A stretch of DNA of 46,490 nucleotides. Source: a virus. The DNA lies in the IMG/VR virus record IMGVR_UViG_3300036466_000208, positions 1 to 46,490 of that record. One strand, written 5' to 3'. The translations under genes were made by a program, and so were the position numbers. The notes under the pieces are model-generated. The model did not search any database. It saw only the letters and a list, made by a program, of their open reading frames with translations, and was not told the DNA's origin. Of this stretch, positions 1 through 46,490 are shown in pieces (position 1 is the first letter of the stretch; each line of letters begins with the position of its first letter).

Positions 1-280
1 TGGCCCCTGTGGCCCCTGAGGACCTATAGGCCCTTGAGGACCCTGAGGACCCTCATCACCACGCACAAGGGAATCATCCCAGAATTTGTTATCTGGGTTA
101 GAGGGGTCATAGACGTTAACGAACAGACGCCCTAAGGTCAGGTTGTAAAAGAGGGAATCGATAGGATGGTCGTTGGGGCTAGGCTTGTTGTTGTCCTCAA
201 AACCACCAAGCCAGAGAGAGCGTAAGAAAGCAAGATGCTCTCCTGCCTGTACCTCACTTGTGTTTGCATTAGCAGCAAAA
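1..280. repeat. 280-bp near-identical direct repeat, left copy
   Basis: This stretch aligns without gaps to the last 280 bases of the window (position i matches i+46210). I count nine differences, at 10, 13, 16, 22, 40, 49, 58, 103 and 153. All but the one at 153 fall on third codon positions of the fibre gene read on the minus strand; the one at 153 swaps Leu for Ile. The simplest reading is that the sequence is circularly permuted and its ends overlap, with the two ends taken from slightly different alleles. A true terminal repeat inside a fibre gene is less likely. Confidence 0.9.
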
Positions 281-597
281 GCCTGAGACTGTGTTGCTGC
301 TGACTGTGCCTTTACTACCTCCTGTTGAGCCAAGGTAACTTGGTCTGCCGACAAGGAAGCTGCTTCTTGGGAAGCAACGGAATGCTGTTGAGCCGCGTCT
401 GCCCAAGTCTCCGCATCCTTTACTGCTACTTGGGCATCGCCGACAAGCTTATCAAAGTCCTGCTCCTTGGCAGACACAATGTCTCTTGCTTGCTGCAAGG
501 TAACTGCATCATCATCATCAACCGCCTCTTTAAGGTTCTTTATATTAAAGAGGCCCATATCCAAGTCAGCATCAGCAGGATTATTAAAATCTGCCAT
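1..597 (-). CDS. Collagen-repeat tail fibre/adhesin A, N-terminal part (cut by window edge)
   Basis: The ATG at 597 follows an AAGGAG site. The 199 codons up to the edge start MADFNNPADADLDMGLFNIK, continue with an Ala/Gln-rich, probably coiled-coil stretch (about residues 45-120), then a globular part around [15 protein letters not shown], and end in collagen-like Gly-Pro-Gln triplets. The reading frame continues exactly into the gene at the other end of the window (46490 to 44543), giving a protein of about 754 residues if the molecule is circular. It lies directly after fibre B and before the terminases, so a second fibre or adhesin of the virion is likely. It does not start with the T7 gp17 N-terminal domain, so how it attaches to the particle is unknown. 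Confidence 0.8.
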   Translation of the reverse strand, partial: MADFNNPADADLDMGLFNIKNLKEAVDDDDAVTLQQARDIVSAKEQDFDKLVGDAQVAVKDAETWADAAQQHSVASQEAASLSADQVTLAQQEVVKAQSAATQSQAFAANANTSEVQAGEHLAFLRSLWLGGFEDNNKPSPNDHPIDSLFYNLTLGRLFVNVYDPSNPDNKFWDDSLVRGDEGPQGPQGPIGPQGPQGP

Positions 598-619
598 TTT
601 CAAACTCCTTTATAAAGAG

Positions 620-635
620 GAGGGCCGAGGCCCTC
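620..635 (-). terminator. Perfect GC-rich hairpin between the two fibre genes
   Basis: The bases form a 7-bp perfect stem (GAGGGCC/GGCCCTC) with a two-base spacer. It lies just after the palindromic element at 637-652 and before the Shine-Dalgarno site of fibre A. No long T-run follows, only CTCTTTAT, so it may be an attenuator or RNA-processing hairpin rather than a full terminator. Confidence 0.5.
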
Positions 636-636
636 A

Positions 637-652
637 GTCTATTATAGTAGAC
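637..652. promoter_or_regulatory. 16-bp near-palindrome, copy upstream of fibre A
   Basis: The minus strand reads GTCTACTATAATAGAC. It is one of 17 copies of GTCTAYTATARTAGAC and begins inside the TAG stop codon of fibre B. It is a candidate phage promoter or operator for the fibre A gene. Confidence 0.7.
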
Positions 653-3255
653 TACGCTCTGCGTGATTCTACAATCGCACCAAGGTAGTCATTAGTTATG
701 GTAAACTTCGCTGCACTAAAGGGAGAGGTTACCACCTCTATGCTCATCTCAAGGAACTTGTTACCGATAGCGGGGTCGTCAGAAACTACGTAGAAGCTTA
801 CAGGAACGTCTATATAGGTTTGCGTTCCACTAACAGAAACCCATCCTAAGTTAAGATAAGTCTTTGCAACCAACCCTGCGTTAGGGCTTGCATCGTTTAT
901 CTCTAGGTCTAGGGCAAGGAAATAAGAGCCAGCAGGAAGCTGTAAGTTAATCTTACCCCTTATGTTAAATGTAGCGTGTGTGGCTCTTGGTTCTACTGTG
1001 AAGGTTTTAGAGATTGCTTTGTTGCCAAACCCTCCCATATCAAAGAACTCAATGTTTCTTGCAACAATGACAGACGCTGAGCCCACTTCTAGTTTTGAAG
1101 AAGGGACACCATCAATATATTTGATTACGCTGTCCTCAACTCTACTAACCACAGTCCATTTTGCAGAGTCAAAGGTAGAAAGCAGACTTGAGTTACCAGC
1201 TGTGCTCTGGTTGTAGAACCTAGCCTCAGTGAATCCCTTGGCTTCGTTAAACTGGACGCTCACATCATACGGCTGTACTGTTGCGTAACCTTGGGTAAGG
1301 TATAACTGCTGTGCGTTAGCCCCTGTCCAACTTGTCCCAGAGATAGGGAGGTTGAAGGAGCGGGAACCACGAACACCAGCTGCACCCTGAGGCCCTACAG
1401 GTCCTCTGTCCCCTGTGGCACCTTTAGGTCCTGTTGGTCCCCTTGGTCCTATCGGTCCTTCTGGCCCCGGTAGCCCTTGGTCTCCTCGTGGGCCTATGGG
1501 TCCTTGGTCTCCCTCAGGGCCAGGGATACCCGGTATCCCTTGTGGACCCTGTGCCCCTCTCGGTCCTATCGGTCCTTCAAAACCTTGTGGTCCACGGATA
1601 CCGGGGATTCCTTGTGGTCCTTGTGGCCCTTCTGGTCCAATAGGCCCCTCAAACCCTTCCGGGCCTCTTAGTCCCTCTGGCCCCTGTGGACCCTCTGGCC
1701 CCTCTGGGCCTATGTCTCCTTGAGGACCTTGAGGACCTACAAGACCTTGTATACCCTGCTCACCCTTAGGCCCCCTTGGTCCTACTGGTCCAGTGTCACC
1801 GGGTAAGCCCTGTGGACCCCTAGGCCCTGCTGGGCCTTGTGGTCCTGCTGGACCCTCTGGGCCTTGGTCACCTGTAGCACCTTGAGGGCCTTGGATACCT
1901 ATAGGGCCTCTTGGCCCTTGGTCACCTGTAGCACCCTTCTCACCACGAATACCCTGAGGGCCAGTAGGTCCTTGTTCACCTCTTGGACCCTGCTCGCCTT
2001 GTGGTCCTTGAGGTCCTTGGATAGGGCCTAGGTTTACCCATTGGTCGTTTCTGTTCCAAGAGACAATATCCCCGTCAGAGACAATAATAGTCTGAGGTCC
2101 TGCAATCAAAGTACCATCAGCAGACAACTGGTAGCCATCACCTTCTGAATGCTCATCGATAGGGATAGCGTTAAGCTCATCAGGAGCGACCTTTCCAAGC
2201 ATAGTGACAAACTCACCTCTTGGCCCTTGGATACCCTGAGGACCTTGAGGGCCTGCTGGGCCTAAGAGACCTTGTGGCCCTCTCTCCCCTCTTAAGCCTG
2301 TGAGACCTTGTGGCCCCATTGGGCCAACCGTACCTTGTACACCTTGAGGACCTGTAGCTCCTGTCTCTCCTGTCCGTCCCTGTGGGCCTATGGCTCCTTT
2401 AGGTCCTTCAATACCCCTGAGACCTGCCGGACCTTGGGCACCTCTTGGGCCTTCTGGTCCTAATGGGCCTTCTGGTCCTTCGATTCCCTGAGGGCCTTGT
2501 GGCCCTTGGTCCCCTTTCTCGCCCTTAGGTCCTATAGGTCCAACTGGGCCTACCTCCCCTTGAGGACCACGAGGACCCTGAGAGCCAGTCTCTCCCTTGA
2601 CACCTACCGGACCCTGAGGACCTTGCTCTCCTTGTGGCCCTCTTGGACCCTGTGAGCCAGTATCCCCTTTAACCCCATCAGGGCCTTGCGGTCCAGTCTC
2701 TCCTTGAGGGCCTCTTACACCTTGAATGCCCTGAGGGCCTCTTGGGCCTTCCAAGCCCTGTGGCCCTTGTGGTCCAGTGGGGCCGCGCTCACCCTGAGGA
2801 CCGACAGCAAACCTGGTATCAATAAACCCATCAAGCAGCTCATGCTGAATATAAAGACTAACCAGCATGGCATTGTTAATAGTACTGCTACGGAATACAT
2901 CGTTAGATTGTGTATTAACGATAGGGTATCGCTTGTCCATAATACGCCGGATACGAACGTTATCTTTACCGTCTGCTGATTCATCCACAGCCCCGCCTAA
3001 GAGCCTGAGGGTGTTCTCCGACAGAAACTGCCAACCTCCTGTGTAGTCATACCATTGGTCATAGTTAGGGTTCTCTGTCCCGTCTGGGTTAGTCGGGTTA
3101 GAATCCCTGTACTCAATGTAAATATCGCTCTGTGATATGTAGCCTTTATCCGGCCCTACAAAAGCGAAGGTGAACTCAGTTTGTCCACCGTCACTAGGGT
3201 AAGAGTCATAGGAGAAAGGCCCCTCAATCACTCGAAGCGCAAGGGGCTTATCCAC
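652..3255 (-). CDS. Tail fibre B, T7 gp17-like N-terminus plus collagen-like shaft
   Basis: 867 codons with a GTG start, chosen because GAGGAG lies seven bases upstream and the previous gene stops at 3260. Residues 1-145 ([20 protein letters not shown] and following) resemble the T7 tail fibre N-terminal family that docks on the tail. From about residue 150 to 650 there are long runs of Gly-X-Y triplets rich in GPQ, GPR and GPE, interrupted by a globular insert near residues 350-405 ([20 protein letters not shown]). The C-terminal 210 residues lack the repeat and should form the receptor-binding tip. Trimeric collagen-like shafts are known in phage fibres; here they replace the T7 shaft. The position after the gp16-like gene matches T7 gene 17. 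Confidence 0.9.
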
Positions 3256-3259
3256 GTTG

Positions 3260-6200
3260 TTACTCCTCTGAGAGTCCAGTGATATTCTTCATATACTCAC
3301 CAAAGAATATCGTGTTAGTGAATGGAGTTATCTTTCTTCCCTTATTGACGAACTCCTTGAAAGATTCCTCCATATCTGCATCTTCCCTGAATACGTCATA
3401 GCCGAGGTTAGCAGCAGCACCACCCGTCTTGAGAACATCATTGGCATACCCAAGAGCTGGCACCATTGAATCCAGCCTCCCTGTCTGATAACCGTAGCGG
3501 TTAGCATCAAACATTTCGATAGGGAGAGCACCAGTCATAATACCTGCATCGAAGACAACACCAGCAGCAGCTAACTGAGATTGCTTGTTGACTACGCCCC
3601 AGACAAGGTTCTTGCCTGTGGTGTATTTTTCAAGGTATTCATCGGCCTTGTCCTCAGGCATACCCAATGCCCTCAGGTTCATCTGTGCCATATAGGCTGC
3701 ATAGGCAAGACCAGTACCCCACATGAAGTTAGCTACCATTGCCGCTTTGTCTCCACGCATATCAGCTATCAACTGCTTCTCCAATGACACAAGGGAGAAA
3801 GTCTTGAACTGAGTTAGGAACCTACCAAGTGGCCCAAGCCACATAGAGTTAGACTCACCAACTAAGCCTTTCTGTACGTTCCTGTTGTTCAGTCGAGTGA
3901 GCAAGACCTGCATATCCTTTTGCATGTCCTTTGGCATTGCTGCGTAGTTCCATACCTCTATAGGGCGACCGTTAAAGCTATCAGTCTTTGGATTAGCCTT
4001 GACCCAATCGCTAATCTCCTTCCAGCGTTCAGGGGTCATACCAGCAAGCCTAATTTGGCCTCTCATACTGCGGCTCATGTTGCGCTTGCCTACAGCATCC
4101 TTTAGGAGTCTGCGGCTTACTGCACGAGCTACTATCTTCTCCATACCTCCTTGAATGGTTTGGTGCAGGGACACCCACTGAGACACCCGGCGAACACCCT
4201 CTATCGAGTTATCCAGCTTCTGCATGAACCTACTGTTAGCCTCAGAGCCAAAGTCGTCAGAGCGTATAGAGAAAGTCCTGTTGAAGTCTTCTTCACCAAG
4301 GAAGCCTACTATCTCCTCCAGCTCTGCCATATCCTCCCTCATGTGGCGTAGTGAAATAGGGTCTCTTGGTATCCTGCCCGGAAGACGTAAAGCACCTGCA
4401 CCGGGGACAGCTCTGAGAATCTCAGTGAGACCAGCAGAGGTGATACCACGAGCCAGCTCAGGAATAGAGGCGAACCCCACCTGCTGCAAGCGTACAATAG
4501 CTGTAGCATCCAGCAGAGCACGACCAAGCCTATTGACTTGTCCCCATCCACGGCTTGCGTAATCAACTAGAGGCTTGCCCTTCAACTGAGTAATTGAGTT
4601 TTCGAGTATCTGGAATTGGTCACTGATACCAATCCTTGCAGCCTCTCCCTCAGCACCATAGGCAATATCGTTTAAGGCTCGCTTCTTCATATCGTACATG
4701 ATACGCCTCAGCTGACCTTCTGACCTGATTCCCTTCTCTGCCAGTGCTGCACCGAAGGCTGACTCATTGGTATAGGCTTCCAGCACCTGCCCTACGTTCC
4801 TGTTCATCACCTCTGCGATAGATATAGTGTCACCCTCAGAGTTGGTGTATTTGGTTGACCAGTTGATATTGAGTGACTCACGAGCACGGTTGGATACAGA
4901 GGCCCAATCCTCCTTGCTCATTGCTTCCTCAAAGAAAGCGTCAATCATATCCTGTGGCACCTTGGCATCTTTGAGGAGTCGCTCTGCCTCAGCTGCACTG
5001 TTGGCCCTGAATATGGCTTTAACGTCACCATCGTACAGCTGCGAATTAAATACGTTGTCATACTTAATCCACGCCATAAGTCTGGCTTGCTTCTCCGTCA
5101 GCTCATTATTGCCCTCCCTGTAGCCACGAGCGATAAGCTCCCTCACTTCCTCAGGTAGCCAGCCACGGTTATACACAAGGTCAGAGATTGCCTCAGCTTG
5201 CATAATGTCAGGATAGTAGTTGGCATCCTGACTCAGCTTCTCAAAGCCAAGCTCCCCTGCCTCCTTCCTCAGGCGTCCTGCTTCCCATATCTGGTCACGG
5301 AAACCCTGAACAGCAATCTTGACTGACTCAGGCAGCTCATCCTCTGGGGTTAGCCCCTTGACGGCAGAGGCAACCTGCTCATCAAAGCTACGTCTTATCT
5401 TGGGGTCTACGTAGCCTTTCACTGAGCCAATGTCTTTCTCTTGGAGATACCGGGCAAAGCCTCTATCCTGAGCATTCTTGCCAGCCTTCCTTATCTTGAG
5501 GTTGTTCACATGGCGCAGCACAGATACGGAGTACCCATTAGCTACACCCTGAGAGTTCTCGTTAAAGACTTGGTTAAGTGCCCTGACCTCAAGGGAGGGT
5601 GAGTTGTCCAGACGGGAATAATCGGACAGCATTACGTCAGGTATCCCACGAGTCCAGTTGGTGCCATTAGACCGAGTGTGAGTGTAGGTGGAGTTAATGG
5701 CATCGGCTATCCAGTCCTTCTCCTCCTCGGCCACTACGTTAGAGGCGTAGACCCTGCGAGATGCCAGCTGCTCCTCACGAGTCTGGGCTGCACCAACATC
5801 ACGACCCGGCTCAGCCTTAGGTGCCTCAGGCTCTGGCACCCACTTAGCATCAAACTCTTTATCGAACTTGATTGATTCAGCCTTAACCTCAGCAATCTCT
5901 GCCTTGGTTGGATAGCGCACAGTAGAAATTTTCGCTGCATCCTTGAGCATCCTCTTTAACTGAGAGTCTACTGTAGTAGACTGCATGGCCTCCAGCTCCA
6001 GCTTGGCATTGAGTGCTGTAGTGTGCTTGTCCATCTTGGCTTCAAGGCGGTCTAACTGAATCTGTACTTCCTCTCGCTGCAAGTCATAACGCTGGACAAT
6101 CTCATCTACTCTGGCCTCATCCATCTGTCTGGCAACACCACGATTGACGCCAGCCTTGGCCCAGTACTCAGCTATCTCTGCCTTCTTAGCTGTCTCAAGG

Positions 6201-7243
6201 TCTTTGAGCTGCTGTTTCATTGCAGGTACACGAGTGTGATACTTGTCCAGCTCCTTGGCTCCCATAAGACCAGTATTGGACTCATAGGCTAGCTTCTGCT
6301 TGTAGAGCTGCAAGTGGTCTACAGGGAGTGCATCCTTGAACTCCTTGCCCTCTATCTTGAGTGACACCTCTTGCGCCTGCCTGAAACTCCACTGGTCTGA
6401 GAAGTCTTTATTAACAACGTCAATATCATCAATACGACTGGCAACCTTATCAGCATTAGTGTCCTCTGCTCTGGCCTTTGTACGACTCAAGGCACCGATA
6501 CCACCGCCGAGAACAAATCCACCAAGAGCGGCTACATACATATCAGACCAATCCTTTTGCGTGTCAAACTCAGTTAGCACAGCCTCAGCAGCTGCACCTT
6601 CCAAGCCGACCACACCGCCAGAGCGAAGGGCATTCATAATGCGACCAGACTTAGAGGAGGTTGCCAAGGGGCCAGACACAAAGCCTGCTGCAAGCATGGT
6701 AGGGTCAATGATAGCGGCAGCTAGTGAGGCAGCTATACCATACCCTCCAGCATCCGCAATAATCTTGTGACGCTCCCTGTCCTCCTCAATGTCCTTGAGC
6801 CTGTCCTGATAATCCCTGTCAGAGACAGAGGCTGATAGATACTCTAGCTCCCTGTCTGTGTAGGACTTGGCAAGCTCCTCAATTACTTCTTTCCTTAGCT
6901 TGTAGTTAGGGTCAAAAGACTCAAACTGCATACGCTCACCACGCCGCTCAAGGGCAGAGCCTATCCATTCATTTTCAATAGCTGCCCCGGCTACGTCCCA
7001 GAAGCCACGAGCCTCTTTCTCTTTAGCAGCAATGGCTCTGGCGTTCTCCTGCCGCATACGCTGGAACTGTGTACTGTTGAACCCTAGTGGTGAAGGCCCT
7101 GAGCGAGCCTCTGGGGCGCCTTCTGGGCTTACCGCTGCCAAGGCAGTAGGGTCGTCCTGAAAGTCGCTCTCCGTGGCTGTCTGGGCCTCCAAGGCCAGCT
7201 CCTCCGGCCTGAGTCCATCCTCTAGCACTTCTCTCAAAGGCAT
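3260..7243 (-). CDS. Internal virion protein, T7 gp16-like
   Basis: 1327 residues, close to T7 gp16 (1318). The gene order gp14-gp15-gp16-fibre is that of T7. The C-terminal third ([20 protein letters not shown], then a small-residue-rich hydrophobic stretch and a second one near the end) resembles the gp16 region thought to enter the cell envelope during DNA ejection. An Ala/Gly-rich hydrophobic stretch lies near residues 165-195, and charged helical sequence follows. I cannot point to the soluble lytic transglycosylase motif that T7 gp16 has at its N-terminus, so peptidoglycan-cleaving activity should not be assumed. ATG follows TAGGAG, itself next to the palindrome at 7257-7272. A diverged copy of that palindrome lies inside the gene at 5966-5981. 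Confidence 0.9.
3951..3974 (-). promoter_or_regulatory. Weak intragenic match to the CGCCNTAYAG element
   Basis: The minus strand reads CGCCCTATAGAGG here, inside the gp16-like gene. It fits the core of the T7-type promoter candidate seen in intergenic regions, but lies in coding sequence and may be chance. Confidence 0.25.
5966..5981. promoter_or_regulatory. Diverged 16-bp palindrome inside the gp16-like gene
   Basis: The minus strand reads GTCTACTACAGTAGAC, one base away from the consensus of the 17 other copies. It encodes Ser-Thr-Thr-Val-Asp-Ser in the reading frame. Confidence 0.4.
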
Positions 7244-7256
7244 AGTGTTTCTCCTA

Positions 7257-7272
7257 GTCTACTATAATAGAC
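7257..7272. promoter_or_regulatory. 16-bp near-palindrome upstream of the gp16-like gene
   Basis: The minus strand reads GTCTATTATAGTAGAC and runs directly into TAGGAGAAACACT and the ATG. It is the T,G variant at positions 6 and 11. Confidence 0.7.
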
Positions 7273-7277
7273 TGCCG

Positions 7278-9410
7278 TTATTCGTTGATATGCCAGTTAC
7301 TGGCTTTGATGCCAAACTGGTTAATGGTTCTATTCCTGACCTCTACGTCATGGAGTCGCTTCTCTCTGAGCTTATCCTGTTGCTCCTGAATCTTCTTGGC
7401 CTTCTCAGACAAAGAGACACCCCCTACCTCTGACAGGTCAAAGATTCTTGTAACACGGTTGCCCCACTCATCAGTAAAGGTGATACGGCCATTCTGAGTT
7501 AGCACAGGAATCCACTTCTCAGGCGGGATACTCTCATTGAGTACAGCATCCTCATAGCCCGGCTCAGATGCCAAATCCACAATGGCTTGAGGGAATGAAG
7601 TGATAAGACCATCAACCTTACCTGCTGCCACTCCCATTATTCTCGATACGTTGGTTCTGTTGCCATATACCACAGCACCATTAGAAAGCTGGAAGTGAGT
7701 ATCATTAAACTCAGCCATTGCACGACTAACAGCAACATCTGGTTCCACATTAGCATTGAGTAGCATCCTAGCTCTTGCTCCTACTGCTTCCTGTATCTGT
7801 GATGATTGTTGCTTAGATACAGCCTGAGGAGCACCAAGGAAGGTTCTGGATAACCAGTTATGGTCTAGGTCAGCTTCAACAGCCTTTCTCACCTGTTTGT
7901 CAAACTTCTTGCGCTCATCCCCTCTCAGCTCTACTGGCTTGAGCTGTGCATTGCGCCAAGCCTCAGCATATGCCTGAGGGGCTGGCAGACCTACCCGGAG
8001 CCCTTTCTTGAACCCCTCATAGATAGCAATCTGCTTATCTGTGGCGTGAGCCTGAATGGCACCGGGAGACTCAGACAGGTCGTCCATCCTTGACAGGGCA
8101 ATAGCCACACCGTCAGGCAGCTTGTCCTCTTGCAGCTCCCCAGAGAAAGCCTCAAGGGCCTTGAACTCGTTCACCCACTTTTCATCTTGGATGCCATTCT
8201 CAGTCAACCAGCGAGCCTTGTTATAGGCATACTTCTGCTTGACCTCTGCCTGCTGGTTAGGGTCTTGGAGCTGAGCAATCTCTTTAGCCTCCATCTGCTC
8301 AAAAGTCTGGTCATAGAGAGCGATAACAGCAGCTGTCTGTTTCTTGTCTAGATACTCGAAACCAACAGGAGTAGTCTGCTCGTCTATCATGCGCTTCATT
8401 GACTGAGCGAAATAACGAGAGGCATCAAACTCATCATCCTTAGCCTTCTGCTGTCTCTCCCAGACGGAGCGAATCTCAGACTCAGAGAAAGCACTCTTTC
8501 CTGTAGGCTCTTTGATTGTCCCTGCATACATGGCCCATTGCTCAAAGGTCATGTTGTCGTCAGCTACCATACGGTCAATGGCAGATTGCTTAGCTATTGC
8601 AATCTCTCCTGAGACCTGACCAGTAATCCGAGTTTGTGCCTGACGCTCTGCTCTTGCTAGGCCCGGCTCTTGTTGAAAGAGCCCCATCTCCTTGGTGTAG
8701 TCGATAAGGGTTAGGTCATTCAGCTCTGACTGGGTAATAGCTGCGTCCACAATAGACTTGCGGATAGTGGCCTCACTAGCACCCTGTAAGTGCATTTCAT
8801 CAATCACCTTGCTCAGGTTGTGCCTTATCTCCTGAGGTGTGAAGTCTCCCTGTGTGGCAAGATGGAGTGAGTTAATGTTTGTCTGATAGAGCTTGGTCTG
8901 GTGTTGCTCTTGCTTGGCCTTGTAGCGATTAAGAGCAGCCTTGCCAAACTCTTTCTGGAAGACAGAGCCAGCAATAGTGATAGCGTCCTTGTCATTCCCT
9001 ATCGTGGACATGAGAGTGTTTTGGGTATCAAGCACATGCTGTTCCCATTCCTCGTCTGTGCCCTCAAAGGTCTTGGCATCCTCTTGCAGCTGATAGGCAT
9101 AGACAACAGCAGCATTACGGGTGTCAACAAGCTCGTGTGCCTTAGCACCTGCTACAGTGGCGTCATTGGTAGGTTCTTGACCTAGAGCTGCCCGGCTCTC
9201 TTGCAGGAGCTTGTCACTCTCTATCTTCTTGTCCAGCGCTGCCTCATATTCCTTGGCAGCTGCCGGTAGGACCTTAGTGAGTGTGCCCAGCAAGCGGGTA
9301 GCCCTGCTCTCTGGCACCTGCTCTGCTGTCACTGGATGGAAGCCAACAGCTCCTCTACTCCTGCGCTGTAGCCTCTCAGCTGGTACTAGGCTTTGTGGTG
9401 TTCTTGCCAT
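7278..9410 (-). CDS. Internal virion protein, T7 gp15-like
   Basis: 710 residues, against 747 for T7 gp15. It starts in a TAATG overlap with the stop of the gp14-like gene, so the two are translationally coupled. The sequence is mainly charged and helical (Gln, Glu, Ala, Lys rich) with no signal peptide or membrane span, as expected for the gp15 part of the ejected core. The assignment rests on position between gp14-like and gp16-like genes, length and composition; I recognise no catalytic motif. The C-terminus ends in a Lys/Arg/Gln-rich helix. Confidence 0.85.
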   Translation of the reverse strand: MARTPQSLVPAERLQRRSRGAVGFHPVTAEQVPESRATRLLGTLTKVLPAAAKEYEAALDKKIESDKLLQESRAALGQEPTNDATVAGAKAHELVDTRNAAVVYAYQLQEDAKTFEGTDEEWEQHVLDTQNTLMSTIGNDKDAITIAGSVFQKEFGKAALNRYKAKQEQHQTKLYQTNINSLHLATQGDFTPQEIRHNLSKVIDEMHLQGASEATIRKSIVDAAITQSELNDLTLIDYTKEMGLFQQEPGLARAERQAQTRITGQVSGEIAIAKQSAIDRMVADDNMTFEQWAMYAGTIKEPTGKSAFSESEIRSVWERQQKAKDDEFDASRYFAQSMKRMIDEQTTPVGFEYLDKKQTAAVIALYDQTFEQMEAKEIAQLQDPNQQAEVKQKYAYNKARWLTENGIQDEKWVNEFKALEAFSGELQEDKLPDGVAIALSRMDDLSESPGAIQAHATDKQIAIYEGFKKGLRVGLPAPQAYAEAWRNAQLKPVELRGDERKKFDKQVRKAVEADLDHNWLSRTFLGAPQAVSKQQSSQIQEAVGARARMLLNANVEPDVAVSRAMAEFNDTHFQLSNGAVVYGNRTNVSRIMGVAAGKVDGLITSFPQAIVDLASEPGYEDAVLNESIPPEKWIPVLTQNGRITFTDEWGNRVTRIFDLSEVGGVSLSEKAKKIQEQQDKLREKRLHDVEVRNRTINQFGIKASNWHINE

Positions 9411-9967
9411 TACTTCTTACCTCCCTTATCCGGGGCTGCAAGCTTCTCTTTAGTGAAAGCCCCCTCAAAGCTTTGAGCCATACTAAAGCCCTGAGCAAGA
9501 CCTGACACAATATAGCTCCAAGGGTCAGGCTTCTGCGAGGGCATAAGTTGCAGTCTGCTGCTATACTGATACTCTGCGTCCTTCATCTGTGTGCTAAGCT
9601 GGTCAAGCTCTCGCTCTCTGTTCATCGTGGCTCTGGATACTGCCCTTGCATAGTCAACATCAACATTACGAGTTGACATGCTGACAGCACCACCTGTGAT
9701 ACCCTCAGCACCTGCCTGAGCCTGTATGCCACCTCTTGCGATAGCTGCGGCCTTTTGTGCGTCAATCCTTAGAGCAATTGCATTCTCTCTTATCTGGTCT
9801 TGGTCTGCTTCCAGTGAGCGATAAGTAGAGGCTAAGGAAAGAGCCGCTCTGCGGTTGTTCTCCTTCCTTGCTGCCTCTTGCATATCATACTGGACAGACG
9901 CCTGTTTGTACTGGGCAAAGGATTGAGCAGCACTCATCCCGTACCCAGCAGCAGTCGCTAGTCCCAT
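9410..9967 (-). CDS. Internal virion protein, T7 gp14-like
   Basis: 185 residues, against 196 for T7 gp14. The N-terminus is MGLATAAGYGMSAAQSFAQY, followed by a long Ala/Arg/Gln-rich helix and a second Ala-rich segment with SMSTRNVDVDYARAVSRAT. T7 gp14 is the outer-membrane-associated ejection protein, and the same place in the virion operon supports that role. ATG follows a strong AGGAGG that abuts a perfect copy of the palindromic element. The gene overlaps the start of the gp15-like gene. Confidence 0.88.
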   Translation of the reverse strand: MGLATAAGYGMSAAQSFAQYKQASVQYDMQEAARKENNRRAALSLASTYRSLEADQDQIRENAIALRIDAQKAAAIARGGIQAQAGAEGITGGAVSMSTRNVDVDYARAVSRATMNRERELDQLSTQMKDAEYQYSSRLQLMPSQKPDPWSYIVSGLAQGFSMAQSFEGAFTKEKLAAPDKGGKK

Positions 9968-9980
9968 CGATATTCCTCCT

Positions 9981-9996
9981 GTCTATTATAATAGAC
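9981..9996. promoter_or_regulatory. Perfect 16-bp palindrome upstream of the gp14-like gene
   Basis: GTCTATTATAATAGAC is the only copy with full two-fold symmetry. It overlaps by one base the TAG stop codon of the tail tube B gene and is followed at once by AGGAGG. Confidence 0.7.
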
Positions 9997-12470
9997 TAAA
10001 CTCTGCGGCCTCTTTGCCTATAGTCAGCCGTCCACTCTGCCCCTCGAATAGTGCAAGGAGTTATGTCGTCAGTGCTCAGCTCCATAGAGAGTCCATCAAC
10101 TTTCTGCCTAACCGGAACCTTCCACGAATCCGGGTCAGTATTGATAAAATCAACCCTGTTTGTTGGTCTGTCCACTCGCCTGTTTGTAAAGTCAGTGACC
10201 CTCTTTCTCCCGTTCCTGCTTGTTACCTCAAGACTGACCTTGCCTACCTCAACAAAGTGGAACAGCATCTGAGACAGCTGTAATCTCTGTACCTCTTGTG
10301 TCACATCCCTTTGGTCAGTCACACGAGGCATTGCAGGGAACCAAGAAGACTTGAACCTGAGTCCAGCGATAAGAGGTAAGGTGTTGCTACCATACCAGCG
10401 CCACTCAAACTCATTGAGTCTCTCAAGCCTAATCTCAAAGCCGGGAGAGGTTGAATCCTTGTCCTCAATGAACACCCAATCGTCCCTGTCGAAGGGTACA
10501 CGATAGATAGTGTATCCATCCTCCTCTCTCACTGGTTTAGTTGGGTACATACAATCCATGTAAGGAGTGAAAGGTAAGCCATACAGAGAGGATGGAGTAT
10601 CCCAGCGCATTCTTAGCAAGTGATAGGATGGCGAGCTTCCGTCTGCACCGTCTTCTCTCACCACGGAATAGACAAGAGCCCCGATAAACCCTATCCACTC
10701 GTAACGTAAACCCTCAGCAATATTCCATCTGTGCCAAGCATTCTGAACCTTCTCAGCCCCTTCCCTCATCCACTCATTAACGAACACATCAGAGTCATTG
10801 TCTTTGAGCATCACAAATAGTGCATCAATAGAGGTGGAGCCTGCTAGGTGCCGAACATCCCCAAGCATATAGGTATTTACATGGTTGGTTGTTGGTGTAC
10901 TCCTCTGAGAGCCACTCAGGTTGTCTGTGTAGTATTCACGGATTCCTGTGTAAGAGCCGTTAGAGTAAGCAAACAGGATGTTGTCACCAGCAAGTACAGG
11001 GTCAGCTGTGAGGTCTGCTTGGTAGTTGGTGGCCGTCTGCACATAGGCTTTCTCGTAAGTGTGCGTCTGGTCTCCGGGCATGATGAACTGACCATTCTGT
11101 GAGAAGAATATCAAATCCTTGTCGAAGGTCCCGGCATACTGGATGTTATTCACCTTGTCTGAATCGACCGTCAACTCAAACGGGTCAGCATCTGTATGAT
11201 AGTAGGCTGACTCTACCCAGAGGTCGTTATATACATCTGAGGCAGAGAACATCAGCGACTCACCAGCACCGTAGAAGACGCGGTTCTGAAAAAGACCGAT
11301 TGACTGAATAGGAGTTTTGTTGAGTATGAAGGAAGGATAAGGGTTAGAATCCTTGTCTCCCACCTCTCTGTCTCTCCACTCCTGAGGCTTCATTACCCAG
11401 CTTGACAGGTCTTCATCCCATTGGATGATGTGAGGCATAGTGGATGCAGTGAAATGACCCCTAGAGCCATAGGCTACAGTCTCACCCCAACTCACAGGAC
11501 CGAAAGAATCTGTTGTCTCTACGGTAGACAAAGAAGCTTTGAAGTATCCTTTAGATAATTCAGCTCCTGTTCCCTCTTTGACCACTGCAAGCAGATTCTC
11601 TTGTCCTACAGGAGGAAGCTTTTCTATTGCCTTAATATCCCTGCTGTCGTGGAGAACAATTGAGTCGTCACCCTCAACAACCCTCAGAGGAATCTGGGCC
11701 TCATTGGTTGGGTTATTGCGCTTGATACCAATCCAGTTGTTGTACCTGAGTATCGTGTAACCTAAGGCAGGGTCAGAGTCGTAATGCAGCTCGAATGTCT
11801 CAGCGTTGTATGCACCTTGATAAGATTCGTTCTGCCTCTTAATGGCGTCAGCCTCATCTGGCTTATACCAACCATCCCAGATAGGCCGTATTGGCAATCC
11901 CGGAATCTCTCCCACATCATCATGCTTGTAGAGCATGGAACCGTACTGCTTACCATCTAACTCCACCACCCAAGTAGCACCGGGATTGAAAGTCTTAAAC
12001 TCCAGCCATAGGAAGTGAGGAGGTTTAGTCTCCTTGTCTAGGTTCTGAAAACCAGAGGGCACCTTCTCTCTGTTAGTGATGAAGGTTGTATCCAATACAG
12101 AGCTGATACCGAAACGAGATTGTATAGCCTTGCTCCCGAAAGTGTAGTATCCCTCTGCCGATGGGTTCTGGAACTGGAACGGAAGGCTATTGCCCTCTAG
12201 GTCCCACAGGCGGGGAGTATCCTGAGCAAAGGCATAGAGGATTGCTGAACCGTCACCACGCTCATGGACACGCCAGCGAACCTGCTCTATCGGTTCCACT
12301 GATGTTGTCTGCAACCTTGCCACATACTCCCAAGGAGAGCGCCGGGATAATCCTTTAGTCGGGTCACAACGGCAGTTTATCAGCTCTCTACTCTGTCCTC
12401 GGAACATACGTGAGTCAGGCTGCTTAGAGACCCCATGAATGGGATTACCATAATCGCCTTGGATAATCAT
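9996..12470 (-). CDS. Tail tubular protein B, T7 gp12-like (nozzle)
   Basis: 824 residues, similar to T7 gp12 (794). The N-terminus MIIQGDYGNPIHGVSKQPDS and the following CRCDPTKGLSRRSPWEYVA resemble the family start, in which a short conserved stretch precedes a large beta-propeller. Long Trp/Tyr-rich beta segments follow, and the C-terminus is RQRGRRV. It forms the distal tail nozzle below the tail tube A ring. The ATG overlaps the stop of the tail tube A gene (ATGA) and follows GGAGG, so both tail proteins are made from one message. Confidence 0.92.
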   Translation of the reverse strand: MIIQGDYGNPIHGVSKQPDSRMFRGQSRELINCRCDPTKGLSRRSPWEYVARLQTTSVEPIEQVRWRVHERGDGSAILYAFAQDTPRLWDLEGNSLPFQFQNPSAEGYYTFGSKAIQSRFGISSVLDTTFITNREKVPSGFQNLDKETKPPHFLWLEFKTFNPGATWVVELDGKQYGSMLYKHDDVGEIPGLPIRPIWDGWYKPDEADAIKRQNESYQGAYNAETFELHYDSDPALGYTILRYNNWIGIKRNNPTNEAQIPLRVVEGDDSIVLHDSRDIKAIEKLPPVGQENLLAVVKEGTGAELSKGYFKASLSTVETTDSFGPVSWGETVAYGSRGHFTASTMPHIIQWDEDLSSWVMKPQEWRDREVGDKDSNPYPSFILNKTPIQSIGLFQNRVFYGAGESLMFSASDVYNDLWVESAYYHTDADPFELTVDSDKVNNIQYAGTFDKDLIFFSQNGQFIMPGDQTHTYEKAYVQTATNYQADLTADPVLAGDNILFAYSNGSYTGIREYYTDNLSGSQRSTPTTNHVNTYMLGDVRHLAGSTSIDALFVMLKDNDSDVFVNEWMREGAEKVQNAWHRWNIAEGLRYEWIGFIGALVYSVVREDGADGSSPSYHLLRMRWDTPSSLYGLPFTPYMDCMYPTKPVREEDGYTIYRVPFDRDDWVFIEDKDSTSPGFEIRLERLNEFEWRWYGSNTLPLIAGLRFKSSWFPAMPRVTDQRDVTQEVQRLQLSQMLFHFVEVGKVSLEVTSRNGRKRVTDFTNRRVDRPTNRVDFINTDPDSWKVPVRQKVDGLSMELSTDDITPCTIRGAEWTADYRQRGRRV

Positions 12471-13114
12471 CTCTCTCCTCCTCCAAGTGGGTTACGTGGA
12501 GGGTAGCCAAGGAAGCTATTAGCCCCACCAACAGCATTGGTAAACTCAGCCACCATACGAGAGGTGCCACTATTCTCCTTGGTGATGCGAACATGGTCAC
12601 GCTCTAGCATGACAGTAGCCAGCTGAGTCTCTGACTCTTGGGCACGTAGCTTGTCTGCTGCGTAGTCATAAGACCTGAGCATCTTAAGCACAGCAGTCTC
12701 TCTGACAAGGCGCTGAGCATTGTATGGCAAGTCAGGAAGCTCAAGTTTTTGGACAATATCCAGTTTGACATAACCTTCATGGTCAACTAGTGGTCGCATA
12801 TCCTGCGTGTGGTTGATAAGGTCATACAGGAATCCACCCCTGACAGTTAACTGCTCTGGGTGTATGTTGTATCCTGTGGTTCTGAAAGACAGAAAGGTCT
12901 TAGGCGCTTCTATCCTGCCGTCATAGGAGTTAGGCTTTTGCTTCCAGCTTGGCTCCATGTTGAACCACCACCCACGAGCCAGAGTATCCATCAAGGCTTC
13001 TTCAAACTTGGTCTGTGCAGTCTCAGTGTCTACGTCAGGGTAATCCAAATCTGAAACAGTGGTGTTGCCTATCGCTGTCAGACAGGCATTAACGATGTTT
13101 AGAACAGTCAGCAT
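12467..13114 (-). CDS. Tail tubular protein A, T7 gp11-like (adaptor)
   Basis: 215 residues, against 196 for T7 gp11. MLTVLNIVNACLTAIGNTTV is a typical start for this family, followed by the conserved Trp-rich WWFNMEPSWKQKPN region and an Ala/Gln-rich helix near LVRETAVLKMLRSYDYAADK. The protein forms the ring between portal and nozzle. The gene is first in its own unit: a terminator after the capsid gene and the palindrome at 13127-13142 precede it, and CGGAG serves as ribosome site. Confidence 0.92.
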   Translation of the reverse strand: MLTVLNIVNACLTAIGNTTVSDLDYPDVDTETAQTKFEEALMDTLARGWWFNMEPSWKQKPNSYDGRIEAPKTFLSFRTTGYNIHPEQLTVRGGFLYDLINHTQDMRPLVDHEGYVKLDIVQKLELPDLPYNAQRLVRETAVLKMLRSYDYAADKLRAQESETQLATVMLERDHVRITKENSGTSRMVAEFTNAVGGANSFLGYPPRNPLGGGER

Positions 13115-13126
13115 GTTTGCTCTCCG

Positions 13127-13142
13127 GTCTATTATAGTAGAC
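13127..13142. promoter_or_regulatory. 16-bp near-palindrome upstream of tail tube A
   Basis: The minus strand reads GTCTACTATAATAGAC, between the capsid terminator and the ribosome site of the gp11-like gene. Its placement directly after a terminator favours a promoter role. Confidence 0.75.
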
Positions 13143-13143
13143 T

Positions 13144-13185
13144 AACAAAAATAGGCCCTACCCTATGAAGTCACAGGATAGGGCC
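13144..13185 (-). terminator. Strong intrinsic terminator after the capsid gene
   Basis: On the minus strand a 14-bp stem (GGCCCTATCCTGTG with CATAGGGTAGGGCC, two G-U pairs) closes a four-base ACTT loop and is followed by TATTTTTGTT. It starts eight bases after the capsid stop codon. T7 has its main late terminator at the equivalent place after gene 10. Confidence 0.92.
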
Positions 13186-13192
13186 GGGCTGA

Positions 13193-14293
13193 TTATGCGT
13201 CAGCCATTTGGTTGAGGTCAACAGACAGGCCGTTGATGTTGTGTGTGTTCACTGACGCTTTCATTACGCGGGGAATCATATCGGCATGACCGAAGATTGC
13301 TCCGCAGTATTCGTAGCGGTCAGGGATGGCACCGAAGCTAAACCATGTATCCACAAAGTTTGTCTTTAGGCGCTTGTTGAAGTAAATATCAGACTCAACG
13401 CCCATAGTACGACCAACCATCAAGGCATCCATAGAGTACATGACACCGACACAGTTCTTGATAGAAGCGGCAGTATCGTAACGATAGCCGTTCTGTGCAT
13501 GGGACAGCTCATGGTGAGTACCAGAAGCAGTAGCCGCCTGACGAATACGGTTGGTTGGGATAATAGGCAGGTTATAAGCCTTGATGAGAGTACCAGTGAC
13601 TTGAGAGCCATTGGAGCCAGCACCACCGGGGACATACTCACCTGAGGTCAGCTTGTCGTTGTCCATCAGGACATAATATTGCTGCCAAGGACAGGAGAAA
13701 ATCATTTCCTCGTTGTCTACTTCCTTTTCATTCATCCGGCGCACCAGAGTTTCGATAGCGCGCAGATACTTAACCGGGTCTAGCTCATCACCATTGGCAG
13801 CGAGCTTAACGATAGTACCGCCCATGTGACCAGACACACGTCCACCAGTGCCACCGTTGTCTTCGTCAGTGATAGCGCCATACATGACCTGAGTTAGCAG
13901 TGTTTCGTCTTGAAGCTGGATGAGCTTCTTAACGTGGTTGGTTGCCAGACGCTGCTGAACCTGAATATCAGATTGCAGGGCATGAATCATGGCAATGGTG
14001 TTACGAGCGAGAACCACCGTGTCAACAACCAAAGAGTGGTTATCGAACTGCACTGGATGAGCCTCAGGCTCTTGGCCGGGAATCAGCTTCTGTAACACTG
14101 TATCGCCCATAGACTTGTTGGTTACTTGGTTAGTGCCAACAACGTCTTGGACCCGGAAGTTTGAAACGATACCCTCACGGCGCAGCATCTGCTCGTGAAC
14201 AATCCCGGTAAAACGCTCAATCAAAAGGTTGTCTACTTTACCGGAAGCAGACACAGCGGGGTTTACTAAATAATTAGCCTGAGTACCAGACAT
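13193..14293 (-). CDS. Major capsid protein (gp10-like)
   Basis: 366 residues starting MSGTQANYLVNPAVSASGKV. The position between scaffold and tail tube A genes, a dedicated upstream regulatory region with both repeated elements, and a terminator directly behind it fit the most abundant virion protein. The C-terminal half (RTMGVESDIYFNKRLKTNF and the following Trp/Phe-rich part) is typical of HK97-fold podovirus capsids, more like marine T7 relatives than T7 itself. ATG follows CAGGAGATATGCC. I see no slippery site for a gp10B-like frameshift product. Confidence 0.92.
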   Translation of the reverse strand: MSGTQANYLVNPAVSASGKVDNLLIERFTGIVHEQMLRREGIVSNFRVQDVVGTNQVTNKSMGDTVLQKLIPGQEPEAHPVQFDNHSLVVDTVVLARNTIAMIHALQSDIQVQQRLATNHVKKLIQLQDETLLTQVMYGAITDEDNGGTGGRVSGHMGGTIVKLAANGDELDPVKYLRAIETLVRRMNEKEVDNEEMIFSCPWQQYYVLMDNDKLTSGEYVPGGAGSNGSQVTGTLIKAYNLPIIPTNRIRQAATASGTHHELSHAQNGYRYDTAASIKNCVGVMYSMDALMVGRTMGVESDIYFNKRLKTNFVDTWFSFGAIPDRYEYCGAIFGHADMIPRVMKASVNTHNINGLSVDLNQMADA

Positions 14294-14341
14294 GGCATAT
14301 CTCCTGAGCAGTGAATTTTAATCTTTCTTAGGAGAGATGCA

Positions 14342-14357
14342 GTCTACTATAATAGAC
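14342..14357. promoter_or_regulatory. 16-bp near-palindrome in the capsid leader
   Basis: The minus strand reads GTCTATTATAGTAGAC. It lies 49 bases upstream of the capsid ATG and just downstream of a T7-type CCTATAGGGG element, so the two repeated element types occur in tandem here. Confidence 0.7.
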
Positions 14358-14362
14358 CGCTT

Positions 14363-14382
14363 CCCTCCCCTATAGGGCGGCT
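14363..14382 (-). promoter_or_regulatory. T7-type promoter candidate for the capsid gene
   Basis: The minus strand reads CCGCCCTATAGGGGAGGGAA. CTATAGGGGAG closely matches the -5 to +6 part of T7-family promoters (CTATAGGGAG). The CGCC block at -9 to -6 is shared with the AATTAAAACGCC elements in the middle region. Confidence 0.6.
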
Positions 14383-14383
14383 G

Positions 14384-15376
14384 TTATATGCCCTTTGCCA
14401 TTCCTGCCCTTCGGCGCTTGTCCCAGTCTAGTGGGTCTTTGTAATAATCACGGCTGGTGATAGCTTTGTTGTACTCCTCAGCTGAGATAGCGTAGTCGTC
14501 AGCAACTGCGCTTGAGGCGTCAGGTTTCAGAGGAGTAGAGCGAGGAGACATAGCAGGAGGAGTGAGGCCACCTGCATTGCCACCCAGTACGCCTGCCCTT
14601 TGAGCAAGCTCTTTGACTGCAAGCTGCATGGCTTTTCCACCACCGTTGATAATCTCGGCATACTCCTTGTACTCCTTATCATCAAGGGTCTTCTGTGCCC
14701 AAGCAAGTGTGTCATCCCACTTGCCGCCTGCCGCCTCGTTGGCGAGAGCTGACATCTCAGCTGCCTGCGCCTTGGTATCCAGCTCATGCTTGCTGACCAT
14801 AGCGTCATGCTGAGACTGCCAGCCTTGCAGGTACATATCGACAGCCATTTTACCAAAGGCGCCATTGAGCTTCTCGCGAGTCTCAGCAGTCAGGCCATCT
14901 TCACTGAACAGCTCCTTGTTAACTTGGTCAATGTCGAGGCCCTTCTCCTTGAAAGCCTCAACCATTTCTGGCTTGTTCTCAATCTCTACCTGAATGCCCT
15001 TATAGGTATAGGTGCCTGAGGCTTCCTGAGCGGCTCCCTGAGAGGTTTTATCTTCCTTGGTGGGCATCTGCTGCCCTTTATCTTTATCGCCGCCCTCAGA
15101 GCCGCTCTGGCCCTCCTGCTGCTGTTGCTGTTGGCCTCCTTGCTCCTGCTGCTGACCGCCTTGCTGCTGCCCACCTGCATTGAGGGTAGGGTCAGTGCCC
15201 AGGTCCTCATCTTCTTCCTGCTGCTGACGGGCTTGGTCAAACAGATTAGAGCCTTGGGTGACTACAGTGGAGGGACTGAAAGCAGCAGAGTTACCACCGC
15301 CACCCTGACCACCTTCACCACCTGTGGCTTCTTCCTGATAACCCCAGTTATTTAAAAGTCGCATTGCTACGTTCAT
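14384..15376 (-). CDS. Capsid assembly scaffolding protein (gp9-like)
   Basis: 330 residues, very acidic and Gln-rich. Residues about 20-90 hold Gly/Gln runs (QQQGGQQQEQGGQQQQQQ), followed by charged helices, an Ala-rich middle and a basic C-terminus (DWDKRRRAGMAKGI) of the kind that contacts capsid protein in scaffolds. T7 gp9 is of similar length (307) and sits at the same place between portal and capsid. ATG overlaps the portal stop (ATGA) and follows TTGGAGAAGG. The Gln run is longer than I would expect and may be length-variable. Confidence 0.88.
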   Translation of the reverse strand: MNVAMRLLNNWGYQEEATGGEGGQGGGGNSAAFSPSTVVTQGSNLFDQARQQQEEDEDLGTDPTLNAGGQQQGGQQQEQGGQQQQQQEGQSGSEGGDKDKGQQMPTKEDKTSQGAAQEASGTYTYKGIQVEIENKPEMVEAFKEKGLDIDQVNKELFSEDGLTAETREKLNGAFGKMAVDMYLQGWQSQHDAMVSKHELDTKAQAAEMSALANEAAGGKWDDTLAWAQKTLDDKEYKEYAEIINGGGKAMQLAVKELAQRAGVLGGNAGGLTPPAMSPRSTPLKPDASSAVADDYAISAEEYNKAITSRDYYKDPLDWDKRRRAGMAKGI

Positions 15377-16911
15377 TGAATACCTTCTCCAATTCTCTTA
15401 CCGATTGCTTGACCAGCACCAGAGGCAATGCTCTGTGCCATTTCCTGATTAACTTCCATATCCGCTTGACCTTCCTGCTCCCTCTTAACCTTCTCGGCGG
15501 GGATGAGGAAGACGGTATCAAGTTGGATAGTGTCAGCTATATAAGCCTCATAGGCGTTCCAGTCCATACGCTGCTGAACTGTCTCAGGCCAACCCTGAGG
15601 GATAGCCATCATTTCCGAATACTGCAAGAGCTTTTCAAGGCGTCTTGCTCTGCCCAGTGCCTCTAGCCCTGTGGTGATAGTGGGCTGTATGTCTGGATTA
15701 AGTAGGTCCGGGTCTATCCTGTCCAGTAGCTGCCTTGCGATAACAGGTTGCAGTTCCTCTGACTGAGAGGTGTAGATACCACCAAGACCAACCTCCAACT
15801 CATTGGCTACACGCATTACTTCATACTTGGTAGTACGCTCAGAGTCCCTGATAGCACCCTCAAGCTTCTGGAAGGCACGATAGAGGCGCTCTTTGTACTC
15901 GTTGATTACGTCATTGATTAGACGGTTGTCAGCGTACTTCTCCAGCTGGAGTACGGTTATATCATTCTCTTGCCCCTGAACGAACTCACCTATCTCAGCC
16001 TCATTGAGGGCCTTAACGTCTGTCAGTGCTCCGGGCCTAACCAGATACTTAACATCCATCATCACAGCACAACCACGAGCACGAGCGTAGCAGAGGAACT
16101 CATAGGCGTTGAAGTCGCCCCTGTGGTCCTCTACCAAGCCACGGCCATAATCCTCACCTGTCTTGCTGTTCCAGCGACCGAAGACAACAGGGAGTCTGTC
16201 AGCGTCAACCGTGTTGGTGTCTTTTACCGGAATCTCATCGACTGCCTGAGACACCAAGAAAGAGCCGTCCCTCTGGAGACAGTAGCTGGTGTATAAGTCA
16301 TGCACCTGCTCTTTGCCCTTCTCCTTCTTCTTGGCCATCTGCATTGCTCCCGGCTGACGCTTCTCAACCAGCACCCGAATATCATTAGGCAAGGCGTCCT
16401 TGGTGATACCTTCCTTGATGATACCCTCTATCAGCTCACCCTCAGGGCTGCGCTTCACCACAAAGTTTTGAATGCCAAAGACCTTCACACCATCGTCAGT
16501 GAACTGCAAGCAGGCATTACCGGTAACAACCATGTATTTAAAATAATTGACCAGCTTGGCTCTCATCTTAAGCTTAGGGATGTATCTGATAGCAAGCTGA
16601 CTGATAGAGGTCAGATACTTGGCTATCTTAGTCTTCTCGATACCACTGTCTGTCATTGCCTTTTCTACGTCTGGGTCAGTGTCCAGAACAAAGAAAGCCT
16701 CACCGATAGGAAAGAGAGTAGTCACCATCTTGTTAGCCAAATGGTTAACCAGCTCAGCTCCCAATCCCTGATAACCATGCGTGTTGTCTTCCTTTCCGCT
16801 CTCCATAAGATAGGGTAAGGTCATTCGACAGAATAGCTCAGCGTTAGAGAGGAACGGGCTACGGTCTCCCGCTAGTGTCTCATAACGCTGGCTCAGTTTA
16901 CCTTTGTTCAT
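15373..16911 (-). CDS. Portal / head-tail connector protein (gp8-like)
   Basis: 512 residues, against 536 for T7 gp8. The N-terminal region (YETLAGDRSPFLSNAELFCR, TLPYLM, GLGAELVNHLANKMVTTLFP) matches the conserved start of T7-type connectors, in which a GARGLNNLASKL-like motif precedes the Pro-containing loop. The rest has the alternating helix and wing pattern, with EGAIRDSERTTKYEVMRVAN near residue 350. It forms the dodecameric vertex through which DNA is packaged and ejected. ATG follows AAGGGGAGGCC, nine bases after the preceding gene. Confidence 0.93.
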   Translation of the reverse strand: MNKGKLSQRYETLAGDRSPFLSNAELFCRMTLPYLMESGKEDNTHGYQGLGAELVNHLANKMVTTLFPIGEAFFVLDTDPDVEKAMTDSGIEKTKIAKYLTSISQLAIRYIPKLKMRAKLVNYFKYMVVTGNACLQFTDDGVKVFGIQNFVVKRSPEGELIEGIIKEGITKDALPNDIRVLVEKRQPGAMQMAKKKEKGKEQVHDLYTSYCLQRDGSFLVSQAVDEIPVKDTNTVDADRLPVVFGRWNSKTGEDYGRGLVEDHRGDFNAYEFLCYARARGCAVMMDVKYLVRPGALTDVKALNEAEIGEFVQGQENDITVLQLEKYADNRLINDVINEYKERLYRAFQKLEGAIRDSERTTKYEVMRVANELEVGLGGIYTSQSEELQPVIARQLLDRIDPDLLNPDIQPTITTGLEALGRARRLEKLLQYSEMMAIPQGWPETVQQRMDWNAYEAYIADTIQLDTVFLIPAEKVKREQEGQADMEVNQEMAQSIASGAGQAIGKRIGEGIQ

Positions 16912-16920
16912 GGCCTCCCC

Positions 16921-17232
16921 TTAGAGCTTAACGCCCTGTCCCGGTGTTTGAGTTGTAGGCCCTTGCTCACGAGGGGCCATAAGAGAAGCCCGTCCAGTCT
17001 TTCGACCTGCCCTTTCATTGCCACGCTCAGAGCCTAATGATACTTCTTCCTCATCCTCCTTGCGCTCAACGTCTTTGGACGGCATGAGTGTTTGTCCTGC
17101 GTCCGGTGTACCCGGCTTGTTCATTGCCATAGCCGCTGACGTACCAGCTGCAAGCACTGCTGCACCTGCTGTAACCTGTGCGGCTGTAAGACCACCAAGC
17201 CAAGAGCCTACTGCTGCGATTCCTGTAGCCAT
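16921..17232 (-). CDS. Small virion-associated protein, T7 gp7.3/gp6.7-like
   Basis: 103 residues. The N-terminus is Ala/Gly-rich and hydrophobic (VGSWLGGLTAAQVTAGAAVL), followed by an acidic Glu/Asp run and a basic C-terminus with GRKTGRASLMAPRE. T7 gp7.3, needed for tail assembly and located just before gene 8, has a similar small-residue start and a C-terminal GRKKARAGGKKSL segment. The assignment rests on size, position and this tail, so it is moderate. It overlaps the end of the acetyltransferase gene by 25 bases. Confidence 0.65.
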   Translation of the reverse strand: MATGIAAVGSWLGGLTAAQVTAGAAVLAAGTSAAMAMNKPGTPDAGQTLMPSKDVERKEDEEEVSLGSERGNERAGRKTGRASLMAPREQGPTTQTPGQGVKL

Positions 17233-17696
17233 TCTGATTCCTCCGTTAAGGGTATATGATAGATTGAACCCATCTTCTTAAAGCGTTTGCTATAGGCTCT
17301 CTCCTGTCGTTCTACCCCTCCGAGGGTCCCAACCTGTAGGAACTTGCAGCCTATAGAGCGAGCGGCATCTGCTGCTCTCCTCAATAGGGCGACAAAACAA
17401 CGGCCACTCTTACGATAGGCAGGGTGCACAAAGATATATTGCTCATTGGCATAGACCTCATCAGTGAAATGAGGCGCTGCCACGTAGAGCCAGAAGTAAC
17501 CGACTATCACTCCGTCCTGCTCGACAACAATAAATAGATGCCCATCATCTATCAGGAAGCGATAGAGGTTCTTGATGCACGTATTGCTGTCATATTGCAG
17601 AGGGGAGGAGTGCCTCATAGCCTCCTCCCAGTGCAGTGACATTAGGAACTCTAGCCGTGGTATATCCAGATAGGTGGCTATACGAGTTTCTAACAT
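17208..17696 (-). CDS. GNAT-family N-acetyltransferase
   Basis: 162 residues with the GNAT layout: the N-terminal strand MLETRIATYLDIPRLEFLMS, a central VEQDGVIVGYFWLYV beta hairpin, then IFVHPAYRKSGRCFVALLRR, which is the acetyl-CoA loop (Arg/Gln-x-x-Gly-x-Gly/Ala pattern in relaxed form), and a final strand CKFLQVGT. The substrate is unknown. Acetyltransferases of this type occur just before the portal gene in many podoviruses, so a role in modifying a host or virion protein is plausible but unproven. Start and stop overlap both neighbours, so it belongs to the late operon. Confidence 0.82.
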   Translation of the reverse strand: MLETRIATYLDIPRLEFLMSLHWEEAMRHSSPLQYDSNTCIKNLYRFLIDDGHLFIVVEQDGVIVGYFWLYVAAPHFTDEVYANEQYIFVHPAYRKSGRCFVALLRRAADAARSIGCKFLQVGTLGGVERQERAYSKRFKKMGSIYHIPLTEESEWLQESQQ

Positions 17697-17908
17697 CAGT
17701 CGTCACTCCTTATCTTGAAGCCCTTCACCTCAACACCGCCGCCTTTCTGCTGTTGGTGGATTACATTCAGCTCCTCTACCAAGGCACGTTGAGCAGCCTT
17801 CCAGCGCATAACGTCTGGCGTGTCACTACGGTTGAAAGACTCCGTGCAGTACCGGGCATTGAGGAACTCTATCAGTTCCTCAGAAATTTGGGGGCACTTC
17901 ATAGGCAT
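17696..17908 (-). CDS. Hypothetical 70-residue protein
   Basis: Starts MPMKCPQISEELIEFLNARY and ends GFKIRSDD. It is probably mostly helical, with no membrane segment. The stop codon overlaps the ATG of the acetyltransferase gene (ATGA-type coupling), and its own start lies inside the end of the gene upstream. The predicted amphipathic first helix and the KAAQRALVEELNVIHQQQKG segment resemble small helical proteins placed before the portal gene in other T7-like phages, but I cannot name a family. Confidence 0.65.
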   Translation of the reverse strand: MPMKCPQISEELIEFLNARYCTESFNRSDTPDVMRWKAAQRALVEELNVIHQQQKGGGVEVKGFKIRSDD

Positions 17909-18044
17909 CCTCCAGCTCTTGAACGTCTATACCAAGCTGCTCTGCTCTGCGGAGCTGCTCATCACTGGGGCGAACCCCTGTGGAGAAGGAAGCTATGAGG
18001 TCTTCAACCAGCTTCACTTTCTCCATTACTTGTTTGTCATTCAT
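17880..18044 (-). CDS. Hypothetical 54-residue protein
   Basis: This short frame starts MNDKQVMEKVKLVEDLIASF and ends EDAYEVPPNF. Its ATG overlaps the TGA stop of the preceding gene, and it overlaps the next start by 29 bases. That tight coupling is the main evidence that it is translated. It is acidic and helical, with no recognised domain. Confidence 0.6.
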   Translation of the reverse strand: MNDKQVMEKVKLVEDLIASFSTGVRPSDEQLRRAEQLGIDVQELEDAYEVPPNF

Positions 18045-18400
18045 ACGACTTCTCGCATAAGCACCTCAATGCTGTACTCTGGGACTGCCATGCTTTTGTG
18101 CTGCACAACAGACACCTTGAAATTAACATCCTCAAAGGCACCAATGATTGAGTTAACCAATACTGCTTTTAGCTGAGGATAGTAGACACCGTGCATCATA
18201 TCTAAAGGAGAGAGACACAGCATAAGCTCAACCCTGTGACAGGAGATACTCTCTCGCATATCTGTTTCTTCCATCAGAGAGGCAATGCTCTCTCTCACCA
18301 CTGAGGCCAAGAGGTCTAACTCCATGACCTCTGTCTGTGTCCTGTAGACTTTTCCTGTAGGCTCTTTATCATCCATGACTCTTATCTGAATGCTAGCCAT
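18041..18400 (-). CDS. Hypothetical 119-residue protein
   Basis: Starts MASIQIRVMDDKEPTGKVYR after a GAGGTG ribosome site, nine bases behind the ligase gene. It looks like a compact alpha/beta protein (KAVLVNSIIGAFEDVNFKVS, MAVPEYSIEVLM), with no membrane segment and no motif I recognise. Its place between ligase and the late operon suggests a middle/late transition gene. Confidence 0.7.
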   Translation of the reverse strand: MASIQIRVMDDKEPTGKVYRTQTEVMELDLLASVVRESIASLMEETDMRESISCHRVELMLCLSPLDMMHGVYYPQLKAVLVNSIIGAFEDVNFKVSVVQHKSMAVPEYSIEVLMREVV

Positions 18401-18408
18401 GTTGCACC

Positions 18409-19578
18409 TCAGAAGTCTGCTTGTTCTTTGTCGTGGCGTATCTCTTGGAACTTAGGCAGACGCAAGTCTTTGCCACCTGAGCTTTCTTCCAGAGCAGTGA
18501 CCTTGAAGATTTTGCCGACCACAGAGTCTATTATAGTAGACTGCTTGTCCTTCTTCTTGCCCTTCTTATCCTTCTTGGACTTCTTGGGCTTGGCCTGTGC
18601 ATCTTCCAGCATCTTGGCAAGGTCTTCATGGGTGTAGCCTTTGCCTGGTCCTGCATTGATAACGTGGCCGTCACGGAAGCGGAATTGCAGCTTGCCTACC
18701 ATCCCCTCAAACTTGCCTGTGCCTTCCTCGAAGCCAACACACTCAAGGTCGTATGCAAGTCCCTTGACTATCTTCATGAAGTGATAGTTCTTGTGGCCGC
18801 ACACATAGGGATGCTTTGGGCTTTTGATTACGATACCTTCCTCACCCTGCTTGATAGCCTGCTTAAAGACAGCCTTAAGCTCCTTCTCATTCTGGACAAT
18901 GTATGTCTCGACAAGGTGAGAACGACCGCCAGTCTTCTTGCACTTGAGGGCCTTAGCCAGTGTGCCACGGCGCTCCTCGCAAGGAGTGTCAGTTTTACCC
19001 TCTATGAACTCCTCTATGGTGATGAAGTCAAAGAAAGCCAAGCGGCTCTCTGTCTTGAGGAACTCAACCTGCGGAGCCGTGAGGTCACGAGTACGGCTTG
19101 GGCCATGCAGAGCTTGGAACTTCTCAAGGCTCATAAGGTCACGAGGACAATACAGCTCACAGATATACAAGCCGTCTCTCTTGAACTTGAGCTTCTTCAT
19201 GCTGCCCAAGATAATATCTGTGTTGGTGAATGCGTTCCCTGTGCGGGAATAGATGCCCTTGGCCTCGCCCTTCTGCACCAAAACAGCTGCAAAGTTGCCG
19301 TCATACTTAATGTCAGCAATGTAAGGGAAGTCAGTTCTGTTCTTCTCCGCTACCACTTCCTCGCGGTGACGTACTTCCTGAAAGAACTTTGAACGATGCT
19401 TGAAATCAAGACCCAGTACAGTGAATAAATTTTCTGTGATTGCCATTTGCTTTACCCTTTTTCTAATTCGTTTAAGATACTTTGAGACAGGAGGCCGGGA
19501 AGCCTCAGCCTCCTTGACCTCCCGCCGGATTTGATTTAGATAGCGAATAACTATCTCTCCGTCAGGATTTGTCCCCAT
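18409..19578 (-). CDS. ATP-dependent DNA ligase
   Basis: Contains the nucleotidyltransferase motif ADIKYDG (the Lys takes AMP), an Arg-containing YSRTGN motif III-like segment, EGIVIKSP (motif IV) and FMKIVKG (motif V). T7 ligase has 359 residues. The ORF gives 389 from the ATG at 19578, or 345 from the ATG at 19446 (MAITENLFTVLG), which has AAGGG upstream. The extra N-terminal 44 residues are very basic and may be real or in-frame read-through of unrelated sequence. Near the C-terminus is a Lys-rich run (KPKKSKKDKKGKKKDK). A palindromic element is embedded in the coding sequence at 18526-18541. The ligase seals nicks in lagging-strand synthesis and recombination. Confidence 0.92.
   Translation of the reverse strand: MGTNPDGEIVIRYLNQIRREVKEAEASRPPVSKYLKRIRKRVKQMAITENLFTVLGLDFKHRSKFFQEVRHREEVVAEKNRTDFPYIADIKYDGNFAAVLVQKGEAKGIYSRTGNAFTNTDIILGSMKKLKFKRDGLYICELYCPRDLMSLEKFQALHGPSRTRDLTAPQVEFLKTESRLAFFDFITIEEFIEGKTDTPCEERRGTLAKALKCKKTGGRSHLVETYIVQNEKELKAVFKQAIKQGEEGIVIKSPKHPYVCGHKNYHFMKIVKGLAYDLECVGFEEGTGKFEGMVGKLQFRFRDGHVINAGPGKGYTHEDLAKMLEDAQAKPKKSKKDKKGKKKDKQSTIIDSVVGKIFKVTALEESSGGKDLRLPKFQEIRHDKEQADF
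18526..18541. promoter_or_regulatory. 16-bp near-palindrome inside the ligase gene
   Basis: The minus strand reads GTCTACTATAATAGAC within the ligase frame, where it encodes Ser-Thr-Ile-Ile-Asp. It lies about 130 bases upstream of the next gene (18400), so it could drive the small genes and the portal operon from inside ligase. Confidence 0.65.
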
Positions 19579-19726
19579 ATTGTGCGGCCTTTTGTGCTAA
19601 CTCTACCCTGTTGGGCAGGAAGGCATACTCTGAACCATCTACCCAGAGGATTAGTTGGTCGTTATGGTAAGTCGCCTTTACCTCTCGTCCCTCCTCTGTA
19701 GTAACAAAACCATCCTTGCCCATCAT
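19562..19726 (-). CDS. Second half of a collagen-like mini-gene (frame 2)
   Basis: A 54-codon frame starting MMGKDGFVTTEEGREVKATY and ending AAQYGDKS. Its double ATG overlaps the TGA stop of the preceding 29-codon frame. Read with a -1 shift, the Gly-X-Y pattern of the first frame carries on exactly (GLP-GMM-GKD-G), so the two frames look like one gene of about 83 codons. It ends within the start of the ligase frame. Reinitiation, programmed frameshifting, a recent mutation or a sequence error are all possible. Confidence 0.55.
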   Translation of the reverse strand: MMGKDGFVTTEEGREVKATYHNDQLILWVDGSEYAFLPNRVELAQKAAQYGDKS

Positions 19727-19812
19727 CCCGGTAGGCCCATAGGACCCGGAGGCCCTTGAACCTCACTAACACCAAGAAGTTTTCTTGCCTTAGCCTGTAG
19801 CCACTTAATCAT
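19723..19812 (-). CDS. First half of a collagen-like mini-gene (frame 1)
   Basis: A 29-codon frame: MIKWLQAKARKLLGVSEVQG followed by PPGPMGLPG and a TGA stop. The ATG overlaps the stop of the endonuclease VII gene (ATGA), so translation is probably coupled. The N-terminus is a basic amphipathic helix and the end is a perfect Gly-X-Y stretch, unexpected in the replication region. See the overlapping second frame. Confidence 0.55.
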   Translation of the reverse strand: MIKWLQAKARKLLGVSEVQGPPGPMGLPG

Positions 19813-20243
19813 TTCTTAGCTCTCCGTTTTCTTGCCAACTCATTGGCCCGTTTACGCTGGCGCTCTCGCTGCTCAAGAAGTGTCTCAGCGTGTGGGTGTA
19901 TCCACTTCTTCTTGAGGTTATTGGGGTCTCTGTAAGCTGCAAGCCTCTGGATAATCTCATCGAAACCAATCTTGCCAACATCCAGTCTGGTTATAATTCC
20001 GTTTAGTTTACCTTCAAGGCCATTGCAGTTGTTACACAGAGCGCCCCGGATATACCCAGTCTTGTGGCAGTGGTCAAGAGTCACAATCAGACGCTTGAGG
20101 TTACGGCCACAGATAGGGCACACCCAGTCTTGCTTCTTCGCCAGCTTGTCCCTCACCTTTGCTATTTTAGAGTGAGGGATTCGCTTCTGTTTAACGATTG
20201 CGGCAGGAGTGATAACCCGGTGTTTCGGACTCCTTCTCGCCAT
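19809..20243 (-). CDS. Recombination endonuclease VII family (Holliday junction resolvase)
   Basis: 144 residues with CPICGRNLKR, then LDHCHKTGYIRGALCNNCN. This is the Zn-binding His-Me finger motif of endonuclease VII proteins, with two CxxC pairs flanking the catalytic DH. Both ends are very basic. It sits just after the exonuclease, where T7-like phages need a junction resolvase to debranch concatemers and degrade host DNA. T7 uses an unrelated endonuclease I (gp3), so this is a replacement of one enzyme by another. ATG follows GGGAG. Confidence 0.92.
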   Translation of the reverse strand: MARRSPKHRVITPAAIVKQKRIPHSKIAKVRDKLAKKQDWVCPICGRNLKRLIVTLDHCHKTGYIRGALCNNCNGLEGKLNGIITRLDVGKIGFDEIIQRLAAYRDPNNLKKKWIHPHAETLLEQRERQRKRANELARKRRAKK

Positions 20244-20254
20244 TGTTTATCTCC

Positions 20255-21355
20255 CTAGAAAGGAATGTCGTCTTCTTCAACTGGAGTGTAAGGCAGCTTG
20301 TGCTTAGGCATGTATATATCTCCCTCATGCCTCTGCATCCAAGCAAGACGGGCTTGCTCTACAAACATATCCTTCCAGTTGACCTCGATTATCTGGCCGT
20401 CCCAAGTCTTAAAGTCGAACTTGTCCTTGCCATACTTGCGCTTATATAGGTTCTTCACAAGCTTATCCATCTCCTTCACCTTATTTAAAGGCTCCAGATA
20501 GTCATAAGCTTGGTTCATCCCTACACGAGGAAGACCGCCATAGTTATCAACTGCATCACCCATGAGTAGCTGAGCATAGAAGAACTTCATGCCTGCCCCT
20601 TTGAGTGCTGTCATTTTGTTGGTCTTAGGATGCCACTCAGGCTCAAGCCAGCCCACTTCATCTACCCAGAATGGCTCCCCTTTATTAACGTCTGGGTTAG
20701 AATGCCAACCGGGAATCATCCTGAGGTCTTTATCCTTGGACACAATGACAGTTCGAGAGAACCGCTTAGCCATGATAGAGCCTTGCTCTGCTCCCTCCTC
20801 TACCAGCTCCTCATTGCACTGGAACTGCTCTATAGCCATGAGGTCGTCTGCCTCGTTGTCATAAGCAACAACAGCTCCATGAATCTTTTCAAGATACCAC
20901 TTGATAAGAGAGAAGAAAGGAGGCTTAGGCTTACCACGATTGCCCTTGTACTCCTTGCTGAATGCAGTAGAGTATCGGTACTGCTGACGGCCAGCTGTCA
21001 GGTAGAGCTTAGCTGAGTCGCACTCTGCCCTTCTCACCCAAGTGTTGACCATTTCATTACAGTGGTCGATAGCGGACTTACAGCAAGACAGCTCCATCAT
21101 AAAGCGGAATGATTCATCTGATTCAGCAATGAGCATCTGTTGGTTAGAAGACACAATAGCCTTGTACCAATCCTCCTCGCTCTGACAGAAACCAACTATG
21201 TATGGGATAAGGTCAGCATCAATAAGTGCTGTTTTCTCTCCTTCTGTCGGCCAAACCTTAAGCTGTATCTGCTCGCCTTCATCCCATTGTGGTTCGCATA
21301 CGTTATCTACGTCCCACTCTGGAGCTGCTTTGAGCTTCTGCTTTTTCTTTCCCAT
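20255..21355 (-). CDS. 5'-3' exonuclease (T7 gp6-like, FEN/PIN fold)
   Basis: 366 residues; T7 gp6 has 300. It carries the acidic metal ligands of the family (ALIDADLIPY, DNEADDLMAIEQ, VIVSKDKDLRMIPG) and the helix-hairpin-helix LLMGDAVDNYGGLPRVG. The N-terminus adds a Lys-rich extension, and the C-terminus is acidic. The enzyme removes RNA primers and supplies nucleotides by degrading host DNA. The ATG lies only six bases after the palindrome at 21361 with no Shine-Dalgarno site, so a transcript starting in that element would be nearly leaderless. Confidence 0.92.
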   Translation of the reverse strand: MGKKKQKLKAAPEWDVDNVCEPQWDEGEQIQLKVWPTEGEKTALIDADLIPYIVGFCQSEEDWYKAIVSSNQQMLIAESDESFRFMMELSCCKSAIDHCNEMVNTWVRRAECDSAKLYLTAGRQQYRYSTAFSKEYKGNRGKPKPPFFSLIKWYLEKIHGAVVAYDNEADDLMAIEQFQCNEELVEEGAEQGSIMAKRFSRTVIVSKDKDLRMIPGWHSNPDVNKGEPFWVDEVGWLEPEWHPKTNKMTALKGAGMKFFYAQLLMGDAVDNYGGLPRVGMNQAYDYLEPLNKVKEMDKLVKNLYKRKYGKDKFDFKTWDGQIIEVNWKDMFVEQARLAWMQRHEGDIYMPKHKLPYTPVEEDDIPF

Positions 21356-21360
21356 AATGA

Positions 21361-21376
21361 GTCTACTATAATAGAC
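21361..21376. promoter_or_regulatory. 16-bp near-palindrome directly before the exonuclease gene
   Basis: The minus strand reads GTCTATTATAGTAGAC, then TCATT and the ATG. The spacing is too short to fit a normal leader with a ribosome site. Confidence 0.7.
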
Positions 21377-21392
21377 TGGCCCGAAGGCCAGT
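21375..21392 (-). terminator. UUCG-tetraloop hairpin before the exonuclease gene
   Basis: A 7-bp stem ACTGGCC/GGCCAGT closes a TTCG loop with a C-G pair, the very stable UUCG tetraloop arrangement. It starts just after the stop of the 87-residue gene. No T-run follows, so it may stabilise or separate messages rather than terminate them. Confidence 0.55.
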
Positions 21393-21396
21393 GAGA

Positions 21397-21660
21397 TTAG
21401 TCCAAAGGAGTATAGCCGTCCTCGAAGACGTCAGCAGGAGACCAGCTAACATACTCTTTAGGAGTGCCACAGTTATAAACAACCAGATAACCGTCACGCT
21501 CTGGGTCTTCATCATCTGGGATTGTCCAACCACGCACCCGGTTATAGGTGCCTAGCTTTAGCGGGAGGGCGTGAACCCGCTTATGACACTGATACTCTGT
21601 CATTTCTACTGCTGACATAGATTTGTTAGCTACACAAGCCGATAGAGAAACCATTGCCAT
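21397..21660 (-). CDS. Conserved small phage protein of unknown function
   Basis: 87 residues starting MAMVSLSACVANKSMSAVEM after AAGGAG. The middle and end (DGYLVVYNCGTPKEYVSWSP, VFEDGYTPLD) match a sequence pattern I recognise in many phage genomes, where it has no assigned function. An inner start at MSAVEM is possible, but it lacks a ribosome site. It lies between the candidate ssDNA-binding protein and the exonuclease. Confidence 0.75.
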   Translation of the reverse strand: MAMVSLSACVANKSMSAVEMTEYQCHKRVHALPLKLGTYNRVRGWTIPDDEDPERDGYLVVYNCGTPKEYVSWSPADVFEDGYTPLD

Positions 21661-21662
21661 GA

Positions 21663-22694
21663 TTAGTACTCCTTGCTTTCGTCAAGCTTCTCGCGCTTCT
21701 TTCCCTTGCCCTTCTTGGACTTCTCCTTATCCCCCTTGCTCTTTTCAGAGAGCTTGGCAAAGTCTGGCTTGTCCTTACGGATTTTGGCTACTACCTTCTC
21801 AGCCTCAGAGCCGGGGAAGTTAACAGCCTCAAGCACATAGTCCTTCACCTGAGTGATGGGATTCAGCTCAAGCATGGCTTCCTTGGTCATGCAATCCAAG
21901 TTAGGCACAGCATGGCCCTTCTTGGTGGCGGCAGGGATTGCCTTGGCCTCAGCAAGACCGGGAGACTTAATGTCACCACGTAGATACATATAGCCCTTGT
22001 CTGAGGTGAACACCTCACCCATAGCTGTATTGTCCATGAGGTCAGCAGGAGTCTTGCACTCAAGGGCATTCATCATCTTAGTCCATTGCGCTTTCTTGTT
22101 GCCCTTAAGCGCCTTGAACACATGATAGACAATCGCTGGCTCTTTGGAGGTCAGCTTAATCTTGCCCTTATTCTTGTCCACCTTGTACGGCCAGCACTCT
22201 GCCACCACGGCGATACCAGAAGTGGCCTTCTCTGCCTTCTTGCCGTCAAAGACAAAGTGAACCTGTCCGACTGAGATAACAGACCGGAAACGAATCAGGA
22301 CAGGAGTTGTACCCTGTGGCAGTTTGAAGAAGTCAGCACCTGAGCTTTCGGTTTCATCCCAGCTCTTGTCTGCCTTCTTGTTCGTTGCCTTATCTGAGGA
22401 CTCCTTAGCGGCGCTCTCAGCGGCTTTGTCCTTAGCCTTGCCCTTTGCCTTCTTGTCAGCTTTGGACTGCTCAGGGGCTTGCTCAGGAGCCTTCTTGCCC
22501 TTCTTCTTCTTCTGCTCCTCGGCTGGAGCTGCCTTCTTGTCTTTCTTCGCCATCTTATAGCCCTTTAGTTTGATGATTAAATGATAAGGATTGAGGCACT
22601 CACCCTTGCACTTACAGGCTCGTGCCACCTTGTACCCTTTGGGAATCAATGAGAACTCCCTGAGGTATGCTTGCTCTAGTGCGTGTCTTTCCAT
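21663..22694 (-). CDS. Candidate ssDNA-binding protein (gp2.5 slot) with HNH-like N-terminal extension
   Basis: 343 codons from the ATG at 22694. An inner ATG at 22553 (MAKKDKKAAPAEEQ, 296 residues) is also plausible and may be the real start. The first 47 residues hold ACKCKGECLNPYHLI, reminiscent of the short Cys/Asn-Pro-x-His pieces in HNH proteins. A Lys/Ala/Glu-rich linker follows (residues about 48-110). The core (FKLPQGTTPVLIRFRSVISV, VGQVHFVFDGKK, VAECWPYKV) is beta-rich, as in OB folds. The C-terminus is Lys/Glu/Ser-rich. Position next to DNA polymerase and exonuclease supports an ssDNA-binding role, but the acidic Phe-ended tail of T7 gp2.5 is absent, so this is inference. Confidence 0.6.
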   Translation of the reverse strand: MERHALEQAYLREFSLIPKGYKVARACKCKGECLNPYHLIIKLKGYKMAKKDKKAAPAEEQKKKKGKKAPEQAPEQSKADKKAKGKAKDKAAESAAKESSDKATNKKADKSWDETESSGADFFKLPQGTTPVLIRFRSVISVGQVHFVFDGKKAEKATSGIAVVAECWPYKVDKNKGKIKLTSKEPAIVYHVFKALKGNKKAQWTKMMNALECKTPADLMDNTAMGEVFTSDKGYMYLRGDIKSPGLAEAKAIPAATKKGHAVPNLDCMTKEAMLELNPITQVKDYVLEAVNFPGSEAEKVVAKIRKDKPDFAKLSEKSKGDKEKSKKGKGKKREKLDESKEY

Positions 22695-25333
22695 GAGTGG
22701 CCTATTTTGTATTCTCCGGCAAGAGGTGTCCTGATACCAAGATACTTCCCGGCCTTCTCAAAGGCTTTGCAAAGCAAGTCGCCAGCTTTATGGAACTTGC
22801 GCTCTACAGTAACTTTCTTCTTGCCCTCTTTTACAATAGAGGGAGCAGACCAATACCCGCCAGATTCATGGTACATGATTCTCTTTTCTTCCTCCTTCCA
22901 AGCTTCCTTGCCAGTGGGTATCTTGTATCTGATACTTTCAACCTCTGGCAGCTTAACCTCAAGCTGGTACTCGTCATGGATTGAGGCAACTATCCTAGCC
23001 TCTACTCCCACTTCCTCGAACATATCCAGAGCTAGGTATAAGCCCCACTTCATACACAGAGAGCCAGTCATTTGCAGCAGGACGTTGAGAGCTGTGTGCT
23101 CCTTGACCTTGCCACCAGACTTTCTGACTCTGCCCCAGCGACCATCTACCGCCTTCATGTAGCCTCTCTCTCTGGCTGTCTCTTGGACACCAGCGATAAG
23201 GTCTTTCAGTAGTGGAAGCTCGTTCAGGAACCGCTGTACAACCTCCTCCATCTTGCGCTTGCTGATACCACAAACGAAAGCTAGGTTAGCTATGCCTGAG
23301 CCATAGAGGAACGCATAGATAAACGTCTTAGCCATGTCCCTGACAGGGAGGCCAGCTTTCTCTTGGTTGTGAGTATGTATGTCACCGTGAAGAATGATAG
23401 CCTCATAGTCAGGGTCATTCATAAAGTGCGAGAGCATACGCAGCTCAAGCCCGGCACCATCACATCCAAGGACAGCCCACCCATCGGAAGCAATAAACAA
23501 CCTACGCATTTCTTTGCCGTACAATCCACGAGAAGGAATGTTGACAACATACTTGTGTCTCATCCTAAAGGTGTTTGTACCAATGGCAAAGGCGGCAGCA
23601 GGAACGCGATAATCGCCATCATCATCCCATTGCTGCTCGTCCCAGAAATCCAAGCCGTACTGTTCCATTAACTCTTGGAACTCAAGTCCGCTTGCTGTGT
23701 CTCTGGCACGAGGGATGAGACCTCGACACTGACGCTTGCCATTCTGTTGTTTAGGCCATTGCCCATGCTCCCGGTAGTAGTCCATATCCTTCTTGTTGAG
23801 AATCTGGCCTCTCCTGTGGGTCACAACATAGTATTCCAGTAACATGGTAGCCCACTCAGGCGGCTTGTGTTTGCTCTTGGCCCAAGCGTCCATAGAATCT
23901 TGGTCGAGCTTGCCTGCCCACGGGTACTCAATGTCGCCGTGTTTATCTACATACTTCTCCTCATTCTCTGTGAGATTAACTCCACGCCAGCCATACTGAT
24001 AGAGAGTCTGTCTGACAACATCACGATTACCAAGCGAGACCTGCTCCCACACGATAGGAGTATAAGGCCCTCTGACAACTGGGTGCTTGTGGTCGTCCGG
24101 CGAACCCACAGCCTCAGGGTAGTCCTTGGTTGTTGTGGCGCTATAGTTGCCGCTCTTAGTCACCCAGCCCCAGTTAGTAGCACGAGAGCCACAGTGAGTA
24201 AGAACGTCTTTGGTGTACTTGACTTTGTTGGTGCGAGGATGGAATAACTTAGGGTCATGCCCTTCCTTCTTCCATTTCTTCTTGAGCTTCTTATTGACCT
24301 TCTCAGCCTCGGCCGCGCTCATCTTCACCACATAGGAGAGCTTCTGCTCCCCTGTTATCGAGTACTTAGGGTCAATCCCATACCTTGCCCTTGCCTTCTC
24401 TACCTCTGCTTCTTTAAGTGGCTTCATCTTAATGCGCTGAGGTATGTGAGGAAGGCAAGCGTCAAGGATTCGCTGAGTGTGTTCGTCCAGAGTCTTGACC
24501 AACTTCCAAGCATAAGGAACATCAATCCTGAAACCACGATACTCTTGAGCTGCCATCTCCCAATAGAGGGTAAGCTCCATCCGGTAGGCATCTGCAATAG
24601 TCAGCCCTGTTACAGGGTGAGGCGCATCCTGCTCTTGCCACTCCAACCACAGATAGTCGAAGAAGTCCTCTCCTATCGCTACGTCTTCCCAGCATCGGTG
24701 AATCATGTGGTCAGTGAGGTGAGTCCAGTCCTCGTTCTCTGGCTTATAGCGGCCAATACGTATGCCGTGTGCCTCGATAGAGTGAGCACCCATGTTACCC
24801 TTACCCATTGCATAAGCTTCACGAGGAGGCTTACGCTCAGGGTTAAGCAGCTGAGACATTACGAGGGTATCCATTACCCTCATTGGGTATTGTTTCTTTC
24901 GCTTCTTCCCGCCTTTAGGTTTCTGCTTATGCGTGATAGTAACCTTACCGGGCCAAGTCTTCCTGAGTGCATGGCCGTCATAGCCTACCCAGTTCTGAGC
25001 AATCAAAACATCAAGCTCGTTTATGAACTTGACACCATCAAGCAAGAATCCGTCTTGCTCTCCTTCCCACTCATCCAGCCATACCCTGTCTTTAGGGTCT
25101 CGCTTTTCATATGGGTCGAAGAAAACAAAGGTCTGTCCTGTCTCTTTGTCCTTAAGCACAATAACGTGCTGGTCTTGCACTTGCTCAGGACGCAAGACAG
25201 GGACTAGCCCTCTTGCCTCAGTATCCAGAGTACACACCCGGCCAGTTCCAGAAGGCCGCTCAGCAGAGTTGCCGAACTTAGAGGGGTAGTAAGGGTACTC
25301 CTTAATCTTCCCCTTCTTCTTTTTCTTAGCCAT
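22676..25333 (-). CDS. DNA polymerase, family A with 3'-5' exonuclease (gp5-like)
   Basis: 885 residues, longer than T7 gp5 (704) and nearer SP6-type enzymes. The proofreading domain has CTLDTEARGL (Exo I), AQNWVGYDGHAL (Exo II) and HRCWEDVAIGEDFF (Exo III-like). The polymerase domain has VLGCDGAGLELRML (motif A), RDMAKTFIYAFLYGSG (motif B, finger helix) and IVASIHDEYQLEV (motif C). Lys-rich runs are present at the N-terminus (MAKKKKKGKIKE) and between Exo motifs (KPKGGKKRKKQ). ATG follows TGGAGAG directly after the palindrome at 25346. The 3' end overlaps the next start by 19 bases. Confidence 0.97.
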   Translation of the reverse strand: MAKKKKKGKIKEYPYYPSKFGNSAERPSGTGRVCTLDTEARGLVPVLRPEQVQDQHVIVLKDKETGQTFVFFDPYEKRDPKDRVWLDEWEGEQDGFLLDGVKFINELDVLIAQNWVGYDGHALRKTWPGKVTITHKQKPKGGKKRKKQYPMRVMDTLVMSQLLNPERKPPREAYAMGKGNMGAHSIEAHGIRIGRYKPENEDWTHLTDHMIHRCWEDVAIGEDFFDYLWLEWQEQDAPHPVTGLTIADAYRMELTLYWEMAAQEYRGFRIDVPYAWKLVKTLDEHTQRILDACLPHIPQRIKMKPLKEAEVEKARARYGIDPKYSITGEQKLSYVVKMSAAEAEKVNKKLKKKWKKEGHDPKLFHPRTNKVKYTKDVLTHCGSRATNWGWVTKSGNYSATTTKDYPEAVGSPDDHKHPVVRGPYTPIVWEQVSLGNRDVVRQTLYQYGWRGVNLTENEEKYVDKHGDIEYPWAGKLDQDSMDAWAKSKHKPPEWATMLLEYYVVTHRRGQILNKKDMDYYREHGQWPKQQNGKRQCRGLIPRARDTASGLEFQELMEQYGLDFWDEQQWDDDGDYRVPAAAFAIGTNTFRMRHKYVVNIPSRGLYGKEMRRLFIASDGWAVLGCDGAGLELRMLSHFMNDPDYEAIILHGDIHTHNQEKAGLPVRDMAKTFIYAFLYGSGIANLAFVCGISKRKMEEVVQRFLNELPLLKDLIAGVQETARERGYMKAVDGRWGRVRKSGGKVKEHTALNVLLQMTGSLCMKWGLYLALDMFEEVGVEARIVASIHDEYQLEVKLPEVESIRYKIPTGKEAWKEEEKRIMYHESGGYWSAPSIVKEGKKKVTVERKFHKAGDLLCKAFEKAGKYLGIRTPLAGEYKIGHSWKDTH

Positions 25334-25345
25334 TGAGTCTCTCCA

Positions 25346-25361
25346 GTCTACTATAGTGGAC
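25346..25361. promoter_or_regulatory. Variant 16-bp element upstream of DNA polymerase
   Basis: The minus strand reads GTCCACTATAGTAGAC. This is the copy that looks most like known T7/SP6 promoters, because it contains CACTATAG. It overlaps the TAG stop of the preceding gene and is followed by TGGAGAG. Confidence 0.75.
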
Positions 25362-26047
25362 TACACTTTAATGATGCCCGGTGCGGTTAAGGTAGTGTGA
25401 ATGACCTTCTCCACTGTCTTGGTTACATCACGGTTAGCGTAACCCTCATGCAGCTTGACAGGGTAAAGAGGCCGCTTGTCTCCTGTCTTAATCAAGTGAC
25501 CTTCTATAGCGGCAACCGCCTCCTCTTTGCTGCTGAATATCATAGCCAGACCATTGGGGGTCACTGGTGTTGAGTGAACATAATTCAGGGCAATGATAAC
25601 CCAGCCAGTCTGACGAACAGGAACATCCTTGCAGGTAGGCTCCAGCTCACGCTCTGACACCACTGTTACCGCTGACTCTACTTCTTGCTCACCGTGTAGC
25701 TTGTTCATTTCTTCACTTCCTTTGTTTTCTGGAGGGTAGGCACCACGAAGACCACACTTGCATTTGTGGCCGTCCTCTAGGAACTGCATACACACAGTGC
25801 AATAAGGAGGGAACGGTCTCTGACTAACCAAGCCTAGCTTAACCTGAGCCTGATAGTTATCCTCCTCCATCGTTGCTTCTGCCTTGACAGCCTCCAATAG
25901 TCTGCTCTTTGTCCACTTACACCCAAGAGTTAGTGGACGGCTGCCTACGCGGGAACACAACTCTCTGTACAGAGCAAAGTACCCTGTAAGTCTTGCAATG
26001 TGCTCATCTTCTTTCTCCATAAGCTCCATGCTGCTCAAATAACTCAT
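25361..26047 (-). CDS. Hypothetical protein with CxxC-x9-CxC zinc-type motif
   Basis: 228 residues starting MSYLSSMELMEKEDEHIARL after GGAGG. Near residue 85 is CTVCMQFLEDGHKCKCG, a likely Zn knuckle with the same spacing as in the 117-residue gene upstream. The C-terminal half (GWVIIALNYVHSTPV, FSSKEEAVAAIEGHLI) looks like an alpha/beta domain. No enzyme motif is recognised. A T7-type promoter candidate lies just upstream. Confidence 0.75.
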   Translation of the reverse strand: MSYLSSMELMEKEDEHIARLTGYFALYRELCSRVGSRPLTLGCKWTKSRLLEAVKAEATMEEDNYQAQVKLGLVSQRPFPPYCTVCMQFLEDGHKCKCGLRGAYPPENKGSEEMNKLHGEQEVESAVTVVSERELEPTCKDVPVRQTGWVIIALNYVHSTPVTPNGLAMIFSSKEEAVAAIEGHLIKTGDKRPLYPVKLHEGYANRDVTKTVEKVIHTTLTAPGIIKV

Positions 26048-26062
26048 TGAAACCTCCGGTTA

Positions 26063-26088
26063 TCTTTCCCTGTACGGCGTTTTAATTA
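26063..26088 (-). promoter_or_regulatory. T3/T7-like promoter candidate before the 228-residue gene
   Basis: The minus strand reads AATTAAAACGCCGTACAGGG, then AAAGA. The layout equals the T3 promoter (AATTAA, ten bases, AGGGA), with the transcript predicted to start at GGG. It lies about 23 bases upstream of the ATG. Confidence 0.6.
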
Positions 26089-26672
26089 CGGCGCTGCTTA
26101 GCTTGGTGGTAGTTAAAGGCAGGGTCTAAGTGCTCGTCACCAATACGAGGCCCTGTCTCTCCGGGGATATAAGGCATGGTATGCCCTGTGATGATAGAGG
26201 TGCGCTCCTCCATCTGAATAGTGCTACCGCCTCTTGAGCGTACCTGCGACAAAGTGGAAATCAGGTTCTGAGTCTCGGTGTTCAGGGCATCTATCTTAGC
26301 CAGCATTTCCTGATACTGATTCAGGAACCAGAAGGGCACCACAACTACACCAGAGTCACGGAAGTTTTCATTAAGCTGCTCACACAGCTCTTTGAACCCG
26401 GCCACTTGGTTGAGGGTCAGACCATACTTAAGGCCAATCTCATTGACCTCTTTGTCCTTGGCAACCATTTCAGACACAGCACCGTCTATTGCTACCCGCT
26501 CGGCTTCCTGCTCCCTGTCGTACTGCTCGACAAGCTCCATCATCTGCCAGACCAAAGTAGACAACTGATTAAAGTCCATATGGTCAGGAGCCTTGAGCAG
26601 CATATCCTTAACCCGGTTGACGAACTCAGGCGCTGTGAGTTTTACATGCTTAGATAGTTGATTCTGTTCCAT
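26082..26672 (-). CDS. Hypothetical coiled-coil protein
   Basis: 196 residues starting MEQNQLSKHVKLTAPEFVNR after GGAGAAACGAAG. It is rich in Glu, Gln, Leu and Val in heptad-like order (residues about 15-140), followed by a Gly/Pro-containing tail (HTMPYIPGETGPRIGDEHLD). No membrane span. It lies in a run of unknown middle genes between primase-helicase and DNA polymerase, and the stop is inside the promoter candidate of the next gene. Confidence 0.72.
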   Translation of the reverse strand: MEQNQLSKHVKLTAPEFVNRVKDMLLKAPDHMDFNQLSTLVWQMMELVEQYDREQEAERVAIDGAVSEMVAKDKEVNEIGLKYGLTLNQVAGFKELCEQLNENFRDSGVVVVPFWFLNQYQEMLAKIDALNTETQNLISTLSQVRSRGGSTIQMEERTSIITGHTMPYIPGETGPRIGDEHLDPAFNYHQAKQRRN

Positions 26673-27003
26673 CTTCGTTTCTCCATAGATAAGGATGATA
26701 TGTTACTTCAACGTTGTAAGTGCAGTTGCATTGGCCTTTGCCATTAATAGGGCCACAGCAAATATTGCACCAAGGAAACTCTGGGTTTACACCAGCAGAG
26801 ACAGACAAGGCATCTGCCTCTATCAAACGCTCTCGCAGTATCTGCTCATAGCCCATCATTGCATAAGCCCGCTTCTCCAGCACCGCTACCTGAGCCTTTG
26901 GCACTAAGCCACGGTGGAGGGCAGTAGACAGCTTGACCATACGGTCTACTAGCTGCTTGTGTTCCTCAATAAGCCGCTTTAGCCATTCTTCCATTTGGTT
27001 CAC
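26650..27003 (-). CDS. Small protein with CxxC-x9-CxC motif
   Basis: 117 residues starting MNQMEEWLKRLIEEHKQLVD after AGGTG. An N-terminal helix pair is followed by CNICCGPINGKGQCNCTYN near residue 85, with spacing identical to the motif in the 228-residue protein at 25361-26047. A structural Zn is likely. The gene overlaps the next start by 23 bases. Confidence 0.75.
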   Translation of the reverse strand: MNQMEEWLKRLIEEHKQLVDRMVKLSTALHRGLVPKAQVAVLEKRAYAMMGYEQILRERLIEADALSVSAGVNPEFPWCNICCGPINGKGQCNCTYNVEVTYHPYLWRNEDGTESTI

Positions 27004-27082
27004 CTACTTTTGAAAAGAGGGTTAGTAAATTTGCCTCGCATATCTCTAACCCAAATTCTAGGATGCCTAGACTGAGAGGCTG

Positions 27083-27523
27083 TTACTTTTGGTCTACTAT
27101 AATAGACTCAGTGACGCACTGGGAGTAACCCTTGTCGCCGTTCCACTTGCCCTCAGCCAGCCCCATCTGATAATAGAACTCGCTTAGGTGTCCTTGCGGC
27201 CAGAGGGACATTCTCTCCGGCAACTGGTGAAGTGCTCCATAGGAGGCCAGATACTGAGTAACCCAGTATTCATCAGACACCGCCTGAGGGTGCCTGACAG
27301 AGGCACCAAGGCAATATAAAGACTGCTCCTTAGCCTTGGTGTACTCAGCCCGTTTCTCTTGCGAGAGGGGCTCCTGAGGCGTCATAGCTTGGTCTAACGC
27401 TCGCTCCACTACCTCACAGCCAGAGAGTGCCACCACACCCAGACAAGCAATAAGCCCTCTGGATAGAAAACCACCATAGCCGACATGGCCAGCAAAGCCG
27501 CCAACACAAATACCTTTACCCAT
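27083..27523 (-). CDS. Predicted lipoprotein
   Basis: 146 residues. A hydrophobic stretch LIACLGVVALSGC (about residues 24-36) ends in a perfect lipobox (L-S-G-C), so processing by signal peptidase II and anchoring in the outer or inner membrane is predicted. The mature part has further Cys residues (SLYCLGASV, YSQCVTES). The start ATG at 27523 has only a weak ribosome site and lies inside the preceding membrane-peptide gene in another frame. A palindromic element is embedded at its 3' end. Spanin-like or superinfection-exclusion roles are possible; neither is shown by the sequence. Confidence 0.7.
   Translation of the reverse strand: MGKGICVGGFAGHVGYGGFLSRGLIACLGVVALSGCEVVERALDQAMTPQEPLSQEKRAEYTKAKEQSLYCLGASVRHPQAVSDEYWVTQYLASYGALHQLPERMSLWPQGHLSEFYYQMGLAEGKWNGDKGYSQCVTESIIVDQK
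27092..27107. promoter_or_regulatory. 16-bp near-palindrome inside the 3' end of the lipoprotein gene
   Basis: The minus strand reads GTCTATTATAGTAGAC, within codons for Glu-Ser-Ile-Ile-Val-Asp at the lipoprotein C-terminus. The next gene (27003) starts about 90 bases downstream. Confidence 0.68.
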
Positions 27524-27600
27524 TCAATTACATTCTCCATAGTTAACCAACCGTCTGAGCCTATATGCCTAACCTCTACCAACTCTTGCTTATTGCTCAT
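27409..27600 (-). CDS. Small membrane peptide overlapping the lipoprotein gene
   Basis: 63 residues starting MSNKQELVEVRHIGSDGWLT after a strong AAGGAG. Residues about 27-58 are very hydrophobic (VFVLAALLAMSAMVVFYP, then GLLLVWVWWHSL) and form one long or two short membrane helices. The lipoprotein gene starts within it in a different frame, an overlap of 115 bases. That nesting recalls Rz/Rz1 spanin genes, but this peptide has no periplasmic coiled coil. Confidence 0.7.
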   Translation of the reverse strand: MSNKQELVEVRHIGSDGWLTMENVIEWVKVFVLAALLAMSAMVVFYPEGLLLVWVWWHSLAVR

Positions 27601-27601
27601 T

Positions 27602-29566
27602 TCAGTACTCCTTTGCTTTGTTTGCTTTATCTTTCTTCTTCTTACCCTTCTTACCTTTCTTGTCCTTAGGACTTGGGGCAGAGTAAGCAGAAGGCTCTAA
27701 GAGGCGACCCGTCTTAGGATTGCCCTTAATGGTTACTACCTCACCAGTGTTCTGGCCTGTCAGTCTGTCCTTGACACAGCGCAGATAGGTTATGAGCTTT
27801 TCCTCCCTGTCTCCGTTGGTGTTCCTCTCTACACCAATCATAAAGGTTGACCAGAAGGCGATAGACTGAGAGCCACGGAAGTCAGACTGTCTGACCTGTC
27901 CTCCGTCCTCAAACGGCTTGCGGCTTTCATCCGGCTTAGATAGGTGGGAGAGAAGGAAGATAGAGACAGGCTCTGTCTGCATGTAAGTGCCAAATTGCTT
28001 CATTGATTCATCAATGGCCTTCACGCTACCTTCTTTGCCTTCGTGGCTGATAGTGGTCAGGTTATCAATGAAGATATATTTACAACCATAGCTCTTAAGT
28101 TCTTCCATCCGGGCTATGATTGTGCTGATTCTGGTATCGCCCTTACAGTCTGCGATATATACCAGCTTCTTAGCCCGGAGAGTTTTGAGCGCCTGTATCA
28201 TCTGCTCATAGGTATAGTCCCTGCCCTCGTCCCATTTGGCATGTCCCTTGGGGTGGTTGTTAGGCGGGAGGTGCAGCTTCTTGTTTACCCACTTACCAGC
28301 CAGCACCTTGAGGGTAAACTCTGGAGGTTCCTCCATGAAGATGACACCAACCTTTTCGTGGTGATGGTCTACGATATGCTGGATAACTTCCTTGGCTACC
28401 TCAGTCTTACCTACACCAGAGCCACCACCTATCGTATACATATTGTTAGGACGTATACCGAAAGTCTGCTCAGTGACACCCGGCCAAGGCCAAGAGATAC
28501 CCATAGTCACAGGAGTGATTGCTTTCTCCCACAGGTCGGCATCGTCTGCCGTCTTAATGGAACTGCGCTCAACCTCTGCCGCCTTCCACCAAGCATCTAC
28601 AAACTCCTCCGCTCTGTCTTCAACCAAGCATTGGTTAGGGTCTTTCATCCCGTCAGGCATCTGAATTTGCAAGGCCCTTGGGCCAAGTAACTGAGCCACT
28701 TTCTGAGTGAGTAGCCTACCTACCTCATCATCATCGAAGCACAGCTTAACCTGCTTAAACTTCTTAATGTCCTTGAGGTTGGCGAGTATCTCCTCTAACC
28801 CTGCCTCACCTTTCTGGACTGACCAAACATGGAACAGCATACCCTCATACTGAGTGTTCTTCCTTGACTCACACAGCATATCCTGAGCAGCCATAGCGTC
28901 ACACTGTCCACCTGTGATAGTGAGGACGTCTTTCCTTGCACCTGACTTGCTCACTGCCTTCATGGTGTTCTGACCAAAGAGCTTGTTCTTTGCTCCCCAA
29001 GTCTTACCCAGCTTCCCGGTGCGGAAGTCCTTTGGAAGGTTGCGGCAGATAGCACCTGTTAGGTTCATATCCTCATCATAGACAGGGTAATAATGGCGAA
29101 CCACCTTCCCTTTGTTGTTGAGGCCAACCCTGACATTATAGAGCTTAGCGGTAGGTCCAGTGATAGCACGACTCACAAGACATTTAATCTTGAGGGTATT
29201 GAAGTGCTCGACCTCCCTGTCCCACTGCTTCTCTAAAGCTCGTTGCTCATCATCATCCATGACCTCATATCTGTCCCGCTCCCTCATACCACTGAGGGCC
29301 AGTGCCCTGACTGATGGGTCTTTCAACTTGCCGGACTTCTCCAACTCCTCGAACTCCTCCACGGAGTATTTGATAGTGCCATCTATGCCGTGCTCGAAGA
29401 CAGGGTTTTTCTCTCCTTTCTTCTTATAGTAGCGTTGCCCATCCTTGTGGAAATGCGCTCTGGTGCATAGCTGGCCTCCATCGGAGAACACAATAAGATG
29501 GTCGGATGTTTTATCATGTCCCATTTCCCGGCAGGCAGGGCAGGCCATATTTCTGACGATGCCCAT
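27602..29566 (-). CDS. Primase-helicase (T7 gp4-like)
   Basis: 654 residues; T7 gp4 has 566. An N-terminal Zn-type region (MACPACREMGHDK ... CTRAHFH) precedes the TOPRIM-like primase core (TITGGQCDAMAAQ, KLCFDDDEVGR). The helicase half has Walker A GGGSGVGKTEVAKE, GVIFMEEPPEF, a YIFIDNLTTISHEGK Walker B region and an arginine-rich end. The last 25 residues are almost all Lys/Gly/Asp (SPKDKKGKKGKKKKDKANK) instead of the T7 acidic tail that binds DNA polymerase. The enzyme unwinds DNA and primes the lagging strand. ATG is preceded by GAAGGG. Confidence 0.95.
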   Translation of the reverse strand: MGIVRNMACPACREMGHDKTSDHLIVFSDGGQLCTRAHFHKDGQRYYKKKGEKNPVFEHGIDGTIKYSVEEFEELEKSGKLKDPSVRALALSGMRERDRYEVMDDDEQRALEKQWDREVEHFNTLKIKCLVSRAITGPTAKLYNVRVGLNNKGKVVRHYYPVYDEDMNLTGAICRNLPKDFRTGKLGKTWGAKNKLFGQNTMKAVSKSGARKDVLTITGGQCDAMAAQDMLCESRKNTQYEGMLFHVWSVQKGEAGLEEILANLKDIKKFKQVKLCFDDDEVGRLLTQKVAQLLGPRALQIQMPDGMKDPNQCLVEDRAEEFVDAWWKAAEVERSSIKTADDADLWEKAITPVTMGISWPWPGVTEQTFGIRPNNMYTIGGGSGVGKTEVAKEVIQHIVDHHHEKVGVIFMEEPPEFTLKVLAGKWVNKKLHLPPNNHPKGHAKWDEGRDYTYEQMIQALKTLRAKKLVYIADCKGDTRISTIIARMEELKSYGCKYIFIDNLTTISHEGKEGSVKAIDESMKQFGTYMQTEPVSIFLLSHLSKPDESRKPFEDGGQVRQSDFRGSQSIAFWSTFMIGVERNTNGDREEKLITYLRCVKDRLTGQNTGEVVTIKGNPKTGRLLEPSAYSAPSPKDKKGKKGKKKKDKANKAKEY

Positions 29567-29569
29567 TGC

Positions 29570-29812
29570 TTACCCTTCTGCTGAATCAAACACCTTGTTA
29601 GCCATTGCGTTAATCTCGCTTGGCGTTTCTGTCACATGCCAGTTGTAGCGGCGACCTAGGAACACTACCCGAAGATAGGTAAAGGAATCTGTAGCGTCAC
29701 GGTTGGCCCGGAGGATAGCTGATACAGGAATCACGTTCTCCTCCGGCTTCTCCTCACCGGGTATCATCCGATTAACTACGATTGTCTGCGCTTGTTGCTT
29801 CTGTTCTGTCAT
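29570..29812 (-). CDS. Hypothetical 80-residue protein
   Basis: The ATG at 29812 (MTEQKQQAQTIVVNRMIPGE) is chosen because AGGAG lies ten bases upstream; a longer in-frame version would overlap PPK2. The second half (LRANRDATDSFTYLRVVFLG) looks like a small beta-rich domain. The stop is three bases from the helicase start. Its position between PPK2 and helicase suggests a middle-gene role, otherwise unknown. Confidence 0.68.
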   Translation of the reverse strand: MTEQKQQAQTIVVNRMIPGEEKPEENVIPVSAILRANRDATDSFTYLRVVFLGRRYNWHVTETPSEINAMANKVFDSAEG

Positions 29813-29828
29813 TGCTTTGTTACTCCTA

Positions 29829-30572
29829 TCAGTTAATCCGCAAATCTTCAAAAGATTGCTGTCGCTCTGCAACCTCAATAGGAGGTAGCCGCCTTGGCTC
29901 ATAATCTTTGCGGTTATATGGGACGATGCTAAGGATATGCTTGATACAATCTAAGCGGCCCCGCTTCTTGTTGTTGGTGTCAATCACATACCAAGGGCAA
30001 TCCTCAGTGTGCGTTGTCTCAAACATCCTTTCCTTTGCTGCCGTGTACTCATGCCAGCGATAGCGGCTCTCCAAGTCCATAGGGGAGAGTTTCCAGTGCT
30101 TAGTAGGGTCGTTAAGCCTTTCGTGAAATCGTTGCTCCTGCGTTCGCTGAGTGATACTGAGCCAATACTTGATAAGGATGATTCCTTGCTTGACCAGAGA
30201 CCTCTCAAACTCTGGGGTAAATTCGAGGAACTCGGTTACTTGCTCCTCAGTGGCAAAACCCATTACAGACTCTACCCCGGCCCTGTTGTACCAACTCCTG
30301 TCGAACAGGACTATCTCGCCCTCCTTGGGCAAGTCAGGAATCCACCGCTCAAAATACCACTGCTTAAGCTCATCCTCTGTAGGCTTACTCTTGGAGACTA
30401 CTCTCACCCAGTTAGGGTTTAGCTTCTCAGTGATACGACTAATAACACCGCCTTTGCCTGCTGCATCCCGGCCCTCAAAGATAATCAGCACCTTGAGCTT
30501 ATTATCCTTAACGTGCCTCTGCATCTGTACTAACTCAGCTTGTAACTTCTTTAGCTCTGTCTTGTACTTCAT
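29829..30572 (-). CDS. Polyphosphate kinase 2 (PPK2) family protein
   Basis: 247 residues, the length of a one-domain PPK2. Visible motifs are Walker A FEGRDAAGKGG (residues 32-42), the DRSWYNRAGVE Walker B region (91-101), a basic lid with KHWKLSPMDLESRYRWHEYTA (about 158-178), and a closing WYVIDTNNKKRGRLDCIKHI. All are typical PPK2 signatures and no key residue seems lost. Members transfer phosphate between polyphosphate and nucleoside mono- or diphosphates; the class and direction cannot be told from sequence alone. It lies just before primase-helicase, where T7 has its nucleotide kinase gene 1.7. An AAGGGA site precedes the ATG. A role in boosting the NTP/dNTP supply from host polyphosphate is my inference. 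Confidence 0.93.
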   Translation of the reverse strand: MKYKTELKKLQAELVQMQRHVKDNKLKVLIIFEGRDAAGKGGVISRITEKLNPNWVRVVSKSKPTEDELKQWYFERWIPDLPKEGEIVLFDRSWYNRAGVESVMGFATEEQVTEFLEFTPEFERSLVKQGIILIKYWLSITQRTQEQRFHERLNDPTKHWKLSPMDLESRYRWHEYTAAKERMFETTHTEDCPWYVIDTNNKKRGRLDCIKHILSIVPYNRKDYEPRRLPPIEVAERQQSFEDLRIN

Positions 30573-30626
30573 GGCTGTTTTCCCTTTTCAGTTTGGCGCT
30601 CAACCGCCCGTAAAGGCTGACGGTCT

Positions 30627-30872
30627 TCACCGTTGCTTTGCTTGCTTGTGTTTACCCGCATTGGCTGAACTCTTGCCTTTACTGCGTCCAGCCACGGCGC
30701 TGTTTTGCTCACCTTTCAGCTCCTCCAATGTCATTTGCTCAAGGAGCCAGTCTCCGGCGCAAATAATATCATCCTTACTTATGCCGCTCTCTGCCAGCTG
30801 AGCTGCCAGCTTCTTGCCCCGCTTGAGGTATTTCTTGCGAAACTTCTTTATACTCTCCTGTGTTGTGGTCAT
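30627..30872 (-). CDS. Hypothetical basic 81-residue protein
   Basis: Starts MTTTQESIKKFRKKYLKRGK after GAGGG and ends in a Lys/Ser/Ala-rich tail (GKSSANAGKHKQAKQR). The middle has SGISKDDIICAGDWLLEQMT. It overlaps the 60-residue frame upstream by 98 bases. A small nucleic-acid-binding protein is possible; nothing specific is recognised. Confidence 0.55.
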   Translation of the reverse strand: MTTTQESIKKFRKKYLKRGKKLAAQLAESGISKDDIICAGDWLLEQMTLEELKGEQNSAVAGRSKGKSSANAGKHKQAKQR

Positions 30873-30957
30873 ACTTGTAAACCCTCATAGCTTTGTCGCT
30901 TGCGCTCCTGTTTCTACAGATAGAGAGCACTGTGTTGTCTGCTTTGTAAAAGTTCAT
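30775..30957 (-). CDS. Possible 60-residue protein overlapping the next frame
   Basis: Starts MNFYKADNTVLSICRNRSAS. Supporting it are AGGAG eight bases upstream and a promoter-like element just before that. Against it is the long overlap with the next frame. It may act mainly as a leader whose translation feeds into the next gene. Confidence 0.45.
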   Translation of the reverse strand: MNFYKADNTVLSICRNRSASDKAMRVYKYDHNTGEYKEVSQEIPQAGQEAGSSAGRERHK

Positions 30958-30965
30958 TGCCTTAA

Positions 30966-30988
30966 CTCCTCTGTATGGCGTTATTATT
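30966..30988 (-). promoter_or_regulatory. T7-type promoter candidate before the 60-residue frame
   Basis: The minus strand reads AATAATAACGCCATACAGAG, followed by GAGTT. It shares the AACGCCRTACAGRG core with the elements at 26063 and 31517 and overlaps the ribosome site of the following frame. Confidence 0.55.
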
Positions 30989-31487
30989 GGAACGCTGACA
31001 CAAACAACGTGATAGCGAAGGCCACTGTGATGATGCCAGAGATTACCCTCATTGAGTTACGCTCCCGGCGCATCTTAGAGGCAAGCTCCAAGTGCTTCTT
31101 GCTCCGTTCCTTCACAGCATTCAACTCCCGGCGCAGCTCGTGCTTACAGTCGAGAGTCTTTTTCAGATTGTGGATTGCCTCATTTCTTGTCATAAGGTCA
31201 TAGCCAGTGACACCGACAGGGCCAGACGCCTCTCTGTGCCCTTTAACCTCTCTGACAAGATAGAGGGAATTAAACAAACGAACCTCACCGCCTTTTACCT
31301 GAGACACCAGATTGTCATAGGCTACACCTGAGTCATGGTCTACCTTCATGGCACCAACACGCAGAGAGCAGATAACGCCCTCAGGGCCAACTGGTGTATC
31401 CTGTTCTGAGCAAGCAATGTATCGCTCCAAGCCCATTTGCTTTAACTTGTCTGCTTGCGTGTCTGTTAGTTCAATGTAAGCTGTCAT
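30984..31487 (-). CDS. Hypothetical C-tail-anchored protein
   Basis: 167 residues from the ATG at 31487 (MTAYIELTDTQADKLKQMGL), chosen for its GAGG site; a longer in-frame version would start inside the promoter candidate. The first 110 residues are alpha/beta, the next 40 a basic coiled coil (NLKKTLDCKHELRRELNAVK), and the last 20 a hydrophobic anchor (VISGIITVAFAITLFVSAF). It is therefore probably held in the inner membrane facing the cytoplasm. No family recognised. It is the first gene after RNA polymerase and its terminator. Confidence 0.75.
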   Translation of the reverse strand: MTAYIELTDTQADKLKQMGLERYIACSEQDTPVGPEGVICSLRVGAMKVDHDSGVAYDNLVSQVKGGEVRLFNSLYLVREVKGHREASGPVGVTGYDLMTRNEAIHNLKKTLDCKHELRRELNAVKERSKKHLELASKMRRERNSMRVISGIITVAFAITLFVSAFQ

Positions 31488-31514
31488 TTGATTTGCCTCG
31501 TTAACCGGGAGCGA

Positions 31515-31541
31515 TTCTCCCCTGTATGGCGTTTTAATTAG
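31515..31541 (-). promoter_or_regulatory. T3/T7-like promoter candidate after the RNA polymerase terminator
   Basis: The minus strand reads AATTAAAACGCCATACAGGG, then GAGAA. It lies directly downstream of the hairpin at 31551-31582 and about 30 bases before the next gene, the classical place for a promoter restarting transcription. Confidence 0.62.
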
Positions 31542-31550
31542 CCTAGAATA

Positions 31551-31582
31551 CAAAAAGCCCCTCCGGCCGAAGCGAGAGGGGC
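31551..31582 (-). terminator. Intrinsic terminator after the RNA polymerase gene
   Basis: On the minus strand a 7-bp GC stem (GCCCCTC/GAGGGGC) with a twelve-base loop is followed by TTTTTG. It lies behind the RNA polymerase gene, comparable in position to the early terminator of T7. Confidence 0.88.
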
Positions 31583-31583
31583 A

Positions 31584-31599
31584 GTCTATTATAGTAGAC
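31584..31599. promoter_or_regulatory. 16-bp near-palindrome at the end of the RNA polymerase gene
   Basis: The minus strand reads GTCTACTATAATAGAC. It overlaps the TAG stop of the polymerase gene and is followed at once by the terminator hairpin, an arrangement that makes little sense for a simple promoter and fits an operator or RNA-processing role as well. Confidence 0.65.
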
Positions 31600-34247
31600 T
31601 AGGAGAAGATATATTTACTCTCATATACCTCCTTGAGGTCGAAGTCTCCCATCTTGGGTAGCTTGATTCCTAGGTCAGTCTCAAGGCGTTGCTCATTCTC
31701 ATGCAAGAAATTCTCAAGCCAGTTCTCCTGATACATTTGGGCGAACTGATAACGCAATGCTTTGTGTAGCTCTCCTGTCTGGCAGGCGTGAGTCCCGAAG
31801 TCATCGTGAATCATCCAGAAATCAGTTACCCCGGCGTCCCCTAAGTCGCACACAGTAAAGACAAGGTGAGAGCTGTCCATTGTGTGAATGAAGTCAGGAG
31901 CACTGCCGGACTTCATTTTTTCAGGGCATAGTTCATCGGTCTCCTCGAAGACACGGAAGTCAATACGCCCAAGCAACACAGTGTTAACCCGTCTGTCTCT
32001 GGTCTTGAATGCTTGCAGTTTCATCACAAACCCGGTTGGGGCTGTGAAGTACAAAGGACTGTTACGCAAAGCAACAGCGCGAGCCACCGCCCTTATAGCT
32101 TTCATGCCAGCACGAGCAGCCACCACGACTTCCCCTATTGATTCCCAGATAAGGGAAGACATATAACCCTCTGCCTCCCAGCGTCTATCGCCGAAGGTAT
32201 GGACTAGAACAGGCTCCCTTTCCTCTGCCTTTGCTGCCTTGTTCTCTTGCTTCTGTAGCTCATCAATGTAAGCGCCTACAGAGTCCCGGCAAGTCAACTG
32301 GCTTGAGCCATAGGGGAGAGTCATTACAGGCTTTTTAGTGAGGCCTCGGCTCAGTGGCATAGCCAGCCAAGCTTCCGCAAAGGCTCGCTTCTCCTGTGCT
32401 GTCTTCTTCTTCCCTGTAGGGTCTGGCTCCTCAATGGCAAAATTGCTGGCATCCTCTCTCAGCTTGCCAGTAACAACGTCCATCACATCCCCATAAATAT
32501 CCTGAGGCTTGTCCCTGTTACAGAGGTTAACCGACCTAGCCCCAACAGGGTCTCTAAGCAATGCGCTGTAATGCTGGATGCCAGAACAAGAGCCGTCTTG
32601 GTTACAGCTGATAAAGGTCTCAAAGGTGTCTGATGGTTCGCCGCTCTCTATGTGTTTCATGTAATCGGCATACTCGAAACACCAAGCTAGGAATTGCCAA
32701 GCCTTCTCACCTTTATCTGCCTTAACCCAGTCGTGACACTCTACAGGGTCGGAGGCAATACGCTTAACCATTTCTTTGAACTCTGGCTCCTGTGCATTGC
32801 TCATTCTCTCTGTGAAAGTGAGCTTGTCCCAGCCCCAGAGACCAGCGCCATGATTAATGAGCCAGAAGTGACCAAAGGTGCCAAGCGGCCTCCTGTTAGC
32901 GAAACGGAGCAATCCTTTTTGTATGTCATTACCTTGTGGGCTGAGTCCTGCTGCCCTTGGATAGAACCGCTGGCGAAAATCCAGAGAATAAACAAAGTAG
33001 AACTTATCAAACTCAGAGTATCGTTCTGCAATGTTTCTTGTTCTGCCCAAGTCTATAACAGAGCTTACCCGGCTACGCTCTGAATCGTGCCAGTGGCGCT
33101 TATCCCGCTTCCATGTGATGAATGCATCGAACTGCTCAGGCTTAAGGCTCTGCCTCAACTGCTCCCCGGTCAGCTCTTGGACTTCCTCACCAAGGGCCAA
33201 TAGGGGATTGATAGGCTCATGCGCCGCATCATAATCAGGAACACCAAGAGGCAGCCGCTTCTCGCATATCTCTTGCAAGACGTCTAGCACCTCTGTGTTA
33301 ACCTGCCATTCTGTGCGCTGCAAGAGGTTAACGGCCTTGTATGTCAAAGGCATCTGGGCTTGTGTCAGGGTCTTTACGTGCTCTCTGTCGAATGACTTAA
33401 CAAGAGGGTTACGAGCCGCCACCTTGGCAGTATGAAAGCCACCGATAAAGGGAGTACGCCAATCTCTTGGAGGGATTACACAAGGGGCCATCTCAGGGTG
33501 GAAGGCTTCTGTGTTATTCATAAATTCAGCGACCCAAGATGCATATTTGGCAGTTACGCCAAGCACCTTGGAGGAGCGCCGCAACTTGCCCCGGCTAATG
33601 TCCACCTCACCAATAAAGAATAGCTCCTCAAGCTCTCCGCTCTGGTCATCTTCCATAACGATAACAGAACAGGCCAATTTGATGAGCATGATACCAAACT
33701 TTATCTTGTCGTCGTGGGGCCATGCTTGCCATTTGTCGGATAGTTTGCGCTCGGCAGCTGCCCACACATTGCGCTTATGCTGATAGCTACGGGTAGCTGA
33801 CTTCTTGAGAGACTCCTCTATCTTGGCAAGATACCTCTTGGTTTTAGGGTCAGTGTTTTTGAGTTTGGAGAACCTTACTTGGTCTTCGATTTTCCCGGCT
33901 ATGTCGGCAGACAGATACTGCAAGCTGGTGCTGTCCCTGATTGCAATGGCATTAAGCATCTGCCGGATAGTGATGAACGCAGCTTCACTGGCTGGCAAGG
34001 TTCCCATGTATTGCAGAATCATTGAGGGCTTGCCTCTCTTGCCCTCATAGTGTTCTTGGAAAGAATTGATTGCCTCGGCCACTGGCTTGATGAAATGCTT
34101 TACTAGCTTTCTGTTCCAATCAGTGTTAGCGCCTTCGCCTTGGTTAATGGTGTCTTGGTTCCGCTTGTGCCAACGGTCAATACCGCCATCGTGCATCTGC
34201 TTCTCAAGCTCAAGCTGTTTTAGGTATAAAGGGCTATTTGGTCTCAC
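31599..34247 (-). CDS. Single-subunit DNA-directed RNA polymerase (T7 gp1-like)
   Basis: 882 residues from a GTG at 34247 (AGGAG eight bases upstream); T7 RNA polymerase has 883. A longer ATG frame from 34301 would run through the palindrome and is unlikely. Signatures: DFRQRFYPRAAGLSPQGND, catalytic QDGSCSGIQHYSALLRD (T7 D537), TKKPVMTLPYGSSQ (T7 K631/Y639) and FWMIHDDFGTHA (T7 D812). In the promoter specificity loop RRVNTVLLGRIDFRV keeps the Arg and Asn of T7 positions 746 and 748 but has Asp and Arg in place of R756 and Q758, so its promoter should differ from T7 near -9/-8. It transcribes middle and late genes. It is flanked by a terminator on each side. Confidence 0.97.
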   Translation of the reverse strand: MRPNSPLYLKQLELEKQMHDGGIDRWHKRNQDTINQGEGANTDWNRKLVKHFIKPVAEAINSFQEHYEGKRGKPSMILQYMGTLPASEAAFITIRQMLNAIAIRDSTSLQYLSADIAGKIEDQVRFSKLKNTDPKTKRYLAKIEESLKKSATRSYQHKRNVWAAAERKLSDKWQAWPHDDKIKFGIMLIKLACSVIVMEDDQSGELEELFFIGEVDISRGKLRRSSKVLGVTAKYASWVAEFMNNTEAFHPEMAPCVIPPRDWRTPFIGGFHTAKVAARNPLVKSFDREHVKTLTQAQMPLTYKAVNLLQRTEWQVNTEVLDVLQEICEKRLPLGVPDYDAAHEPINPLLALGEEVQELTGEQLRQSLKPEQFDAFITWKRDKRHWHDSERSRVSSVIDLGRTRNIAERYSEFDKFYFVYSLDFRQRFYPRAAGLSPQGNDIQKGLLRFANRRPLGTFGHFWLINHGAGLWGWDKLTFTERMSNAQEPEFKEMVKRIASDPVECHDWVKADKGEKAWQFLAWCFEYADYMKHIESGEPSDTFETFISCNQDGSCSGIQHYSALLRDPVGARSVNLCNRDKPQDIYGDVMDVVTGKLREDASNFAIEEPDPTGKKKTAQEKRAFAEAWLAMPLSRGLTKKPVMTLPYGSSQLTCRDSVGAYIDELQKQENKAAKAEEREPVLVHTFGDRRWEAEGYMSSLIWESIGEVVVAARAGMKAIRAVARAVALRNSPLYFTAPTGFVMKLQAFKTRDRRVNTVLLGRIDFRVFEETDELCPEKMKSGSAPDFIHTMDSSHLVFTVCDLGDAGVTDFWMIHDDFGTHACQTGELHKALRYQFAQMYQENWLENFLHENEQRLETDLGIKLPKMGDFDLKEVYESKYIFS

Positions 34248-34261
34248 TTGCTGGTCTCCTA

Positions 34262-34277
34262 GTCTATTATAGTAGAC
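34262..34277. promoter_or_regulatory. 16-bp near-palindrome before the RNA polymerase gene
   Basis: The minus strand reads GTCTACTATAATAGAC, then TAGGAG and the GTG start. If it is a phage promoter, it would make the polymerase autoactivating; if an operator, autoregulated. Confidence 0.7.
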
Positions 34278-34296
34278 TCTTGTTTCTAAGACTAAC

Positions 34297-34327
34297 GACA
34301 AAAGGCACCCTATCGGATGCCCTTTAG
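34297..34327 (-). terminator. Intrinsic terminator before the RNA polymerase gene
   Basis: The minus strand forms a 7-bp stem GGCATCC/GGGTGCC (one G-U pair) with a GATA loop, extended by AAAG/TTTT pairing, and ends in CCTTTTGT. It follows the stop of the 110-residue gene by nine bases. Confidence 0.85.
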
Positions 34328-34335
34328 CTGTAGCC

Positions 34336-34668
34336 TTAAGGCTTCCACTTACTGATTAACTCCTCTGGTGTCTCGCAGAAGGTCATTTTGCTGGCTCTCT
34401 GTCTAGACAGGGTTAACAACCTCCCTTCATTGCACCGGGCACGGCTCAGGTCATTGTACTTAATCAAGGCGCACATTGCCTCAATGCTCATGCCTGTGTT
34501 CCTCAAGTCAGTCTTGCCGCTAAGGAAGTAGCGCAATCCGGGGAACTGAACAGAGTATAGGAAGTTATCTCCCTTCTGGGCTAAACAAGCAAACTCAACT
34601 CTTGCGCTGAGTCTAGTGCCGCGCCTACGGGAATGCGCCCTAATATTATCTACAGTAAGATAACTCAT
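34336..34668 (-). CDS. Hypothetical 110-residue early protein
   Basis: Starts MSYLTVDNIRAHSRRRGTRL. Basic (many Arg), with a beta-like middle (FLYSVQFPGLRYFLSGKTDL) and a helical end. It is the last gene before the RNA polymerase terminator. No family recognised; the ribosome site (GGTG) is weak. The small, basic, early-gene character would suit a host-takeover factor, but nothing shows the target. Confidence 0.7.
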   Translation of the reverse strand: MSYLTVDNIRAHSRRRGTRLSARVEFACLAQKGDNFLYSVQFPGLRYFLSGKTDLRNTGMSIEAMCALIKYNDLSRARCNEGRLLTLSRQRASKMTFCETPEELISKWKP

Positions 34669-34731
34669 ATCACCAAACCACCATAATCAAAAGACAACAA
34701 ACCAACCAACAAATGCTCTGGGCCTTGTTAC

Positions 34732-35310
34732 TCATTTAGTTTCACCCCGCAGATAAGAGACAAACTTGTCAGTGTCAGCTATATACCACATATGGTTGCA
34801 CAAGCCAGGCTCTCCAGATACAAAGGTTTTCCATTGCACGAAATGCTCTTTAGGCAGGGAGCCATATAAATGGCCTTCCCACTTTTCCCGGCCAAAGTAA
34901 ACACGGCTATATGCTGTGTAGCTTGGTATGTTTGACCATACACCACGGAAAGGAGGCTCTACCTTGATAGAGAGGAGCAGCCCTCCTGCCATTGTGTACC
35001 ATTTAAAAACTTGGTTGAACCTATCAGCCGCAACAACTAAGCCGCAATTCTCAGTGACAGGCTTATCCTTTGCGGCTTCCCTGTTGTCTGTGGTGTCTAT
35101 CCGGTTGTAGAAACACCCATCCACCCAAGTTATACAAGGGACAGGCGGGAAGGCTTCGAGCAACAAAGCCACCTGTGCCAATGTCTCACACTCAAAACCC
35201 ATGCCTGCATCTGATAGAGGGCTCTTGCCGTAGTAGTATTTTGGCTCAATGCCGGGTAAGTCTTTGCCCACGATAGAGAGAATTTTATCTTTAACGCTTT
35301 GCTTTGCCAT
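34732..35310 (-). CDS. Hypothetical 192-residue early protein
   Basis: Starts MAKQSVKDKILSIVGKDLPG after AAGGTG and a palindromic element. Aromatic-rich and beta-like (PCITWVDGCFYNRIDT, VFKWYTMAGGLLLSI, YTAYSRVYFGREKWEGH). No catalytic motif or membrane span recognised. Its leader carries the AAACAAAGCAAGG version of the sequence shared by several early genes. Confidence 0.72.
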   Translation of the reverse strand: MAKQSVKDKILSIVGKDLPGIEPKYYYGKSPLSDAGMGFECETLAQVALLLEAFPPVPCITWVDGCFYNRIDTTDNREAAKDKPVTENCGLVVAADRFNQVFKWYTMAGGLLLSIKVEPPFRGVWSNIPSYTAYSRVYFGREKWEGHLYGSLPKEHFVQWKTFVSGEPGLCNHMWYIADTDKFVSYLRGETK

Positions 35311-35347
35311 AGTATCACCTTGCTTTGTTTAGGGAGTATCTCAGATA

Positions 35348-35363
35348 GTCTACTATAATAGAC
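35348..35363. promoter_or_regulatory. 16-bp near-palindrome before the 192-residue early gene
   Basis: The minus strand reads GTCTATTATAGTAGAC, about 38 bases upstream of the ATG. A GC-rich stretch with repeated CTTAGGGCGG (35395-35428) lies behind the previous stop and may fold into a hairpin. Confidence 0.68.
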
Positions 35364-35429
35364 CATTTGGCATACCCTCTCAGGGGCCCAGAGCGGCATT
35401 CTAAGCCGCCCTAAGCCGCCCTTAGGGCC

Positions 35430-35681
35430 TTAGTATCTCTTGTGGCGCTTTCCAAGCTGTAGGCCAGCCCTGAGGCCCATCAACCAATAGTGAATCTCTT
35501 TGGCTGAGCCAGATTCAAGAGAGCCTTGCAAGGTCTCCTCTTTTCCTCTCACCGTGTAGTGATGTATCTGGTAACAACCATAACTGCAATTCAGCTCAAT
35601 ACGATTACCAGTGCGGCGACCTTTTAGAATCTCATTGATAGAGGCAATATTAGCTCTCAGTGTCTTTTCTGTTACTCTCAT
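35430..35681 (-). CDS. Hypothetical 83-residue early protein
   Basis: Starts MRVTEKTLRANIASINEILK with the strong leader AAGCAAAGCAAAGGAG. It has a small alpha/beta look (NRIELNCSYGCYQIHHYTVR) and a very basic end (GKRHKRY). The N-terminal helix followed by a Cys-x3-Cys beta segment resembles small early phage proteins of unknown role. Confidence 0.72.
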   Translation of the reverse strand: MRVTEKTLRANIASINEILKGRRTGNRIELNCSYGCYQIHHYTVRGKEETLQGSLESGSAKEIHYWLMGLRAGLQLGKRHKRY

Positions 35682-35751
35682 CTTACTGCTCCTTTGCTTT
35701 GCTTAAATAAACATAATGCAGAGCCGTAGAGTTACGGCCCTGAGGTTATGC

Positions 35752-36801
35752 TCACTTGGTCATTTCAGCCTTGGCAGCTTCCACAATCGCCATGACTTCT
35801 TCACTGGCACCATAGATGGCTTTCAGGTCGCGCGCTGCGGCGTTCACTGTGCGCTTGTCTGCATCGGCAGGAACTTGAAGCACCAGATAGGCAGGAAGCT
35901 TCTTAAGACGCTTGACCAGCTTGTCTATTGCGGGGGCTGCTGCTGCGGCCTTCTCCAACTCCTCTATTTTGGCTTCCAACTCCAAAAGATATTTATCATC
36001 CATGTCACTGGAGGATGAGCCAGAGTCGGCACCAGCTTTATTGCTGCCTGTGTCGTCTTCTTCTTCCTCGGCATCTGGGTCTTCACCTGCATCAATGCGT
36101 TCTTGGCGCTTGGCTTCCTTTTCTGCTGCTGCCTTTTCTTCGGCGTATGCCTTGAGCCAGACAGTGTCTACTATCTCACCAGCTGCCAAAGCATCGGTAG
36201 CGGCGTTCAGCATGGCCTCATCGGTAGCCAGATTAATAAGCACCATGTAAGGCACGTCATGGAAGTCCGGCATTGTATGAAACACTGTGTAAACCTTAAT
36301 CAGGTTATAGCAGTAAGCCTTCTTGATAGAGAATTGCTCATCTGCCCAAGCCAGAAAACCCTTACCGTCTACCTTAGGCTTGCCGCCTTCTTTCTTTGGT
36401 GCCTTGGTGAAGTGCTGTTCACGCGCTGCAAAGAGCAACTCACCCATCTTGAGAGTGGTTTTTGAGCCAATCTCGATTTGCTTGGCAATGGCCTTGCTGA
36501 TTGCAGTCAAGCTCATAGCCTTAGGCTGAGCCACCTCAAAGCCTGCCGCGCTTTCTTCCTTGGCTGGCTCTTTAGCTGGCTCCTTGGCTGGCTTGTCTTC
36601 TGCCTTGGCTTCTTTTTCCTTGGCTGCGTCTTTGGCTGGCTTCTCTGCTGGCTTCTCTGCTGGCTTGTCAGCCTTGCCCTTGCCCTTAGCCGGAGCTTTC
36701 TGCTCCTCTTTGACTTCTTCCTGAGCCTCAGGCTTAGCCTTGGCTTTGCCTTTGCCCTTGGTTTTGGTTTCGGTGTTTGTCTCTTTGATTTTCTTAGCCA
36801 T
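35752..36801 (-). CDS. Histone-H1-like Lys/Ala/Pro-rich protein with helical DUF3102-like core
   Basis: 349 residues from the ATG at 36801 (MAKKIKETNTETKTKGKGKA); a longer in-frame start at 36858 lacks a ribosome site. Residues 1-95 are a disordered Lys/Ala/Pro/Glu tail with KPAEKPAEKPAKDAAKEKE repeats, as in histone H1 or bacterial H1-like proteins. Residues about 100-230 are helical (KMGELLFAAREQHF, GFLAWADEQFSIKKAYCYNL), resembling the DUF3102 type of phage/plasmid protein. A coiled coil and an Asp/Glu-rich stretch follow. A role in coating or reorganising host or phage DNA early in infection is inference. Confidence 0.75.
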   Translation of the reverse strand: MAKKIKETNTETKTKGKGKAKAKPEAQEEVKEEQKAPAKGKGKADKPAEKPAEKPAKDAAKEKEAKAEDKPAKEPAKEPAKEESAAGFEVAQPKAMSLTAISKAIAKQIEIGSKTTLKMGELLFAAREQHFTKAPKKEGGKPKVDGKGFLAWADEQFSIKKAYCYNLIKVYTVFHTMPDFHDVPYMVLINLATDEAMLNAATDALAAGEIVDTVWLKAYAEEKAAAEKEAKRQERIDAGEDPDAEEEEDDTGSNKAGADSGSSSSDMDDKYLLELEAKIEELEKAAAAAPAIDKLVKRLKKLPAYLVLQVPADADKRTVNAAARDLKAIYGASEEVMAIVEAAKAEMTK

Positions 36802-36881
36802 GCTTATTAGCCCTGTGTTAGTTAGTGATAGTGCCGCAAGTCGCAGCAGTCGAGCCACCTCATTGAGATAGCTCTCAGCTA

Positions 36882-37142
36882 CTACTTGCCGGGATACCAG
36901 CCTGCGCCCTCAAGCCAGCGAGAGAATTTCAGCTCTCTCCCATCCATTGTTTTGGCTTCCTGTATCTCATTATGCTTTAGCAATGCCTCGTACCCGTCAA
37001 AGTGGAGTATCTGAGTTTCACCAAGCCAGAGCTTAGTTTGTAACAATTGCTCTGTTTCCTCACAGAGGTATAGCTGCCAGCTGCCTGCTGTTTTGCGGTG
37101 GGTTAGCGTGTAGCGGATTATGGTCTTGCGAGTGGTTGCCAT
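36882..37142 (-). CDS. Hypothetical 86-residue early protein
   Basis: Starts MATTRKTIIRYTLTHRKTAG at 37142 behind the AAGCAAAGCAAAGGAG leader. A longer frame upstream would translate through the palindrome and is rejected. Beta-rich first half (SWQLYLCEETEQLLQTKLWL), helical second half with LKHNEIQEAKTMDGREL. No family recognised. Confidence 0.72.
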   Translation of the reverse strand: MATTRKTIIRYTLTHRKTAGSWQLYLCEETEQLLQTKLWLGETQILHFDGYEALLKHNEIQEAKTMDGRELKFSRWLEGAGWYPGK

Positions 37143-37178
37143 TGCACTGGCTCCTTTGCTTTGCTTGTCTTGGCTCTG

Positions 37179-37194
37179 GTCTATTATAGTAGAC
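37179..37194. promoter_or_regulatory. 16-bp near-palindrome before the 86-residue early gene
   Basis: The minus strand reads GTCTACTATAATAGAC, followed by CAGAGCC and the AAGCAAAGCAAAGGAG ribosome leader. Confidence 0.68.
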
Positions 37195-37302
37195 TGAGCG
37201 GGTAAGGAGCCTCCAAGATAAACCAACTTCCCGGAGGCTGTCAACAAAACCGATTGACTAAGAGCAAGTGAACCATGAAGAAGAAAAACCAACCTATCCG
37301 CT

Positions 37303-37332
37303 TTTCTTCCCTGTACGGCGTTTTTAAATATA
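37303..37332 (-). promoter_or_regulatory. T3/T7-like promoter candidate
   Basis: The minus strand reads ATTTAAAAACGCCGTACAGG, then GAAGAA. It lies about 170 bases upstream of the 86-residue early gene. Confidence 0.55.
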
Positions 37333-37472
37333 CGCACATACACAAGCACACATAAACAAACAATCAATCAAGTATCTGAGCCTAGCTTTAGTTTAGGTGT
37401 CTAAAGCCTTTTGTTATTGACTCTTGTTGAACGTAGTGAAACAGAGCTAAGCCCTCTATAAGCCTTATATAA

Positions 37473-37517
37473 GCCTTTAGTATAGCCTTTAGTATAGCCT
37501 TTAGTATAGCCTTTAGT
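37473..37517 (-). repeat. 12-bp tandem repeat with CTAAAGG core
   Basis: Three full copies and one partial copy of TATACTAAAGGC (minus strand). T7 carries arrays of CCTAAAG-like short repeats near its genome ends, so this array may mark the neighbourhood of the physical ends. Confidence 0.8.
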
Positions 37518-37519
37518 CC

Positions 37520-37546
37520 TGCTTCTCTGTACGGCGTTTTAATCTG
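37520..37546 (-). promoter_or_regulatory. T3/T7-like promoter candidate after the kinase gene
   Basis: The minus strand reads AGATTAAAACGCCGTACAGA, then GAAGC. It begins about 32 bases after the kinase stop. Confidence 0.55.
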
Positions 37547-37577
37547 TATCCTTTAAATTGAAGTATACAGAGACCCT

Positions 37578-38096
37578 TTAAGCCCAGCGCCGTGGCTTTC
37601 TAGTTTTCTCTAATTCATCCCTACAGAAGAAAACATCAAGCAAAATCAGCTTGCCATTGCTCACAGCTACGTTTCTAGGGCTTATCTCAAAATCTGGAGC
37701 ACGGCTAACATTGCCACAAGCCTCTATCGCATCTCTCAAGTGCTGTCTTAGTGTCTTATTTTGTACCTTGTCAAATTCTTTGTACCAGAATTCAATCAAA
37801 CAAGCAGAGTTTAATGGCTTTCTCATAAAGGACCCATCAGAGATTTGTCTCAGATTCTTGTATTTCTCCCATTCTTTAGGGTCAAGCTCTGACTTGAGGC
37901 TGCTAACTCTTGGGTAGTATTTCATCTTGTATTCTTGATGTTCCAGCTTCTCTATCTTAGGAAATACCCTAGCGCTAGGAAACCAACCCTGGGCCATGCA
38001 TTCTTTTATCGGACAGCTAGAGTTGAGATACACATTCCCATCCGTACCTAGATAAGCCTTAGTAAAGGCTCCTTTGCCTATTAGTTGTTTCTTCAT
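37578..38096 (-). CDS. gp0.7-like protein kinase fold, possibly inactive
   Basis: 172 residues starting MKKQLIGKGAFTKAYLGTDG after AAGGGGA. A Gly-rich-loop-like start (GKGAFTKAYLG, residues 7-17) and DFEISPRNVAVSNGKLILLD near residues 134-153 line up with the T7 gp0.7 segment SFDMHSGNIMFSNG. In that alignment the catalytic Asp is replaced by Glu (EISPRN), and the usual Lys of the third strand is not evident. T7 gp0.7 is the early host-transcription-shutoff kinase; the early position here matches. Function may persist without kinase activity. Confidence 0.68.
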   Translation of the reverse strand: MKKQLIGKGAFTKAYLGTDGNVYLNSSCPIKECMAQGWFPSARVFPKIEKLEHQEYKMKYYPRVSSLKSELDPKEWEKYKNLRQISDGSFMRKPLNSACLIEFWYKEFDKVQNKTLRQHLRDAIEACGNVSRAPDFEISPRNVAVSNGKLILLDVFFCRDELEKTRKPRRWA

Positions 38097-38172
38097 GGTG
38101 TTTTTCCCCTTTGCTTTGCTTAAACTTTATCAAGGGCACTAGTAAATGCCCTTTGTAAAGCCTGAGCAAACC

Positions 38173-38472
38173 TTACCTGCCCTCACAAGCCAGGTTTAGG
38201 TAGTAAGCTTGGTATTCTACTTTATGCCCTTTGCACTTCACACAAGAGAACTTAAAGCCAGAGTAACAGTTGTGTGCCATTAGTATGGTCTCAACTGTCC
38301 TATATTCAGCCTGTAGCATCCCCTTATAGTAGTCTTCCTTACAGCTTGATATCCACTCTGGCAGACTCTCATCACCCGCCTGTATCCTGACCAGATTACT
38401 TGCCAGAGCAGGGATACTCTCATTAACGATATTGTGTATGATTGTTTGAAGCTTCTTAGATAGTTTAGCCAT
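38173..38472 (-). CDS. First early gene: hypothetical 99-residue protein
   Basis: The ATG at 38472 (MAKLSKKLQTIIHNIVNESI) is chosen for AAGGAAA upstream. A helical first half is followed by FSCVKCKGHKVEY, a CxxC piece that may bind metal together with a downstream Cys. It is the first gene behind the sigma70-like promoter and so probably among the first expressed; host-takeover functions are common at this place but not shown. Confidence 0.72.
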   Translation of the reverse strand: MAKLSKKLQTIIHNIVNESIPALASNLVRIQAGDESLPEWISSCKEDYYKGMLQAEYRTVETILMAHNCYSGFKFSCVKCKGHKVEYQAYYLNLACEGR

Positions 38473-38526
38473 GATAGGTTTCCTTTGTTTGCTTTGCTTG
38501 GGCAAGTTGCTTGCCTTGAGACCCAG

Positions 38527-38555
38527 ATAATAGGGCGTTTTAAAATCTATGTCAA
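38527..38555 (-). promoter_or_regulatory. Host sigma70-type early promoter
   Basis: The minus strand has a perfect -35 TTGACA, a 17-base spacer and a TATTAT -10. The spacer also holds TTTTAAAACGCCC, the block found in the phage promoter candidates. It lies about 55 bases upstream of the first early gene and should be used by host RNA polymerase right after DNA entry. Confidence 0.85.
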
Positions 38556-38584
38556 TACCTTTTTTCTCTGTAGTCTTTAATCGA

Positions 38585-38600
38585 GTCTATTATAGTAGAC
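38585..38600. promoter_or_regulatory. 16-bp near-palindrome upstream of the host promoter
   Basis: The minus strand reads GTCTACTATAATAGAC, about 30 bases upstream of the -35 box of the early promoter. That is also a possible site for a regulator acting on host RNA polymerase. Confidence 0.68.
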
Positions 38601-38716
38601 CGCAAAGAGGCTCTAATCACTTAGTTTAGGTGTCTAGAGTTGCTGTTTGTAGCCCTCTAGATAAGCCCTCTATCTCTGCCCTATCTATGCCCTACCTAGC
38701 CGTTAACCCAGCCTAT

Positions 38717-39050
38717 ACTTGAAGCATATACAGACTAATGATTAAAGCACACAGAGCCTTAAGCTCAGGGCATAGCTCTGCCTATACTTAAAGGATACAG
38801 GTAGGCTTATCCTAAGTTATTGATTTGTATCCGTAAGGGCAAAAAGACAGATGCCCCCATTTGCCTGAGCTCTTTCTATGCTTAAAGCCGATTAAAGCAC
38901 ACAGAGAGCCTGAGCGGAAGTTCTCAGAGGCCTTGATTGAAGTTTACAGAGGGCCCTTAGGGGGCATTGAGCTACGGGCTGAGCGCGGAACCTCCCACAC
39001 AACTCTAAATAATTTTTCTGGAAACGTTTACGTGAAGCATACGGAGAGGC
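38717..39050 (+). repeat. Dispersed TTGAAGCATACAGAG-like repeats
   Basis: Imperfect copies of about 17 bases on the plus strand near 38719, 38741, 38787, 38891, 38937 and 39031, with a further one at 37558. Examples are ATTAAAGCACACAGAGAGCC and ATTGAAGTTTACAGAGGGCC. Spacing is irregular and arms are not inverted, so this is not a CRISPR array. They lie around the expected genome ends. Confidence 0.65.
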
Positions 39051-39302
39051 TTATCTATAGGCAGAGCTATGCCTGTGCCTTCAGCAGAACTACAGCCTAC
39101 GCAGAAGGTACGATAAAGGAGAGAGGTGACTACACTTAAGCCCTAACACAGGGTAAAGAATAAGGAGAGAAGCATAGCCACCTCAATAGAAGGAACTAGA
39201 AAGGAGTTTTGCTGTCAACGACCCAAATCAACAGAATTGAAGTTTAGGAGGATTAAAGAATAGAGCAAGTTTTGGTGACTACACTCCTCATTGACAGCTT
39301 TC

Positions 39303-39322
39303 TTTTCCTATAGGGCGCAGAG
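39303..39322 (-). promoter_or_regulatory. T7-type promoter candidate at the start of the non-coding region
   Basis: The minus strand reads TGCGCCCTATAGGAAAAGAA, just after the endolysin stop. It shares the CGCCCTATAGG core with the elements before capsid and after the large terminase. T7 has its right-end promoter (phiOR), which also serves replication, at this place. Confidence 0.55.
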
Positions 39323-39324
39323 CT

Positions 39325-39786
39325 TTAATACTTCCAGCTCATTGGTTCACCTTCTCTCCAGTCTATATGGACAAAAGAGTTGGCTACACCTATGCCTCTT
39401 GCTCCTGCCTTAATGGCTTCTTGCACAACTTGGTATCTCTGTGCTCCTCCATAGACAGGAATATCCATAGCGACACCTTTATTGTGCTGACCGGGTTCTT
39501 TACCCTTCTTAACCTTCTTTGCTTCTTCTGGATGCTCCGCACAACGATAGGCAGAAGTAGGGCTAAATGCTCTATTCATCCTGAACCTGATTCCTTCCAT
39601 CTTAGCCAGAGCCTCAGGCTTCATCTTGTGAGGCTTTTGCTTCATGCACTTAACGCACTTACAGCGCAGCTCAGTAACTGAGAAGTGCTCTGTGTAAAGC
39701 TCCCCTTCTCCTGTCTGAAAGACAACAGCATCATCATGCAGGCTGTGTATGATATGGGACTTACCCTTGATAGTGATTGTTTCCAA
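39325..39786 (-). CDS. Endolysin, peptidase M15 family (L-alanyl-D-glutamate/D-Ala type)
   Basis: 153 residues from a TTG at 39786, preceded by GGAG. The GTG frame from 39828 would run through a terminator-like hairpin and is less likely. The fold is marked by FSVTELRCKCVKC, SAYRCAEHPEEA, the Zn motif QHNKGVAMDIPV (HxxGxAxD) and SFVHIDWR (second His), all expected in M15 peptidases that cut peptidoglycan cross-links. Cys-x-Cys-x2-Cys is an unusual addition near residue 60. It replaces the T7 amidase gp3.5, which also inhibits RNA polymerase, and it lies at the late end of the map. No holin is obvious beside it. Confidence 0.88.
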   Translation of the reverse strand: METITIKGKSHIIHSLHDDAVVFQTGEGELYTEHFSVTELRCKCVKCMKQKPHKMKPEALAKMEGIRFRMNRAFSPTSAYRCAEHPEEAKKVKKGKEPGQHNKGVAMDIPVYGGAQRYQVVQEAIKAGARGIGVANSFVHIDWREGEPMSWKY

Positions 39787-39801
39787 CTCTTTATCTCCTA
39801 T

Positions 39802-39824
39802 AGAAAAGCCCTCACGAGGAGGGC
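39802..39824 (-). terminator. Hairpin with T-run between palindrome and endolysin
   Basis: A 6-bp stem GCCCTC/GAGGGC with a five-base loop followed by TTTTCT on the minus strand. It stands between the palindrome at 39830 and the endolysin start, so it could attenuate endolysin expression. Confidence 0.75.
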
Positions 39825-39829
39825 ACACG

Positions 39830-39845
39830 GTCTATTATAGTAGAC
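39830..39845. promoter_or_regulatory. 16-bp near-palindrome upstream of the endolysin
   Basis: The minus strand reads GTCTACTATAATAGAC and is followed directly by the hairpin at 39802-39824. Confidence 0.68.
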
Positions 39846-39898
39846 TACAAACGTTCTGAGAACAGAGACCATAGGCACATGGCATCCATGCTATATTG

Positions 39899-40132
39899 TC
39901 ACCCGGTAATGACCACTCCTGCACCCTCAATGCTAAGCTCGTTGATAGGGGCAGGACAAGGCTCCCATATTGTGCCGGGGCTGAGAGTAAAGCCAACACC
40001 ATTAGAAAAGGTGATAGTGGTATCGGCAGTAGGTATGATACAGAGATAAGACCGATTGCCACTAATACCAAGGGCAATCGGTGTTCCTTCAACTAACTGT
40101 TGAGGCTCGTAGTTTGAACCTGAGCGAATCAT
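39899..40132 (-). CDS. Small conserved phage protein, possibly virion-associated
   Basis: 77 residues from the ATG at 40132 (MIRSGSNYEPQQLVEGTPIA), which overlaps the preceding stop (ATGA) and has the best ribosome site of the region, GAGGAGGAAAC. The end TIWEPCPAPINELSIEGAGV is a compact beta pattern I associate with small structural phage proteins, though with no firm family. It is located in the late end region behind the terminases. Confidence 0.7.
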   Translation of the reverse strand: MIRSGSNYEPQQLVEGTPIALGISGNRSYLCIIPTADTTITFSNGVGFTLSPGTIWEPCPAPINELSIEGAGVVITG

Positions 40133-40335
40133 GTTTCCTCCTCGCATTCTTTGCCCCATCGTGGGTCACTGTCTTGCGTTTGGTTCTCTTGTAGGTTAAA
40201 CAGAGGGAAACGAGCGTGTCTGTCTCCCGACCTTGTGACTTGTGGTGTACTCCGAGACAACACATTCTCATCAGTGCGCCTCAGGAAGACACCACCACAG
40301 GCACGAGGCTTAGTGTCTGTGATGTTGTCAGCCAT
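40129..40335 (-). CDS. Hypothetical 68-residue protein
   Basis: Starts MADNITDTKPRACGGVFLRR after AAGGA. Polar, probably disordered, Arg-rich, and coupled to its neighbour by ATGA. No motif recognised. It is part of the late end cluster between the membrane coiled-coil protein and the endolysin, whose small genes in T7 encode lysis and DNA-maturation accessories. Confidence 0.62.
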   Translation of the reverse strand: MADNITDTKPRACGGVFLRRTDENVLSRSTPQVTRSGDRHARFPLFNLQENQTQDSDPRWGKECEEET

Positions 40336-40344
40336 TGTCAGTCC

Positions 40345-40500
40345 TTAAAGCCCTTCACGGACTTTCTTAATGCGCTCAATGTCACCCTTACTGATGGCAT
40401 TATCTGCACGTTCACTTAGCACCTTTACTGTCTCCTCTGCGAGGGCAAGCAAGATACGAGTGCCAATCTTCTTGAGTAATGCCAAGAATACTGCTTTCAT
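40345..40500 (-). CDS. Hypothetical 51-residue helical peptide
   Basis: Starts MKAVFLALLKKIGTRILLAL and ends RIKKVREGL. The ATG overlaps the stop of the membrane coiled-coil gene (ATGA). An amphipathic basic N-terminal helix could lie along a membrane, so a small holin or antiholin is possible, but no true transmembrane span is visible. Confidence 0.62.
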   Translation of the reverse strand: MKAVFLALLKKIGTRILLALAEETVKVLSERADNAISKGDIERIKKVREGL

Positions 40501-40853
40501 TTTTCTTTACTCCATACTTTAGCGTTTAGCACAGCAATCTGCTCACCATGCTTGGTTACAGTCCCGGCTGTTATATCCATCTTGGATTCAAGACGAGAGA
40601 GAACAGCACTATTAGCACTGTTCTTCTGGGCCTCGCTGTTGACTGTTTGTTTTAAGGCGTCCAAGTCTTTCTGCAACGCCCTTCTTGTCTCGTCCTGAGA
40701 TTGTTTCAGCTCCTTGATAGCATCAAATAGCTGGCTTAGCTGCTGGTCTTTCTGTCCCTCTTGATTGGCGTACACCAACAATGGGAGGCAGATTGAAACA
40801 GCCAAGACACCTATCCACTGAAACACCGTCTTTCTTTCAATCTCTGAGGACAT
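40497..40853 (-). CDS. Membrane-anchored coiled-coil protein (spanin- or holin-like candidate)
   Basis: 118 residues starting MSSEIERKTVFQWIGVLAVS. A single membrane helix (about 13-29, IGVLAVSICLPLLVYA) is followed by about 85 residues of Gln/Lys/Leu-rich coiled coil, so a short cytoplasmic start and a long periplasmic part are predicted. This is the layout of inner-membrane spanin subunits (T7 gp18.5), and the place between terminase and endolysin agrees. No lipoprotein partner is seen nearby, so the assignment is tentative. Confidence 0.65.
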   Translation of the reverse strand: MSSEIERKTVFQWIGVLAVSICLPLLVYANQEGQKDQQLSQLFDAIKELKQSQDETRRALQKDLDALKQTVNSEAQKNSANSAVLSRLESKMDITAGTVTKHGEQIAVLNAKVWSKEK

Positions 40854-40864
40854 AAGAACTGACC

Positions 40865-41680
40865 TTACGCTGGCGTTACTGCTCCTGTAGCATCATCACC
40901 TTGTAGCACTACCCACTTGTCAGCAGGAGCAAAACCAGTAGACATCATCAGGCTTAGGCTGAGGTCAGCAGCCTGCACCACTACCATTGCTCTTGGCTGC
41001 TTGCCGTTGAAGTTAACCCCATCACCTGCGTTAACAGGATGAGCTGCTTTCTGCAAGTCAGCAATCTTGATGGTAGGGAATGGGATAGCAGCCACAGTCC
41101 CATTAACCAGCTTAGGCTTCTTGTCGAATGGCCCAGCTACAGCAGTCTCAGCAGACGGAGTGATAGCAGCACCATAAGACGGATACCATTTATCGGTTGG
41201 CATGTAGCCGCCAGCGATACACAGGGCATACTTCTCCCCATCTTTCATAATGACAGCAGCGCCAATCTTCTTGCCTGAAATGTCATTATGGTTGATGAAG
41301 TGATTGCCGTTAGCCAAGTCGTCCTTGAGCACTACAGGGAAATCCAGAGACCCAATGATAGGCTCTTGAATCTTTGGTTTGGCATCCCCGAAGGATGAAC
41401 CAGCAGACAGGCTGTAGTCAGACGGTGTAATGTCTTCCGCATCCTTGGTTACGTTTGCCCACTTGGATACTGGCTCATCACCAAGAGCCATAACGATAGA
41501 GTGACCAGCACTCTCCAGCTGCAAGACACAAGACCCAAGAGTCTTAGCTGTGTGTCCTGTGTAGTTCACATTAGAGTTGCCTGAACCAAGCTTAGCAGTG
41601 GTAGCGATAGGCATCAGCACTGCATGAGCGAAAGGATAGCCAATCTTTGGCTTACCGTCTGTTACGTTGTTAATTGCCAT
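40865..41680 (-). CDS. Triple-repeat protein, possible head fibre/decoration protein
   Basis: 271 residues built from three diverged copies of about 85 residues. Each holds a KPK start, an A-V-x-M/V strand and a DKW or SKW end: VMALGDEPVSKWANV, CIAGGYMPTDKWYPSYG and MMSTGFAPADKWVVLQG. The pattern GAAVIMKDGEKYALCIAGG recalls head-fibre or capsid-decoration domains of some podoviruses. No membrane or signal sequence. The gene follows the large terminase and a 139-residue gene. A virion surface role is plausible but not proven. Confidence 0.65.
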   Translation of the reverse strand: MAINNVTDGKPKIGYPFAHAVLMPIATTAKLGSGNSNVNYTGHTAKTLGSCVLQLESAGHSIVMALGDEPVSKWANVTKDAEDITPSDYSLSAGSSFGDAKPKIQEPIIGSLDFPVVLKDDLANGNHFINHNDISGKKIGAAVIMKDGEKYALCIAGGYMPTDKWYPSYGAAITPSAETAVAGPFDKKPKLVNGTVAAIPFPTIKIADLQKAAHPVNAGDGVNFNGKQPRAMVVVQAADLSLSLMMSTGFAPADKWVVLQGDDATGAVTPA

Positions 41681-41691
41681 CAGATACCTCC

Positions 41692-42111
41692 TTAGGCTTC
41701 GTGTGGGTACAACAAGGCCAACAACTCAGCCTTGGTATACTTTGTGTCAGCTTCCTTGCTTGTGAGGGGCAACTGACCTATGCTTGCGAACTGAGCCTCA
41801 AGACCTGCAATCTTATCGTCTTGGGAAATCAGCTCATCCTCTTGAGCAGTAATCTTGGCTTGCAGTGCCTCTATCTCTGCTGCTGCAACGGGAGACTCAT
41901 CGGCAGCAGACAGGCCAAGCTCTGTACGAATGGCGTTAGACAGAGCCAGCATAGAGTTGAAGTAGTCTGAGCGAGAGCCAGATGCACCGCCGCTGGCAGC
42001 ATCCACTTCTAAGGCTCTTACACACTTGTAGCGAATATCATTAAGATAGCTCGCCTTGTTGTAGTCGAGAATAATCTTATTCTCAAATGCGGTTAAAGGT
42101 CGCATTGTCAT
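41692..42111 (-). CDS. Hypothetical 139-residue coiled-coil protein
   Basis: Starts MTMRPLTAFENKIILDYNKA after GGAGAAACC. The middle (residues 75-110) is a Glu/Gln/Leu/Ile coiled coil (EIEALQAKITAQEDELISQD), with helical ends. It precedes the triple-repeat protein by 11 bases and is probably co-expressed with it, so it may be its anchor or chaperone, which is inference. Confidence 0.72.
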   Translation of the reverse strand: MTMRPLTAFENKIILDYNKASYLNDIRYKCVRALEVDAASGGASGSRSDYFNSMLALSNAIRTELGLSAADESPVAAAEIEALQAKITAQEDELISQDDKIAGLEAQFASIGQLPLTSKEADTKYTKAELLALLYPHEA

Positions 42112-42142
42112 TGTGGTTTCTCCGTTATTGCAATAAAGGTTT

Positions 42143-42161
42143 CTATCCCTATAGGGCGGTC
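42143..42161 (-). promoter_or_regulatory. T7-type promoter candidate after the large terminase
   Basis: The minus strand reads ACCGCCCTATAGGGATAGA. CTATAGGGA is the T7-promoter core from -5 to +4. Its upstream edge shares two bases with the palindrome at 42159-42174. Confidence 0.6.
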
Positions 42162-42174
42162 TACTATAATAGAC
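42159..42174. promoter_or_regulatory. 16-bp near-palindrome after the large terminase
   Basis: The minus strand reads GTCTATTATAGTAGAC. It begins in the TAG stop of the large terminase and runs straight into a CGCCCTATAGGG element. Confidence 0.68.
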
Positions 42175-44123
42175 TAACGCCAGCCTTTTACCTTGAACAT
42201 AGACCCCATTAGTCCACCTCCATGTGCTTCCTCTAGGGTTACATCCTCCCGGTGTTTACTTGGGTTCATCATCTTCTGTTGCCATTCCTTAAACTCAGCT
42301 TGTTCTCTCCGGGCCATCTCAATGGATTGGTCGAATTGAACTTCAAGAGTAATCTGGTAGATGGCACCTGACAGAGCATCCAGTCTGTCATCATGCACAA
42401 GACAGCCTTTGTCTCGTGTAATCATGGACAACTGGAACAGACCAGAGTAAGTCTTCTTGACCTCATCAGCATAGCGCTCTACAGAGGACAGGTCGCGCTT
42501 GATAACGTCAGGGTGGATGATGATTCGATGAGCAGACAGAAGGGGCTCTATCGTGTCGATAATCCTCAGCTCTTTCTGCCCTGTTGCCCAGTGCTCCTCC
42601 AGCTTGGCTTGGTGGTACTTCTGGAACAAAGGAGCAATCATTGCTTGGAAAGCACCATTGCCGTAGTTCTTCTCGAACCACACTTCCTTGATGTTGTGAC
42701 GCTTGGCAGCATTAACAAGCTCCATCATCTTGGCTTCTTCATACCCACCGGGAACACCTCCCCACTCGCGGATATAAATATTAGAACCAATCAGAGAGAT
42801 AATAGCATAGGCTGTCTCGTCACCGTTCTTACCACCGCCAGCAGGGTCGATATACATGAGCGACCTTTGGAACTTCCTTGTAGTGTAGGGAACGTCCATT
42901 GGCCCATAGAGTTTGTCAGTGGCTTGGTTGGAGAATATTGGATATTGCTTTAGCTGCCTTGCATCATTGCACCAGATGGGAGAGGACACAGCCTCTGTCT
43001 CACTGAACGGCATCACTATCAAGTTGTTCATCTTGAGTGGGTAACGCTCAGCATCTGCTAGTCTGGTGTTTAGCATATACTGCAACTGGAACTTGCTTGG
43101 CCCTTGAGAAATCTCTTTCTCTATGAGCAGCTCATCAGGGAACATCGTAGGAGTACAAGGGGCACCCTGTCTACCATCAATACCATGCCCTGTCTGCAAG
43201 CTTGTGTCAGCAAGTAGTTGTTCCTTGAGCATAGGAGCGAGATACTCGCCGTAAGACTCCAGCTGGTCTTTGTTGGGGTAACGAGCAGGCCATATACGAA
43301 CAGCGAAGCCACGACTAGGCAGGTTATTGTAGATGGACTCGAAGAACTGAGGAGTACCAAGATAAACAATATCACCTGACTGGCAGATAGACTCAAACTC
43401 CTTGGTCAGCTCTACCAGCAGCTCACGCATGAGGACTGTCCTTGAGTTCTTCATAGACTCAATGTCGTCTGCAATCAGCAAGTCTGCACGAGAACCCTGA
43501 GCGTTAGAGTCAACACCAAGACACTTTACGGAAGGTGCCTTCTCTGTCCCACGAAAGACCCAATGAATGTCATATGATTCCATTGAGCATCGGTCGCCGT
43601 TGAGCTTATCCGGCAGCAGTACCTGCAAGATTGTCAGTCCCTCAAGTATTTGGATAATCCATTTGGCAATCTCCCCGGCCAGCTTACCACCTGCTGAGAA
43701 GATAAGGACACGAGTTGTAGGGTCATGGATGATACGGAACACAGCATAGATAGCACAGAGAGTAGTCTTACCCAAGCCACGGTTAGCCTGAATCATTCTT
43801 AGCCTCTGACCTATACCTGTCTTGACTATCTCATAGTTCTGCTGCAAAGAGCCTTTTGGCTTCTTTTTCTTCTTGTTCTTCTTTTTCTTCTTCTTCTTTT
43901 TCTTGCCCAGACTAACAGCCTTCATTGCAAGGCCATTATGGAAAAGGTACTTACAAATATCCGCTTGGGTTTCTGTAAGGTCTGGGCCACCTTTAATAAG
44001 CTTATTGAGAGAGTAATTGGCAAAGTCCAAGAAACCCTCCTCCGTATAGGGGAAGGTCTCTTGTATGGCTACCAATTCCTCCCACATAGCTTTTTCTACA
44101 GACGGGTGTAGAACCTTAGCCAT
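42174..44123 (-). CDS. Terminase large subunit (T7 gp19-like)
   Basis: 649 residues, against 586 for T7 gp19. It has the packaging ATPase motifs RMIQANRGLGKTTLCAIYA (Walker A-like) and GSRADLLIADDIES (Walker B). The nuclease domain starts SLMYIDPAGGGKNGDETAYA, with further acidic residues in KGCLVHDDRLDAL. A run of sixteen residues that are Lys apart from one Asn (KKKKKKKKKNKKKKKP) sits near residues 75-90, just before the ATPase; I know of no such run in T7. The enzyme packages concatemeric DNA and cuts it to length. ATG follows TGGAGG right after a palindromic element. Confidence 0.95.
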   Translation of the reverse strand: MAKVLHPSVEKAMWEELVAIQETFPYTEEGFLDFANYSLNKLIKGGPDLTETQADICKYLFHNGLAMKAVSLGKKKKKKKKKNKKKKKPKGSLQQNYEIVKTGIGQRLRMIQANRGLGKTTLCAIYAVFRIIHDPTTRVLIFSAGGKLAGEIAKWIIQILEGLTILQVLLPDKLNGDRCSMESYDIHWVFRGTEKAPSVKCLGVDSNAQGSRADLLIADDIESMKNSRTVLMRELLVELTKEFESICQSGDIVYLGTPQFFESIYNNLPSRGFAVRIWPARYPNKDQLESYGEYLAPMLKEQLLADTSLQTGHGIDGRQGAPCTPTMFPDELLIEKEISQGPSKFQLQYMLNTRLADAERYPLKMNNLIVMPFSETEAVSSPIWCNDARQLKQYPIFSNQATDKLYGPMDVPYTTRKFQRSLMYIDPAGGGKNGDETAYAIISLIGSNIYIREWGGVPGGYEEAKMMELVNAAKRHNIKEVWFEKNYGNGAFQAMIAPLFQKYHQAKLEEHWATGQKELRIIDTIEPLLSAHRIIIHPDVIKRDLSSVERYADEVKKTYSGLFQLSMITRDKGCLVHDDRLDALSGAIYQITLEVQFDQSIEMARREQAEFKEWQQKMMNPSKHREDVTLEEAHGGGLMGSMFKVKGWR

Positions 44124-44135
44124 GTGTTACCTCCA

Positions 44136-44151
44136 GTCTACTATAATAGAC
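44136..44151. promoter_or_regulatory. 16-bp near-palindrome before the large terminase
   Basis: The minus strand reads GTCTATTATAGTAGAC, begins in the TAG stop of the small terminase gene and is followed by TGGAGG. Confidence 0.7.
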
Positions 44152-44531
44152 TATTGCTGCTTTGCGACAGGAGCGCAGATACGACCACGCTGTTTCCTGC
44201 GAATCTCCTCCAGCTCCCCAAGTGTGCCCTTAATGTCTTCTGTCTCAACATCAGTAGGCATGACCTTGTTGTATCCAGTCCACCTAGCGGCAGACTCCAG
44301 AAGCTTAATATCCAGCTCAAAGGTTGGGTCTTCCTCAAGCTCCTCATCACTGAGCTTCTTCTTCCCTCCCTTGGCCTTCCGCTTCTTATACTCCTCTAAG
44401 CTTTCTTTGGCTCGGCCGAGTTGGTGTTGCAGCTTGAGCTTGTAGCCTTGGTTGACAAGGTTGTGAACTACGCCAACATCATCAGCATGAGCTGCTGTAC
44501 CACCGTTTAATTTCTTCTTATCTTTAGCCAT
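44151..44531 (-). CDS. Terminase small subunit (T7 gp18-like)
   Basis: 126 residues starting MAKDKKKLNGGTAAHADDVG after AAGGAG, between fibre A and the large terminase as in T7. Basic helical N-terminal half with a Lys-rich run (EEYKKRKAKGGKKKLSDEE), acidic middle, and an Arg-rich end (LEEIRRKQRGR). T7 gp18 has 89 residues; the longer form here comes from the Lys-rich insert. It would recognise concatemer ends and load the large subunit. The assignment is mostly by position and character. Confidence 0.75.
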   Translation of the reverse strand: MAKDKKKLNGGTAAHADDVGVVHNLVNQGYKLKLQHQLGRAKESLEEYKKRKAKGGKKKLSDEELEEDPTFELDIKLLESAARWTGYNKVMPTDVETEDIKGTLGELEEIRRKQRGRICAPVAKQQ

Positions 44532-44542
44532 GCTGTTACTCC

Positions 44543-46490
44543 TTATCTGGCAATATACTTGATACCAATAATCTTATGTAAGACTCCGTTCTCTCTCACT
44601 ATCTGGAAATTCTTCTTATAGGTGTCTGTCATTCTCCAATAGAAGAAAGTCTCAGTAGACGCATGAAGCAGCCAACTTCTAGATGCAGCAGGAACAGCCT
44701 TAGCATACATTTCATCTAACTGCTTCTTAGTGAGTATATTAGATGAGTACTGATTCCTAGAATCATCACTAGCCAGGGTCATGATAGCGTCGAAGTTGCT
44801 CCAAGGCTGAGCAAGTGTGTAGATAGTTGTCCCAGAGTACGCTACCTCTCGGTTAAAGAGAGTGGTGTGTTCCTCATAGACCCTATGACTATGGCTTGCT
44901 GGAGTGAACGTTGTTGGCTTGCTGCTAACTTCACTCCATGATGGCCATCTGGTAGCTGTTGCCGGTTTGTTGGGTATCGCGTTCCAGTCGGACGGTCCAG
45001 CAGGTCCTGTGTCACCTTTAGGTCCCTGAGGCCCTGTAGCACCTGTAGCGCCCTTATCCCCTTTAGGTCCGGGCAAACCTTGAGGGCCTTGAGCACCTGT
45101 AGCCCCGGTTGGTCCTCTGGCACCTACAGGACCCTGCGGCCCTGTGTCGCCCTTAGGACCAGAAGGACCAGTAGCCCCATTTAATCCGGGGTCCCCTTTA
45201 TCCCCCTTAGGTCCCGTTGGCCCTGTCTGACCTGCTGGACCTTGCAAACCCTGAGGTCCTCTTGGGCCAGTCGAACCTACAGGACCGGGTACGCCTCGAA
45301 CCCCTTGAGGTCCTTGAGGCCCTATGTCCCTAACCCAAGCAGACCAGCTTCCCGTATAACAAGCCCTAGCGTACCTGACGCCAGTGCTATATACACTGTA
45401 CTCTTGAATACCATCAGGCGGTGTAGCGCCTCCGGCAGCTCTGTAGTACCTCAAAGTGCCTGCTGATTGTACTGGATAATTTCTGTCTGGAAGCGCTGCG
45501 GCGTTAGCAATCTGAAAGTAATAACCATAAACAGATAGATTATTCAGGTTAGCTGAGCCTAATGCTATAGCCGTTTGAGGAGTCTCTCCCGGCTTAGCAA
45601 CACCAGCAGGACCCTGTGGCCCGGTATCGCCTTTGTCACCTTTAGGACCCTGAGGGCCCGTAGCACCCGTAGCACCAGTGGCACCTCTGGCCCCTGTATC
45701 ACCTTTATCACCCTTAGGACCTTGTACGCCCTGAATACCTTGAATACCTCTATCCCCTTGTGGTCCTTTTGGTCCCTCTGGCCCTATGGGGCCCTGCGCC
45801 CCTGTGGCACCAGTATCACCTTTATCTCCTTTTGGTCCGGGGACCGTGGAGTCTTGGCCGGGGTCTCCTTTATCCCCTTTAGGACCTGTAGGCCCCTGAG
45901 GACCTGTAGCTCCTGTATCTCCTTTGTCTCCCTGAGGTCCGGTAGCTCCGGTCTCCCCTTTGGGACCCTGTGGTCCTTGAGGACCCTGAGGGCCCTTTGG
46001 GTCTCCTACGTTTACGAACCAACCAATCCCAGCAGAAGTGATGGTCCAGATAATCAAATCACCAGCGGCAACAACAACATCCTTGGCACCTACCGTCACA
46101 GTGCCTGCATCTTCCATGTAGTAAGACCAAGAGGCGTTGAGGGACGATGGGTCAAGCTGGTTAGCCTCAGCCACTGTTACCCTATCCTTAACCTCGATGC
46201 CCGGCCCTGCTGGCCCCTGAGGTCCTTGAGGCCCTATAGGCCCTTGAGGCCCCTGAGGTCCCTCATCCCCACGCACAAGGGAATCATCCCAGAATTTGTT
46301 ATCTGGGTTAGATGGGTCATAGACGTTAACGAACAGACGCCCTAAGGTCAGGTTGTAAAAGATGGAATCGATAGGATGGTCGTTGGGGCTAGGCTTGTTG
46401 TTGTCCTCAAAACCACCAAGCCAGAGAGAGCGTAAGAAAGCAAGATGCTCTCCTGCCTGTACCTCACTTGTGTTTGCATTAGCAGCAAAA
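44543..46490 (-). CDS. Collagen-repeat tail fibre/adhesin A, main part (cut by window edge)
   Basis: Continues, in frame, the gene that starts at 597 on the other side. Upstream of about 46276 the sequence repeats the N-terminal region; then come Gly-X-Y blocks interrupted by two globular inserts, one near 46190-46010 ([20 protein letters not shown]) and one near 45590-45330 ([20 protein letters not shown]). The second resembles the small repeated domain found in many phage fibres ([29 protein letters not shown]). The C-terminal 140 residues ([20 protein letters not shown]) should be the receptor-binding tip. SD and start are only in the other copy. Confidence 0.82.
46211..46490. repeat. 280-bp near-identical direct repeat, right copy
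   Basis: Matches positions 1-280 with nine substitutions and no gaps. See the left copy for the positions. Together they indicate a circular map of about 46,210 bp or terminally overlapping alleles. Confidence 0.9.

Follow-up and report, generated by a model that had tools for sequence, protein, structure and literature searches.

A complete gene for a class I polyphosphate kinase 2 (PPK2) lies between the RNA polymerase and primase-helicase genes of a T7-like phage genome, an IMG/VR entry of 46,490 bp (hereafter the window). It is a real, well identified gene of a known sort of viral auxiliary metabolic gene (AMG), in an unusual carrier. The reading that we favour, and hold to be reasonably probable from the sequence, is that it encodes a functional class I enzyme, acquired from a bacterium long ago, that would pass phosphate from polyphosphate (polyP) to nucleoside diphosphates (NDPs) in an SP6/Colwellvirinae-like replication block. 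Coordinates of the features discussed are collected in Table 1.

Table 1. Positions of PPK2 and other features in the window
Feature	Position	Strand	Evidence or remark
PolA-type DNA polymerase	22676..25333	-	profile; 46% identity to Colwellvirinae-type phages
Primase-helicase (T7 gp4-type)	27602..29566	-	downstream of PPK2, same block; 45% identity to Vectrevirus
80-aa protein, next cistron	29570..29812	-	probably begins at 29812, preceded by TAGGAG; listed ORF 29570-29902
Class I PPK2, 247 aa	29829..30572	-	profiles, AlphaFold model, Foldseek, residue alignment
81-aa ORF directly upstream of PPK2	30627..30872	-	no function assigned
Upstream ORF	30984..31553	-	weak phrog_18918 match; start approximate
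Terminator-like hairpin, 3' of RNA polymerase gene	31557..31573	-
18-bp near-palindrome copy	31583..31600	-	candidate phage promoter heading PPK2/primase block
Single-subunit phage RNA polymerase	31599..34301	-	profile; 42% identity to ECBP5
T7-type large terminase	42174..44123	-	49% identity to SP6

Identity and active site of the phage PPK2

The PPK2 reading frame starts with ATG behind a Shine–Dalgarno-like AAAAGGG, has no internal stops and encodes a single domain. Its product matches the Pfam PPK2 family (PF03976) over residues 2-223 at a level far beyond chance (E 2.1e-92, 309.3 bits, curated cut-off 22.3) and passes the NCBIfam equivalog model TIGR03707 (PPK2_P_aer; 336.6 bits, cut-off 301.8), the matches to the remaining NCBIfam PPK2 models lying below their own cut-offs. 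The earlier note on this DNA had proposed a complete PPK2 gene of one-domain length with intact motifs, and this was borne out: the 247-aa protein contains GRDAAGKGG (Walker A), DRSWYNRAG and, as its lid block, RFHERLNDPTKHWKLSPMD. The note had named thymidylate kinase as an example of a competing identity, which we rejected: the best non-PPK2 profile, dTMP kinase, scores 16.4 bits against a cut-off of 83.25, and the 50 best Foldseek matches are all PPK2, class I first. The sole PHROG match is a weak one to a thymidylate kinase model (17.6 bits). Just 33 residues precede Walker A in the phage protein, and many bacterial relatives carry 25-110 extra residues when read as the longest ORF; the short form is taken as genuine because only about five more codons are open upstream (a 252-codon frame).

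The residue that follows Walker B marks the class of a PPK2 (Asn for class I, Gly for class II, Glu for class III; PMC8776046), and in the window protein, with DRSWYN, it is N96, the class I signature. With seven distant PPK2 rows as outgroup, the protein groups with class I and is split from the outgroup with 100/100 support. The residues named for the Francisella tularensis enzyme (FtPPK2) in PMC4748334 were used as the active-site list. Ten of these 11 active-site or polyP residues are identical in the phage protein (D62, K66, D117, R118, R174, R178, K184, K228, K229 and R232 of FtPPK2, corresponding to D36, K40, D91, R92, R148, R152, K158, K202, K203 and R206) and the eleventh, H76, is replaced by K50. 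Walker A, Walker B (DRSxY) and the lid arginines and lysine are thus kept (D36, K40, D91, R92, R148, R152 and K158), and the alignment gave no sign of the loss of catalytic residues that the earlier note had set against its own reading. At three positions where 95% or more of 141 class I rows agree, the protein has a different residue (A60S, L61K and Y77W).

An AlphaFold model (input 13 window/locus sequences; mean pLDDT 87) has the PPK2 fold, with the Francisella PPK2 structures 5LL0/5LLB as best Foldseek matches (TM 0.86-0.87) and 3CZQ superimposing at 1.2 A rmsd. The solved structures closest by sequence are likewise class I enzymes, from Francisella and Sinorhizobium. The phage protein shares with F. 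tularensis PPK2 (PDB 4YEG/5LL0) the fold (TM 0.86), 53% identity over the Foldseek-aligned part and mapped catalytic residues that are all kept or conservatively changed; it differs from this cellular enzyme in its shorter N-terminus (Walker A Gly at 34 rather than 60), in K50 for H76, and in S60, K61 and W77. It is 50% identical to Sinorhizobium meliloti SMc02148 (class I, PDB 3CZQ/6DZG), with the same class I Asn, but lacks the N-terminal extension of that protein, in which the match begins at chain residue 61.

The carrier phage and the locus around PPK2

That the carrier is a T7-type phage, as first read from the sequence, is upheld by the content and order of its genes. The genome encodes a single-subunit RNA polymerase (RNAP), T7-type terminase, portal (head-tail adaptor), primase-helicase, PolA-type polymerase, exonuclease and internal virion proteins, and the presence and order of its RNAP, T7-type terminase and morphogenesis genes place it in the Autographivirales (T7 supergroup). 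Its nearest relatives are only 42-49% identical in terminase, RNAP, DNA polymerase and primase, and judged by these identities the phage seems to branch deeply, close to the SP6-like and Colwellvirinae groups. The contig ends (1-280 and 46211-46490) match in register at 97% (271/280), and because of this 280-nt overlap the record is probably complete, circularly assembled and about 46.2 kb long; the ends suggest that the circular assembly was cut within tail-fibre sequence with collagen repeats. Two genes for collagen-like (Gly-X-Y) tail fibres (652-3255 and 44543-46276, minus strand) lie near the contig ends and would be adjacent if the genome were circularised.

PPK2 is part of an operon-like run on a common coding strand (minus), between RNAP and primase-helicase. 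Downstream of RNAP come the 18-bp near-palindrome, the hairpin, the ORFs 30984-31553 and 30627-30872, PPK2, the 80-aa ORF and the primase-helicase. The 74-nt overlap of PPK2 with the next ORF in its listed form is probably not real, because that ORF most likely starts at the later position behind its TAGGAG. Codon usage, GC (48%) and GC3 of PPK2 match those of the other phage genes. As the contig is metagenomic, and as some 'phage' PPK2 matches in the databases are host DNA (H9, with ubiE and recC flanks, is described below), an assembly chimera or mis-binned host DNA was considered, but with phage genes on both sides of PPK2, the one-strand run, even GC and the overlapping contig ends, such an artefact is exceedingly improbable.

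The 18-mer AGTCTAYTATARTAGACT occurs in 18 copies in the genome (0.05 expected), mostly immediately upstream of genes and in several cases directly before the ribosome-binding site (for example 636-653, 7256-7273, 31583-31600 and 44135-44152). Its two variable positions are paired as T..G or C..A in most copies. The copies are like phage RNAP promoters in number and placement, and TATAR/ACTATA at the core is reminiscent of T7-type promoters, yet the element is palindromic; it is a candidate for either a phage promoter or a processing site. In the former case the phage polymerase could transcribe PPK2 and the primase-helicase together. A second repeat, AAAACGCCRTACAGGGRA, is present in five copies (0.03 expected; 26066-26083, 30967-30984, 31518-31535, 37307-37324 and 37523-37540, minus strand), of which that at 30967-30984 lies immediately before a ribosome-binding site.

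PPK2 in other viruses

Virus-encoded ppk1 and ppk2 have been reported from reservoir sediments (PMC13188868, which also cites a 2025 Water Res. paper on virus-encoded polyphosphate kinases in activated sludge), and ppk2 is listed among the AMGs of lytic viruses (PMC9636769). Single-sequence scans of IMG/VR with the PPK2 protein, RNAP and primase gave zero matches, and alignment queries were required. A relative is encoded by 321 IMG/VR stretches, the best identity to the window protein being 59% among the 80 listed; some of them, such as L038 and L062 below, clearly belong to phages. Contigs with PPK2 near one end (e.g. L030, L033 and L034) may represent host flanks and were not counted as cases of PPK2 carried by a virus. 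Of 50,697 annotated phage records 15 give a match; at least one of these is host DNA and several are unverified scaffolds. The Acinetobacter phage MD-2021a record CAKLQH020000005.1 (L297, H9) was rejected as a phage PPK2, since the match is flanked by bacterial genes (ubiE, recC; polyP:AMP phosphotransferase) and this part of the record is therefore probably host chromosome.

PPK2 was found in none of the 50 T7-like records searched and in none of the fetched T7-like loci, and a T7-type RNAP profile that finds the RNAP of the window and of ECBP5 found none in 50 PPK2-bearing viral records or in two more. The arrangement was found in one genome only, and sister phages with PPK2 may have escaped detection. 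The description of the gene as an uncommon AMG in the earlier note is therefore apt for T7-like phages (0/50) but not for viruses at large, given the 321 IMG/VR stretches and the published cases (PMC13188868). What appears to be new is the carrier, a T7-like phage, viral PPK2 itself having been reported already.

The window PPK2 is like other virus-encoded ppk1/ppk2 AMGs in lying on a viral contig, and unlike other viral PPK2 records in the company of a T7-type RNAP (0/50 tested) and in sequence (at most 59% identity among the matches listed). Two unrelated phage contigs (L038 and L062) carry a short-form PPK2 of 255-258 aa after a phage DNA polymerase in a replication region, so the pairing of PPK2 with replication genes recurs. 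In both the PPK2 lies behind the polymerase gene (L038:8040-10690, L062:214-4224), with an overlap of a few bases in L038. PPK2s of large phages (L045, L056-L087) often have about 150 extra N-terminal residues, which in the one tested (L045) have zero Pfam match, and some viral PPK2s lie in ORFs of more than 1000 aa (L047-L052).

Origin of the gene

In three maximum-likelihood trees the window PPK2 is a lone branch within class I, with 0.74-0.85 changes per site. Its neighbours vary with sampling (a Sphingomonadaceae clade in two trees, a Chloroflexota/Accumulibacter clade in one), and in AU tests two other placements were not rejected (p 0.106 and 0.297) and a third was borderline (0.054); for these reasons no donor lineage is named. 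Bacterial PPK2s are at most about 60% identical to the window protein, and a sister sought in the Gammaproteobacteria (the class of Wenzhouxiangella) was not found, 213 of 369 genomes giving a match with 60% as best identity. The source was probably a bacterium and the acquisition old. Long residence in phages fits the lone branch and phage-like codon usage, and a younger transfer followed by fast evolution is also conceivable.

These data bear on whether the gene is a recent or non-functional host-derived passenger without selected function. Its presence in one genome only, with T7-like relatives lacking it (0/50), would be expected of a passenger, but catalytic residues that are still intact after so long a branch, phage-like codon usage, tight gene spacing and the absence of host flanks make this distinctly unlikely.

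Possible function of the phage PPK2

The earlier note had placed PPK2 in the slot of the nucleotide kinase of T7. As to position this holds: like gp1.7, compared by map position and description, it is a phage nucleotide kinase gene between RNAP and primase-helicase. The comparison goes no further than the map. The T7 protein is described as distant from other nucleotide kinases and as needing no divalent cation (PMC7693777), and according to the same article, citing Tran 2012, it phosphorylates dTMP and dGMP. PPK2 by contrast is a P-loop enzyme that uses polyP, and in class I acts one step later, converting NDPs to NTPs (PMC8776046; PMC4748334). Because the substrates differ, we regard the shared slot as a coincidence of the map and not as functional replacement. 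Four close relatives were inspected across the stretch from RNAP to primase, and what lies there is either small genes lacking annotation or an HNH endonuclease, and no annotated nucleotide kinase. No NDP kinase or dNMP kinase was found among the other scanned ORFs of the genome. Judged by its sequence class, the phage PPK2 resembles an NDP kinase that draws on a different energy source more than it resembles a gp1.7 substitute, and presumably prefers NDPs to NMPs.

The most likely role is local, polyP-driven regeneration of ATP and GTP, and possibly of dNTPs. A phage that had acquired PPK2 from a bacterium long ago would have kept the gene in its replication block; during infection the enzyme would move phosphate from host polyP onto nucleoside diphosphates, and with ATP/GTP, possibly also dNTPs, so formed, replication and transcription by the phage RNA polymerase would be less limited by the host NTP supply. 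We infer catalysis, its direction in the cell, use of dNDPs and of host polyP, expression with the primase and a benefit to the phage. The substrates of FtPPK2 are limited to purine NDPs (PMC4748334), and it is therefore uncertain whether all four dNTPs would be supplied. It is possible, if doubtful, that a T7-like lineage has evolved a polyP-driven (d)NTP supply within its replication operon, with PPK2 retuned to broad dNDP use; K50, S60, K61, W77 and the loss of the N-terminal extension would then, taken together, be phage-specific changes, and phage DNA synthesis would be partly independent of the NTP-based energy supply of the host.

The same reaction consumes polyP, and the same sequence evidence would accommodate a PPK2 that mainly removes polyP or shifts the polyP-stress balance, freeing phosphate and Mg2+ and blunting the host stress response. 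We think this unlikely: the position beside replication genes better fits nucleotide supply, the titles and abstracts searched contain no report of polyP blocking phage, and PADLOC gave zero match to known defence-system models, for which reason a defence-system role for the locus was also rejected. Class I PPK2s can work in both directions, and for some polyP synthesis is the preferred one, the class I enzyme of Corynebacterium glutamicum and PA2428 being good polyP makers (PMC8776046), so the phage enzyme might instead run in reverse and make polyP from ATP/GTP, for example for phosphate storage or altered host regulation. Spending NTPs in this way would be costly while phage DNA and RNA are being made rapidly, and PA0141, a mould that other class I enzymes fit, favours NDP phosphorylation 75-fold (PMC8776046); polyP synthesis is accordingly rated very unlikely.

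Regeneration of nucleoside triphosphates from polyP thus stays the preferred role for the phage PPK2. No lytic phages are better understood than the T7-like ones, which have few surplus genes. With a PPK2 in its replication block, such a phage would offer a small, tractable genome in which to test directly whether stored polyphosphate powers viral DNA synthesis. The gene is also a further acquisition among the viral polyphosphate kinases, a growing group with relevance to phosphorus cycling.
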